Positions 1 through 37,375 of a DNA stretch of 37,375 nucleotides are shown here, piece after piece. The stretch is from an uncultured Lachnospiraceae bacterium. Its GTDB lineage: Bacteria > Bacillota > Clostridia > Lachnospirales > Lachnospiraceae. The position numbers and the translations under genes are program-made. The number at the start of each line of letters is the position of its first letter. Position 1 is the first letter of the stretch. The notes beneath the pieces were generated by a model. That model searched no databases and had not been told where the DNA came from. It worked only from the letters and a program-made list of their open reading frames with translations. The DNA is taken from NCBI GenBank assembly GCA_905236705.1, contig CAJOOZ010000111.1, positions 1 to 37,375 of the forward strand, given 5' to 3'.

Positions 1-426
1 GCGCAGCTGGAACCGGTTCTGGATATATACAATGAGTATGTACAGACCAAAGCGGATAATGATTATCTGAATGCTGTATATGCGCAGACCCAGAATAACA
101 ATGCGCAGTTGAAGGAGACCATAGAAGAGCTGGAAGAGAAGATGCCCAGCAATATCGAAGTGAATACACTTGCCGTAACACCCGAGACGCTGGCGCTGAC
201 ATTCAGAGTCAAGACCAAGGAAGAAGTGGCAATGGCCATCATGCAGTTGAGGACCTTCAGGAGCTTCTCCAATGTGGCGGTTGCATCTCTTAATGAAGTG
301 CATGATGAAGAGAGCGGAGATGTATATGTTGAGTCGCAGGCTCTCTGCACTTATGGTATAAATCCTTGGCTGGAACCTGAAGAGGGCGAGCAGGAAGCAC
401 CTGCGGAAGAAGCGGCAGCTGAGTGA
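1..426 (+). CDS. PilN-like pilus assembly protein (C-terminal part, 5' end outside window)
   Basis: An open frame runs from base 1 to the TGA at 424-426, leaving 141 residues of a protein that begins upstream. What remains is a Gln/Glu/Asn-rich helix of about 50 residues, probably coiled coil, then a small domain with alternating strands and a helix (from 'MPSNIEVNTLAV' onward), and an acidic Glu/Ala/Pro tail. This is the layout of the periplasm-facing part of PilN/GspL-type proteins, which pair with PilO/GspM to link the inner-membrane platform to the pilus. The N-terminal membrane segment is not visible. The call rests on fold pattern and on the next gene being PilO-like. The stop overlaps the run-up to the next gene, so the two are probably translationally coupled. 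A generic alignment-subcomplex protein is the fallback call. Confidence 0.6.
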   Translation, partial: AQLEPVLDIYNEYVQTKADNDYLNAVYAQTQNNNAQLKETIEELEEKMPSNIEVNTLAVTPETLALTFRVKTKEEVAMAIMQLRTFRSFSNVAVASLNEVHDEESGDVYVESQALCTYGINPWLEPEEGEQEAPAEEAAAE

Positions 427-440
427 GGGAGGACGGAAAG

Positions 441-1259
441 ATGAATAAAAACAGTGTAGGAATTTTATTGGCAGTACTTGGAATCGGAGCGGCTGTCGTG
501 GGATATTTCGTAATCTTCCAGAATTTCACCGACAAAAAGGATCAGCTGGCGACGGCGAATGCATCATTGCAGACTGAGGTGGATCATCTGCAGGATCTGG
601 CAGATCACAAGCAGGAATATCTGGACGAGACAGCCAACATGAAGGCACAGGATGATGAGATTATTGCACAGTTCCCTGTAGAAGTCAGGACTGAAGATGA
701 GATCATGTATCTGAGAAACAGTGAAAATGCTTTCGGGGTTTATGTGAGTGCGATTTCGATGCCTGAAGCAAACGTGGTTGAGGTCGCAAGACCCGAGCCC
801 GAAGTGGCAGAGGCAGGCGACAATGGAACTGAGGAAGCGGCTGAAGCGACGGAAGACGGAGAGGTTGTCGAGGATACCGCTGAGGAAGCGGCTCCCGCAG
901 CACCCCAGATCCTGCTGTATCAGACTCCCGTATCCTGCAATCTGGATACATCTTATGCGTCCATAAAGGATATGATTCATGCCATTGTTTCCGATGTAGA
1001 TAACAAAAAGTCCTTTGAAAATCTGGCACTTAATTTTGATTCACAGACCGGTGCTTTGACAGGCTCTATGAGCTACAGTATGTATTCCCTGACCGGTACG
1101 GACAAATCTTATGTTGAGCCTTCTGTACCCGGTGTAGCGATCGGTACAAACGATATCTTTAATACGACACAGAGAAGTATCGAGCTCGCAGCCCAGAAAC
1201 AGGCGGCTGCGGCAGCAGCGGCAGCCAATGCGGCGGCAGAGGCAAACGAAGGGCAGTAA
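441..1259 (+). CDS. PilO-like pilus assembly protein
   Basis: This is a 272-residue bitopic protein with a short cytoplasmic start, one hydrophobic segment (about residues 5-28) and a helical, probably coiled-coil stretch (about 30-75). A strand-rich domain follows, interrupted by a very acidic Glu/Ala/Pro insert (about 110-150). The tail is an alanine-rich helix with a run of eight Ala. That order matches PilO/GspM-type alignment proteins, which partner PilN. I chose ATG 441 over an in-frame GTG at 423 because GGAGGA at 428-433 sits 7 bases upstream of it, and because the GTG would add charged residues before the membrane segment. The acidic insert and Ala tail are not typical of Gram-negative PilO, so the family call is by architecture and context rather than a recognised motif. 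Confidence 0.6.
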   Translation: MNKNSVGILLAVLGIGAAVVGYFVIFQNFTDKKDQLATANASLQTEVDHLQDLADHKQEYLDETANMKAQDDEIIAQFPVEVRTEDEIMYLRNSENAFGVYVSAISMPEANVVEVARPEPEVAEAGDNGTEEAAEATEDGEVVEDTAEEAAPAAPQILLYQTPVSCNLDTSYASIKDMIHAIVSDVDNKKSFENLALNFDSQTGALTGSMSYSMYSLTGTDKSYVEPSVPGVAIGTNDIFNTTQRSIELAAQKQAAAAAAAANAAAEANEGQ

Positions 1260-1283
1260 AGAGAACAATAATAACGATCATCA

Positions 1284-1310
1284 GGGCAAGGACCTTGCGG
1301 GTTTTTGCCC
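1284..1310 (+). other. overlapping inverted repeats, possible attenuator
   Basis: In the 84-base gap between the PilO-like gene and the first pilin gene, GCAAG (1286-1290) can pair with CTTGC (1294-1298), followed by GGG and five T. The outer GGGCAA (1284-1289) can instead pair with TTGCCC (1305-1310). The two hairpins are mutually exclusive. This could be a weak terminator or attenuator that lowers pilin expression, or simply a processing site. The stem is short, so confidence is low. Confidence 0.25.
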
Positions 1311-1343
1311 ATGATTGGTTATTTCAGACAAGAGGATGACTCC

Positions 1344-2777
1344 ATGAAGAAAATGCGCAAAGGAAAAAAGAATAAAGGTTTTACATTGGTGGAGCTGATC
1401 ATTGCAGCTGCGATCATGGCGATTATCGTGGCTCCGCTTCTGGGCAATTTTGTTCAGTCGGCCAAGATCAACCAGAAGGCTCGTGAGAATCTGAACGGTA
1501 TGAATATGGCGCAGGATTTCATGGAAGGAATTGCTTCATATACCGGAGATGAAGTTATCAATATGTTTGAGAGCGGAGCTTCGCTGTCCGGGACGATCCT
1601 TCCGGCTACTACGGCATACAGCTCTCATGGAGATATTGATGCTGCGGGCAATGTTTCTTTTGAGTCAGCCGGCGGCACTGCTACCGGTACACCCGTGTAC
1701 TCACAGGAGAGAACCTATGATGCGACCAATCATATATCCCGCACACCTGTTGCAGCTGATGAATATCATTTTTTTGTAAAAGGCGTGCAGATGGGTGGAC
1801 ATACATACGATTATGATGTCAAATTGAAATCCATCATCAAAAATAAAAAGGCGCAGGCATCAACGATCGATAAGACTTATGATGCTGTTTATTCCGCCCC
1901 TGAGGCATTTCAGGAATCCATTAATGACCCTATTAAGGGGTTCGTCAGGAATGGTGCATCGCCGACGGATCTGACGGGGCGTGTAAAACGCCGCATTACT
2001 GTTCGCATCAAGGTAGAGGATCATGCTGACGCCGATCCGGACAATGATGAATATCCGGTCACGGTGACGGATGAGTTTGTGGCCGAAGGCGTTGCGGGGC
2101 TTTCAGGTACGGGTAGCATCTATCAGGTTACAGATGAAACCAATATTTTTGCAAATGCGGCAGCAAAACAACCTGAGAGCGTATATATCTATTATCCCGC
2201 ATCCATTGAGGGAACGGCCAGTGTTGCCAGTGAAGAGTTTTGGATTGAGAATAAGACCAATAATGATGTGAACGTATTTCTGATCAGACAAAAGAACATA
2301 ACTCCAGTATACAACTCTGTAGGCAGTGCGAGTGTGTATGTGAGTGATGAGGGAAGTGACGGTAAGCTGCATACCTATCTGATTACCAATGCCAGATTCG
2401 ATTTAAACCATAATTTCAGTGAGAACCTGAGAACCAAAAATGAGAGCGGTCAGTCAAATGATGATGAATATCTGGCGGACATGTATGGTATTACCTATAA
2501 TGTGACCGAAGGTAAGTATGAGTGGCCGTCAACATCCTTTTATGATAAGAGCAAATGCGAATTTAAATACAGGCGGGGGACTGGACTGGCCGATGGAGCG
2601 GGATATCAGATCATTCAGGATACTGCAAACGGTGTCGTTCCGGCATATAATGACATCATTTCGGATGGGATCATGAAGAGAGATTCGGCTGCAGCTTTTG
2701 ATGTGGAGATTATTGTAAATGATGTCTCGAGGGGCAACAAAAAAGTGGCGTCTTACGAAGGGGCTTTATCCAATTGA
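1344..2777 (+). CDS. large type IV prepilin-like protein (GspI/PilV-like)
   Basis: This 477-residue protein has a class III (prepilin) signal. A 12-residue basic leader ends in Lys-Gly, followed by Phe-Thr-Leu-Val-Glu-Leu, which puts the conserved Glu at mature position 5 (E17). A hydrophobic helix runs to about residue 35. A prepilin peptidase would cut after G12. The helix continuing after the membrane part ('ENLNGMNMAQDF') resembles GspI/PilV. The remaining roughly 400 residues are a strand-rich extracellular region of no family I recognise, two to three times longer than usual for a minor pilin. ATG 1344 is preferred over the in-frame TTG at 1305 because AGAGG at 1331-1335 lies 8 bases upstream and it gives a normal prepilin leader. 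It is probably an initiating or tip pilin of the pilus. Confidence 0.75.
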   Translation: MKKMRKGKKNKGFTLVELIIAAAIMAIIVAPLLGNFVQSAKINQKARENLNGMNMAQDFMEGIASYTGDEVINMFESGASLSGTILPATTAYSSHGDIDAAGNVSFESAGGTATGTPVYSQERTYDATNHISRTPVAADEYHFFVKGVQMGGHTYDYDVKLKSIIKNKKAQASTIDKTYDAVYSAPEAFQESINDPIKGFVRNGASPTDLTGRVKRRITVRIKVEDHADADPDNDEYPVTVTDEFVAEGVAGLSGTGSIYQVTDETNIFANAAAKQPESVYIYYPASIEGTASVASEEFWIENKTNNDVNVFLIRQKNITPVYNSVGSASVYVSDEGSDGKLHTYLITNARFDLNHNFSENLRTKNESGQSNDDEYLADMYGITYNVTEGKYEWPSTSFYDKSKCEFKYRRGTGLADGAGYQIIQDTANGVVPAYNDIISDGIMKRDSAAAFDVEIIVNDVSRGNKKVASYEGALSN

Positions 2778-2824
2778 CCTGGGCAATATACAAGGTTTTA
2801 TTGAGTGAGAAAGGATGTAAACGG

Positions 2825-5485
2825 ATGATGACAGGACTAATGAAGCGGATCAATCAGCGGCGCAAAAAAGGAAATTCCGGTGCTGCGCTTATTATGGTTA
2901 TCATTGTGACGGCGTTTGTCGGAATGCTGGTTGCCATGGTTGTGTATATGGCTTACGGCAACTATCTGATGAAATATAATGATAAGATGGGCAAGGACAA
3001 TTTCTATTCCGCTGAACGTGTTCTGAGCATCATCAACGGACATCTTCAGGAAGAGTCTTCCAAATCCATGATGAATGCTTATTCCAATGCGCTTCAGACT
3101 GCCAATAATGCCGGCTCTACGCAGCTTGCCAATTATCAGTCAGGTTACATTGATGCGATCTATGACGAATTGCGGGATGCTGCGGATGCAGGTCACTGGA
3201 ATAAGAGCCTGCTGAGGGGATATGCGTCCGCCGAGAGTGTTCCCCTGGCCGCCACTCCGGGGGCATACGGAGCCTACATTGATGTCAGAGCAGGCGGAGA
3301 GAATCTGCTTGTAAAAGAGGATCAGAAGTCCGTTACTTTAAAGGATCTCCGCATTGTTTATACGGATGACCAGGGATATGTCTCCATAATCGAGACCGAT
3401 ATCGTAATGGTAACACCGGATATCTCCTTTGCGGCTGAGTCCAAATCTCTGCCTATTTCCGATTTCTCGCTTGTTGCGAATGAGAATCTTTATATTGATA
3501 CAGGTAAGGGCGGAACAGACAATGTCAAGATCAGTGGTGATGTCTACGCCGGTATGGAGGGCTTGAAGGTAGGAAATTCCACTACGGCTTCCTTCGAATC
3601 CGCGGATCCGACAGATGCGAGTCTGTCTTATAAACTGATCGCCAAAAACATTGATGTATCCAATTCCATCGCTGCGAATGAACTGAAGGTTGATACTCCT
3701 TATGAAACCTTTGTAAACAATATAAATCTTGATGCCGGTCATGCAACCCTGGGCGGCGTTATGAATGTGGGAGATGATCTGGAGATTTCGGGAGAGAGGT
3801 CCTCCGTCAAGCTCAAGGGCAGGTACATCGGTTACGGTGACAGCAACAGCTCATCCGACGTCAGCAGTTCGATTCTGATCAACGGTGCCGATACCAAATT
3901 GGATTTCTCGGAACTGGAAAAGCTGGTGATCTCGGGTTATGCTTTTGTGGGCGCCACCAAATATGATGCCAACTCTACCAGATACAATGCTGTATATGGA
4001 GCAAATGCATCGGATGATGATGACAAGATCGAGGATGTGGACGCTTACAATCAGACACTTGAAGAAAAGGGGACCAAGATCCCGCAGATCGATCCCGTGA
4101 CGGGTGAGTTGTTGCCGGGAGAGACGAATACGGGCAATCTGGATACAACTGTTTCGAATACTTCTAATCCCATGATGGGTGAGTCCATGGCATCCAAGGC
4201 GGAGCAGATGATCTATATGGTACCCGCAGAATGTATCGGTTATCTGAATGATCCTGCCACCATGTCAAGCGCTAACGGCGTTACGGTTCCCACCGTGCAG
4301 GTGCTCGGCAAGAATCCCATGACCGCCGCTGAATATGAGATGCTGACCAGGGATCTCAAGCAGGGCTACGGATGGGATGACTACAATACGATCGCAGCCC
4401 AGGTGCAGGCCGACACTACCATTGCGGCAGGAGACAAGGAGCGGGAGATCAGGGAGCGCAGGGCTGCCTGGGTGAAGGCCAACAGACAGTATATCCCCGT
4501 GGATCTGAATATCCTGACCAGCAAGATGCCCAATCTGCCGGCCAATTTTTTGAGCAATGAGTCCTACAAGGCTGTATACAGGAGAGTAAACGGTTCCGTG
4601 CTGGTATATCTGTATATTGATTTCGGTTCCGATGTCAGTCGTGCCAATACTTTCTACAGGGCATATTATGATTATGATTCAAAGTCATTGGAGAATTATA
4701 TCTCCTCTTATGTGGACAAGAACAACTTCAAGTGGAATGCAAACTGGAAGAGTAATCACGCAGTTAACGCGTTAGGCAAAAAGGTTGATTATAAAACTGC
4801 AGCGGCCAATCCGGATGTTGAGTCACTGCTGACGAACAGTAATATGTTCTTCTATGACAACCGCAGGAATCTGTCCCTGATGGAGGATACGGCTACGGGT
4901 ACAGACGCTTCCGCAACCATCGCTTCGGAGATGTACAATTACAGAGCGTCCAATACCAGAAGCTTCAATGGTCTTCTTTATCTGCTGGATGCATCCAAGG
5001 TGCCCAGTCAGGCGCAGAAGGAGAAGACGCTTTTTGAAAATCTGATCGATGAGAGCAAGCTGCCGACCGCTGAAGCTCCGAAAAGGCTGTATAATCAGAA
5101 GGTCGGAGGCGCTGCGGCCGGAGCAACTGATCCCATAGGAGTAGTGAAATACGGAGATTATACTTATCCCACTGAGGATGGTGATCAAATAAAGGTTATC
5201 GTTTCAACAAAGGATATCTATATAACGCAGGATTTTAACGGTCTTGCACTGGCCAAGGGAAATATTTATGTGTCTGCGGGCTGCAGCAAGATCAATGCTG
5301 ATAAGGCCAATGTGGACACGGTACTGAAACAAAAGACGGTAGCCGATGCTGTTAATGAGATGAAGGTTATCTTTTACGGTGCTGAGGTCGGTGATGATGC
5401 AGAGATCGACAACACGCGTGAGAGTGACGAAAATAAAGTAGTATTAAGTGATTACATTAATTATGAGAATTGGGTAAAGGAATAA
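2825..5485 (+). CDS. very large GspK/PilX-like pilin without +5 Glu
   Basis: This is an 886-residue protein with a basic leader (KRINQRRKKGNSG), a likely cleavage after G19, then Ala-Ala-Leu-Ile-Met and a long hydrophobic helix. Mature position 5 is Met (M24), not Glu, which is the hallmark of GspK/PilX proteins that cap the pseudopilus tip. Residues about 234-375 and about 797-815 contain short alternating strands with 'KISGDVYAG', 'LGGVMNVGDDLEISG' and 'LALAKGNIYVS'. This looks like a parallel beta-helix or bactofilin-type repeat (inference). GspK proteins are usually near 300 residues, so this one is nearly threefold longer. ATG 2825 has AAAGGA at 2810-2815, and the upstream in-frame TTG at 2774 is unlikely. 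The gene lies 47 bases after the previous pilin, in the same operon. Confidence 0.65.
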   Translation: MMTGLMKRINQRRKKGNSGAALIMVIIVTAFVGMLVAMVVYMAYGNYLMKYNDKMGKDNFYSAERVLSIINGHLQEESSKSMMNAYSNALQTANNAGSTQLANYQSGYIDAIYDELRDAADAGHWNKSLLRGYASAESVPLAATPGAYGAYIDVRAGGENLLVKEDQKSVTLKDLRIVYTDDQGYVSIIETDIVMVTPDISFAAESKSLPISDFSLVANENLYIDTGKGGTDNVKISGDVYAGMEGLKVGNSTTASFESADPTDASLSYKLIAKNIDVSNSIAANELKVDTPYETFVNNINLDAGHATLGGVMNVGDDLEISGERSSVKLKGRYIGYGDSNSSSDVSSSILINGADTKLDFSELEKLVISGYAFVGATKYDANSTRYNAVYGANASDDDDKIEDVDAYNQTLEEKGTKIPQIDPVTGELLPGETNTGNLDTTVSNTSNPMMGESMASKAEQMIYMVPAECIGYLNDPATMSSANGVTVPTVQVLGKNPMTAAEYEMLTRDLKQGYGWDDYNTIAAQVQADTTIAAGDKEREIRERRAAWVKANRQYIPVDLNILTSKMPNLPANFLSNESYKAVYRRVNGSVLVYLYIDFGSDVSRANTFYRAYYDYDSKSLENYISSYVDKNNFKWNANWKSNHAVNALGKKVDYKTAAANPDVESLLTNSNMFFYDNRRNLSLMEDTATGTDASATIASEMYNYRASNTRSFNGLLYLLDASKVPSQAQKEKTLFENLIDESKLPTAEAPKRLYNQKVGGAAAGATDPIGVVKYGDYTYPTEDGDQIKVIVSTKDIYITQDFNGLALAKGNIYVSAGCSKINADKANVDTVLKQKTVADAVNEMKVIFYGAEVGDDAEIDNTRESDENKVVLSDYINYENWVKE

Positions 5486-5498
5486 GCGGGGTATGACG

Positions 5499-6017
5499 AT
5501 GACAGAGGGAAAGAACCATAACAGAAAAAACGGCGGATATACGTTGGTCGAGTTGGTCGTGGTCATAGCGATCCTATCCGTACTGATCGGTCTCATCGGT
5601 TATAATATATCGGTGGTATGGTCCTTTAATGCCCGCGAGTGTTCCAAGAAGATTACAACGGACATTCAGTCCCTGAAGGTGACCACACTCTCCAAATCTG
5701 CGACTTTTGGCGATACCTATATGAAGGTGTACTATGACGGGAAAAATGTTATGCGCAAGTTCCACTACAAGGATGGTTCGGAAGAAGAGGAACAGATCGG
5801 CAAGAGAGTGAAGGTGTACTATGGAGATGGCACGGCTCTGACCGAGATAGGTACTGAAGGGGGCGGCGAGCTTACGATCACCTTCGACAGATCCTCGGGG
5901 GCGATCAAGGACAGTTCCGGAGCAGTTTCGGGCGTGAAGAAGATCGTGGTTGAGAGTGGTAAAACCTATACGATTGATGTGACGCCGCAGACCGGCAAGG
6001 TGAATCAGAAGTTGTAA
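5499..6017 (+). CDS. GspH/FimT-like minor prepilin
   Basis: This 172-residue prepilin has a leader ending in Gly-Gly (G12-G13), then Tyr-Thr-Leu-Val-Glu, placing Glu at mature position 5 (E18), followed by a Val/Ile-rich membrane helix. The C-terminal half has the GspH/FimT pattern: a strand 'ELTITFDRSSGAI', a Gly-containing turn, then 'TYTIDVTPQTGKV' at the end. Its length is normal for the family, unlike its neighbours. ATG 5499 is preferred over ATG 5493 because GCGGGG at 5486-5491 is 7 bases from 5499 but only 1 base from 5493. In known systems the GspH/FimU-type pilin connects the tip complex to the major pilin fibre. Confidence 0.75.
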   Translation: MTEGKNHNRKNGGYTLVELVVVIAILSVLIGLIGYNISVVWSFNARECSKKITTDIQSLKVTTLSKSATFGDTYMKVYYDGKNVMRKFHYKDGSEEEEQIGKRVKVYYGDGTALTEIGTEGGGELTITFDRSSGAIKDSSGAVSGVKKIVVESGKTYTIDVTPQTGKVNQKL

Positions 6018-6071
6018 TGGTAATATTAGTTGCGAGATTAAGGGATATGCGTTTACGGGAGGATATGTAGT

Positions 6072-8720
6072 ATGAAGAGAAGGAATGGCGGATTTACAAT
6101 CATGGAACTGATTGTAGCGATCGGTATTTTGGGATCGCTTACTGTCATGACGGCCGGACTGATGGATACTTCATCCGGTACATACCGCAACATCGGAACG
6201 GAGTCACAGCTTCAGTCCGAGGCACAGCTTGTTGCAAACGCGATCTCCGAGGTGATCATTGACGGAAAGAAGGTCGCCAAATTTACGGATACGGCGACTG
6301 TGGTTGACGGGGCAGGTTCTTTTGATAACTCCAATGCAGGCAATAACGGTGTCGGCGCTTTCATTCCGGTTTGGATCGATGACAATACGATCCGTATCAT
6401 TGCCAGAGATACGGCCAAGGACGAGGTTTATATGTTTGACTGTCCGGCAGTGGAAGATGCGGATGGAAATGTAAACGTGACGGCTCCTACCGAGGTTTCC
6501 CTGCTTGGTCAGCATGTTACGGCTTTCTCTGTGAATCTTGCCAGAGCAGCAGGTCCCAGGATCATTGATTATTCCATGACCTATGAAAAGGGTGGTAAGA
6601 GCTACAAGGGTGATTACCAGATCTTTATGCGAAACGGCGGCTCTGCTGCGACGGTTTCCGCAAATGAGGCGGTGGATGAGGCCAAGCTGATCAATGCTAC
6701 TGTATCCCCCAAGATCGTTTATATTGATGTTTATGATAAGAAACTGAAGGGAACCTATTATAAGGAAAGTCTTTTGACTGCTCCTTCCACTTTTGTAGGG
6801 GATCCTTCGATCGATCTGACAGCGACTGTATTACAGCAGGGCTTCGGTATTGCCGGTGATATGCTGCATGAATATAACTTGAACTGGTCATTGGGAGGCG
6901 GTGCGCCTGCAGCAGTGACCATGACCGGTGACAACACTGCTGCTATGAAGCTGCAATTTGATAATACTACCTTTGACTATTCCAATGATCTTACCGCATA
7001 CCAGTTCCAGGTGGATTTTGAAGCGGAGGGTATCACCAAGGAAGCAGGCACTGATGCAGCCGGCAATCCTGTATATACAACGACTGATACACAGGTCAAA
7101 TCGGATTATACGACGATTTATTTCCGTCTCTGCCGCAAGGTTGATGTCACTCCTGTGGTCAGCGCCAACATCAGTGAATGGGACGAGGCAAGATTTGTCG
7201 GTAGCGGTATGTATGCCAGTGGCGCAAGCAAGGTCAATGGGATCAATTATTATGCAAGACCCGACTCCACGATCACCATTACAGGTGTGTGCGACAGTCC
7301 GAATGTAGCGACCGACCAGCCTACCTGGAAGCTTGAGTACAGGCTGAGGACTGAGACGGATGCGGCTTACAGGGCTGTTCCCGCTTCCGTTGCCAGATTG
7401 GCGAATGCTGCAACGGCTGCCAATACCAATAGCATAAGGATCGGTTCATCAGCGACCAATGATATGGTATTCCGCGTTACTTGTACCTCTACTTTTGACG
7501 ACACGATATCAGGTAAATATGAGTTTGGTATCCAGCCTTCGATGAATGCCGGCGATACCGGCGGATTTTTCAGCCGTGGATATTATACCGATATGAATCA
7601 GCTGTTCAAGGATAACTGGACGCAGTACACGAGTCCTGACGGTCATGAGCTTTTCAAAACCCAGGGTGGAAATCCGCAGATTGATAGTCTGGTATACCTG
7701 AAATGCGAGGGGATCTACGGCAAGCTTTCCGGTCATGGTACTCCGGATATGGTCAAGATCACCTATGACACGGACGGAACGCCGCGGATGTATATCGATT
7801 ACCAGGCATTCCAGTTCAGCGGACAGGACAAGAATGATTTTTATAAATGGGGCTGTCAGCTCAAGTTCTATTATGGATACAAGGACACGTCAGGTAATTA
7901 TTATCTGAATACGACTGATTCGACCATCGTTGCCGATATGCGCTCGCATCTGCCTTCCGATAACCGGAGTGCAGCGATCGGTGTGGCCGACGGCGAATGT
8001 GTCTATAATCTGGGCGGTGTTTCCGTTTCCAAGATCACACCTGCAAGCGGATTTATACTCCTGAACAAAGGTGAGACTCAGAATGTGGGCATCAAGACGA
8101 ACTATTACAACATTATGCGTCCCGACGGCGGTAATTATTACCTGGGTGCATATCTGGGCGATATGACTACCAACGACAAGAGCAACAACCTGATCCAGCC
8201 CGGCAAGGGTGAGACTGATGCGTATTGTACGGTTGAAATGATCAGTGACTATGGTGATGTCAATAAATATGTTGAAAATGCCTATATCAGTCTGGGAGCC
8301 AAGAATACAAATGCGCAAAAGAATTTCCTGACAAAGCCCATGACACTCAGACTGACGGCCAATGATTTCTATACCATCAGTATGAGCGAGGAGGCTTCCT
8401 GGTCGGATTACACGCTGCTGATCTCCAATCTGATGGGCAGCGACGAGAAGACGACAGATGCGGAGGTATATTTCCCCGTACCGGATTATGACGCAGCGGG
8501 GAATTCGGCCTCATTCAGCGTGAATGGTGTAAATATGCAGTTCCCCAAAAAGAATAATGTATCGACCAATCCCGCAGGGGGAACCGAAATAACAGGAATA
8601 AACAAGAGCGGTACATCCATAAAGGGTAAATGCTATTATAACGGCAACCGCCTGTATCTGGAGTACAACGCCAAGAAATATGTATATGATTCTGTTTACA
8701 AGTGCTGGAAGCGCGCATGA
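6072..8720 (+). CDS. very large type IV prepilin-like protein (GspJ/PilW-like)
   Basis: This 882-residue protein has the shortest leader of the set, seven residues ending in Gly-Gly, then Phe-Thr-Ile-Met-Glu with Glu at mature position 5 (E12), and a hydrophobic helix. The stretch after it ('TESQLQSEAQLVANAIS') resembles the GspJ/PilW alpha-helical spine. The remaining roughly 800 residues are rich in Asp, Thr, Tyr and Gly, with predicted beta character and no family I can name; they look like several extracellular beta domains. GspJ/PilW proteins are usually 200-300 residues, so this is a strong enlargement. GGGAGGA at 6057-6063 lies 8 bases from ATG 6072. A tip or adhesive role is inferred from the operon. 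Confidence 0.7.
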   Translation: MKRRNGGFTIMELIVAIGILGSLTVMTAGLMDTSSGTYRNIGTESQLQSEAQLVANAISEVIIDGKKVAKFTDTATVVDGAGSFDNSNAGNNGVGAFIPVWIDDNTIRIIARDTAKDEVYMFDCPAVEDADGNVNVTAPTEVSLLGQHVTAFSVNLARAAGPRIIDYSMTYEKGGKSYKGDYQIFMRNGGSAATVSANEAVDEAKLINATVSPKIVYIDVYDKKLKGTYYKESLLTAPSTFVGDPSIDLTATVLQQGFGIAGDMLHEYNLNWSLGGGAPAAVTMTGDNTAAMKLQFDNTTFDYSNDLTAYQFQVDFEAEGITKEAGTDAAGNPVYTTTDTQVKSDYTTIYFRLCRKVDVTPVVSANISEWDEARFVGSGMYASGASKVNGINYYARPDSTITITGVCDSPNVATDQPTWKLEYRLRTETDAAYRAVPASVARLANAATAANTNSIRIGSSATNDMVFRVTCTSTFDDTISGKYEFGIQPSMNAGDTGGFFSRGYYTDMNQLFKDNWTQYTSPDGHELFKTQGGNPQIDSLVYLKCEGIYGKLSGHGTPDMVKITYDTDGTPRMYIDYQAFQFSGQDKNDFYKWGCQLKFYYGYKDTSGNYYLNTTDSTIVADMRSHLPSDNRSAAIGVADGECVYNLGGVSVSKITPASGFILLNKGETQNVGIKTNYYNIMRPDGGNYYLGAYLGDMTTNDKSNNLIQPGKGETDAYCTVEMISDYGDVNKYVENAYISLGAKNTNAQKNFLTKPMTLRLTANDFYTISMSEEASWSDYTLLISNLMGSDEKTTDAEVYFPVPDYDAAGNSASFSVNGVNMQFPKKNNVSTNPAGGTEITGINKSGTSIKGKCYYNGNRLYLEYNAKKYVYDSVYKCWKRA

Positions 8721-8742
8721 TCGTCTGAAGGAGTGAACAAAG

Positions 8743-11700
8743 ATGAAAAAAAACAAGACGCTGAAAAGAATACTGATGGGAACGCTTGGATTTGCACTTG
8801 CGGTCATTGTATTCTTCACGAGTACCATGCAGGGAGTCAGGGAAGTAGAGGCGGCCAGCACCAAGGTGTTTGACCTGATCACTTCCAAATACGGCGCCAA
8901 TGGCAGTGAGCTCAAGATCCTGGAGGTAATTCCGGATCAGGCTACCGTGGCTTATCCTGCGGGAGGACCGCTTGGTCCGCCTGCAAGCGCTACCGGCGGC
9001 AAGTTCAATTATGCTAATAATATCAGTCCCAGGGCTGAGATGGGTTATTTCCTCTGGAGAGGTGAAAATTGGAGGGACGGAGCATGGCAGAATGATAATA
9101 ATGCACCGCTTTTGCTGAATCCATCCATGTCTACCTGGGGTACCGGTCTGAATGTGGATGAGCCTCATAATGACAAGACTACGGAATATTCTGGACTGAT
9201 GTACAATATGTATCAGTACGGTATGATCAAGCAGGTGGGACAGGATACGGGTCATGAGTTCCCGATCTATGGATCTACTACGGGCAACACACCTGTTTCC
9301 GTATATGAGAGCTATTCGGCAGCCGGTTATACCGCTTATGATGGCACTGATGCGGTCGTCAGGGGTGTTTATTCCAACCAGCCGGGAGAATACGATTTTG
9401 CCGACAAGGAGGCATCGAACGGAGATACGGTAGATGCGGACGGCAATGTGACAAACAGTGACGGTTTGGTATTCAAATATGGTGGCTATGCGATTGACGA
9501 TGCCACCGGCGATATTTATTTTACAGAGAGTTACAGTCTGGGAGCAGACTCTGTCAGTGAGAATTCCACAGTCAGCGCTAACAGTGCAGAAAGGCCTGAA
9601 GGACTCAGGAGAGGCGCTAACAGAACGGACGCCTATGGAACATATAAGATGGATGAGGACACCTATCCCGAGACAATAACGGGTGACAGTGTGGTATTCC
9701 GTTTCAATCTTGTTCCGGATAATACCTCCAAGCTGGAGATCCCGGGTATGCTGACCTTCCGTGGCAAAGGAAATACGGACGGCAAAGTGAAGTTTACCAG
9801 AACAGAGACGGCTACGTCGGAGAAGACGCAGTATCTGGGCTATTCCGAAAGAAGTCTGTTCTTTAACACTTCGGAGAATGTCAGATTCTACAGCAGTGAC
9901 CAGTTCAGACAATATGTACTGGGTGATACGGAGAAATATCATGACAAGGTGCTGATGTATGAGACCGTTGCCTCCGGTGACCTGACCGCCAAGATGGTAG
10001 AGGATTCGGATCTGATCTATATTTCCGGTAAGGCGGAAGAGTTTAACAATATGGATATCTCTACCGAGGCTATGATCGCCCTGTACGATAAAGAGGTAAA
10101 TGATCACAAGGCGGTTATGATGGATTATGCCTGCTATTCTCCATCGCTGGATTCCAACGTATCCTGTCTGGCGCTTCTGCTCTGGCAGCAGTCCCAGAGT
10201 GCGGTTCAGCAGGAATATGACAGTCTGTTTGAGATCGATGAGAATCTGGGAACGGGCAAGCTGAAGGAGCAGAACGGAGCAGTCTTTGATTTTGGAAGCA
10301 ATGCGATCACAAAGGGTCTGAAAGAGTCTATGATGACCGGCGCAAACGGTAACTTTGTGGTTGGTAATGTATATGTATATAATCATCATGTCAATGACTT
10401 TACCAATCCCAAGTCCCTGGTGGATGCCGGTGACAACTTTGCCAACGGTGATTTTTCCAGTGCATACAAATCCGAGGTGGAATCGGCAGGCTTCCAGGAT
10501 GTAAAGAATTATATTGCGTCCACCAACAAGGCTTCAACGACATCCGGACAGATGGCAACGTCAGTGACACCTGCCGTGGCGATCCAGTACATTTTGATCA
10601 ATACCGGTGAGCTGACGGTTATGAAGCAGGAACTCAGGATATTGGAGATCGAACCTGTAGTGAGCTTTCTGTACAATGAGTATGCAGGGTCGGAAGAGTA
10701 TGGCTATCTGCCGAACAAGTATCAGAAGAACAGAAGGGACTTTATCGAGAATTATCTTTCCGATTATTACAAGGACAAGACGGAATATATCCAGTTCGTA
10801 TCCAAGACTGTTGATGAATTCAACGGAAGTAATGAGGATTTGATCGAGAGCTACGATATCATCTTTATCGGCAGCGAGATGGGTACTCTGTACTTTACCG
10901 GAGATGGTAATACTATAGATGCTCGTGATACGAATCCGTCCAGGAAATGGGATGATACCAACGGTTATGATCTCACGCAGACACAGAAAATTGAACTGTC
11001 GATCTTCAGGGCGGATACTAAAATGGCTGGTATTTCCGATATAAATTATCGTATGACCGGTAATGTATATTATACCCAGGGCGATACATTTGAACACGAT
11101 GATGAAAGATTGTGGGGTACAAGGGATTATCTGGTAAATAATACGAATGATAATCGACGTGCCAAGCGATTTACCTCCAGGGATATTACCCGTAACAAGC
11201 TGACCAAGCTGAAGGAATATCTGGATGCGGAGAATCTCATCATCTGTGAAAAGGATCTGATGAGTCAGGTGGGGGATTCGGGAGAAGAACAGATCAATCC
11301 TTCCTGTATTTATCTGGATGATAATGCGCCGCTCAGGATAGCCAATACGGATAAGAAGCTTGAGGATTGCGGCAGGATCGATAACTCCAGCAATATGTAT
11401 GAGCTCTTCAAGTATTCCCAGGGATATGAGTTCTGCATGGACGTGACAAGTGCCGACTACGGTAAATATATTGGCATCACCGATGGTATGGGTTCCAGCA
11501 GGGAGGATAACATCAAGCCGAATCTGGTCAGTGCGGGCGATCTGCTGACAGGCAAGACCGCCAAGACCGTTGCGGAAAAATATGTTGCCACTGACAAGAT
11601 ATCCCTGACCATGAACAAGATTCCCATGGAGTATGGCTATGATACCTATGCTGCCACACAGAATCGAGACGGTAATGGAGCCGGTGAAACGCATTTCAGG

Positions 11701-13995
11701 GGTACACTGGTTGCGGACAGTATCAAATATCTGGAAAAGGATTCCGACAATAACAGGGAACTGGTTTATGATTTTGTGATCAATTCCAATTCAACGGTTT
11801 CGGATACATATACGCCTTACCTGTTTGTGGATATCAACAATGACGGTAAGTTCTCCAAAGAAACGGAGATGATCACGGATGCCCAGGTATTTGTCAAGGC
11901 GACGGGAGCCGAGGCGGACATGGATATCACGGGCGATCACTATGTGCTGTACAGAGATGTGGAATATGAATTAAAACGTCCCGTTGATAAGGATTATTAT
12001 GGCTTTATCAAATGGAAGCTGTATCTGAGTTCTCTTTCCGATTCCAAGATCCATGCATCTGTCGATGGCAGCACTGTTGCAGAAAACCTCGGAGATACGG
12101 TTGATCTGAAGATTCTGCAGCTGAACCATAATGGAGCCTCTACGCTGAATCTTCAAAATGAACTGGAGCGGCGGAACGGTACCGGGGATAACAGAACGTT
12201 TATGCGTTATCTGAGCGAGATTCCGGGATATAATCTGTATATCCGGACTATAACGGTACAGGAGTTTGAAAATGATTTTAATGCAAAGTATACTGCAGCC
12301 TACAATGCGGCTCCGGCAGGTGCCAAGCCTACGGTAGAGCAGTATTCCGAGACATATTTCGATGAATATGAGTTTACCAGAACGATCAACGGTGCTACAT
12401 CCACCAAACAGGGCTGTGATATGCTGGTGCTGGGCTTCGGTGATGATTATGCCAACTTTGCGACTGACAATGCGATGAATGCTGTCAGAAGGTTTATCGA
12501 AAACGGAAATCCGACCCTGATGACCCATGACTTTATCATGTTTGACGGTAATTACAAGCAGGTTGGCTATCTGCGTGATCTGGTAGGTATGGACAAATAT
12601 GGTAATTCCACATTGGTAACGGACGGTGGTGTGACCTATAACTACAAGACAAACGCCGGCGATCCGAATCTGCACGATTACTTAAGGTCAGGCCTGCAGT
12701 ATACCAGAGACGATCAAAAGAATGTATTTGCAGCGATAGAGAGCACCGGCAGACAGGTGGCATACGAACCGGGTACGCTGAGAAGCAGGACCAGCCGGTA
12801 TACCTATGGATTTACGGATGCAACCTTCTTCCGCTATAAATGGGGTGATTGGTTTAATACTCACAGATGGCATGCATGGCTGAACACGCCGAAGGTATAT
12901 ATTGCTCAGGGTCAAGGTCAGGAGGGATATCAGAACGAATATTATGTAGATCAGCTTAACAGCGGTCAGATCACGGATTATCCTTATCACATCAGCAGCA
13001 GATATCGGGTAGCTAATACCCACTTCCAGTATTTCGAACTGAATCTGGATGCGGATGATGATAATGACGGTGAGTCCGATGTGGTAGTATGGTACACGCT
13101 GGGTGATGTGGCCAATACGGACAGGCACAACATCTTCGGTAAAGATGGTGATTATAAGCATGCTTCTACCGCTTATTACATTTATAACAAGGGTAACGTT
13201 ACCTATACCGGTGCAGGACATTCGGGTCTGGAGCAAACAACGGATGAAGAGGCGATGCTGTTTGTAAATTCCCTGTTTGCAGCCCTGCAGAGCAAGCTGG
13301 TTGCACCTTCCGCAGGTTTCTATGAAACCCCTGTGATCACCGCATCGCCGATCTCTTCTCTGGCGGTACCTTATGACGGTAATGTGACCGCAGGTACGAA
13401 TCCGGATTCCAGTATCATCAAGGGAACCGATGGTGAATACAAGTATAAATTTGTTGATCCGAACGCAAATGCGGGACAGGTCGCAAACGGTACCAAGATG
13501 TTCTTCAGGATGTCAGATGCCAACTTTGTACGTGGTACCAAGAGTATGGAAGCGCGTATGTATATTGCCGTACCCGGCATGAAGGTTGGAGACAACTTCA
13601 CATTGACAAACGGCGCATCGAGACCTGTGGTACAGGTGAATGTTAACGGGGAGTCGGTTCCCTGCGTAGAGGCGACGGATCTGATCAATGTGTATAATGT
13701 CAACAACGGTGAATTTGGTTCACAGATCGGTCTGTTGAATCGTACCGTGACGGATGCCACCGGGCGCTCCGATACATTCAAGGTTCTCACAGGCTTGAAG
13801 TCCCAGGTTACCTACGGCTTCTATCTGCCGATGGCATACTTAAAAGACAAAGCAAGCTTCAGCATCATTTTGGAGTCTTCCTCCATGCTGACCGCCAAAT
13901 CGGCTATCACCGGTGCTGACACCACGACGACCATGACTGATTCAGGCTTTAATGCTCTGACAGTAACCAAGGCTGACCTGCTGGATCTGGATTGA
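8743..13995 (+). CDS. giant secreted protein of pilus operon, possibly DUF5057-type, PilY1-position
   Basis: This 1750-residue protein has a Sec signal peptide (basic MKKNKTLKR, a hydrophobic core, then a VEA-type cleavage site near residue 37) and no LPxTG or C-terminal membrane anchor. Three regions begin with a similar strand: 'ELKILEVIP' (residue 56), 'ELRILEIEP' (630) and 'DLKILQLNH' (1121). Each is followed later by a second strand: 'SDLIYISGK' (422), 'YDIIFIGSE' (704) and 'CDMLVLGFG' (1225). This suggests three diverged Rossmann/GATase1-like modules. Near 1030 is an EF-hand-like loop 'DINNDGKFSKETE', and at 1438-1446 a DxDxDGxxD loop. 'YTGAGHSG' followed by 'LFVNSLFAAL' is typical of large clostridial proteins I remember as DUF5057, but I could not check this. 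AAGGAG at 8728-8733 precedes the ATG. As the last operon gene after the minor pilins, it may be tip-associated. Confidence 0.6.
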   Translation: MKKNKTLKRILMGTLGFALAVIVFFTSTMQGVREVEAASTKVFDLITSKYGANGSELKILEVIPDQATVAYPAGGPLGPPASATGGKFNYANNISPRAEMGYFLWRGENWRDGAWQNDNNAPLLLNPSMSTWGTGLNVDEPHNDKTTEYSGLMYNMYQYGMIKQVGQDTGHEFPIYGSTTGNTPVSVYESYSAAGYTAYDGTDAVVRGVYSNQPGEYDFADKEASNGDTVDADGNVTNSDGLVFKYGGYAIDDATGDIYFTESYSLGADSVSENSTVSANSAERPEGLRRGANRTDAYGTYKMDEDTYPETITGDSVVFRFNLVPDNTSKLEIPGMLTFRGKGNTDGKVKFTRTETATSEKTQYLGYSERSLFFNTSENVRFYSSDQFRQYVLGDTEKYHDKVLMYETVASGDLTAKMVEDSDLIYISGKAEEFNNMDISTEAMIALYDKEVNDHKAVMMDYACYSPSLDSNVSCLALLLWQQSQSAVQQEYDSLFEIDENLGTGKLKEQNGAVFDFGSNAITKGLKESMMTGANGNFVVGNVYVYNHHVNDFTNPKSLVDAGDNFANGDFSSAYKSEVESAGFQDVKNYIASTNKASTTSGQMATSVTPAVAIQYILINTGELTVMKQELRILEIEPVVSFLYNEYAGSEEYGYLPNKYQKNRRDFIENYLSDYYKDKTEYIQFVSKTVDEFNGSNEDLIESYDIIFIGSEMGTLYFTGDGNTIDARDTNPSRKWDDTNGYDLTQTQKIELSIFRADTKMAGISDINYRMTGNVYYTQGDTFEHDDERLWGTRDYLVNNTNDNRRAKRFTSRDITRNKLTKLKEYLDAENLIICEKDLMSQVGDSGEEQINPSCIYLDDNAPLRIANTDKKLEDCGRIDNSSNMYELFKYSQGYEFCMDVTSADYGKYIGITDGMGSSREDNIKPNLVSAGDLLTGKTAKTVAEKYVATDKISLTMNKIPMEYGYDTYAATQNRDGNGAGETHFRGTLVADSIKYLEKDSDNNRELVYDFVINSNSTVSDTYTPYLFVDINNDGKFSKETEMITDAQVFVKATGAEADMDITGDHYVLYRDVEYELKRPVDKDYYGFIKWKLYLSSLSDSKIHASVDGSTVAENLGDTVDLKILQLNHNGASTLNLQNELERRNGTGDNRTFMRYLSEIPGYNLYIRTITVQEFENDFNAKYTAAYNAAPAGAKPTVEQYSETYFDEYEFTRTINGATSTKQGCDMLVLGFGDDYANFATDNAMNAVRRFIENGNPTLMTHDFIMFDGNYKQVGYLRDLVGMDKYGNSTLVTDGGVTYNYKTNAGDPNLHDYLRSGLQYTRDDQKNVFAAIESTGRQVAYEPGTLRSRTSRYTYGFTDATFFRYKWGDWFNTHRWHAWLNTPKVYIAQGQGQEGYQNEYYVDQLNSGQITDYPYHISSRYRVANTHFQYFELNLDADDDNDGESDVVVWYTLGDVANTDRHNIFGKDGDYKHASTAYYIYNKGNVTYTGAGHSGLEQTTDEEAMLFVNSLFAALQSKLVAPSAGFYETPVITASPISSLAVPYDGNVTAGTNPDSSIIKGTDGEYKYKFVDPNANAGQVANGTKMFFRMSDANFVRGTKSMEARMYIAVPGMKVGDNFTLTNGASRPVVQVNVNGESVPCVEATDLINVYNVNNGEFGSQIGLLNRTVTDATGRSDTFKVLTGLKSQVTYGFYLPMAYLKDKASFSIILESSSMLTAKSAITGADTTTTMTDSGFNALTVTKADLLDLD

Positions 13996-14032
13996 TCCTG
14001 CGGATACAGGCAGTAGAGGAATAGTAATCAGA

Positions 14033-14071
14033 GAACCGTGTAAAGAAAAAACTTTACACGGTTCTTTTTTT
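14033..14071 (+). terminator. Rho-independent terminator of the pilin operon
   Basis: A perfect 13-bp stem, GAACCGTGTAAAG (14033-14045) with CTTTACACGGTTC (14052-14064), has a six-A loop and is followed by a run of T to 14071. It lies 37 bases after the stop of the 1750-residue gene and marks the end of the pilus operon. Confidence 0.9.
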
Positions 14072-14081
14072 GGTGTATAGT
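14053..14081 (+). promoter_or_regulatory. candidate sigma-A promoter for topA
   Basis: TTTACA (14053-14058) and TATAGT (14076-14081) each match the sigma-A consensus at five of six bases and are 17 bases apart. The -35 lies inside the 3' arm of the preceding terminator. A start near 14088 would give a leader of about 65 bases. A separate TATAAA at 14118-14123 has no good -35 and is a weaker candidate. Confidence 0.45.
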
Positions 14082-14153
14082 CTTGTGTCGAGAGACAAAT
14101 TCATGCAGATACATATTTATAAATAAGAAGAAAGAGACAACAAGGAGCTGAAA

Positions 14154-16247
14154 ATGACTAAGAATCTGGTTATTGTGGAGTCCCCTGCAAAGGTAAATAC
14201 CATCAAAAAGTTTTTGGGCAGTAATTATGAAGTGATGGCCTCAAACGGGCACGTCAGAGATCTGCCAAAGAGCAGGATGGGCATTGATGTGGATCATGAC
14301 TTTGATTTTCAATATATTACGATCCGCGGCAAAGGTGAGCTGTTGGCGGGCCTTCGCAAGGCCGTGAAAAAGTCTGATAAAATCTATCTGGCAACCGACC
14401 CCGACCGTGAGGGGGAGGCGATTTCCTGGCATCTGGCTGCGGCTCTGAAGCTGGAGGAGCAAAATAAGCCGGTATACAGGATCACTTTTAACGAGATCAC
14501 CAAAAATGCGGTAAAAGCTTCCCTGAAGAATGCGAGAGCCATTGACATGAATCTTGTGGATGCACAGCAGGCCAGACGCGGACTGGACCGGCTGGTGGGA
14601 TATCAGATCTCGCCGGTGCTGTGGGGCAAGATCAAGAGAGGTCTGTCCGCGGGCAGAGTGCAGTCCGTGGCGCTGAGGATCATTTGCGACAGAGAAGAAG
14701 AAATAGCGGCATTCGAGCCCAGGGAGTACTGGACGCTTGATGCCCTGCTGGATGCATCTAACAAGGTGAAAGGCGCGGGGCTGAATGTGCATTTTTACGG
14801 CGATCAGAACGGCAAGATAGAGCTGACAGACAAAAAGCAGGTGGAAGCGATCGAAAAAGCCTGCAAAAATAACAGATTCACAGTGAGCGAATGTAAAAAG
14901 GGCGAGCGGATACGCAAGTCGCCGCTTCCGTTTACAACCTCTACCCTGCAGCAGGAGGCTTCCAAGGCGCTGAATTTTTCGGCGCAAAAGACCATGCGCC
15001 TGGCGCAGCAGCTCTATGAGGGAGTTCCGATCAAGGGTAGCGGAACGGTGGCGCTCATCACCTATCTGCGTACCGATTCCACCCGTGTGTCAGAGGAAGC
15101 GCAGAGATCTGCAAGGGAATTCATTACCGGGTATTACGGAGAAAACTATGCGGCTTCGTCATCCGTCGTCAAAAAAAGCAGCGGTGCCAAGGTGCAGGAT
15201 GCGCATGAAGCTATCAGACCGACGGATATCGAACGTGTGCCGAGCGATCTGAAAAACGCACTGCCCAGGGATCTGCTCAGGCTGTATCAGCTGATCTGGA
15301 AACGGTTCTGCGCCTCCCAGATGTCGGCTGCGGTCTATACGACGGTTTCGGCTGATTTTACAGTGGGAGAGTATGTCTTCAGAGCATCCGATTCCACGGT
15401 GAAATTCCCCGGTTTCATGAGCGTTTATACCGAGGCGGAGGAAGTTGCGACAGAAGACGGCAAGCCGGAGGAAAAGCCTGCCAAAGCAAAAGCGAAAACA
15501 GCTTTGAAAAAGAAATCCGATGAAAGCGGAAAGATTCTGGCGCAGCTTACCGAAACGGACAGCTTTGCGGCAGAGAGCTATGACAGTCAGCAGCATTTCA
15601 CACAGCCCCCCGCGCATTTCACGGAGGCCAGTCTGGTACGTACCCTTGAAGAGAAGGGGATCGGCAGACCCAGTACCTATGCTCCTACCATCTCTACCAT
15701 CATGGCGCGGCATTATATTACCAAGGAGCAGCGCAATCTCTATGTGACAGAGCTGGGCGAGGCGGTCAATAAGCTGATGAAGGAGGCTTTTCCTTCCATC
15801 GTGGATGTTTCCTTTACAGCCAATATGGAATCCCTCCTGGATTCGGTTGAAGCCGGCGATGTGGAATATAAGACCGTGATCAGCAATTTTTATCCGGATC
15901 TTCATGAAGCGGTGGAAAAAGCGCAGCAGGAGCTGGAGTCGGTTAAGATTGAGGATGAGGTTTCGGATGTACAGTGTGATATCTGTGGCCGGATGATGGT
16001 GATCAAGTACGGTCCTCACGGCAAGTTCCTGGCCTGTCCGGGATTTCCGGATTGCCGTAATACCAAACCGTATTTTGAAAAGATCGGCCTATTCTGTCCT
16101 TCCTGCGGCGGAGATATCGTGATCAAGCGCACCAGGAAGGGAAGGCGCTATTATGGCTGTATCAACAATCCGGAATGTGATTATATGGTGTGGCAACGGC
16201 CGACCCAGGAGTCGCTGGCTGCGCTGAAAGAGAAAAATGAAAAATAA
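14154..16247 (+). CDS. topA: DNA topoisomerase I (type IA)
   Basis: This 697-residue enzyme relaxes negative supercoils by passing one DNA strand through a transient break. The Toprim domain opens the protein ('LVIVESPAKVNTIKKFLG') and carries the metal-binding DPDREGE motif at residues 82-88. The active-site Tyr is Y304 in 'ITYLRTDSTR'. Two four-Cys zinc ribbons close the protein: C608/C611/C628/C634 and C648/C651/C669/C675. A Lys/Glu/Ala-rich low-complexity stretch (about 430-465) sits where many relatives have a shorter linker. AAGGAG at 14142-14147 lies 6 bases from the ATG. topA followed by codY and flgB is a reduced form of the order seen in Bacillus. Confidence 0.97.
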   Translation: MTKNLVIVESPAKVNTIKKFLGSNYEVMASNGHVRDLPKSRMGIDVDHDFDFQYITIRGKGELLAGLRKAVKKSDKIYLATDPDREGEAISWHLAAALKLEEQNKPVYRITFNEITKNAVKASLKNARAIDMNLVDAQQARRGLDRLVGYQISPVLWGKIKRGLSAGRVQSVALRIICDREEEIAAFEPREYWTLDALLDASNKVKGAGLNVHFYGDQNGKIELTDKKQVEAIEKACKNNRFTVSECKKGERIRKSPLPFTTSTLQQEASKALNFSAQKTMRLAQQLYEGVPIKGSGTVALITYLRTDSTRVSEEAQRSAREFITGYYGENYAASSSVVKKSSGAKVQDAHEAIRPTDIERVPSDLKNALPRDLLRLYQLIWKRFCASQMSAAVYTTVSADFTVGEYVFRASDSTVKFPGFMSVYTEAEEVATEDGKPEEKPAKAKAKTALKKKSDESGKILAQLTETDSFAAESYDSQQHFTQPPAHFTEASLVRTLEEKGIGRPSTYAPTISTIMARHYITKEQRNLYVTELGEAVNKLMKEAFPSIVDVSFTANMESLLDSVEAGDVEYKTVISNFYPDLHEAVEKAQQELESVKIEDEVSDVQCDICGRMMVIKYGPHGKFLACPGFPDCRNTKPYFEKIGLFCPSCGGDIVIKRTRKGRRYYGCINNPECDYMVWQRPTQESLAALKEKNEK

Positions 16248-16252
16248 GATAA

Positions 16253-16267
16253 AATTTTCAGAAAATT
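16253..16267 (+). promoter_or_regulatory. CodY box, exact consensus
   Basis: The 15 bases AATTTTCAGAAAATT match the published CodY consensus AATTTTCWGAAAATT at every position. The site lies 5 bases after the topA stop and about 20 bases upstream of the codY -35, so it is well placed for autoregulation by CodY. Confidence 0.85.
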
Positions 16268-16283
16268 CCGTGATTAACCCGCG

Positions 16284-16298
16284 AATTGATTGAAAATT
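16284..16298 (+). promoter_or_regulatory. degenerate second CodY box
   Basis: AATTGATTGAAAATT matches the CodY consensus at 12 of 15 positions, with mismatches at positions 5-7. It overlaps the -35 of the codY promoter, so binding there would block RNA polymerase. The centre-to-centre spacing from the exact box is 31 bases, about three helical turns. Confidence 0.55.
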
Positions 16299-16318
16299 CC
16301 AATCTGAGATGTTATACT
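16290..16318 (+). promoter_or_regulatory. sigma-A promoter for codY
   Basis: TTGAAA (16290-16295) is followed after 17 bases by TATACT (16313-16318), each five of six to consensus. Transcription would start near 16325, leaving a leader of about 67 bases that contains the hairpin at 16346-16372. Confidence 0.75.
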
Positions 16319-16345
16319 GTTTTCCAGATATCTGCATTGGGCTAA

Positions 16346-16372
16346 GGAACTGTTCGTTTTTTTAACAGTTCC
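16346..16372 (+). other. hairpin in the codY leader
   Basis: GGAACTGTT (16346-16354) pairs perfectly with AACAGTTCC (16364-16372) around a loop of CG plus seven T. The T run is in the loop, not after the stem, so it is not a normal terminator. It ends 8 bases before the GGAGG of codY and could affect leader stability or translation. Confidence 0.5.
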
Positions 16373-16391
16373 CGGAGTTTGGAGGAACGGT

Positions 16392-17192
16392 ATGAGCAGC
16401 ATTCAGCTTCTTGATAAGACCAGAAAGATAGGCCGTCTGTTACACAACAGCAGCTCATCCAAGGTCGTCTTTAATGACATCTGTGAAGTGCTCGGAGAGA
16501 CTCTCAGGGCCAATGTGCTGGTGATCAGCAAAAAAGGGAAGGTTCTCGGCGTCGGCGTCAGAGACGGCATCCCTCTTTTGAGCAACCTGATCGAAAACAA
16601 AGTCGGCACATTTGCGGACCCTCAGCTCTGTGAGCGCTTTCTGAGTGTTTTATCCACAAAAGAAAATGTAAATCTGGATACCCTTGGTTTTGACCGGCGG
16701 GCAAACTATCCCTATAAAGCGCTGATCTCACCTATTGAGATTGCGGGAGAGCGGCTTGGAACACTGTTTATCTACAAGCTGGGGGATGAATTTGAGATCG
16801 ATGATATCATACTCTGCGAATACGGCACCACGGTGGTGGGGCTGGAAATGCTCAGAAGTGTCCATGAGGAGAGCACGGATGAGATGCGGGGGCGCAGTGT
16901 CGTCCGTTCTGCCATCAGCACCCTGTCACAGTCCGAGCTGGAGGCGATCAACAGCATCTTCAAACAGCTTGGAGGGCTGAGCGAGGGCGTGCTTGTGGCC
17001 AGCAAAATCGCGGATTCCATCGGCATCACCAGATCGGTGATCGTCAATGCCCTGCGCAAATTCGAGAGCGCCGGCGTGATAGAGTCAAGATCCTCCGGTA
17101 TGAAGGGGACTTTTATCAGGGTGATGAATGAGTATGTCTACGAAGAACTCGAAACCTTCAACAAAGAAAACAGAGCCGGACGGAAGAACTGA
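16392..17192 (+). CDS. codY: GTP/branched-chain amino acid-sensing transcriptional repressor CodY
   Basis: This 266-residue protein is of normal family length. The N-terminal GAF-type ligand domain starts with 'LLDKTRKIGRLLH' and covers about residues 1-155. It would bind Ile, Leu and Val, and in many species GTP also contributes. The C-terminal winged helix-turn-helix is highly conserved: 'ASKIADSIGITRSVIVNALR' (about 203-222), then 'ESAGVIESRSSGMKGTFI'. CodY represses nutrient-acquisition, motility and other stationary-phase genes during rich growth. GGAGG at 16381-16385 lies 6 bases from the ATG. An exact CodY box and a promoter with an overlapping second box lie upstream, pointing to autorepression. 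The flagellar operon starts 94 bases downstream. Confidence 0.97.
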   Translation: MSSIQLLDKTRKIGRLLHNSSSSKVVFNDICEVLGETLRANVLVISKKGKVLGVGVRDGIPLLSNLIENKVGTFADPQLCERFLSVLSTKENVNLDTLGFDRRANYPYKALISPIEIAGERLGTLFIYKLGDEFEIDDIILCEYGTTVVGLEMLRSVHEESTDEMRGRSVVRSAISTLSQSELEAINSIFKQLGGLSEGVLVASKIADSIGITRSVIVNALRKFESAGVIESRSSGMKGTFIRVMNEYVYEELETFNKENRAGRKN

Positions 17193-17194
17193 AG

Positions 17195-17217
17195 AAAACA
17201 CAATATATAGTGTTTTT
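17195..17217 (+). terminator. weak terminator-like hairpin after codY
   Basis: AAAACAC (17195-17201) can pair with GTGTTTT (17210-17216) around an AATATATA loop, followed by further T. The stem is AT-rich and only 7 bp, so read-through from codY into flgB is likely. It may instead be part of an operator. Confidence 0.35.
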
Positions 17218-17240
17218 TGCGGGAAAAACTTGTGTTTTTT
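17210..17240 (+). repeat. direct repeat GTGTTTTTT, 22-bp period, upstream of flgB
   Basis: GTGTTTTTT occurs at 17210-17218 and again at 17232-17240, 22 bases apart, about two helical turns. The copy of AAAAAC at 17224-17229 lies between them and forms inverted repeats with both. The second copy overlaps the -35 of the flgB promoter. A regulator binding site is possible, but no known consensus is recognised. Confidence 0.4.
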
Positions 17241-17258
17241 AATTATTTTATTTATAAT
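17230..17258 (+). promoter_or_regulatory. sigma-A promoter of the flagellar operon
   Basis: TTGTGT (17230-17235) is followed after 17 bases by a perfect TATAAT (17253-17258). Transcription starting near 17265 gives a very short leader before AAAGGAGG (17274-17281) and flgB. This is the main promoter I can see for the first flagellar unit. Confidence 0.7.
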
Positions 17259-17286
17259 AATATGATGACAATGAAAGGAGGCCGCC

Positions 17287-17676
17287 ATGCTGAATTCAAA
17301 CGTCTATGATTACGTCAAAGTCCTTGACAAGGCGGCGGACGCTTCCTGGCTCAGAAACGAGGCCATCGCCAACAATATCGCCAACGTGGATACGCCGGGA
17401 TACAAGAGGATAGATGTTAATTTTGAGGATGTGCTAAACAGAGAGATGCGGGACGCCCGCTATATTTCTGTGGATCAAAAGGTAAACCGCCTGATGACAA
17501 GCCGTCTTGAGGTGGGGACTTATGTGGATCACGGTGATTTTTCCTACCGCATGGATGAAAACAACGTGGACATCGACACAGAGAGCACGGCTCTGGCCAG
17601 CAACCAGTTGAAGTATAATGCCCTGATCCAGAGCCTGAATCAGGAATTTGCCAGATTAAACATGGTGAGCAAATAA
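17287..17676 (+). CDS. flgB: flagellar proximal rod protein FlgB
   Basis: This 129-residue rod subunit has the family signature near the N terminus: 'LRNEAIANNIANVDTPGYKR', the flagellar basal body rod motif. The C-terminal helix ends in 'ALIQSLNQEFARLNMVSK', as expected for a coiled-coil-forming rod protein. FlgB helps form the rod that joins the MS ring to the hook, and is secreted through the flagellar export gate without a cleaved signal. AAAGGAGG lies 5 bases from the ATG, one of the strongest ribosome binding sites in the window. It is the first gene of the flagellar operon. Confidence 0.96.
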   Translation: MLNSNVYDYVKVLDKAADASWLRNEAIANNIANVDTPGYKRIDVNFEDVLNREMRDARYISVDQKVNRLMTSRLEVGTYVDHGDFSYRMDENNVDIDTESTALASNQLKYNALIQSLNQEFARLNMVSK

Positions 17677-17687
17677 GGAGAATAATT

Positions 17688-18134
17688 ATGGCACTGTTCA
17701 GTTCATTTGACATCAATGCATCCGGTCTGACAGCCCAGCGCTATCGCATGGATGTGGTTTCCGAAAACATAGCCAACGTGGATACCACCAGGACGGAGGA
17801 CGGGACGCCTTACCGGCGCAAGATCGTGACCTTTCAGGAAAAAGGAGAGGGAGCGCATTTTTCCGATGCCCTGTCACGGGCCACGGGCACATATAAAGGC
17901 AAAGGCGTCAGGGTGGTCGGCACCTTTGACGATATGCAGACAGACATGAAGCTGGCTTACGACCCGGCGCACCCGGATGCGGATGAGAACGGTTATGTGA
18001 CATATCCGAATGTGGATATCATGACGGAAATGACCAATCTGATCGATGCCAGCCGGTCCTACGAGGCCAATGCCACCGCCTTTACGGCCAGCAAAAATAT
18101 GGCAAGCAAGGGCCTTGAGATGGCAAACGGATAA
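17688..18134 (+). CDS. flgC: flagellar proximal rod protein FlgC
   Basis: This 148-residue protein starts 'MALFSSFDINASGLTAQRYR' and carries the rod signature 'VVSENIANVDTT' followed by the Arg-rich loop typical of FlgC. The C terminus ('EMTNLIDASRSYEANATAF') is the conserved axial-protein helix. It forms the proximal rod with FlgB. AAGGAG at 17675-17680 overlaps the flgB stop and lies 7 bases from the ATG, so the two genes are tightly coupled. Confidence 0.96.
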   Translation: MALFSSFDINASGLTAQRYRMDVVSENIANVDTTRTEDGTPYRRKIVTFQEKGEGAHFSDALSRATGTYKGKGVRVVGTFDDMQTDMKLAYDPAHPDADENGYVTYPNVDIMTEMTNLIDASRSYEANATAFTASKNMASKGLEMANG

Positions 18135-18160
18135 GCTGATGGGATTCAGGGGTATATGTT

Positions 18161-18490
18161 ATGGCAATAGACAATTTATATCATGTTAACAGCGGTGTTA
18201 TCTACAATCAGATGAGAAATGAAAAAATGCACGGGCAGATCGCAGCCGATGATAAAAACACGGATGCCTTTGCCTCTGTTTTTGATTCTGCCGTGAAAAG
18301 CATCAATCAGACCAATGCATATATCTCCGATGCGGAGAATGAGGAGATCCGGCTGGCTCTCGGAGAGACGGAGTCCACACATGATCTGAGCATTGCCCTG
18401 CAGAAAGCATCAACGGCGCTGCAGTACACCGTTGCGGTCCGCGACAGATTTCTGGAGAGCTACCGCACGATCATGCAGATGCAGATCTAG
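18161..18490 (+). CDS. fliE: flagellar hook-basal body protein FliE
   Basis: This 109-residue protein has the FliE C-terminal pattern: 'THDLSIALQKASTALQYTVAVR' leading to a terminal 'YRTIMQMQI'. FliE sits at the junction of the MS ring and the rod and is needed for export of the rod proteins. AGGGGT at 18148-18153 lies 7 bases from ATG 18161. The position between flgC and fliF is the normal one. Confidence 0.94.
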   Translation: MAIDNLYHVNSGVIYNQMRNEKMHGQIAADDKNTDAFASVFDSAVKSINQTNAYISDAENEEIRLALGETESTHDLSIALQKASTALQYTVAVRDRFLESYRTIMQMQI

Positions 18491-18507
18491 GAAAGAAGGC
18501 ATTGTAA

Positions 18508-20112
18508 ATGGCAGAGCGTTTAAGACAATTACCGCAGCGCTTTATGGAATGGTGGAACAAGTTTACCCCCAGACAGAAAACCATGATCGTCGGCGCTGTA
18601 GCAGCTTTTGTATTGACGGTCACGATTCTGGCTGTTGTTCTGACCAGACCCGAATACATTGTGATAGCCAGATGCGAGTCCGCCAAAGAGGCTTCGGAGA
18701 TCACAACACTGCTCGATAGCGAGAGCATTGACAATCATACCTCTGACGACGCACTGACAGTCTACGTGCTCAAGGAGGACGAGTCCAGGGCCAATCTGCT
18801 GCTGGGCGCCAATGACATCCCCACGGCGGGATATTCCATCTCGGATGTGACGGATGGCGGTTTTTCCACAACAGAGGCCGACAAACAGAAAAAATACGTA
18901 TTTTACAAAGAAGGCAAGCTTGAAACGGATCTGGTTGCCAACGAGCTGATCAAATCGGCGCATGTAACGCTGACAGTGCCCGAAGATGACGGTACGCTGA
19001 TCTCCCAGAAGGCATCATCCTCCGCTTCCGTGGTGCTGGAGCTGGAGGGAGAGATGAACTCCGATCAGGCGGCGGCACTGGCTCATTTCATTGCCACCGC
19101 ACTGGGCAATGATACAACGGACAATATCACGATCATCGATACGGTGGGAAACCTCCTGTTTTCCGGCGAGATCATGTCCGGCAACGGCGGTGTGGGCGGA
19201 ACGAGTACGCAGCTTGCCGCCAAGACGCAGGCGGAGCAGCTTGTCAAAAATGAAGTCAGGGGCGTTCTTCTGGGAACGAACCTTTATGATTCCATCGAAG
19301 TGGCTACCAATCTGGAGCTGGATTTTTCCTCCTATGAGAGAACCAGACATGACTATTCTTCTCCGGAGGACTCAACTCAGGGACTTCTGGCCAGTGAGGA
19401 TATATACAACTCCGAATCCACCGGCTCCACGGGCGGGGTTCCGGGAACGGATTCCAACGGTGAAGACGGCACGACTTATGTGATCCGGGATCAGAATGAC
19501 TCTTCCCAGACGGTGTCGGAGGAGTCCAGAAAATATCTGCCCAATGAGTTTGTTGAAAAACAGACCGTGCCGGCGGGGCTGATCAAATATGATTCTTCTT
19601 CCATTTCCGTTACGGCCAAGAAACTGAAGGTGATCAGGGAAGAGGATGTGGATGCCCAGGGCCTTTTGGCGGATATGACCTGGGATGAGTACAAGGCAGC
19701 TAACGCTGAACAGACCAAGCTGGAAGTGGATGAGGATCTGTTCAATGTGGTGCAGACAGCCACGGGTATTACGCAGGAGAATATCACGATCGTTGCTTAC
19801 GAAGTGCCCACGTTCATTGATAAAGAGGGCGGCAGGTTCAAGGTGGCGGATATCATTCAGATCCTGCTCATCGTTCTGATCCTGGGGATCCTTGCCTTTG
19901 TGGTCATCCGTTCCATGAGAAGCCAGAAAGAGGAGGAGCCCGAGGAGGAGCTTTCCGTAGAGACGTTACTTCAGTCTACGCCTGATGAAGAGCTGGAGGA
20001 TCTGGAGCTGGAAGGCAAATCCGAAGAGCGTAAACTGATCGAGAAATTCGTAGACGAAAATCCGGAGGCTGTTGCGAATCTGCTTCGTAACTGGCTGACG
20101 GAAGACTGGTAA
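18508..20112 (+). CDS. fliF: flagellar MS-ring protein FliF
   Basis: This 534-residue protein has two membrane segments, about residues 25-46 and 448-470, with the ring-building motif domains between them. 'ANLLLGANDIPTAGY' and the 'TVPEDD' strand with the following ring domain are typical. The cytoplasmic C terminus after the second segment is acidic and ends 'ANLLRNWLTEDW', the conserved helix that binds FliG. FliF forms the MS ring on which the rest of the motor is built. The ribosome binding site is an AAAGAAGG-type sequence near 18493-18500. Confidence 0.96.
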   Translation: MAERLRQLPQRFMEWWNKFTPRQKTMIVGAVAAFVLTVTILAVVLTRPEYIVIARCESAKEASEITTLLDSESIDNHTSDDALTVYVLKEDESRANLLLGANDIPTAGYSISDVTDGGFSTTEADKQKKYVFYKEGKLETDLVANELIKSAHVTLTVPEDDGTLISQKASSSASVVLELEGEMNSDQAAALAHFIATALGNDTTDNITIIDTVGNLLFSGEIMSGNGGVGGTSTQLAAKTQAEQLVKNEVRGVLLGTNLYDSIEVATNLELDFSSYERTRHDYSSPEDSTQGLLASEDIYNSESTGSTGGVPGTDSNGEDGTTYVIRDQNDSSQTVSEESRKYLPNEFVEKQTVPAGLIKYDSSSISVTAKKLKVIREEDVDAQGLLADMTWDEYKAANAEQTKLEVDEDLFNVVQTATGITQENITIVAYEVPTFIDKEGGRFKVADIIQILLIVLILGILAFVVIRSMRSQKEEEPEEELSVETLLQSTPDEELEDLELEGKSEERKLIEKFVDENPEAVANLLRNWLTEDW

Positions 20113-20128
20113 ACAGGGAGGGGTAGTT

Positions 20129-21148
20129 TTGCCAAGAGGCGGAATGGAAACCGAGATCAGCGGCGTGCAAAAAGCTGCGATCCTTCTGATTGCGTTAGGA
20201 CCTGAGAAATCTGCCCAGGTCTTTAAGCATTTGAAAGAGGAAGAGATCGAGGAGCTGACTCTTGAGATAGCCAATACCAAGAGCATTACGACACAGATCA
20301 AGGACGAAGTGATCAAGGAATTCTATGAGATCTGTCTGGCGCAGCAGTATATCGCAGAGGGCGGTATCAGCTATGCCAAGGAGCTGCTGGAGGGAGCGCT
20401 GGGACCGGAGAAGGCGATGGAGGTCATCGGAAGACTGACTGCGTCCCTGCAGGTCAAGCCCTTCGAGTTTGTCAGAAAAGCGGAGGCCAGCCAGCTTCTC
20501 AACTTTATCCAGGACGAGCATCCCCAGACCATTGCCCTTATTCTTTCCTATCTGCAACCGAATCAGGCGGCACAGATCGTGGGAGCGCTGGCACCGGAGC
20601 AGCAGGCGGATGTGGCAAGGCGTATCGCCACCATGGATCGCACCAGTCCGGATGTCATCAAGGAGGTCGAGAGGATTCTGGAAACCAAGCTCGCATCTTT
20701 GGTCAATCAGGAATACAACATTATCGGCGGCGTGGATGCCGTGGTAGAGATTCTGAACACGGTGGACCGCGGAACGGAAAAACATATCATGGAGACTTTG
20801 GAGATCGAGGACCCGGAGCTTGCGGACGAGATTCGCAAAAAGATGTTCGTCTTCGAGGATATCCTTCTTCTGGACGACCGCGCCATCCAGCGTGTGCTGC
20901 GTGACGTGGAGAACTCCGATCTGTCCATCTCTCTCAAGGGCGCCAATGAGCAGGTACAGGCTGCGATCTTTAACAACCTGTCCAAGCGTCTGGCAGCCAT
21001 GATCAAAGAGGATATGGACTTTATGGGTCCTGTACGTATGAAGGATGTGGAAGAAGCACAGCAGAAGATCGTCAATATCATCCGTAAGCTGGAGGATGCG
21101 GGTGAGATCGTAATCTCCAGGGGCGGAGGTGACGAGATCGTTGTCTAA
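20129..21148 (+). CDS. fliG: flagellar motor switch protein FliG
   Basis: This 339-residue switch protein links the FliF ring to FliM and takes up torque from the stator. 'KAAILLIALGPEKSAQVFKH' is the FliF-binding N-terminal part. The EHPQ motif of the middle domain is at residues 130-133. The torque helix is seen in 'VFEDILLLDDRAIQRVLR', with charged residues facing the stator. I chose TTG 20129 because a strong GGGAGGGG (20116-20123) lies 5 bases upstream, and the resulting length is normal. ATG 20144, which would remove five residues, has only a weak AGAGG nearby. The last codons contain the ribosome binding site of fliH. Confidence 0.96.
   Translation: MPRGGMETEISGVQKAAILLIALGPEKSAQVFKHLKEEEIEELTLEIANTKSITTQIKDEVIKEFYEICLAQQYIAEGGISYAKELLEGALGPEKAMEVIGRLTASLQVKPFEFVRKAEASQLLNFIQDEHPQTIALILSYLQPNQAAQIVGALAPEQQADVARRIATMDRTSPDVIKEVERILETKLASLVNQEYNIIGGVDAVVEILNTVDRGTEKHIMETLEIEDPELADEIRKKMFVFEDILLLDDRAIQRVLRDVENSDLSISLKGANEQVQAAIFNNLSKRLAAMIKEDMDFMGPVRMKDVEEAQQKIVNIIRKLEDAGEIVISRGGGDEIVV
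21125..21132 (+). promoter_or_regulatory. ribosome binding site of fliH inside fliG
   Basis: GGAGGTGA is an eight-base complement to the 3' end of 16S rRNA and lies within the fliG codons for its C-terminal Gly/Asp residues. It decides the fliH start: TTG 21141 is 8 bases downstream, whereas the in-frame GTG at 21129 lies inside the site itself. Confidence 0.7.
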
Positions 21149-22121
21149 GGCATTGTATAAAGCGCCCTTTGTCAATGTGGATGCCGAGCAGGTCAGAGTC
21201 ATTGATGCGGATGCGCTGTTTCAGGAAAAGGTGGGGGAGCTTCCCCCGGAGCCGGAGAATTCTGATGATCCGGTAGCAAAATACGGTTTTGATCCCTATG
21301 GAGACGGCGAATCCCCCGCAGAGGGGGAGGAGGCGTCTGTTTCTGCTCTTTTCGGGGAAGAGGATGCAGGGGCTATTGCGGATACGGAAGAAGATATCCT
21401 CCTGACAGTGGAGGATGACGGCTTTTCTTCCGGTATACCGGCTGAAAGTGTGGAAGAAGCGACAATGGGCGTCGGCGTAGTCTCAGGGGCAGACCTTGAG
21501 GAGGCTGACAGACAGGCGCAGGAGATTCTGGAGCAGGCACAGCAGCAGGCGCAGGAGATTCTGGAGCAGGCACAGCAGCAGGCGCAGCAGATGGCAGACG
21601 CTGCAATGGAGGAGGGCAGAAAAAAGGGGCATGAAGAGGGCTTTGCGCAGGGGATGCAGGAGGCTGTAGCACGCGGCGAGGCCGCCAGAGCGGAATATGA
21701 AGCCAAAGCCGAGCAGATGCGGCAGGAATATGATGAGAAGCTGAGGATGATGGAGCCGCATCTGGTAGAGGAACTGACGGGGATCTACGAGCATATCTTT
21801 ACGGTGGATCTGTCCACCTACAGAAGCGTGATACAACATCTGATCACCAACACGATGCACGCACTGGATGCCAGCCAGTCATACCTGATCCACGTTTCGC
21901 CGCAGGATTACTCGGCGCTTGCCATGCAGAAGGCAGCGCTGAGAGAGGAGAGCAATATGCCGCAGGGGGCTGTGATGGAGCTGGTGGAGGATATTTCACT
22001 TGGCAAAAACCAATGCCTGATCGAAACGGACGACGGCATATTTGACTGCTCCCTGACGGTGGAGCTGGCAGAACTGAAACGAAAGCTCATGCTGCTGGCA
22101 TACGAAGGGGCCGCAAGGTAA
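21141..22121 (+). CDS. fliH: flagellar export apparatus protein FliH
   Basis: This 326-residue protein binds and regulates the FliI ATPase of the export apparatus. The N terminus 'LSKALYKAPF..VRVIDAD' is the form seen in clostridial FliH. An acidic stretch (about 40-110) leads into a Gln/Glu/Ala coiled coil with two exact 11-residue repeats (QAQEILEQAQQ), then a 'GRKKGHEEGFAQG' Gly-rich helix typical of FliH. The C-terminal domain is the V-ATPase subunit E-like part. TTG 21141 overlaps the last eight bases of fliG; the start is set by GGAGGTGA at 21125-21132. It is longer than most family members because of the acidic region and the repeats. Confidence 0.9.
   Translation: MSKALYKAPFVNVDAEQVRVIDADALFQEKVGELPPEPENSDDPVAKYGFDPYGDGESPAEGEEASVSALFGEEDAGAIADTEEDILLTVEDDGFSSGIPAESVEEATMGVGVVSGADLEEADRQAQEILEQAQQQAQEILEQAQQQAQQMADAAMEEGRKKGHEEGFAQGMQEAVARGEAARAEYEAKAEQMRQEYDEKLRMMEPHLVEELTGIYEHIFTVDLSTYRSVIQHLITNTMHALDASQSYLIHVSPQDYSALAMQKAALREESNMPQGAVMELVEDISLGKNQCLIETDDGIFDCSLTVELAELKRKLMLLAYEGAAR
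21513..21578 (+). repeat. perfect 33-bp tandem repeat in fliH
   Basis: Two identical 33-base units (21513-21545 and 21546-21578) encode QAQEILEQAQQ twice, and the first nine bases start a third copy. Each unit adds 11 residues, one hendecad, so copy-number changes would keep the reading frame and the coiled-coil register. Confidence 0.9.
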
Positions 22122-22142
22122 AAGCTGCGCTTCGGGGCTTTT
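22121..22142 (+). other. weak hairpin between fliH and fliI
   Basis: AAAGC (22121-22125) can pair with GCTTT (22137-22141), with some further pairing inside, followed by T. It resembles a leaky terminator or an mRNA processing element within the operon. The pairing is imperfect. Confidence 0.2.
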
Positions 22143-22161
22143 GGACAGAACGGGGTGTGAC

Positions 22162-23478
22162 ATGGATACGGCAATGGATTTTTCCAGATACAGGATGCTG
22201 AGACAGGATGTTTTTTTTAAACGCCTGGGCAAGGTTGTGAATATGGTGGGTCTGACCATCGAATCGGCGGGACCGGATGCCAGACTGGGGGATCTGTGCA
22301 GGATCTATAAATCCGGCAGAGAGGGCGAGTACATTCACGCCGAAGTAGTGGGCTTTAAGGGAGGCAGAACGGTGCTGATGCCCTTTGAGGTCACGGACGG
22401 GATCGGCGGCGGATGTGTCGTGGAAAATGAAGGATATCCCCTGTCGGTCAAGGTGGGAGACGAGCTGCTGGGCAAAACCCTCGATGGTCTGGGACGGGTG
22501 GATGACGATCCGGATTTTATGGAGGGTGCCATGGAATATCCCGTTGATGCGCCGCCGCCGGATCCGATGAAAAGAGAGATCATCGATACTGTTCTCCCCC
22601 TTGGCGTCAAGGCTGTGGACGGGCTGATCACCGTGGGGAAAGGACAGCGTATCGGCATTTTTGCAGGCTCCGGTGTGGGCAAATCCACACTGATGGGAAT
22701 GTTTGCCAGAAATACGAAAGCGGATATCAACGTCATCGCCCTGATCGGAGAGCGGGGCAGAGAGGTCCGCGAATTTGTGGAGCGGGATCTGGGGCCGGAG
22801 GGCATGAAACGCTCGGTGGTTGTAGTGGCAACCTCGGACAAACCGGCGCTGGAGCGCAACAAAGCCGCCAAAACGGCTACGGCGATAGCGGAGTATTTCA
22901 GGGATCAGGGCAAGGACGTACTTTTGATGATGGATTCCCTGACCCGTTTTTCCATGGCGCAGAGAGAGATCGGTCTGGCCAGTGGGGAACCGCCCGTGAC
23001 AAGGGGATATCCTCCCAGCGTGTATTCTGAGATGCCCAAGCTCCTAGAGCGCGCCGGCAGGGATGCCAAAGGCTCCATCACAGGCCTGTATACCGTACTT
23101 GTGGACGGCGACGATTTTAACGAACCCATTACGGATACGGCCCGTTCCATTCTGGACGGACATATCATGCTGGATCGCAAGATTGCCCATGCCAACCACT
23201 ATCCGGCCATTGACGTGCTGCAGAGCATCTCGCGCTGCATGAGCCAGATCGCCACCAGGGAGCACAAACAGGCGGCAGGCAAGCTCAGAAACGTGATGGC
23301 CACATACCGTGAGGCAGAGGATCTGATCAATATCGGAGCCTACAAGAGAGGCTCCAATCCGAATATTGATTTTGCGATCGAAAAAATAGATGCCGTGAAT
23401 GAGTTTTTGTGCCAGGCGACAGACGAGAAATTTGATTTTGATAATGAGATCGATATGCTGGGGGGCATTTTTTCCTAA
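22162..23478 (+). CDS. fliI: flagellum-specific ATPase FliI
   Basis: This 438-residue ATPase powers protein export through the flagellar type III apparatus. The Walker A loop is 'GSGVGKST' at residues 169-176, and the Walker B strand is 'DVLLMMDSLTRFSMAQREI'. The 'GEPPVTRGYPPSVYSEMPKL' segment is the signature of the F1/type III ATPase family. ATG 22162 has CGGGG about 6 bases upstream and gives the usual length. The in-frame TTG at 22141 has no good site. It works with FliH and FliJ, encoded on either side. Confidence 0.97.
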   Translation: MDTAMDFSRYRMLRQDVFFKRLGKVVNMVGLTIESAGPDARLGDLCRIYKSGREGEYIHAEVVGFKGGRTVLMPFEVTDGIGGGCVVENEGYPLSVKVGDELLGKTLDGLGRVDDDPDFMEGAMEYPVDAPPPDPMKREIIDTVLPLGVKAVDGLITVGKGQRIGIFAGSGVGKSTLMGMFARNTKADINVIALIGERGREVREFVERDLGPEGMKRSVVVVATSDKPALERNKAAKTATAIAEYFRDQGKDVLLMMDSLTRFSMAQREIGLASGEPPVTRGYPPSVYSEMPKLLERAGRDAKGSITGLYTVLVDGDDFNEPITDTARSILDGHIMLDRKIAHANHYPAIDVLQSISRCMSQIATREHKQAAGKLRNVMATYREAEDLINIGAYKRGSNPNIDFAIEKIDAVNEFLCQATDEKFDFDNEIDMLGGIFS

Positions 23479-23496
23479 AGCATCCGCCGGAGGCTT
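23478..23496 (+). other. imperfect hairpin between fliI and fliJ
   Basis: AAGCATCC (23478-23485) and GGAGGCTT (23489-23496) pair with one mismatch around a three-base loop. There is no T run after it, so it is not a terminator; it could be an mRNA stability element. Confidence 0.2.
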
Positions 23497-23526
23497 TATA
23501 GCGAAACGATTCATCGGGAGGCACAC

Positions 23527-23982
23527 ATGGCCAGGTTCAGATACAGAATGCAGAATATTCTGACCGTCAAGGAAAAACTGGAGACGCAGGCAAAAAATGA
23601 GTATGCCGCCGCCAACATGCGCCTGATGGAAGAAGAGGAAAAGCTTGAGAAGCTGAACCAGAGGGGCATTTTCCTCGAAGACGAGGGAAGGCGCCTGGTG
23701 CAGGAGAGCAGCTTGTCCATACGGGATATTGAGGATAACAAGCTGTCCATAGAGCTGAATAAAGAGGCCATCGCGGATCAGAAAAAAGCCATCAAAAGGG
23801 CGGAGGAGGTTCTGGAGCAGAAGCGCCTTGCCATGGTGGAACTGATGCAGGACCGCAAGACACATGAGATCTTAAAGGAGAGGGCTTTTCAGGAATTTTT
23901 GCAGGAAGAAAAAGCCGAGGAGAGCAAACAGATCGATCAACTGACCAGCTATACCTACGGGCAGAAGATGAAGGAAGGATAA
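23527..23982 (+). CDS. fliJ: flagellar export protein FliJ
   Basis: This 151-residue protein is almost all charged alpha helix, consistent with the two-helix coiled coil of FliJ. It starts 'MARFRYRMQNILTVKEKLE', where 'F.Y.lq.iL..ke..E' is the usual FliJ opening. FliJ is the stalk of the FliI ATPase ring and helps deliver substrates and chaperones to FlhA. GGGAGG at about 23517-23522 lies just upstream. Sequence conservation in this family is weak, so the call leans on position and helix pattern. Confidence 0.88.
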   Translation: MARFRYRMQNILTVKEKLETQAKNEYAAANMRLMEEEEKLEKLNQRGIFLEDEGRRLVQESSLSIRDIEDNKLSIELNKEAIADQKKAIKRAEEVLEQKRLAMVELMQDRKTHEILKERAFQEFLQEEKAEESKQIDQLTSYTYGQKMKEG

Positions 23983-23985
23983 AAA

Positions 23986-24870
23986 ATGGCGGATACAGAC
24001 GTTACGGCGGCGGCAGGCGCCGATCAGGAGGCGGAAAGAAAGCGCGTCAAAGACGAGAAAAAACAGTTCAAGGCCGAACAAAAAGCAGCCAAAAAAGAAG
24101 CGAAGCGCCGTGCCAAGGAGCTGGCCATGGAAGAGGCCAATATCGATCCGGATTCGGACGGACATCCCATCTCCATCGCCATCGTGACGCTGATGATCAT
24201 TGTAATCTGGCTGGCGATCCTGGCTCTTTTGGTCAAGCTCGATGTGGGCGGCTTTGGCACGAATGTGATGACGCCGGTATTGAAGAATGTGCCGGTGCTC
24301 AATAAGATATTGCCATCCGCCGCTCTGCCGGGTCAGGAATCGCCTGTGGATACGACCGCGGGCTATACCAGTCTGGAGGATGCCGTGGCCCAGATCAGGA
24401 GCCTGCAGCTGCAGCTTGACGGGGCCAATACGAAAAGCGAACAGGACGACACTACGATAGAACAGCTCAGGGCGGAGATCACAAGGCTCAAGACCTTTGA
24501 AGACAAGCAGGTGGAGTTTCAGAAGATCAAGAACGAATTTTACGAAGAAGTGGTCTATGCCGATAAAGGACCGGGCGCCGATGAATATGTGAAATATTAT
24601 GAGACCATGGATCCTGCGACGGCCGAAGCTCTGTACAAGGAAGTGGTCAGGGAGCAGGAAGAGAGCAAAGAGGTGCAGGACTATGCACAGGCTTATTCCG
24701 AAATGAAGCCCAAGGAGGCAGCGGCGATCTTTGAGGATATGACTTCCAATCTGGATCTTGTGGCTCGTATCCTGGGGGTGATGACACCGGAGGACCGCGG
24801 CAAGATTCTGGGCGTGATGGATCCGGAGGTGGCAGCCAGGATCACCAAGATCATGGACCCCAAAAAATGA
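23986..24870 (+). CDS. YlxF/MotE-family protein
   Basis: This 294-residue bitopic protein has a Lys/Glu/Ala-rich coiled coil (about residues 15-47) and one membrane segment (about 62-84). An extracytoplasmic coiled coil follows ('LQLQLDGANTK...TIEQLRAEITRLK'). The C-terminal domain (about 225-292) has repeated 'MTPEDRGKILGVMDP'-type helices of the MgtE_N superfamily. Proteins of this shape lie between fliJ and fliK in Bacillus (YlxF) and resemble MotE, a chaperone and organiser of the stator protein MotC in alphaproteobacteria. A stator-related role is inferred. It starts 3 bases after the fliJ stop, with AAGGAAGG inside fliJ. Confidence 0.75.
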   Translation: MADTDVTAAAGADQEAERKRVKDEKKQFKAEQKAAKKEAKRRAKELAMEEANIDPDSDGHPISIAIVTLMIIVIWLAILALLVKLDVGGFGTNVMTPVLKNVPVLNKILPSAALPGQESPVDTTAGYTSLEDAVAQIRSLQLQLDGANTKSEQDDTTIEQLRAEITRLKTFEDKQVEFQKIKNEFYEEVVYADKGPGADEYVKYYETMDPATAEALYKEVVREQEESKEVQDYAQAYSEMKPKEAAAIFEDMTSNLDLVARILGVMTPEDRGKILGVMDPEVAARITKIMDPKK

Positions 24871-24877
24871 TGGGGGT

Positions 24878-24904
24878 TAAGTTTTTACAAAATTTCTCCG
24901 ACAT
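24878..24904 (+). promoter_or_regulatory. candidate promoter upstream of fliK
   Basis: In the 89-base gap before fliK, TAAG (24878-24881) and TCCGACAT (24897-24904) are 15 bases apart. Against the sigma-D form TAAA-N15-GCCGATAT they match three of four and six of eight. A weak sigma-A alternative is TTTACA (24884-24889) with TATAGC (24909-24914) at 19 bases. Confidence 0.35.
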
Positions 24905-24959
24905 AAGTTATAGCAAATGAAATGACTGCTGAATCTGTTATGCGGACAGGAGAGACAAT

Positions 24960-26465
24960 ATGGCAAAAATAAATGATATTTCCATGCAGACAGGATTTCC
25001 GATGCCGGGCAGCAATGCCGGAAACCGGACAGAGAGCGAGGGAAATGGATTTTCCGATATCATGCAAAAGGCCAGGAAGGCGGAACAGGAGGCAAATGAT
25101 GATCTGATGAGCCTGACGGGAAGACAGTCTTCCAATCCTTCCGATCGCAAGTCAGAGCGCCCCGGCAAGGCAGAGGATGTCAGAGCGGACAGGGCAAAAG
25201 AGGATAAGCCCAAAACGGAGAGCACAAAAAAGGAACAAAAAAGCGGGCAGCCTGACAAGGTAGAGAAGCCCTCCGCAAATCCGGATGCGAAAAAGGCAGA
25301 CGATAAGGCGGTGGCACAGGCTGCAGAAGAGATAACGGAAGAGATCGCGGATGAGCTGGATGTGGATGAGGAAGAAATCCTTCTGGCCATGGAGCTTTTG
25401 GGACTGAATGCGGCGGATCTGGTGCAGCCCGGCAATACAGCCGAACTTATGGCACAGGTTCTGCAGATTGATTCAGTTGATATCGTGACGAGCGAAGAAC
25501 TGACGGATCTGGTGCAGTCAGTCTGTGCAGAGGTGACAGAGACCCTTGAGGAGGCAGCAGACGATCTGGGGATCAGTGTCGAGGAGCTGATGGAGGAGAT
25601 AGAGAGCAGGCAGACCATACCGGAGCAGGAGGCATCCTTTGAGACGCAGGCTGAAGGGCCGGGGGAGCCTGTGGCAGAGCTCCGGCAGCCGGCAGCGGCG
25701 GATATAAGACCGGCAGACGTAAATGAGACGGCCGTAAGGGACGAAGGAGAGGCAGAGCCTGCGCAGGTGGCGGATACAGCGCAGAGCGCCGGGCAGATAC
25801 ATACAGAGCAGGGCAGCCGCAGTGAAGGCTCTGGAGCCGGCAATAAAAAAGAGAAAAACGAAGGACGGATGCAGAACGCGGCGCAGGAACAGGCGGCGGC
25901 GCCGGTGCAGACCGACCGGCAGGCTGAGCCTATGGTGGAGAGCCGTGGCGTAGCCGACCGCTTGCAGGAGAGTCTTGATGCGGCAAGGACGCAGGAAGTC
26001 ATCGATCAGATTGCAGAGCACGTGCGTGTAAACCACAGCGACAGGGCTACGGGGATCGATATGATGCTCAATCCTGCCAATCTGGGCAGTATCAGATTGC
26101 AGCTTGAGTCCGACAACGGCGTGATCCGCGGTCAGCTTACGGCTTCCGACGATGCAGTCAGAGCGGCGCTTGAGAGCCATCTGATCCAGCTCAGAGAGGC
26201 TCTGGCAGAGCAGGGGATGAAGGTAGATGCCATTGAAGTGACCGTGGCAGAGCACAAGATGGAAGAGAACAGGGATCAGGAAGGAAAGAGAGACGAGCAG
26301 CAGGCGGAAGAGCAGGCCGGCAGCATCCGCTCCCTTCGTTCCAACAGAAGGATCCTGGATCTGAACGAAGTGGACGGCGACGAGGAAGCGCAGATGTCCG
26401 AGGCCGAGAGGCTTGAGATTGAAATGATGAGGATGGGCGGCAACAGATTAAACCTGAATGTATAG
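24960..26465 (+). CDS. fliK: flagellar hook-length control protein FliK
   Basis: This 501-residue protein has the FliK layout: a long, low-complexity N-terminal ruler rich in Glu, Lys, Ala and Gln, then a folded C-terminal domain from about residue 367. That domain contains 'MLNPANLGSIRLQLESDNG', the core of the Flg_hook family, followed by helical 'IQLREALAEQGMKVDAIEV'. FliK measures the hook and switches export specificity by contacting FlhB. AGGAGA (24948-24953) lies 6 bases from ATG 24960. The ruler region (about 1-340) shows no family of its own. Confidence 0.92.
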   Translation: MAKINDISMQTGFPMPGSNAGNRTESEGNGFSDIMQKARKAEQEANDDLMSLTGRQSSNPSDRKSERPGKAEDVRADRAKEDKPKTESTKKEQKSGQPDKVEKPSANPDAKKADDKAVAQAAEEITEEIADELDVDEEEILLAMELLGLNAADLVQPGNTAELMAQVLQIDSVDIVTSEELTDLVQSVCAEVTETLEEAADDLGISVEELMEEIESRQTIPEQEASFETQAEGPGEPVAELRQPAAADIRPADVNETAVRDEGEAEPAQVADTAQSAGQIHTEQGSRSEGSGAGNKKEKNEGRMQNAAQEQAAAPVQTDRQAEPMVESRGVADRLQESLDAARTQEVIDQIAEHVRVNHSDRATGIDMMLNPANLGSIRLQLESDNGVIRGQLTASDDAVRAALESHLIQLREALAEQGMKVDAIEVTVAEHKMEENRDQEGKRDEQQAEEQAGSIRSLRSNRRILDLNEVDGDEEAQMSEAERLEIEMMRMGGNRLNLNV

Positions 26466-26479
26466 ACGGAGGCGATAAA

Positions 26480-27190
26480 ATGGGTGTATCAGCAACGGTA
26501 ACTGACGGCGTTTTAAATTCACAGGCAACGGTATCTTCCGCCAAGACCACCAGGGAGAGCGGCGGAAACACCATGGGAAAAGACGATTTTCTCCAGCTTC
26601 TGGTGGCGCAGATGAAGTTTCAGGATCCTCTGGAGCCCACATCCAATACCGAATATATTGCGCAGTATGCCACCTTCTCGGAGGTGGAGCAGATGCAGAA
26701 CATGAGCCAGAACATGGATCTGTCCAGAGCATCTTCGCTGGTGGGGCAGACGGTTGAGATCACTACCACATCCGAAAGCGGCAAAGAGACCACCATCATG
26801 GGAAAAGTGGACTATGTCAAGTATGAAAACGGCAAGGCGCTTTTGTCCATCGACGATTCTTTGTACTCGCTTGATGATGTGACCCATGTCTGCGACCGGG
26901 ATTATCTGGATGCCATGGATATTGCAAAGGCTCTGATCGGAGAGATGAACAAGCTTCCGGAGCTGGATAAACTGACCTTCTCCGACGAAGAGAGGCTCAG
27001 TAACATCGGCAAGGTATATACGGCGATGACATCTTATCAAAAGGGCTTTCTGGATGCTTCCGACCAGAATACCATTGAAAAATATCTGGCAAAAATGCAG
27101 GAAATGGTTAATGAGAGAGAGCAAAATGCCGATACAGATAATAACAGTGATGAAACAACGGACACCACGGAAGGTGCCGAAGAAGTGTAG
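26480..27190 (+). CDS. flgD: flagellar hook cap/scaffold protein FlgD
   Basis: This 236-residue protein has the conserved N-terminal FlgD segment: 'DDFLQLLVAQMKFQDPLEPT' and 'IAQYATFSEVEQMQNM'. It then has a Tudor-like strand region ('LVGQTVEITTT...YSLDDVTHV'). The Ig-like domain of enterobacterial FlgD is not visible. Instead the C-terminal 95 residues are helical and end in an acidic Asp/Glu/Thr tail. FlgD caps the growing hook so that FlgE can polymerise. ACGGAGG at 26466-26472 lies 7 bases from the ATG, right after fliK. Confidence 0.93.
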   Translation: MGVSATVTDGVLNSQATVSSAKTTRESGGNTMGKDDFLQLLVAQMKFQDPLEPTSNTEYIAQYATFSEVEQMQNMSQNMDLSRASSLVGQTVEITTTSESGKETTIMGKVDYVKYENGKALLSIDDSLYSLDDVTHVCDRDYLDAMDIAKALIGEMNKLPELDKLTFSDEERLSNIGKVYTAMTSYQKGFLDASDQNTIEKYLAKMQEMVNEREQNADTDNNSDETTDTTEGAEEV

Positions 27191-27233
27191 GGCAGGGAGG
27201 CCGCTTAGATAAACTACAGGAGGGCACTGCCTT

Positions 27234-28895
27234 ATGATGAGATCACTTTATTCAGGCGTTTCGGGTCTGAAAACACACCAGATCAAAATGGACGTTATCG
27301 GTAATAATATTGCCAACGTCAATACCACATCTTATAAAGCACAGTCGGTTACTTTTTCCGAGCTGATGTATCAGACGACACAGAATGCCTCCGGCGCCAA
27401 TGCAGAGACCGGCAAGGCGGGTGTCAATGCCAGACAGATCGGTCTGGGCGTTAAGTCCGGCGCCACCAAGATCAATATCGAGACCGCCGGTTCTTCTCAA
27501 TCCACAGGCAATCCGTTTGATATCAGGATTACGGGAGATTCCTTCTTCATCGTGAATGACGGCATGACCAACTTCTTTACCAGAGACGGTTCTTTCTACG
27601 TTGACGGAGCCGGCAATCTGGCCATGAGCTCCAACGGCTACAATGTCATGGGCTGGGGCGTTGATCCCACCACGGGAGCGATCCGCAAGGATACGGTGCA
27701 GCAGCTTCAGATCATGAATGCGGAGAATCTGACTTATCCCCCTGAGGCGACTACCAATGCTTATATCAGCGGTATCATCGATAAAAATGATCCCCAGGTT
27801 TCCTCCGAAGCGGGACGTATCGTTTCCATCAGCCTTTTTGACAACAAGGGCTATGCATATTCGGCCAAACTTACCATGAAAGCTACGGAAGAAGAGGGAC
27901 AGTATACGGTAGAACTTCAGGATCTTCTGGATTCCTCCGGCAATTCCGTCAAAACCGATGATACCAGGCTCGGCAGCGTGCAGAATGTGCCTTATACCGA
28001 CGGCAGCGGCACCGAAGTGACCAAGACAATGCAGCTTGCCAACGGTTTCCGTAAGGACGGCGCAACCCTTTATTATACGGATGCAGAGGGCGTGGAACAG
28101 CCGATCAACCTGAATGATCCGAATCTGAGTGAAACCGACAAAGCCAAGATCGCAGAGGCGTATGGCTATGTATCCTTTGAAGAATTCGGCAAAAACTATA
28201 CCACAGCCGCCGACGGTACAGTCACTCCCTTGTCCAAGAGCTTTGCGGACGGCAATTTGGGAAATGTGATCGCGGCGGACGGAACCGTTACATCCAACGG
28301 GCGCCAGATCACCGGCGGAATCATCCAGTATGATCCTGCAACGGGCGTGATCAGGAGCGTAAACGGACTGACCAACAAGCTGAACCTGACACTTTCCTTC
28401 GGGGAAGATCCGGATTCGCCGTTTGAGGACATTACCGTGGACTTCTCCCCGTCGTCCAATTACAACAACAACAAGGTCAGCACCATCGGCGCAGTCAGCG
28501 GTGATACCACCGGCAAGGGAACGGGCCGAAGACTGGGAGAGATGAGCGGCATTTCCGTTCAGAACGACGGTATGATCTATGCTTCCTATGACAACGGACA
28601 GACCAAGCTGCTGGGGCAGATCGCAGTGGCCAAGTTCTCCAACGCTTCCGGTCTTGAAAAAGAAGGAGATAACCTTTATTCCGCAACCCTTAACTCCGGC
28701 GAGTTTGACGGTATCGGTGTTGATATTTCGGCAGACGGCGGTTATATGACCACCGGTGTTCTGGAAATGAGTAATGTGGATCTTTCCAGTGAATTTACGG
28801 AGATGATCACAACCCAGCGTGGCTTCCAGGCCAACTCCCGCATCATAACGGTGTCGGATACGCTTCTGGAAGAGCTTGTCAACCTGAAGAGATAA
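27234..28895 (+). CDS. flgE: flagellar hook protein FlgE
   Basis: This 553-residue hook subunit has the conserved N terminus 'MRSLYSGVSGLKTHQIKMDV' with 'GNNIANVNTTSYK', and the C terminus 'EFTEMITTQRGFQANSRIIT', which together form the D0 coiled-coil domain. The centre, with Gly/Ser/Thr-rich strands, is the variable surface part and is longer than in enterobacteria (about 400 residues). AGGAGGG at 27218-27224 lies 9 bases from ATG 27234; ATG 27237 is the next possible start. FlgE is the last gene before a terminator. Confidence 0.96.
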   Translation: MMRSLYSGVSGLKTHQIKMDVIGNNIANVNTTSYKAQSVTFSELMYQTTQNASGANAETGKAGVNARQIGLGVKSGATKINIETAGSSQSTGNPFDIRITGDSFFIVNDGMTNFFTRDGSFYVDGAGNLAMSSNGYNVMGWGVDPTTGAIRKDTVQQLQIMNAENLTYPPEATTNAYISGIIDKNDPQVSSEAGRIVSISLFDNKGYAYSAKLTMKATEEEGQYTVELQDLLDSSGNSVKTDDTRLGSVQNVPYTDGSGTEVTKTMQLANGFRKDGATLYYTDAEGVEQPINLNDPNLSETDKAKIAEAYGYVSFEEFGKNYTTAADGTVTPLSKSFADGNLGNVIAADGTVTSNGRQITGGIIQYDPATGVIRSVNGLTNKLNLTLSFGEDPDSPFEDITVDFSPSSNYNNNKVSTIGAVSGDTTGKGTGRRLGEMSGISVQNDGMIYASYDNGQTKLLGQIAVAKFSNASGLEKEGDNLYSATLNSGEFDGIGVDISADGGYMTTGVLEMSNVDLSSEFTEMITTQRGFQANSRIITVSDTLLEELVNLKR

Positions 28896-28920
28896 CGAGC
28901 CGTGCAATCAGAGTAATATT

Positions 28921-28957
28921 AAGCGCTCCCCGTGCCTGCACGCAAGGAGCGCTTTTC
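28921..28957 (+). terminator. terminator after flgE
   Basis: AAGCGCTCC (28921-28929) pairs perfectly with GGAGCGCTT (28946-28954), with a further small CGTG/CACG stem inside the loop, followed by four T. It is GC-rich and well formed but has a short T run, so some read-through is possible. It separates the rod/hook genes from the motA group. Confidence 0.75.
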
Positions 28958-28992
28958 TGTATTCCGGCTTTTCTGTATTTCACAAAAATTCG

Positions 28993-29021
28993 TAGACAAG
29001 TGTTGAAAAATTTAGTACAAT
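28993..29021 (+). promoter_or_regulatory. sigma-A promoter upstream of motA
   Basis: TAGACA (28993-28998) and TACAAT (29016-29021) each match consensus at five of six positions, with a 17-base gap. It lies between the flgE terminator and motA, giving a leader of about 60 bases. The stator and export-gate genes can therefore be transcribed independently. Confidence 0.65.
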
Positions 29022-29086
29022 TATCAAGTAATAGTGCGTTTTTTTATGTAAACATATAACAGATTTGTAAAAGTAGGTGAATTGTT

Positions 29087-29872
29087 TTGGATTTAGCGTC
29101 AATTATCGGTCTGGTCGTAGCACTGGTATTGGTCGTGTTCGGTATCGTATCCGGTGATGCCGGATTTGCCGCAATGAAAAACTTCATGGATGCTCCTTCC
29201 GCGCTGATCACGTTCGGAGGCGCATTTGCGTGCCAGTTGGCTGCCAATACCATGTCCGATTTCTTCGGCGGACTGAAATCTTTCGTATTGATATTAAAAA
29301 CACCCGAGATCGATGAGATCCAGATCATCAGCAAGATCATCGATCTTTCCAATACCGCCAGAAAAGAGGGCCTTCTGTCGCTGGAAGAGGCGGCAGCGGA
29401 CTTGGATGATGCATTTTTGAAAAAGGGCATCATGCTGGTGGTGGATGGTACAGATCCCGAGCTGGTGCGGGGCATTCTTGAGACAGAGCTCTATTCTACG
29501 GAGGACAGGCACAAGAGCAAGATCGGTTTCTGGTCCGATCTGGGAGCCGGCGGCCCTGCCTTCGGTATGATCGGTACGCTGATCGGTCTGGTTAACATGC
29601 TTCAGAACCTGTCCGATGCGGCGGCTATCGGACCGGCCATGGCGGTAGCCCTTCTGACAACGCTGTACGGTTCGCTTCTGGCCAACTGGATCTGCACTCC
29701 GGTGGCATCCAAGCTGAAAGTCAACAATGATATTGAGATACAGGTCAAGACCATTATGATCGAGGGCCTTTTATCTATACAGGCAGGCGAGAATCCCCGT
29801 GTTATTGAGGAGAAGCTGAAATCCTTCTTAGCTCCCAAGGACCGGCCTTCAGGCGAAGGGGGTGACGAGTAA
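29087..29872 (+). CDS. motA: flagellar motor stator protein MotA
   Basis: This 261-residue membrane protein forms the ion channel with MotB and drives FliG. It has four hydrophobic segments: two near the N terminus (about 1-22 and 33-55) and two around 153-210. The cytoplasmic loop carries 'ARKEGLLSLEE' with R92, E94 and E100 facing FliG. The channel Pro is seen in 'GGPAFGMIGTLIGL' (P157). TTG 29087 is the start: AGGTGA at 29075-29080 lies 6 bases upstream and the protein begins directly with its first membrane helix. The stop overlaps the motB ATG by one base. Confidence 0.95.
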   Translation: MDLASIIGLVVALVLVVFGIVSGDAGFAAMKNFMDAPSALITFGGAFACQLAANTMSDFFGGLKSFVLILKTPEIDEIQIISKIIDLSNTARKEGLLSLEEAAADLDDAFLKKGIMLVVDGTDPELVRGILETELYSTEDRHKSKIGFWSDLGAGGPAFGMIGTLIGLVNMLQNLSDAAAIGPAMAVALLTTLYGSLLANWICTPVASKLKVNNDIEIQVKTIMIEGLLSIQAGENPRVIEEKLKSFLAPKDRPSGEGGDE

Positions 29873-30681
29873 TGGCTAAAAGGAAGGAAGATCCGCCGCC
29901 AGCGGGGTCGCCGGCGTGGATGGCGACCTTCTCCGACCTGATGAATCTTCTGCTTTGCTTCTTCGTGCTGTTGTTCTCCATGTCAACGGTAGATGCCAAG
30001 AAGTTTGAAGCGGTGGCAGCGTCTTTTTCACAGACGTTCTCCATTTTTGAAGGCGGGGCAACGGCAATCGGCGACGGCATTCTGATCTCCAACGGAGTCA
30101 GTCAGTTAAATGAACTTGATCAGTATATCAATTCAACCGGAAAGAGCGCGGATAATGAGACGGAAAGCGATCTGATGGAGCAGTACAAGGAGGCTTCCAT
30201 GGAGGAGGCCGAAGAGCTCGTCGAGAAGATCGAGGAATTCGTGCAGGAAAATTCGGGCCAGGAGCAGGAGTTTGAACAGGCTGTTGATATTGACTTTACA
30301 TCGCAGTATGTTTCCCTGACACTGAACGGTGCGTTTCTCTTTGACTCGGGTAGCGCAGACCTGAAGGAAGAGGCATATCCGGTGCTGGACAAGGTGGCAC
30401 AGCTGCTGGCACGCTATGGCACCAGCACCATCGAGATAGACGGACATACCGACAACGTGCCCATCCACAATTCCAGGTTTGAGAGTAACGATGCGCTCTC
30501 CAGCTTCAGGGCACTGGCGGTATTTAAGTATTTTATCCAGACCAGCGGACTGGATCCTGCGAATCTGCGGCATGCGGGATGCGGTGAGTATCAGCCCATC
30601 GCAGACAATTCGACACCGGAAGGCAGAGCCAAAAACAGGCGCGTGGAGATCAGGATCTTTACGGAGATGTCGAACTATTAG
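29872..30681 (+). CDS. motB: flagellar motor stator protein MotB
   Basis: This 269-residue protein has a short basic start, the single membrane helix, and the ion-binding Asp in 'ATFSDLMNLLLCFFVLLFS' (D22). A plug and linker region of acidic helices follows, then an OmpA-like peptidoglycan-binding domain from about residue 180 ('IEIDGHTDNVPIHNSRFESN...NRRVEIRI'). MotB anchors the stator to the cell wall. The ATG overlaps the motA stop (TAATG), so the pair is coupled. Whether the motor uses protons or sodium cannot be told from this alone. Confidence 0.96.
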   Translation: MAKRKEDPPPAGSPAWMATFSDLMNLLLCFFVLLFSMSTVDAKKFEAVAASFSQTFSIFEGGATAIGDGILISNGVSQLNELDQYINSTGKSADNETESDLMEQYKEASMEEAEELVEKIEEFVQENSGQEQEFEQAVDIDFTSQYVSLTLNGAFLFDSGSADLKEEAYPVLDKVAQLLARYGTSTIEIDGHTDNVPIHNSRFESNDALSSFRALAVFKYFIQTSGLDPANLRHAGCGEYQPIADNSTPEGRAKNRRVEIRIFTEMSNY

Positions 30682-30692
30682 GAGAAAACAGT

Positions 30693-31199
30693 ATGAAAAG
30701 AAATCTTTTATCGGTTCTGATACTGGCACTTTTGCTGGTAAATGTGGCGCTGACGGCGGTTATGATGATCAGCGTGCTCAATACGAACAAAAAGACGGCA
30801 GCCCTGGTGGACAGTATCGCCATGGTGCTGAATCTGGAGATAGAAAAGCAGGAAGAGGATGCGCCGATTCCCATTACGGATCTGGACGTCTATCCCATTC
30901 CCGAGGAGATGACGATCCTGCTTAAGGCGGATGAAAGCGGTCAGTCCCATTACGCCATGGTTTCCGTTTCCATCGTGATGAATACCAAGGATGAAGAGTA
31001 TGCAACCTACCAGCCCATGGTTTCCCAGCGCGAATCGCTGATCAAGAGCGAGATCATGGAGGCTTTCGGTTCCTATACCAAAGAGGAAGTGGAAGCGGAC
31101 AGCTCCATCGTGGCCAATGATATCAAACAGAGGCTGCAGGATCTGTTCGGCTCCAAGTTTATTACCGATATTTCATTCCAGAAAATCGTGACGCAGTGA
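30693..31199 (+). CDS. fliL: flagellar basal body-associated protein FliL
   Basis: This 168-residue protein has one N-terminal membrane helix (about residues 5-27) and an extracytoplasmic domain with the FliL pattern, ending 'LQDLFGSKFITDISFQKIVTQ'. FliL surrounds the stator and stabilises it under load. TAGGAG at 30679-30684 overlaps the motB stop and lies 8 bases from the ATG. Confidence 0.92.
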   Translation: MKRNLLSVLILALLLVNVALTAVMMISVLNTNKKTAALVDSIAMVLNLEIEKQEEDAPIPITDLDVYPIPEEMTILLKADESGQSHYAMVSVSIVMNTKDEEYATYQPMVSQRESLIKSEIMEAFGSYTKEEVEADSSIVANDIKQRLQDLFGSKFITDISFQKIVTQ

Positions 31200-31258
31200 T
31201 GCGTTGATATACGATAACCGGCATCATACAGGTCACGCAGCAAGGTGGTGAGATTTAA

Positions 31259-32239
31259 GTGGGAGATGTCTTATCCCAAAGTGAAATAGACTCCCTGCTC
31301 TCGGCGCTAAGCACCGGCGAGCTGGATGTGGAAGAGATCGAGAGTGGCAAGGATCGCCAGGTCAAGGACTACGATTTCAGGCGGCCTACCAAGTTTTCCA
31401 AGGAACATTTAAGAACGCTGGAGATCATTTTTGAGCATTACGGACGACTTCTTTCCACCAATCTTCCCGTGTATCTGAGGAAGGCGGTTTCGGTGGAGGT
31501 GGCCAGTTCGGAGACGGTGACTTTTTCCGAGTTTACCAATGCGCTTTCCAATCCGGTGGTGCTGGGCGTGATCAATTTCAGACCGCTTTCCGGTAATATC
31601 CTTCTGGAAATGTCCACCAATATTGCCTTTGCGATGCTGGATCGGATGCTGGGAGGAGCCGGGCTGCCGCTGGAGAAAAACAGGGAATTCTCCGAGATAG
31701 AGCTGTCGATCCTGGACAAGATCATGGTAACCTGTATGAATCTTTTGCGGGAACCATGGAAAAACGTAATGGAGCTGGATCCATTTATGGAGAGGATTGA
31801 GACGAATCCCCAGTTCGCACAGATCATCGCACCGAATGAGATGATCGCCATCGTTACGCTGATGATCAGGATCGGAGAGGTGGAAGGGTATATGAATGCC
31901 TGCCTGCCTTTCATCACATTGGAGGATGTGATGGACAAGCTCAATACCAAGTTCTGGTTTGCTACGATGCAGGACGATGATAATGAGAATTATTCCGATT
32001 ATATCGAGACGATGATCCGCCGGGCATCCATACCCGTCAAGGCGGTCCTCGGCAAAAGTGTTGTTTCGGTTATGGATTTTGCCAATCTGCAGGTGGGAGA
32101 CGTGATCAGACTCGACTCCTCTGTGGATGACGAACTATCGATTTATGTGGGCAATATCAAGAAGTTTACGGCCCTTCCGGGAACCAGCAAAGACCGATTT
32201 GCGGTTCGCGTGACATCAGTACTGAAAGAGGAGGAATAA
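31259..32239 (+). CDS. fliM: flagellar motor switch protein FliM
   Basis: This 326-residue protein sits in the C ring. The N-terminal 'LSQSEIDSLLSAL' is the CheY-P-binding peptide. The middle domain is CheC-like but lacks the phosphatase motif, as is normal for FliM. The C-terminal SpoA-type domain ('VSVMDFANLQVGDVIRLDS') joins the FliN/FliY ring. I chose GTG 31259 because AAGGTGGTGA (31242-31251) lies upstream at good distance and the start puts the CheY-binding peptide at the N terminus. No ATG fits. Confidence 0.95.
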   Translation: MGDVLSQSEIDSLLSALSTGELDVEEIESGKDRQVKDYDFRRPTKFSKEHLRTLEIIFEHYGRLLSTNLPVYLRKAVSVEVASSETVTFSEFTNALSNPVVLGVINFRPLSGNILLEMSTNIAFAMLDRMLGGAGLPLEKNREFSEIELSILDKIMVTCMNLLREPWKNVMELDPFMERIETNPQFAQIIAPNEMIAIVTLMIRIGEVEGYMNACLPFITLEDVMDKLNTKFWFATMQDDDNENYSDYIETMIRRASIPVKAVLGKSVVSVMDFANLQVGDVIRLDSSVDDELSIYVGNIKKFTALPGTSKDRFAVRVTSVLKEEE

Positions 32240-32243
32240 CAGG

Positions 32244-33446
32244 ATGGACGGAATGCTGTCCCAGGACGAGATCAATGCGCTCCTCAATTCCATGGCAGAG
32301 GGAAATGTGCCGGAAATTGAAGAACCGCCCCAGCCGCCGCCGCAGGATGATTTTGTACCGGCTGCCGCGACCATGGACGATGTAGAACTGACGGATATTG
32401 AAAAAGACGCCATCGGCGAGATCGCCAATATCAGCATGGGAACCAGCGCCACGACGCTGTTTTCACTGGTCAATACCAAGGTGGATATTTCAACGCCGGA
32501 GGTTTCCATTGCAACATGGGATACCTTTTCCAAGGATTTTGAAAGGCCCTGCGTATTTATTCAGATCAAATATACGGTGGGACTTGACGGTGCCAATATC
32601 CTGATCCTGAAGGAACATGACGTAAAGGTGATCACCGACCTGATGATGGGCGGAGATGGAACCAATACCGACGGAGAGCTGGGAGAGCTGCATTTGTCGG
32701 CGATCTCGGAAGCCATGAACCAGATGATGGGTTCCTCGGCAACATCCCTTTCGTCGATGCTGGGCAAGATGATTGATATCAGCCCGCCGGATGCCAGCCT
32801 TGTGAATCTGATCGATACCAAGGACGGCGCGGAGATCGCTCCTTTTCTGGGAGGTAAATTTGTCAAGATCGCCTTCAGGATGCAGATCGGAGATCTGGTG
32901 GATTCCACGCTGATGCAGTTGTACCCCGTGGACTTTGCAAAGTCTCTGTACGAAACGGTGATGGGTACACAGGAACCCGCAGCCGCAGAAGCTGCGCCTG
33001 CACCCGCGCCCGCGCCCGAAGCTGCGCCGGCGCCCGCGCCGCAGCCTTTTACGCCGCCGCCGGCTCCGGATCCGTCACAGATGGCGATGCCTCAGATGGG
33101 CATGCCGCAGATGGGCATGCCGATGATGGATATGAGCCAGATGCAGCAGCCGGCCAATATACAGCCTGCGCAGTTCCAGGCCTTCGGATCACCGGGAGCG
33201 GCAATGCCGGGGGGCGAAAATATCGGCATCATCATGGATGTGCCTCTGGAGGTAACGGTAGAACTGGGACGGACCAAAAAATCCATTTCGGAGATTCTGG
33301 ATTTTGCGCCGGGAACCATCATCGAGCTGGATAAGATCGCCGGCGAACCGATTGATGTCCTGGTAAACGGCAAATTCGTTGCCAAGGGAGAGGTTGTGGT
33401 CATCGAGGAGAGCTTCGGTGTCAGAGTGACAGAGATAATCAAGTGA
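32244..33446 (+). CDS. fliY: flagellar switch phosphatase FliY (CheC-like plus FliN)
   Basis: This 400-residue protein is a fusion of an N-terminal CheY-binding peptide ('MLSQDEINALLNSM'), a CheC-type phosphatase domain and a C-terminal FliN domain (from about residue 325, 'IMDVPLEVTVELGRTKKSI'). Both ExxN active sites are intact: E59/N62 in 'DAIGEIANISMG' and E156/N159 in 'SAISEAMNQMMG'. It should therefore dephosphorylate CheY-P at the motor. Between the two domains is a Pro/Ala-rich and then Met-rich linker (about 245-320) with three 15-base repeats. AGGAGGA at 32229-32235 lies upstream. The FliN part alone would not explain the length. Confidence 0.96.
   Translation: MDGMLSQDEINALLNSMAEGNVPEIEEPPQPPPQDDFVPAAATMDDVELTDIEKDAIGEIANISMGTSATTLFSLVNTKVDISTPEVSIATWDTFSKDFERPCVFIQIKYTVGLDGANILILKEHDVKVITDLMMGGDGTNTDGELGELHLSAISEAMNQMMGSSATSLSSMLGKMIDISPPDASLVNLIDTKDGAEIAPFLGGKFVKIAFRMQIGDLVDSTLMQLYPVDFAKSLYETVMGTQEPAAAEAAPAPAPAPEAAPAPAPQPFTPPPAPDPSQMAMPQMGMPQMGMPMMDMSQMQQPANIQPAQFQAFGSPGAAMPGGENIGIIMDVPLEVTVELGRTKKSISEILDFAPGTIIELDKIAGEPIDVLVNGKFVAKGEVVVIEESFGVRVTEIIK
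33078..33122 (+). repeat. 15-bp tandem repeats in the fliY linker
   Basis: Two identical 15-base units (33093-33107 and 33108-33122, CAGATGGGCATGCCG) follow a diverged copy at 33078-33092. They encode QMAMP, QMGMP, QMGMP (residues 279-293) within a Met-rich linker. Confidence 0.85.
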
Positions 33447-33455
33447 TATGGCTGT

Positions 33456-33470
33456 AAGGGATTACCCTTT
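33456..33470 (+). other. small hairpin upstream of cheY
   Basis: AAGGG (33456-33460) pairs with CCCTT (33465-33469) around ATTA, followed by only a short T run. It lies in the 68-base gap between fliY and cheY and may modulate expression or processing. It is too short to call a terminator. Confidence 0.25.
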
Positions 33471-33514
33471 CGCATAAAACAACAAATTTAAAATGCTAAA
33501 AGAGGAGAAGAAAA

Positions 33515-33877
33515 ATGGCAAAAAACATTTTGATTTGTGACGATGCAGCATTTATGAGAATGATGATCAAGGACATCCTGACCAAGAACGGCTACAATGT
33601 TGCGGGAGAAGCCGAGAATGGTGCCAAGGCTGTTGAGAAATACAATGAGCTCAAGCCGGATCTGGTTCTGATGGACATTACCATGCCGGAAATGGACGGT
33701 ATTGCAGCGCTGAAAAAGATCAAAGAGGGCGATGCCGGCGCCATGGTCATCATGTGTTCCGCAATGGGGCAGCAGGCGATGGTAATCGAGTCCATCCAGG
33801 CCGGTGCCAAGGATTTTATCGTGAAACCTTTCCAGGCGGATCGTGTAATCGAAGCAGTGAAAAAGGTAGTGGGCTGA
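33515..33877 (+). CDS. cheY: chemotaxis response regulator CheY
   Basis: This 120-residue single receiver domain has all key residues: acidic pair D9/D10 ('ILICDD'), phospho-acceptor D54 ('VLMDITMPEMDG'), switch Ser S82 and K104 in 'FIVKPFQ'. No output domain follows. Phosphorylated CheY binds FliM/FliY to change rotation; the FliY gene just upstream should dephosphorylate it. AGGAG (33503-33507) lies 7 bases from the ATG. The kinase CheA is not in this window. Confidence 0.96.
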   Translation: MAKNILICDDAAFMRMMIKDILTKNGYNVAGEAENGAKAVEKYNELKPDLVLMDITMPEMDGIAALKKIKEGDAGAMVIMCSAMGQQAMVIESIQAGAKDFIVKPFQADRVIEAVKKVVG

Positions 33878-33878
33878 T

Positions 33879-34277
33879 ATGCTGATCGCGCAAACGGGCG
33901 GATTGGATTCCGTGGTACGACTGATCACGGTGTTTATCATTTTCTTTTTCGTACTCGGGGTCACGTATTTTACATCCCGCTATGTGGCAGGGTTTCAGAA
34001 GAAAAGGATGGGATCTGCCAATATCGAGGTGATAGAAGCGGCGAGGATCTCACCGGGGACGGTGCTTGAGATCATCAGAGCGGGAGAAAAATATCTGCTG
34101 ATCGCTGTCGCCAAGGACGGTGTGACAATGCTTTCGGAGCTGACGGCAGAAGAACTGGATCTGACCGCATCCGGAGGAAATCCCGCGGATCGTTTTGCGC
34201 AGGTATTGGGCAGGGCTTCTGCAAAGCTGAGCCGCAGCCATACCCGGAAACAGGCTGATGACGAGGATAAATTATAG
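33879..34277 (+). CDS. fliO: flagellar biosynthetic protein FliO
   Basis: This 132-residue protein has one membrane segment near the N terminus (about 14-32) and a small cytoplasmic domain with 'GTVLEIIRAGEKYLLIAVAKDGVTML', the usual FliO strand pattern. The tail is charged. FliO assists assembly of the FliP ring of the export gate. It starts one base after the cheY stop and its own stop overlaps the fliP GTG, so all three are coupled. Confidence 0.88.
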   Translation: MLIAQTGGLDSVVRLITVFIIFFFVLGVTYFTSRYVAGFQKKRMGSANIEVIEAARISPGTVLEIIRAGEKYLLIAVAKDGVTMLSELTAEELDLTASGGNPADRFAQVLGRASAKLSRSHTRKQADDEDKL

Positions 34278-35191
34278 TGAGAAACGGACAAAGGCTGCGT
34301 ATGTGTGCGGCGTGGCTGATCATCATTGTGTTTATGGTCGGATTCCCCACTCTGGCGATTGCATCGGTGGGAAGCCAGACGACCAATGGATCAACCGGTT
34401 CCGCTATCGGTTCCAACGGTCTTGGTGACAGAACACGGGCGGGAGATACCACCCAGAGGACCAACCGTGTGGAGCCCGGAGAAGCTGAGACACCGGAACA
34501 GCTCGGGGAACTGAACATTGCAAATGATGTGACAATTACATACAACAACGGCAACGGGACGATTGCGGGATCCCTTCGGATCTTACTGATCCTGACGGCA
34601 ATAGCATTGGCTCCCACGCTTCTGATCTGTCTGACGAGCTTTACGAGAATACTGATCGTGCTGCATTTTACCAGACAGGCGTTGAATACACAGACGGCGC
34701 CGCCCAACATGGTCATGATCGGCCTGTCGCTGTTTCTGACTTGGTTCATCATGGCGCCCATTTTTACACAGATCAATGAGGAAGCGATCAAGCCCTTTGA
34801 AGCAGGAGAGATTACGCAGGAGGAGGCTATCGAGACTGGAATGGCGCCACTGCGTCAATTTATGTATGAGCAGACCCAGAAAAAGGATGCAAGGATGTTT
34901 CTGGAGATTTCCGGTACCGAGTGGTCTGATGATATGTCGATCGATGATATTCCTACCCAGGTGCTGATACCGGCCTTTATGGTATCAGAGCTCAGGACAG
35001 CGTTCATCATCGGATTTGTCATTTATATCCCGTTCCTGGTCATTGATATGGTGGTGGCGTCCGCCCTGATGGCCATGGGTATGATGATGCTCCCGCCGAC
35101 CACCATCTCCATGCCGTTCAAGATTCTTTTGTTCGTTCTGGCGGACGGGTGGAATCTGGTGATCGTCAATCTGGTCAAAACGTTTTACTAG
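34277..35191 (+). CDS. fliP: flagellar export gate protein FliP
   Basis: This 304-residue protein has a cleavable signal (about residues 1-30), then an unusual Ser/Thr/Gly/Asn-rich stretch of about 60 residues. The conserved core follows: 'SLRILLILTAIALAPTLLIC', 'SFTRILIVLHFTRQAL', and the last helices around 'MGMMMLPPTTISMPFKILLF'. FliP forms the export gate with FliQ and FliR. It is longer than most family members (about 220-260) because of the extracytoplasmic stretch. GTG 34277 overlaps the fliO stop (TAGTG) with GAGG at 34263-34266; ATG 34301 would shorten the signal and is the alternative. Confidence 0.95.
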   Translation: MRNGQRLRMCAAWLIIIVFMVGFPTLAIASVGSQTTNGSTGSAIGSNGLGDRTRAGDTTQRTNRVEPGEAETPEQLGELNIANDVTITYNNGNGTIAGSLRILLILTAIALAPTLLICLTSFTRILIVLHFTRQALNTQTAPPNMVMIGLSLFLTWFIMAPIFTQINEEAIKPFEAGEITQEEAIETGMAPLRQFMYEQTQKKDARMFLEISGTEWSDDMSIDDIPTQVLIPAFMVSELRTAFIIGFVIYIPFLVIDMVVASALMAMGMMMLPPTTISMPFKILLFVLADGWNLVIVNLVKTFY

Positions 35192-35202
35192 GAGGATGCA
35201 GG

Positions 35203-35472
35203 ATGTCGGTAGATCTGGTTACGGAAATGTGTTCGCAGGCTTTGTATATCGTGATTAAAACCGCAGCGCCGGTTTTGCTGGTGTCTCTTGTCATCGGTTT
35301 GCTCATCAGTATTTTTCAGACCGTGACATCCATTCAGGAACAGACTCTGACCAGTGTGCCCAAGATCATTTCCGTGTTTCTGACGCTGATGCTGCTCGGA
35401 GAGTGGATGTTGAACAACATGTCCGGCTTCATGACAGAATTGTGGTCGGATTTTTCTGTTTATATACGGTGA
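35203..35472 (+). CDS. fliQ: flagellar export gate protein FliQ
   Basis: This 89-residue protein has two hydrophobic hairpin helices. It starts 'MSVDLVTEMCSQALYIVIK' and contains 'VSLVIGLLISIFQTVTSIQEQTL', the FliQ signature. Length and position are normal. ATG 35203 has AGGAGG (35190-35195) 7 bases upstream. The longer frame from 35149 would start inside fliP and lacks a site, so it is rejected. Confidence 0.96.
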   Translation: MSVDLVTEMCSQALYIVIKTAAPVLLVSLVIGLLISIFQTVTSIQEQTLTSVPKIISVFLTLMLLGEWMLNNMSGFMTELWSDFSVYIR

Positions 35473-35476
35473 CCGT

Positions 35477-36262
35477 ATGGTTGATTTTTCCTTTCGCTAT
35501 CAGGAATTTGAAGTATTAATGCTATTCATAGTCAGAATGCTGGGATTTGTCTATGCCGCACCGTTTTTCGGGCAGCGCGGGATTCCGAATCAGGTCAAGA
35601 TCGCGTTGGCGGTATTTCTGGGATATCTGATCTATTTTGCGACATTGCCTCATCAGGCACTGGCCTATTCTTCGGTTTTGGAATATACCATTTTGGTCAT
35701 CAAAGAGTCCATCGTCGGGATCCTGATCGGATGGGCCGCAAATATCTGCCTTTCCATTGTGTTTTTTGCAGGACGTATCGTGGATATGGATATCGGGTTT
35801 TCGATGGTCAATGCCATTGATCCCACGACGCAGGAAAATGCCACGATATCGGGCTTTTATTACCAGTATGCGGTGATGCTGATGCTGCTGATCTCGGGCA
35901 TGTACAGATATGTGCTCGAGGCCATTGCCGAGAGTTATTCCCTGGTGCCTGTCGGTGGGGCGGTCTTCAATCTGGACAAGATGTATGACAGCATGCTGAA
36001 TTATCTGTCCGAGTATGTCAATATAGGCTTCAGGATCTGTATGCCGATCTTTACCGTGATCCTGGTGGTCAACGTGCTTCTGGGCATTCTGGCCAAGGTG
36101 GCACCCCAGATGAACATGTTTGCAGTGGGAATGCAGATCAAGATCCTCATGGGGCTTGGCGTCATGGTACTGACAACGGCAATGCTCCCGTATGTGGCTG
36201 ATTTTATCTATACCCAGACCAGGGTTATGGTGGTGTCGATTGTGGAGGCGATGATGCCGTGA
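35477..36262 (+). CDS. fliR: flagellar export gate protein FliR
   Basis: This 261-residue multi-helix membrane protein completes the FliP/FliQ/FliR gate. 'RMLGFVYAAPFFGQRGIPNQVKIAL' is the conserved N-terminal part, and 'FFAGRIVDMDIGFSMVNAIDP' is a strong FliR motif. There is no good ribosome binding site; ATG 35477 lies 4 bases after the fliQ stop, so translation is probably coupled to fliQ. The stop overlaps the flhB GTG by four bases. Confidence 0.95.
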   Translation: MVDFSFRYQEFEVLMLFIVRMLGFVYAAPFFGQRGIPNQVKIALAVFLGYLIYFATLPHQALAYSSVLEYTILVIKESIVGILIGWAANICLSIVFFAGRIVDMDIGFSMVNAIDPTTQENATISGFYYQYAVMLMLLISGMYRYVLEAIAESYSLVPVGGAVFNLDKMYDSMLNYLSEYVNIGFRICMPIFTVILVVNVLLGILAKVAPQMNMFAVGMQIKILMGLGVMVLTTAMLPYVADFIYTQTRVMVVSIVEAMMP

Positions 36263-37368
36263 TACGATTCGATCTTCAGTTCTTTGCAAAGGAAGGCCCC
36301 GGGGGCGAAAAAACCGAAGAAGCGACCGCCAAGAAACTGGAGGATGTCCGCAAAGAGGGACAGGTTGCAAAGAGCAAGGAAGTGACAAATGCCCTCACGC
36401 TGATCGGTCTGTTTCTGGCATTGAAGTTTCTGACCGGATATCTCGGCGAGAACTTTCTGGAACTGTTCTCCGCAACGTATCTGAGAATACCGGAGCTAAA
36501 GGGACTGGCAGACGGTCAGGTCAAGCAGCAGACGGTCATGGTGCTGCTGCACAATATGATGCTCAGTACGCTTCTGGCTGTGGGACCGTTTCTGCTGGTG
36601 GGATTTGTACTTTCATTCTTATCGGACTTTGTTCAGATCCCCTGGAAGATCACATCAAAACCGCTGCAGCCCAAGCTGAGCAAGCTGAATCCGATAAACG
36701 GATTCAAGAGGATTTTTTCGGTTCAGTCCCTGATCGAGCTGCTTAAATCGATCCTGAAGATCGTGCTGATCATTTACCTGGCATACTCAACGCTGAAAGA
36801 TCAGGCGAACATCATCTATCTGTTGTTTAATATGCCATTGTGGCAGGCAATCGCGGCCGCCGGTGAGATTGCCATCAATCTGGGACTCAAGATCGCATTT
36901 GTCTATATCATCATAGCTGCGCTGGATTTTGCATACCAGCGTCACAAGTTCAGAGAAGACAACAAGATGACCAAACAGGAGGTCAAGGACGAGTACAAGG
37001 ACTCCGAGGGAGATCCCCAGATCAAGGGCCAGCAGCGTCAGAGGATGCGTGAAGCTTCCCAGCGGCGTATGATTCAGCAGGTGCCCCAGGCAGACGTTGT
37101 CATCACCAACCCGACGCATTTTGCGGTGGCACTGAAATATGACACAGAGGTGGCACCGTCCCCCAGGGTGATCGCCAAAGGGCAGGACTATCTGGCACAA
37201 AGGATCAAAGAGATTGCCCGCGAAAACAGGGTTGAAGTCGTGGAAAACAAACCACTGGCCAGGATGCTCTATCACAATGTAGATGTGGATGAGCAGATTC
37301 CGCCGGAGCTCTTTGAGGCTGTGGCGCAGGTGCTGGCGTATGTATACCACCTGCAGGGAAAGGTTTGA
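36259..37368 (+). CDS. flhB: flagellar export switch protein FlhB
   Basis: This 369-residue protein has a charged start ('GGEKTEEATAKKLEDVRKEG'), four membrane helices and a cytoplasmic domain with the NPTH autocleavage motif at residues 284-287 ('VVITNPTHFAVALKY'). Cleavage between Asn and Pro lets FliK switch export from rod/hook to filament proteins. GTG 36259 overlaps the fliR stop (GTGA); no later ATG gives a full N-terminal domain. flhA would be expected beyond the right edge of the window. Confidence 0.97.
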   Translation: MIRFDLQFFAKEGPGGEKTEEATAKKLEDVRKEGQVAKSKEVTNALTLIGLFLALKFLTGYLGENFLELFSATYLRIPELKGLADGQVKQQTVMVLLHNMMLSTLLAVGPFLLVGFVLSFLSDFVQIPWKITSKPLQPKLSKLNPINGFKRIFSVQSLIELLKSILKIVLIIYLAYSTLKDQANIIYLLFNMPLWQAIAAAGEIAINLGLKIAFVYIIIAALDFAYQRHKFREDNKMTKQEVKDEYKDSEGDPQIKGQQRQRMREASQRRMIQQVPQADVVITNPTHFAVALKYDTEVAPSPRVIAKGQDYLAQRIKEIARENRVEVVENKPLARMLYHNVDVDEQIPPELFEAVAQVLAYVYHLQGKV

Positions 37369-37375
37369 ACTCAGC

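Follow-up and report, generated by a model that had tools for sequence, protein, structure and literature searches.

In an uncultured Lachnospiraceae bacterium, a Gram-positive monoderm of gut type, the genes V, X, H, W, and D probably specify a type IVa pilus (T4aP) tip (probability approximately 0.72). The minor pilins V, H, W, and X would form a priming complex in which the solenoid-bearing X is outermost, D would be presented by it, and the tip would be modular and adhesive. The operon, the prepilin leaders, the distribution of Glu at position +5, the model of X, its relationship to tapirins, and a swappable fifth slot were computed from a stretch of 37,375 nucleotides (the window; contig CAJOOZ010000111.1) and from related loci.

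Organization of the locus

The following genes of the operon were recognized in the window:

1..426, + strand: PilM/PilN-like gene, C-terminal part, 5' part cut by the contig end (41% identity to PilM(/N) of L001; HMM match in synteny)
441..1259, + strand: PilO-like gene (35% identity to the PilO-like gene of L001; position conserved)
1344..2777, + strand: V, oversized minor pilin in the PilV/GspI position, 477 aa counted from the ATG at 1344 (Pfam N_methyl 3.1e-8; +5 Glu in 57/57 homologues)
2825..5485, + strand: X, oversized GspK/ComZ-type putative tip pilin of the tapirin superfamily, 886 aa (AF2 pLDDT 85.8; +5 Glu in 0/58 homologues; hhalign to tapirins 95.9%)
5493..6017, + strand: H, GspH/FimT-like minor pilin of normal size, 174 aa (Pfam N_methyl 8.9e-8; best minor-pilin match GspH, 79%, global hhalign)
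6072..8720, + strand: W, GspJ/PilW-like minor pilin carrying a graft of ~680 aa, 882 aa (hhalign to GspJ/PpdB; short homologues of 168–325 aa have no graft)
8743..13995, + strand: D, giant DUF5057 protein with a Sec signal, 1750 aa, in the PilY1 position (Pfam DUF5057 1.6e-58)
11182..12531, + strand: DUF5057 domain proper of D (Pfam match)

The order of the operon is PilB-PilC-PilA-PilD-PilM/N-PilO-V-X-H-W-giant secreted protein. Base 1 of the window is base 1 of the contig (C111), and the operon is cut there, so that only the end of PilM/N and PilO are retained; the operon's PilB, PilC, PilA, and PilD, along with most of its PilM, were not found in this assembly. The T4aP machinery (PilB, PilC, PilD, PilM, PilN, PilO, and the major pilin) accompanied the minor pilins as a complete set in L001 and the congeneric L083. 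The gene order was kept in approximately 60 loci, mostly Lachnospiraceae and nearly all from different genera, and the four-gene set is therefore not a chance arrangement; the same order was also found in other Clostridia families. V-X-H-W constitutes the minor-pilin section of an operon for type IVa pili.

The first-pass annotation had placed four consecutive genes with prepilin signals or the GspK variant at 1344–8720, and these open reading frames were confirmed, with type III leaders. Its four-gene unit was correct for the four genes, and the fifth gene of the same unit (8743–13995) had been overlooked. The length of 172 aa given for H is obtained from the second Met, the full reading frame having 174 aa. 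RBS-like purine-rich stretches were seen 5' of most starts.

Prepilin leaders and role assignment

In the protein-level Pfam search, N_methyl was matched in V and H (values above), W (7.2e-4) fell just short of the cut-off, which it passed in the six-frame genome search, and X gave no match. In the X leader, Gly occupies −1 and a hydrophobic segment is present. Glu at +5 was present in all V (57/57), H (53/53), and W (100%, 19+36) homologues and in none of the 58 X homologues, which bears out the earlier remark that the GspK-like gene lacks this residue. The window set has the features of type IV pilins: G at −1, a hydrophobic helix, and Glu at +5 save in the K type.

Roles were compared by global hhalign against E. 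coli minor pilins. W paired with GspJ/PpdB at 79–93% (GspJ 79%, PpdB 91%), the major pilin paired with GspG, and V scored best with GspG (71%) and then GspI (57%); only the helix regions aligned in these comparisons. No homology of the post-helix regions to the E. coli minor pilins was detectable in any family, and roles were therefore assigned mainly from the helix regions, from gene position, and from the model of X. For X, no hhalign match to E. coli GspK or YgdB and no Pfam match to the T2SSK/PilX models was found, and PilX_N was weakly matched (0.0022) in 2/58 X homologues. By profile, W appears GspJ/PilW-like and H GspH-like; V appears GspI-like mainly by position and a weak profile preference. 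The GspH/I/J/K tip set proposed at first is probable for X (GspK/ComZ topology, no +5 Glu), W, and H within a T4aP operon, and less certain for V.

Sizes and grafted modules

Three of the four pilins had been described as about two to four times the usual family length, and the sizes agree. Median lengths across homologues were 431 aa (V), 808 aa (X), and 185 aa (H), and W lengths were bimodal (168–325 or 423–1145 aa); the E. coli K-12 proteins have 125 (GspI), 327 (GspK), 169 (GspH), and 195 aa (GspJ). Some long W relatives carry modules of the sugar-binding or Ig kind (F5/8 type C, 5.6e-18; Ig-like Big_2), and no Pfam domain was found in the graft of the window W. With its long and short classes and these modules in relatives, W conforms to a modular pilin, i.e., a pilin module with a grafted non-pilin domain. 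Modular pilins and tip adhesion are already established (PMC8179133, PMC9934059).

Predicted structure of X

AF2 gave a good model of X (pLDDT 85.8): a pilin whose last strand is preceded by an inserted beta-solenoid, in a ComZ-like manner. The model runs from helix to four strands, solenoid, and last strand, with the following parts:

2876..3097, + strand: pilin N-terminal helix, residues 18–91 (AF2 secondary structure)
3269..3412, + strand: four-strand pilin sheet, residues 149–196 (AF2 model)
3452..3799, + strand: stretch aligned to the tapirin beta-helix, residues 210–325 (hhalign to tapirin profile, P 5.5e-9)
3464..3934, + strand: beta-solenoid, main part, residues 214–370 (AF2 model)
3974..5044, + strand: alpha/beta insertion, residues 384–740 (AF2 model; no significant Foldseek match)
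5081..5296, + strand: strand-rich return of the solenoid, residues 753–824 (AF2 model)
5456..5479, + strand: last strand, residues 878–885, taken as the last pilin strand (AF2 model; pairing with the pilin sheet judged from the order)

X accordingly combines the absence of +5 Glu with a predicted pilin fold into which another domain is set, as in GspK/ComZ-type K subunits, where the pairing of the last strand is read from its order in the model. The kind of the extra domains, said in the first-pass annotation to be unknown, can be named in part: a tapirin-related beta-solenoid with an alpha/beta insert in X, and F5/8 type C and Ig-like modules in relatives of W.

Relationship to tapirins

Foldseek of the X model returned two tapirin entries at ranks 1 and 3 (E 0.67–0.96, query TM 0.07–0.11), which are not significant alone; all matches had E > 0.6, and Foldseek was dropped as sole proof of the link. 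When PDB was searched with the X profile by hmmsearch, the tapirin entries were not reached, and only weak antifreeze solenoids were listed. Because both were insufficient, the link was tested by profile-profile comparison with controls and an intermediate family.

The X profile matched the tapirin profile at 95.9% (hhalign), and at 81% when the helix was left out, whereas V, W, and D as controls each gave < 1%. Among the controls made by reversal or shuffling or taken from E. coli beta-helices, the highest value was 2.3%. A generic beta-helix artefact was rejected, as the Ag43 and YfaL passengers and the reversed and 30 column-shuffled alignments scored 14–27 vs 50. A Caldicellulosiruptor-type X (898 aa) joins the two groups, being matched by a tapirin in blastp (4.6e-15) and by the X profile at 98.8%. 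In the heat-loving Caldicellulosiruptor, tapirins occupy the X slot of the operon and have the same Glu-less leader. At the level of sequence profiles, the X solenoid is distantly related to tapirins.

Fifth gene and its slot

Matches to DUF5057 over the cut-off in 391 genomes of the class all lay within T4P operons (8/8). In other genomes, the fifth slot was occupied by vWA, lectin, or (NHL) propeller proteins. The C-terminal beta-propeller of PilY1 (IPR008707) was not matched in D by Pfam or by PDB profiles, and no propeller was among the matches listed for the D-core model (residues 622–1545); homology of D to PilY1 was rejected on these three counts. D is a PilY1 analogue by position, not a family member, and it probably caps the pilus tip.

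The balance tips slightly towards a joint reading, in which tapirins and X make up one Bacillota-wide superfamily of GspK/ComZ-type tip pilins, and the fifth slot of monoderm type IVa pili is interchangeable, encoding a secreted tip effector (DUF5057, vWA, lectin, or NHL propeller) in place of PilY1.

Proposed tip complex, ligand, and alternatives

In the proposed mechanism, the prepilins V, H, and W (with +5 Glu) and X (without it) would be cleaved by PilD and assembled, with X at the outer end, into a priming complex of the GspI/H/J/K type from which polymerization of the major pilin would start. X would be a pilin into which a tapirin/ComZ-type beta-solenoid was inserted, and C-terminal modules would be grafted on W and probably on V too. 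The complex would present the Sec-secreted D, as PilY1 is presented in diderms, so that the tip, adhesive and retractable, would attach to glycans or a surface. We infer the location at the tip, the order in the complex, the presentation of D, the adhesive function, and the ligand. GH5, GH9, and GH43 genes were not found in the window genome, and plant fibre as a ligand is therefore unsupported here; cellulose binding is not claimed for this species. Across genera, GH9 was present in 28/66 X-positive vs 16/183 X-negative.

It is unlikely that the operon serves transformation through a Com-/ComZ-like DNA-uptake pilus with the X solenoid as the DNA receptor, as in Thermus ComZ. The predicted topology of X does resemble that DNA-binding tip pilin, V has a sub-threshold ComGE match, and a PilT-like ATPase gene (C134) lies in the genome near comM/dprA-like genes. 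However, the solenoid sequence is related to cellulose-binding tapirins, the W modules of relatives are carbohydrate-binding or Ig-like, adhesin-type domains occupy the fifth slot, and with PilM/N/O the operon resembles that of a T4aP and not the comG type.

A T2SS-like pseudopilus of monoderms, whose minor pilins would recognize the DUF5057 protein or enzymes for export and have no role in adhesion, is highly improbable. HIJK sets are common to T2SS and T4P (PMC10191384), D is Sec-signaled and co-encoded, and GH9 cellulases are enriched in X-positive genera, but monoderms lack an outer membrane through which to secrete, and the full PilM/N/O set with grafted binding modules better suits a surface filament. 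Just as improbable is that X and the fifth-slot protein are not filament subunits but adhesins of the wall or membrane, anchored by the prepilin leader and having no more than the locus in common with the pilus. A review of the genus Caldicellulosiruptor does call tapirins cellulose adhesins with 0 occurrences of "pilin" or "type IV pil" (PMC7142884). However, X keeps its place after V and before H inside the pilin set in nearly all loci, the one pilin without Glu at +5 is the one expected for a K subunit, and the X model has a pilin helix and sheet.

If the adhesive pilus tip is right, tapirins, described as structurally unusual adhesins, gain a family and a location at the type IV pilus tip, and the uncharacterized DUF5057 family gains a testable role. 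It would also challenge the view that monoderm pili have no PilY1-like tip protein, and it points to a way in which many Lachnospiraceae of the gut and rumen may hold particles or host surfaces.

Comparison with known systems

The Caldicellulosiruptor tapirins (PDB 6n2b, 4wa0) share with X the slot after V, a Glu-less type III leader, a helical N-terminal region, and a beta-helix core. They are 642–660 aa long, whereas X proteins have 672–1024 aa with a further alpha/beta insertion, and cellulose binding has been reported for tapirins only, no GH5, GH9, or GH43 being found in the window genome. ComZ of Thermus thermophilus is a GspK-like pilin with a solenoid just before the last pilin strand and a proposed tip pilin (PMC6561018). 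The solenoid of X has the same predicted placement, but ComZ is DNA-binding and belongs to a diderm competence pilus.

The window resembles GspK/PilX and the HIJK tip complex in its four-gene set, with one Glu-less K-type member and GspJ- and GspH-like partners; it differs in the size of V, X, and W, which exceed their counterparts two- to fourfold, and in X having a beta-solenoid where GspK has its alpha-domain. Streptococcus sanguinis PilB/PilC with PilA likewise represent a monoderm T4aP with bulky adhesive modules on minor pilins. The minor pilins of that system number three, and a PilY1-like protein is said to be missing from it, whereas the window has four, one of them a solenoid pilin, and a giant secreted protein. 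D differs from PilC/PilY1 in its DUF5057 domain and in having no PilY1 or propeller match by sequence or in the D-core model, but, like PilC/PilY1, it is a giant Sec-secreted protein encoded directly after the minor pilins, and the vWA and beta-propeller domains in the fifth slot of other operons of the group are module types also found in PilY1.

Gene content of the pilus operon

Four consecutive minor-pilin genes (V, X, H and W) had been placed at 1344-8720 in the first-pass annotation, and all four open reading frames were found there with the prepilin signals claimed for them. A fifth gene (D) follows W.

V, 1344-2777: confirmed open reading frame; prepilin leader recognised
X, 2825-5485: confirmed open reading frame; glycine and hydrophobic stretch, no +5 Glu
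H, 5493-6017: confirmed open reading frame; prepilin leader recognised
W, 6072-8720: confirmed open reading frame; prepilin leader recognised
D, 8743-13995: 1750 aa, directly 3' of W; Sec-type N-terminus; DUF5057 domain (1.6e-58)

A PilO-like gene and the end of a PilM/PilN-like gene lie 5' of V, at the contig start; the operon's PilB, PilC, PilA and PilD genes, and the greater part of PilM, were absent from the 145-contig assembly. The same genome contains a Tad-like ATPase, a PilT-like ATPase and a second type IV pilus (T4P) cluster (G000:C21:1-11102, L056), in which the minor pilins are normal-sized (X2 183, V2 138 and W2 287 aa) and are accompanied by PilD, PilC, PilM, PilO-like and PilB genes, preceded by a large partial ORF (582 aa). 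Directly 3' of the pilus operon, at 14154-37368, are topA, codY and a long flagellar operon (FlgB, FlgC, FliE, FliF, FliG, FliH, FliI-like, FliJ); topA is also 3' of the pilus operon in three loci of relatives (L001, L036, L037).

Conservation and proposed roles of the minor pilins

Protein search with X across 250 Lachnospiraceae genomes, one per genus, detected relatives in 67. The order PilB-PilC-PilA-PilD-PilM(N)-PilO-V-X-H-W-D was shared by about 60 fetched loci, and the full operon was present in L001 and in L083, from the same genus as the window genome. The GspH-like gene was relocated to between PilD and PilM in L047 and L049, and in a distant genome of the phylum (L159, G672) the gene for a D-type protein (1535 aa) adjoined X, W and PilB/C genes and ran in the opposite direction. 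Flagellin was found in 56 of 66 X-positive vs 72 of 183 X-negative genera (p 8e-11).

Median lengths among relatives were 431 aa for V, 808 aa for X (range 672-1024) and 185 aa for H. The +5 Glu was conserved in V (57/57), H (53/53) and W (55/55) and in none of 58 X homologues. Lengths of W were bimodal (36 copies of 168-325 aa, 21 of 423-1145 aa), so its pilin core is separable and the large part a graft. Long W proteins of relatives carried F5/8 type C (two members, best 5.6e-18) or Ig/Big_2 modules; the window's own graft had no Pfam match.

The proposed GspH/I/J/K roles stood in part when compared by global profile alignment with the E. coli K-12 Gsp and Ppd sets: W aligned to GspJ/PpdB (79-93%), H to GspH (79%) and the major pilin to GspG (94%), V was ambiguous (GspG 71%, GspI 57%), and X matched none of them. 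With the helix removed, none aligned to these sets. The GspI-like label of V comes from its place in the operon and from elimination.

X and the tapirins

X was modelled with AF2 from 58 sequences (pLDDT 85.8, pTM 0.72).

Features of X in the AF2 model
Residues 18-91: long pilin helix
Residues 149-196: four strands
Residues 214-370: beta-solenoid
Residues 384-740: alpha/beta insertion
Residues 753-824: strand-rich return
Residues 878-885: final strand

In a Foldseek search with this model, two tapirin entries took the first and third ranks, without reaching significance. The tapirin-encoding genus is presumably Caldicellulosiruptor, judged by the tapirin genes in its genomes (phmmer 1.3e-82 to 6n2b). 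Its tapirins lie directly after V in the same type of T4P operon and have a leader without Glu; other members carry an 898-aa X in the tapirin slot, which matched both the tapirin (blastp 4.6e-15) and the Lachnospiraceae X profile (98.8%). The direct profile match of X to tapirin reached 95.9% (P 5.5e-9), and 81% with the helix removed, these being pairwise probabilities and not database-wide E-values. Controls gave less than 1% (V, W, D) or at most 2.3% (E. coli beta-helix passengers, reversed alignments, 30 shuffles). One genome (G1038, locus L186) has two tapirin copies, one intact and one split into several open pieces. A review presents tapirins as beta-helix-containing adhesins for cellulose and makes no mention of pilins (PMC7142884); a tapirin-pilin link may already be present in the original tapirin papers.

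The fifth slot

Of 391 genomes of the class, 8 had a DUF5057 match above the cut-off, and in all 8 it lay within a T4P operon. Where D was absent or different, the slot was occupied by vWA (L150), NHL propeller (L160), vWA with L-type lectin (L084), vWA with Ig (L153) or NPCBM (L115) proteins. D contains alpha/beta modules that are related to one another (84-95% between segments by hhalign). The model of its core (pLDDT 79) has alpha/beta and beta-sandwich parts, with no propeller among the matches listed. Foldseek matched D weakly to Pfp1, and its motif 'GNvTYTGaGH...E..LFvNS' is reminiscent of ThuA/class I glutamine amidotransferase-like domains. Only its position makes D an analogue of PilY1; PilC/PilY1 are said to be absent in monoderms (PMC9934059).

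Putative function and ligand

Adhesion is the best guess for the function of the proposed tip, because modular tip pilins of S. sanguinis bind proteins and glycans. GH9 cellulases (E<1e-30) were encoded in 28/66 X-positive vs 16/183 X-negative genera (Fisher 8e-9), X being detected with one query sequence; the association persisted when flagellin-positive (p 0.012) and flagellin-negative (6e-8) genomes were taken separately, this split being the only phylogenetic correction applied. The window genome had no GH9, GH5 or GH43 match, so the ligand of its pilus tip is probably not plant fibre.

Comparison with ComZ

In the proposed Thermus thermophilus tip pilin ComZ, the pilin part is GspK-like and a solenoid separates the last pilin strand from the one before it (PMC6561018). 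With strands of the X pilin sheet paired as their order in the model suggests, the predicted solenoid of X would be placed as in ComZ, immediately ahead of the last pilin strand.

Follow-up and report, generated by a model that had tools for sequence, protein, structure and literature searches.

A DUF5057 protein encoded behind four minor-pilin genes in Lachnospiraceae: a candidate tip component of monoderm type IVa pili

The window analysed here, a stretch of 37,375 nucleotides from an uncultured Lachnospiraceae bacterium (assembly GCA_905236705.1, contig CAJOOZ010000111.1), begins within a type IV pilus operon on the + strand. A PilM/PilN-like gene is truncated by the contig start, so that only its 3' end is present (1..425; frame 1 is open to the stop at 424-426); a PilO-like gene follows (423..1259, 278 aa). 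As no Pfam match exceeded the cut-off, the latter is named by position and shape only: its product has one transmembrane segment and a coiled coil, and a gene of the same position and shape is found in most loci. Next come four genes for minor pilins, assigned to classes by their N-terminal motif, order and size: a PilV/GspI-like gene (1305..2777, 490 aa; N_methyl E 3.2e-8; prepilin motif GFTLVELIIAAAIMA), a PilX/GspK-like gene (2774..5485; ORF of 903 aa with a conserved N-terminus and a probable ATG start near 2825), a FimU/GspH-like gene (5493..6017, 174 aa; N_methyl E 8.9e-8; motif GYTLVELVVVIAIL; class by position and size) and a PilW/GspJ-like gene (6072..8720, 882 aa with a long C-terminal part; motif GFTIMELIVAIGILG). 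The N_methyl match of the PilW-like protein scored 19.5 bits in hmmscan and was over the cut-off in the genome search. The set covers, in order, each of the four minor-pilin types found in the tip complex of diderms. The gene under study, an ORF of 1750 aa (8743..13995, +), starts 23 nt past the end of the PilW-like gene and, as the last gene of the operon, ends 35 nt upstream of an intrinsic terminator (14030..14067, +; 16-pair stem, 6-nt loop, T run; -23.0 kcal/mol). The gene order is pilM/N-pilO-pilV-like-pilX-like-fimU-like-pilW-like-DUF5057-terminator.

The N-terminus of the PilX-like protein (NSGAALIMVII...NFYSAE) is kept across loci, and two of 27 PilX-like orthologues matched PilX_N (best E 0.0021). 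These proteins (the product of 2774-5485 and its orthologues) far exceed PilX in size. Their C-termini share a conserved GxIxxxGDVxxxxxFxGLIIxGG block, and weak matches of two members to Bactofilin and MinC_C hint at a beta-helix.

The upstream run reads pilB-pilT-pilC-pilA-pilD-pilM in two other genomes, in one of them on a single contig. Among the relatives, loci L239 and L241 encode PilM (TIGR01175) upstream of the pilO-like gene; PilT was over its curated cut-off there, and PilB, PilC and PilM were among the best-matching families. PilD in the operons of relatives was identified by sequence and position. The PilB proteins of L239 (7037-8749) and L241 (12095-13819) carry an MshE-type cyclic-di-GMP-binding domain, so c-di-GMP may control extension of the pilus. 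The assembly from which the window comes encodes PilT on contig C134, and PilB, PilC and PilD together with three more pilins on contig C21. This second pilin cluster (G000:C21, locus L083) also contains two large genes lacking a Pfam match. Directly past the pilus operon, the window carries topA, codY and a flagellar operon (14154-28895) with genes for two rod proteins, fliE-fliF-fliG-fliH-fliI-fliJ-fliK, flgD and a gene for a FlgE/F/G-type hook protein. As topA follows the pilus operon and the flagellar operon lies beyond it, genes for pili and flagella are neighbours; topA also stands after the pilus operon in relatives L139, L147, L150, L156 and L158.

The product of 8743-13995 belongs to Pfam family DUF5057 (PF16480; E 1.6e-58; 199.4 bits versus a curated cut-off of 27.9 bits). 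This was the single Pfam match, no other family being found in the protein at E ≤ 0.1, and it is limited to residues 814-1263 (11182..12531). No NCBIfam model matched. No function is stated for DUF5057, and none of the open papers in the library searched mentions it. Likewise, phmmer against the PDB and a profile search returned no solved structure related by sequence; the profile matches (antibody chains, a pyrophosphokinase and similar entries) had no meaning and were rejected as direct homologues.

The protein opens with basic residues, followed by a hydrophobic core and a VEA-AS site, which by a simple rule is predicted to end a Sec signal peptide near residue 38 (8743..8856). When such hydropathy and motif rules were applied to 88 homologues, a hydrophobic core was seen at the N-terminus of 84, and 81 of these also had an AxA-like site. 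An LPXTG-like motif was found in none of the 88, a possible additional transmembrane segment in only two, and Pfam detected no prepilin motif (PF07963) or class III signal peptide in the DUF5057 protein. In keeping with the preliminary description of this DNA, which had read the protein as Sec-exported and unanchored, it appears to be a non-pilin with a predicted Sec signal and without an anchor. Members of the family range from 858 to 2399 aa, a divergent relative reaching 2847 aa, and outside the conserved blocks sequences this divergent can be aligned only roughly.

The preliminary description had further proposed three diverged repeats, each opening with one strand and followed by a second ending in Gly. 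The first strands are ILEVIP (58-63, strand from residue 56), RILEIEP (630-636) and KILQL (1121-1125); the second ones are SDLIYISG (422-429), YDIIFIG (704-710) and CDMLVLG (1225-1231). All six belong to the family's most strongly conserved blocks. Similarity between units was determined by hhalign on family profiles, with column-shuffled and reversed profiles as controls. Units 2 and 3 aligned with a probability of 96.7% (E 3.2e-10, score 77), while 12 column-shuffled profiles reached at most 18.0 and the reversed one 9.2. For units 1 and 2 the probability was 86.0-91.3% at a score of 48-52, against a maximum of 14.7 for the shuffles. The match between units 1 and 3 was weak by itself (score 26.6, probability 3.5%, shuffles at most 13.1) and in the same register; their relation is mainly transitive via unit 2, as judged from these profiles. 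No shuffled profile approached the scores of the 2-3 and 1-2 pairs; three diverged units are indicated, and repeats arising by chance are ruled out by the shuffled and reversed controls. The pattern common to the units is I-L-E-I-x-P ... I-x-V-x-T-M-T-x-x-E-F ... Y-D-L-I-Y-I-G ... N-D-I-T ... L-x-x-Y-x-x-x-G-x-P-V-I.

AlphaFold2, run with 71 homologues, gave a confident model of residues 626-1750 (mean pLDDT 84.3, pTM 0.89). For residues 40-1010 the values were 72.6 and 0.60, the core of unit 1 being good and its insertion poor. The order of secondary structure is identical in all three units (strand-helix-strand-helix-strand-helix-strand), as expected if the repeats are real. Unit 1 (residues 50-628; 8890..10626), assigned by its hhalign match to unit 2, has core strands at 57-63, 404-410, 424-427 and 457-461, and is interrupted by about 290 inserted residues that differ from lineage to lineage and are modelled with low confidence. 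Unit 2 (residues 629-870; 10627..11352) has strands at 631-637, 683-689, 706-709 and 832-835. Unit 3 (residues 1115-1525; 12085..13317) is the most conserved part of the protein. The borders of the Pfam model cut through units 2 and 3. A beta-sandwich lies between these two units, and beta domains follow unit 3 (residues 1526-1745; 13318..13977), so that the C-terminal half is predicted to consist of alpha/beta units and beta-sandwiches. The first-mentioned sandwich contains a predicted calcium-binding-type loop, DxNxDGxF...E (residues 1030-1042; 11830..11868), whose positions are kept to different degrees among the 88 homologues (D1030 in 85, N1032 in 64, D1034 in 66, G1035 in 72, E1042 in 43).

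Neither the PF05567 propeller nor a VWA domain was found in the protein by Pfam, and the model shows alpha/beta units instead. Homology to PilY1 was rejected for the absence of both (Pfam, AlphaFold2): lacking the defining propeller, the protein is not a member of the PilY1 family, and the expected fold other than the VWA plus propeller of PilY1 was borne out. PF05567 was also not found in 37 carrier genomes, in a search that gave no positive-control match.

All three units have a beta-alpha order in common. The class-I glutamine amidotransferase-like (GATase1-like) fold proposed earlier for them depends on Foldseek, ThuA and 2gk3 matches below threshold. Foldseek searches of the PDB with the unit 1-2 model gave nothing significant (best E 0.59); 23 of the 50 best matches were class-I amidotransferase proteins, 14 of them amidotransferase subunits or domains (PLP synthase, GatD, gamma-glutamyl hydrolase and others) and nine whole CTP synthases, for which the aligned part was not displayed. 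The unit 2-3 model drew Ig-like and other beta-rich proteins, and the GATase-like fold was not recovered. ThuA was weakly matched by four of 57 single unit 3 sequences (best E 0.0031), peptidase S51 was also weakly matched, and the unit 3 profile reached 2gk3 at E 1.7 only. We take ThuA and 2gk3 to belong to the same fold group. Likeness to ThuA and class-I GATase-like proteins resides in the strand-helix order and in a G-N-V/I-T-Y-x-G-x-G-H block at the end of unit 3; the units differ from them in lacking the nucleophile Cys, no conserved Cys being present at the nucleophile elbow of any unit in the homologue alignment (columns 452-470, 828-846 and 1252-1270). A class-I GATase-like reading is therefore plausible, if weakly supported by sequence and model, and given sub-threshold fold matches and the missing Cys the units are probably pseudo-amidotransferase units.

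Unit 3 stands out by a near-invariant polar set (of 88 homologues, H1262 in 75, D1263 in 81, H1493 in 72, E1503 in 86 and N1509 in 86), and an enzymatic or metal-binding role of this unit is possible in view of these residues. Together with the weak ThuA, S51 and 2gk3 matches, they would also fit a surface enzyme delivered by the pilus, in which unit 3 acts as a ThuA/GATase1-like hydrolase on glycans or the cell wall with an active site formed by His1262-Asp1263, His1493 and Glu1503. We regard this explanation as improbable, because a nucleophile-elbow Cys is conserved in no unit, units 1 and 2 lack the polar set, and Foldseek searches of the PDB with the long models returned no significant, meaningful match to an enzyme.

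To determine how general the position behind minor-pilin genes is, DUF5057 loci were surveyed in partly fragmented assemblies, with prepilins called by a regular expression plus hydropathy. DUF5057 was present in 81 of 396 Lachnospiraceae genomes (20%) and in 66 of 280 genera. Outside the Lachnospiraceae, a few genomes from other families of the same class had it, as did three from one more distant family of the phylum. In the first collection, a prepilin gene on the same strand ended at most 1.5 kb upstream in 76 of 85 testable loci, and 78 of the 85 had at least two prepilin genes within 7.5 kb. Of the nine exceptions, eight had prepilin genes elsewhere in the fetched stretch and one (G031) was a broken frame. 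In the second collection, which shares species with the first, 61 of 66 testable loci had the gene directly after a prepilin gene (median gap 26 nt). Prepilin ORFs on the minus strand were absent from the 80 loci of the second set and numbered eight in the 1.69 Mb of the first. A chance neighbourhood is ruled out by the two collections and by this near-absence of pilin ORFs on the other strand. The PilY1-like position proposed for the gene, 23 nt past a prepilin gene in the window, is thus typical of the family, whose members were found beside pilin genes almost throughout and not mostly away from them.

A contig search with the single window protein gave no match, whereas a profile of the last unit gave 236; the weak matches G467, G081:C27 and G133:C46 were left out as non-members, and no homologue was found in the plasmid search. 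PilX-like orthologues were detected in 111 of 392 genomes. A PilX-like pilin was present in 80 of 81 genomes with DUF5057 versus 31 of 311 without (Fisher p 3e-56, a value that overstates the association, as the genomes are related and not independent). Locus L092 (G247) has tandem DUF5057 genes (4170-9071 and 9315-14300) behind one minor-pilin set. In the three genomes of the distant family (L136, L137 and L138; 5.6-6.8 Mb), the protein is about 1540 aa long without unit 1 and without the C-terminal tail described below, and prepilin genes lie 2-4.5 kb away on the opposite strand.

The protein ends in LLDLD (13978..13992), which corresponds to a family pattern LFxLD that is a possible docking tail. 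This pattern is found at the C-terminus of 75 of 88 homologues versus 0.6% of internal 5-mers. It is also present in most shorter relatives without a DUF5057 match, and absent outside the family Lachnospiraceae. Such a tail, kept in otherwise different proteins, could alternatively be the recognition signal of a soluble effector that is exported with the aid of the pilus and then released, as for TcpF or type II secretion (T2SS) substrates, the minor pilins recognising it without retaining it at the tip. Release would produce the same gene neighbourhood, and minor pilins of the H-I-J-K type contact secreted substrates in the T2SS (PMC10191384). In monoderms, however, there is no outer membrane for a secreted protein to traverse, and the DUF5057 protein brings a predicted Sec signal of its own; moreover, the presence of PilT in the operon speaks for a pilus that retracts, and the large size and beta-rich end suit display more than release. 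Export for release is therefore considered unlikely, though less so than the surface enzyme, and retention on the pilus is preferred.

The last-gene slot was also read in 20 genomes that have the PilX-like pilin and no DUF5057 match. One contained the 2847-aa family member, missed by Pfam. Seven encoded secreted proteins of 726-1055 aa that match unit 1 and lack the middle part, six of them matching the C-terminal end too. Three encoded large proteins that the family model did not match, one slot was cut off where its contig stops, and in the remainder, several of which have a short PilX, no family member followed the pilins. Large secreted proteins that neither match Pfam nor resemble the DUF5057 family model occupy the slot in L139 (5756-8563), L147 (6905-10360) and L150 (6852-10073; operon orientation) and are possible further tip-protein families. 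In L152, L153 and L158, a short PilX-like protein (213-250 aa) is combined with a long PilW-like protein (697-1396 aa) and no tip-protein gene is present; the long PilW-like pilin may do the job there. Since these operons have the same pilins, pili of this type do not all require a DUF5057-like protein.

Long DUF5057 members carry grafted surface modules, either a SHIRT domain or Listeria-Bacteroides repeats (List_Bact_rpt); the layout is that of a constant carrier with exchangeable modules. Such modules, and the spread of sizes from 858 to 2847 aa, are ill-suited to a portal in the cell wall, or an assembly factor, that would lead the pilus through peptidoglycan and partly replace the missing secretin. 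In favour of such a factor, outer-membrane components are absent in monoderms and passage of the pilus through the wall is unsettled (PMC6916266). Yet no peptidoglycan-binding or anchoring domain was found in the DUF5057 protein, and DUF5057 is missing from 80% of the genomes searched; of the explanations weighed here, the portal is the most remote.

Taken together, we consider the DUF5057 protein to be a secreted non-pilin component of monoderm type IVa pili that is most likely located at the tip, with a probability of roughly two in three. The analysis itself shows to which sequence family the protein belongs, its repeats and model, the make-up of the operon, co-inheritance with the PilX-like pilin and the conserved tail. 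That the protein is secreted, docks to minor pilins, sits at the tip and serves adhesion is what we infer from these, the notion of a tip adhesin deriving from operon position. According to the proposed mechanism, the protein would cross the membrane via Sec and be bound on its outer side by the four upstream-encoded minor pilins (PilV-, PilX-, FimU- and PilW-like), perhaps via its LFxLD tail. It would then cap the growing filament, being pushed out by PilB and pulled back by PilT. Unit 3, the beta domains and the tail would form the constant carrier part, while lineage-specific insertions, chiefly that of unit 1, would contact the target. Adhesion would be the likeliest purpose of a protein displayed in this way. 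A more specific proposal, that DUF5057 represents a convergent class of tip proteins with three pseudo-amidotransferase units, a beta stalk and LFxLD docking, whose exchangeable insertions set what gut Lachnospiraceae bind, has in our estimate about an even chance of being correct.

This reading gives DUF5057 a testable function and provides a named target for studying attachment of common gut commensals, the carriers including Roseburia faecis and Butyribacter intestini. About one fifth of the sampled Lachnospiraceae have a conserved non-pilin in the genetic slot of PilY1. If the assignment is true, two unrelated folds have separately come to occupy the tip slot of type IVa pili; since the fold differs from that of PilY1, the tip protein probably evolved independently.

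Among known systems, TcpF of the toxin-coregulated pilus is a non-pilin effector located at the tip and listed beside PilC (PMC10191384); it belongs to a type IVb system and resembles the DUF5057 protein by description only. Display of adhesive modules by type IV pili of a monoderm is known from Streptococcus sanguinis, in which modular pilins are used instead of PilC/PilY1 (PMC8179133, PMC6916266). Its modular minor pilins PilB and PilC are made with a class III signal peptide and bear a VWA or lectin module as a graft (PMC8179133), whereas the DUF5057 protein has no pilin part. In type IVa pili of diderms, the tip complex is formed by four minor pilins with PilC/PilY1, treated as the tip effector, as the cap (PMC10191384); additional loss of pilT is reported to restore piliation of pilC/pilY1 mutants in diderms (PMC10191384). 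Like PilC/PilY1, the DUF5057 protein is a large, putatively Sec-exported non-pilin encoded after fimU-pilV-pilW-pilX-type pilins in a type IVa system with PilT. It likewise combines a calcium-type loop with a constant part and variable modules; PilC/PilY1 as well as modular pilins are described as built from a carrier plus a module that can be exchanged (PMC8179133). It differs in having no sequence relation to PilC/PilY1, no VWA domain and no C-terminal beta-propeller; where PilC/PilY1 has the propeller, DUF5057 has three Rossmann-like units, a beta-sandwich and the LFxLD tail. The best explanation of these likenesses and differences is that the DUF5057 protein is a functional analogue of PilY1 in monoderms, and not its homologue.
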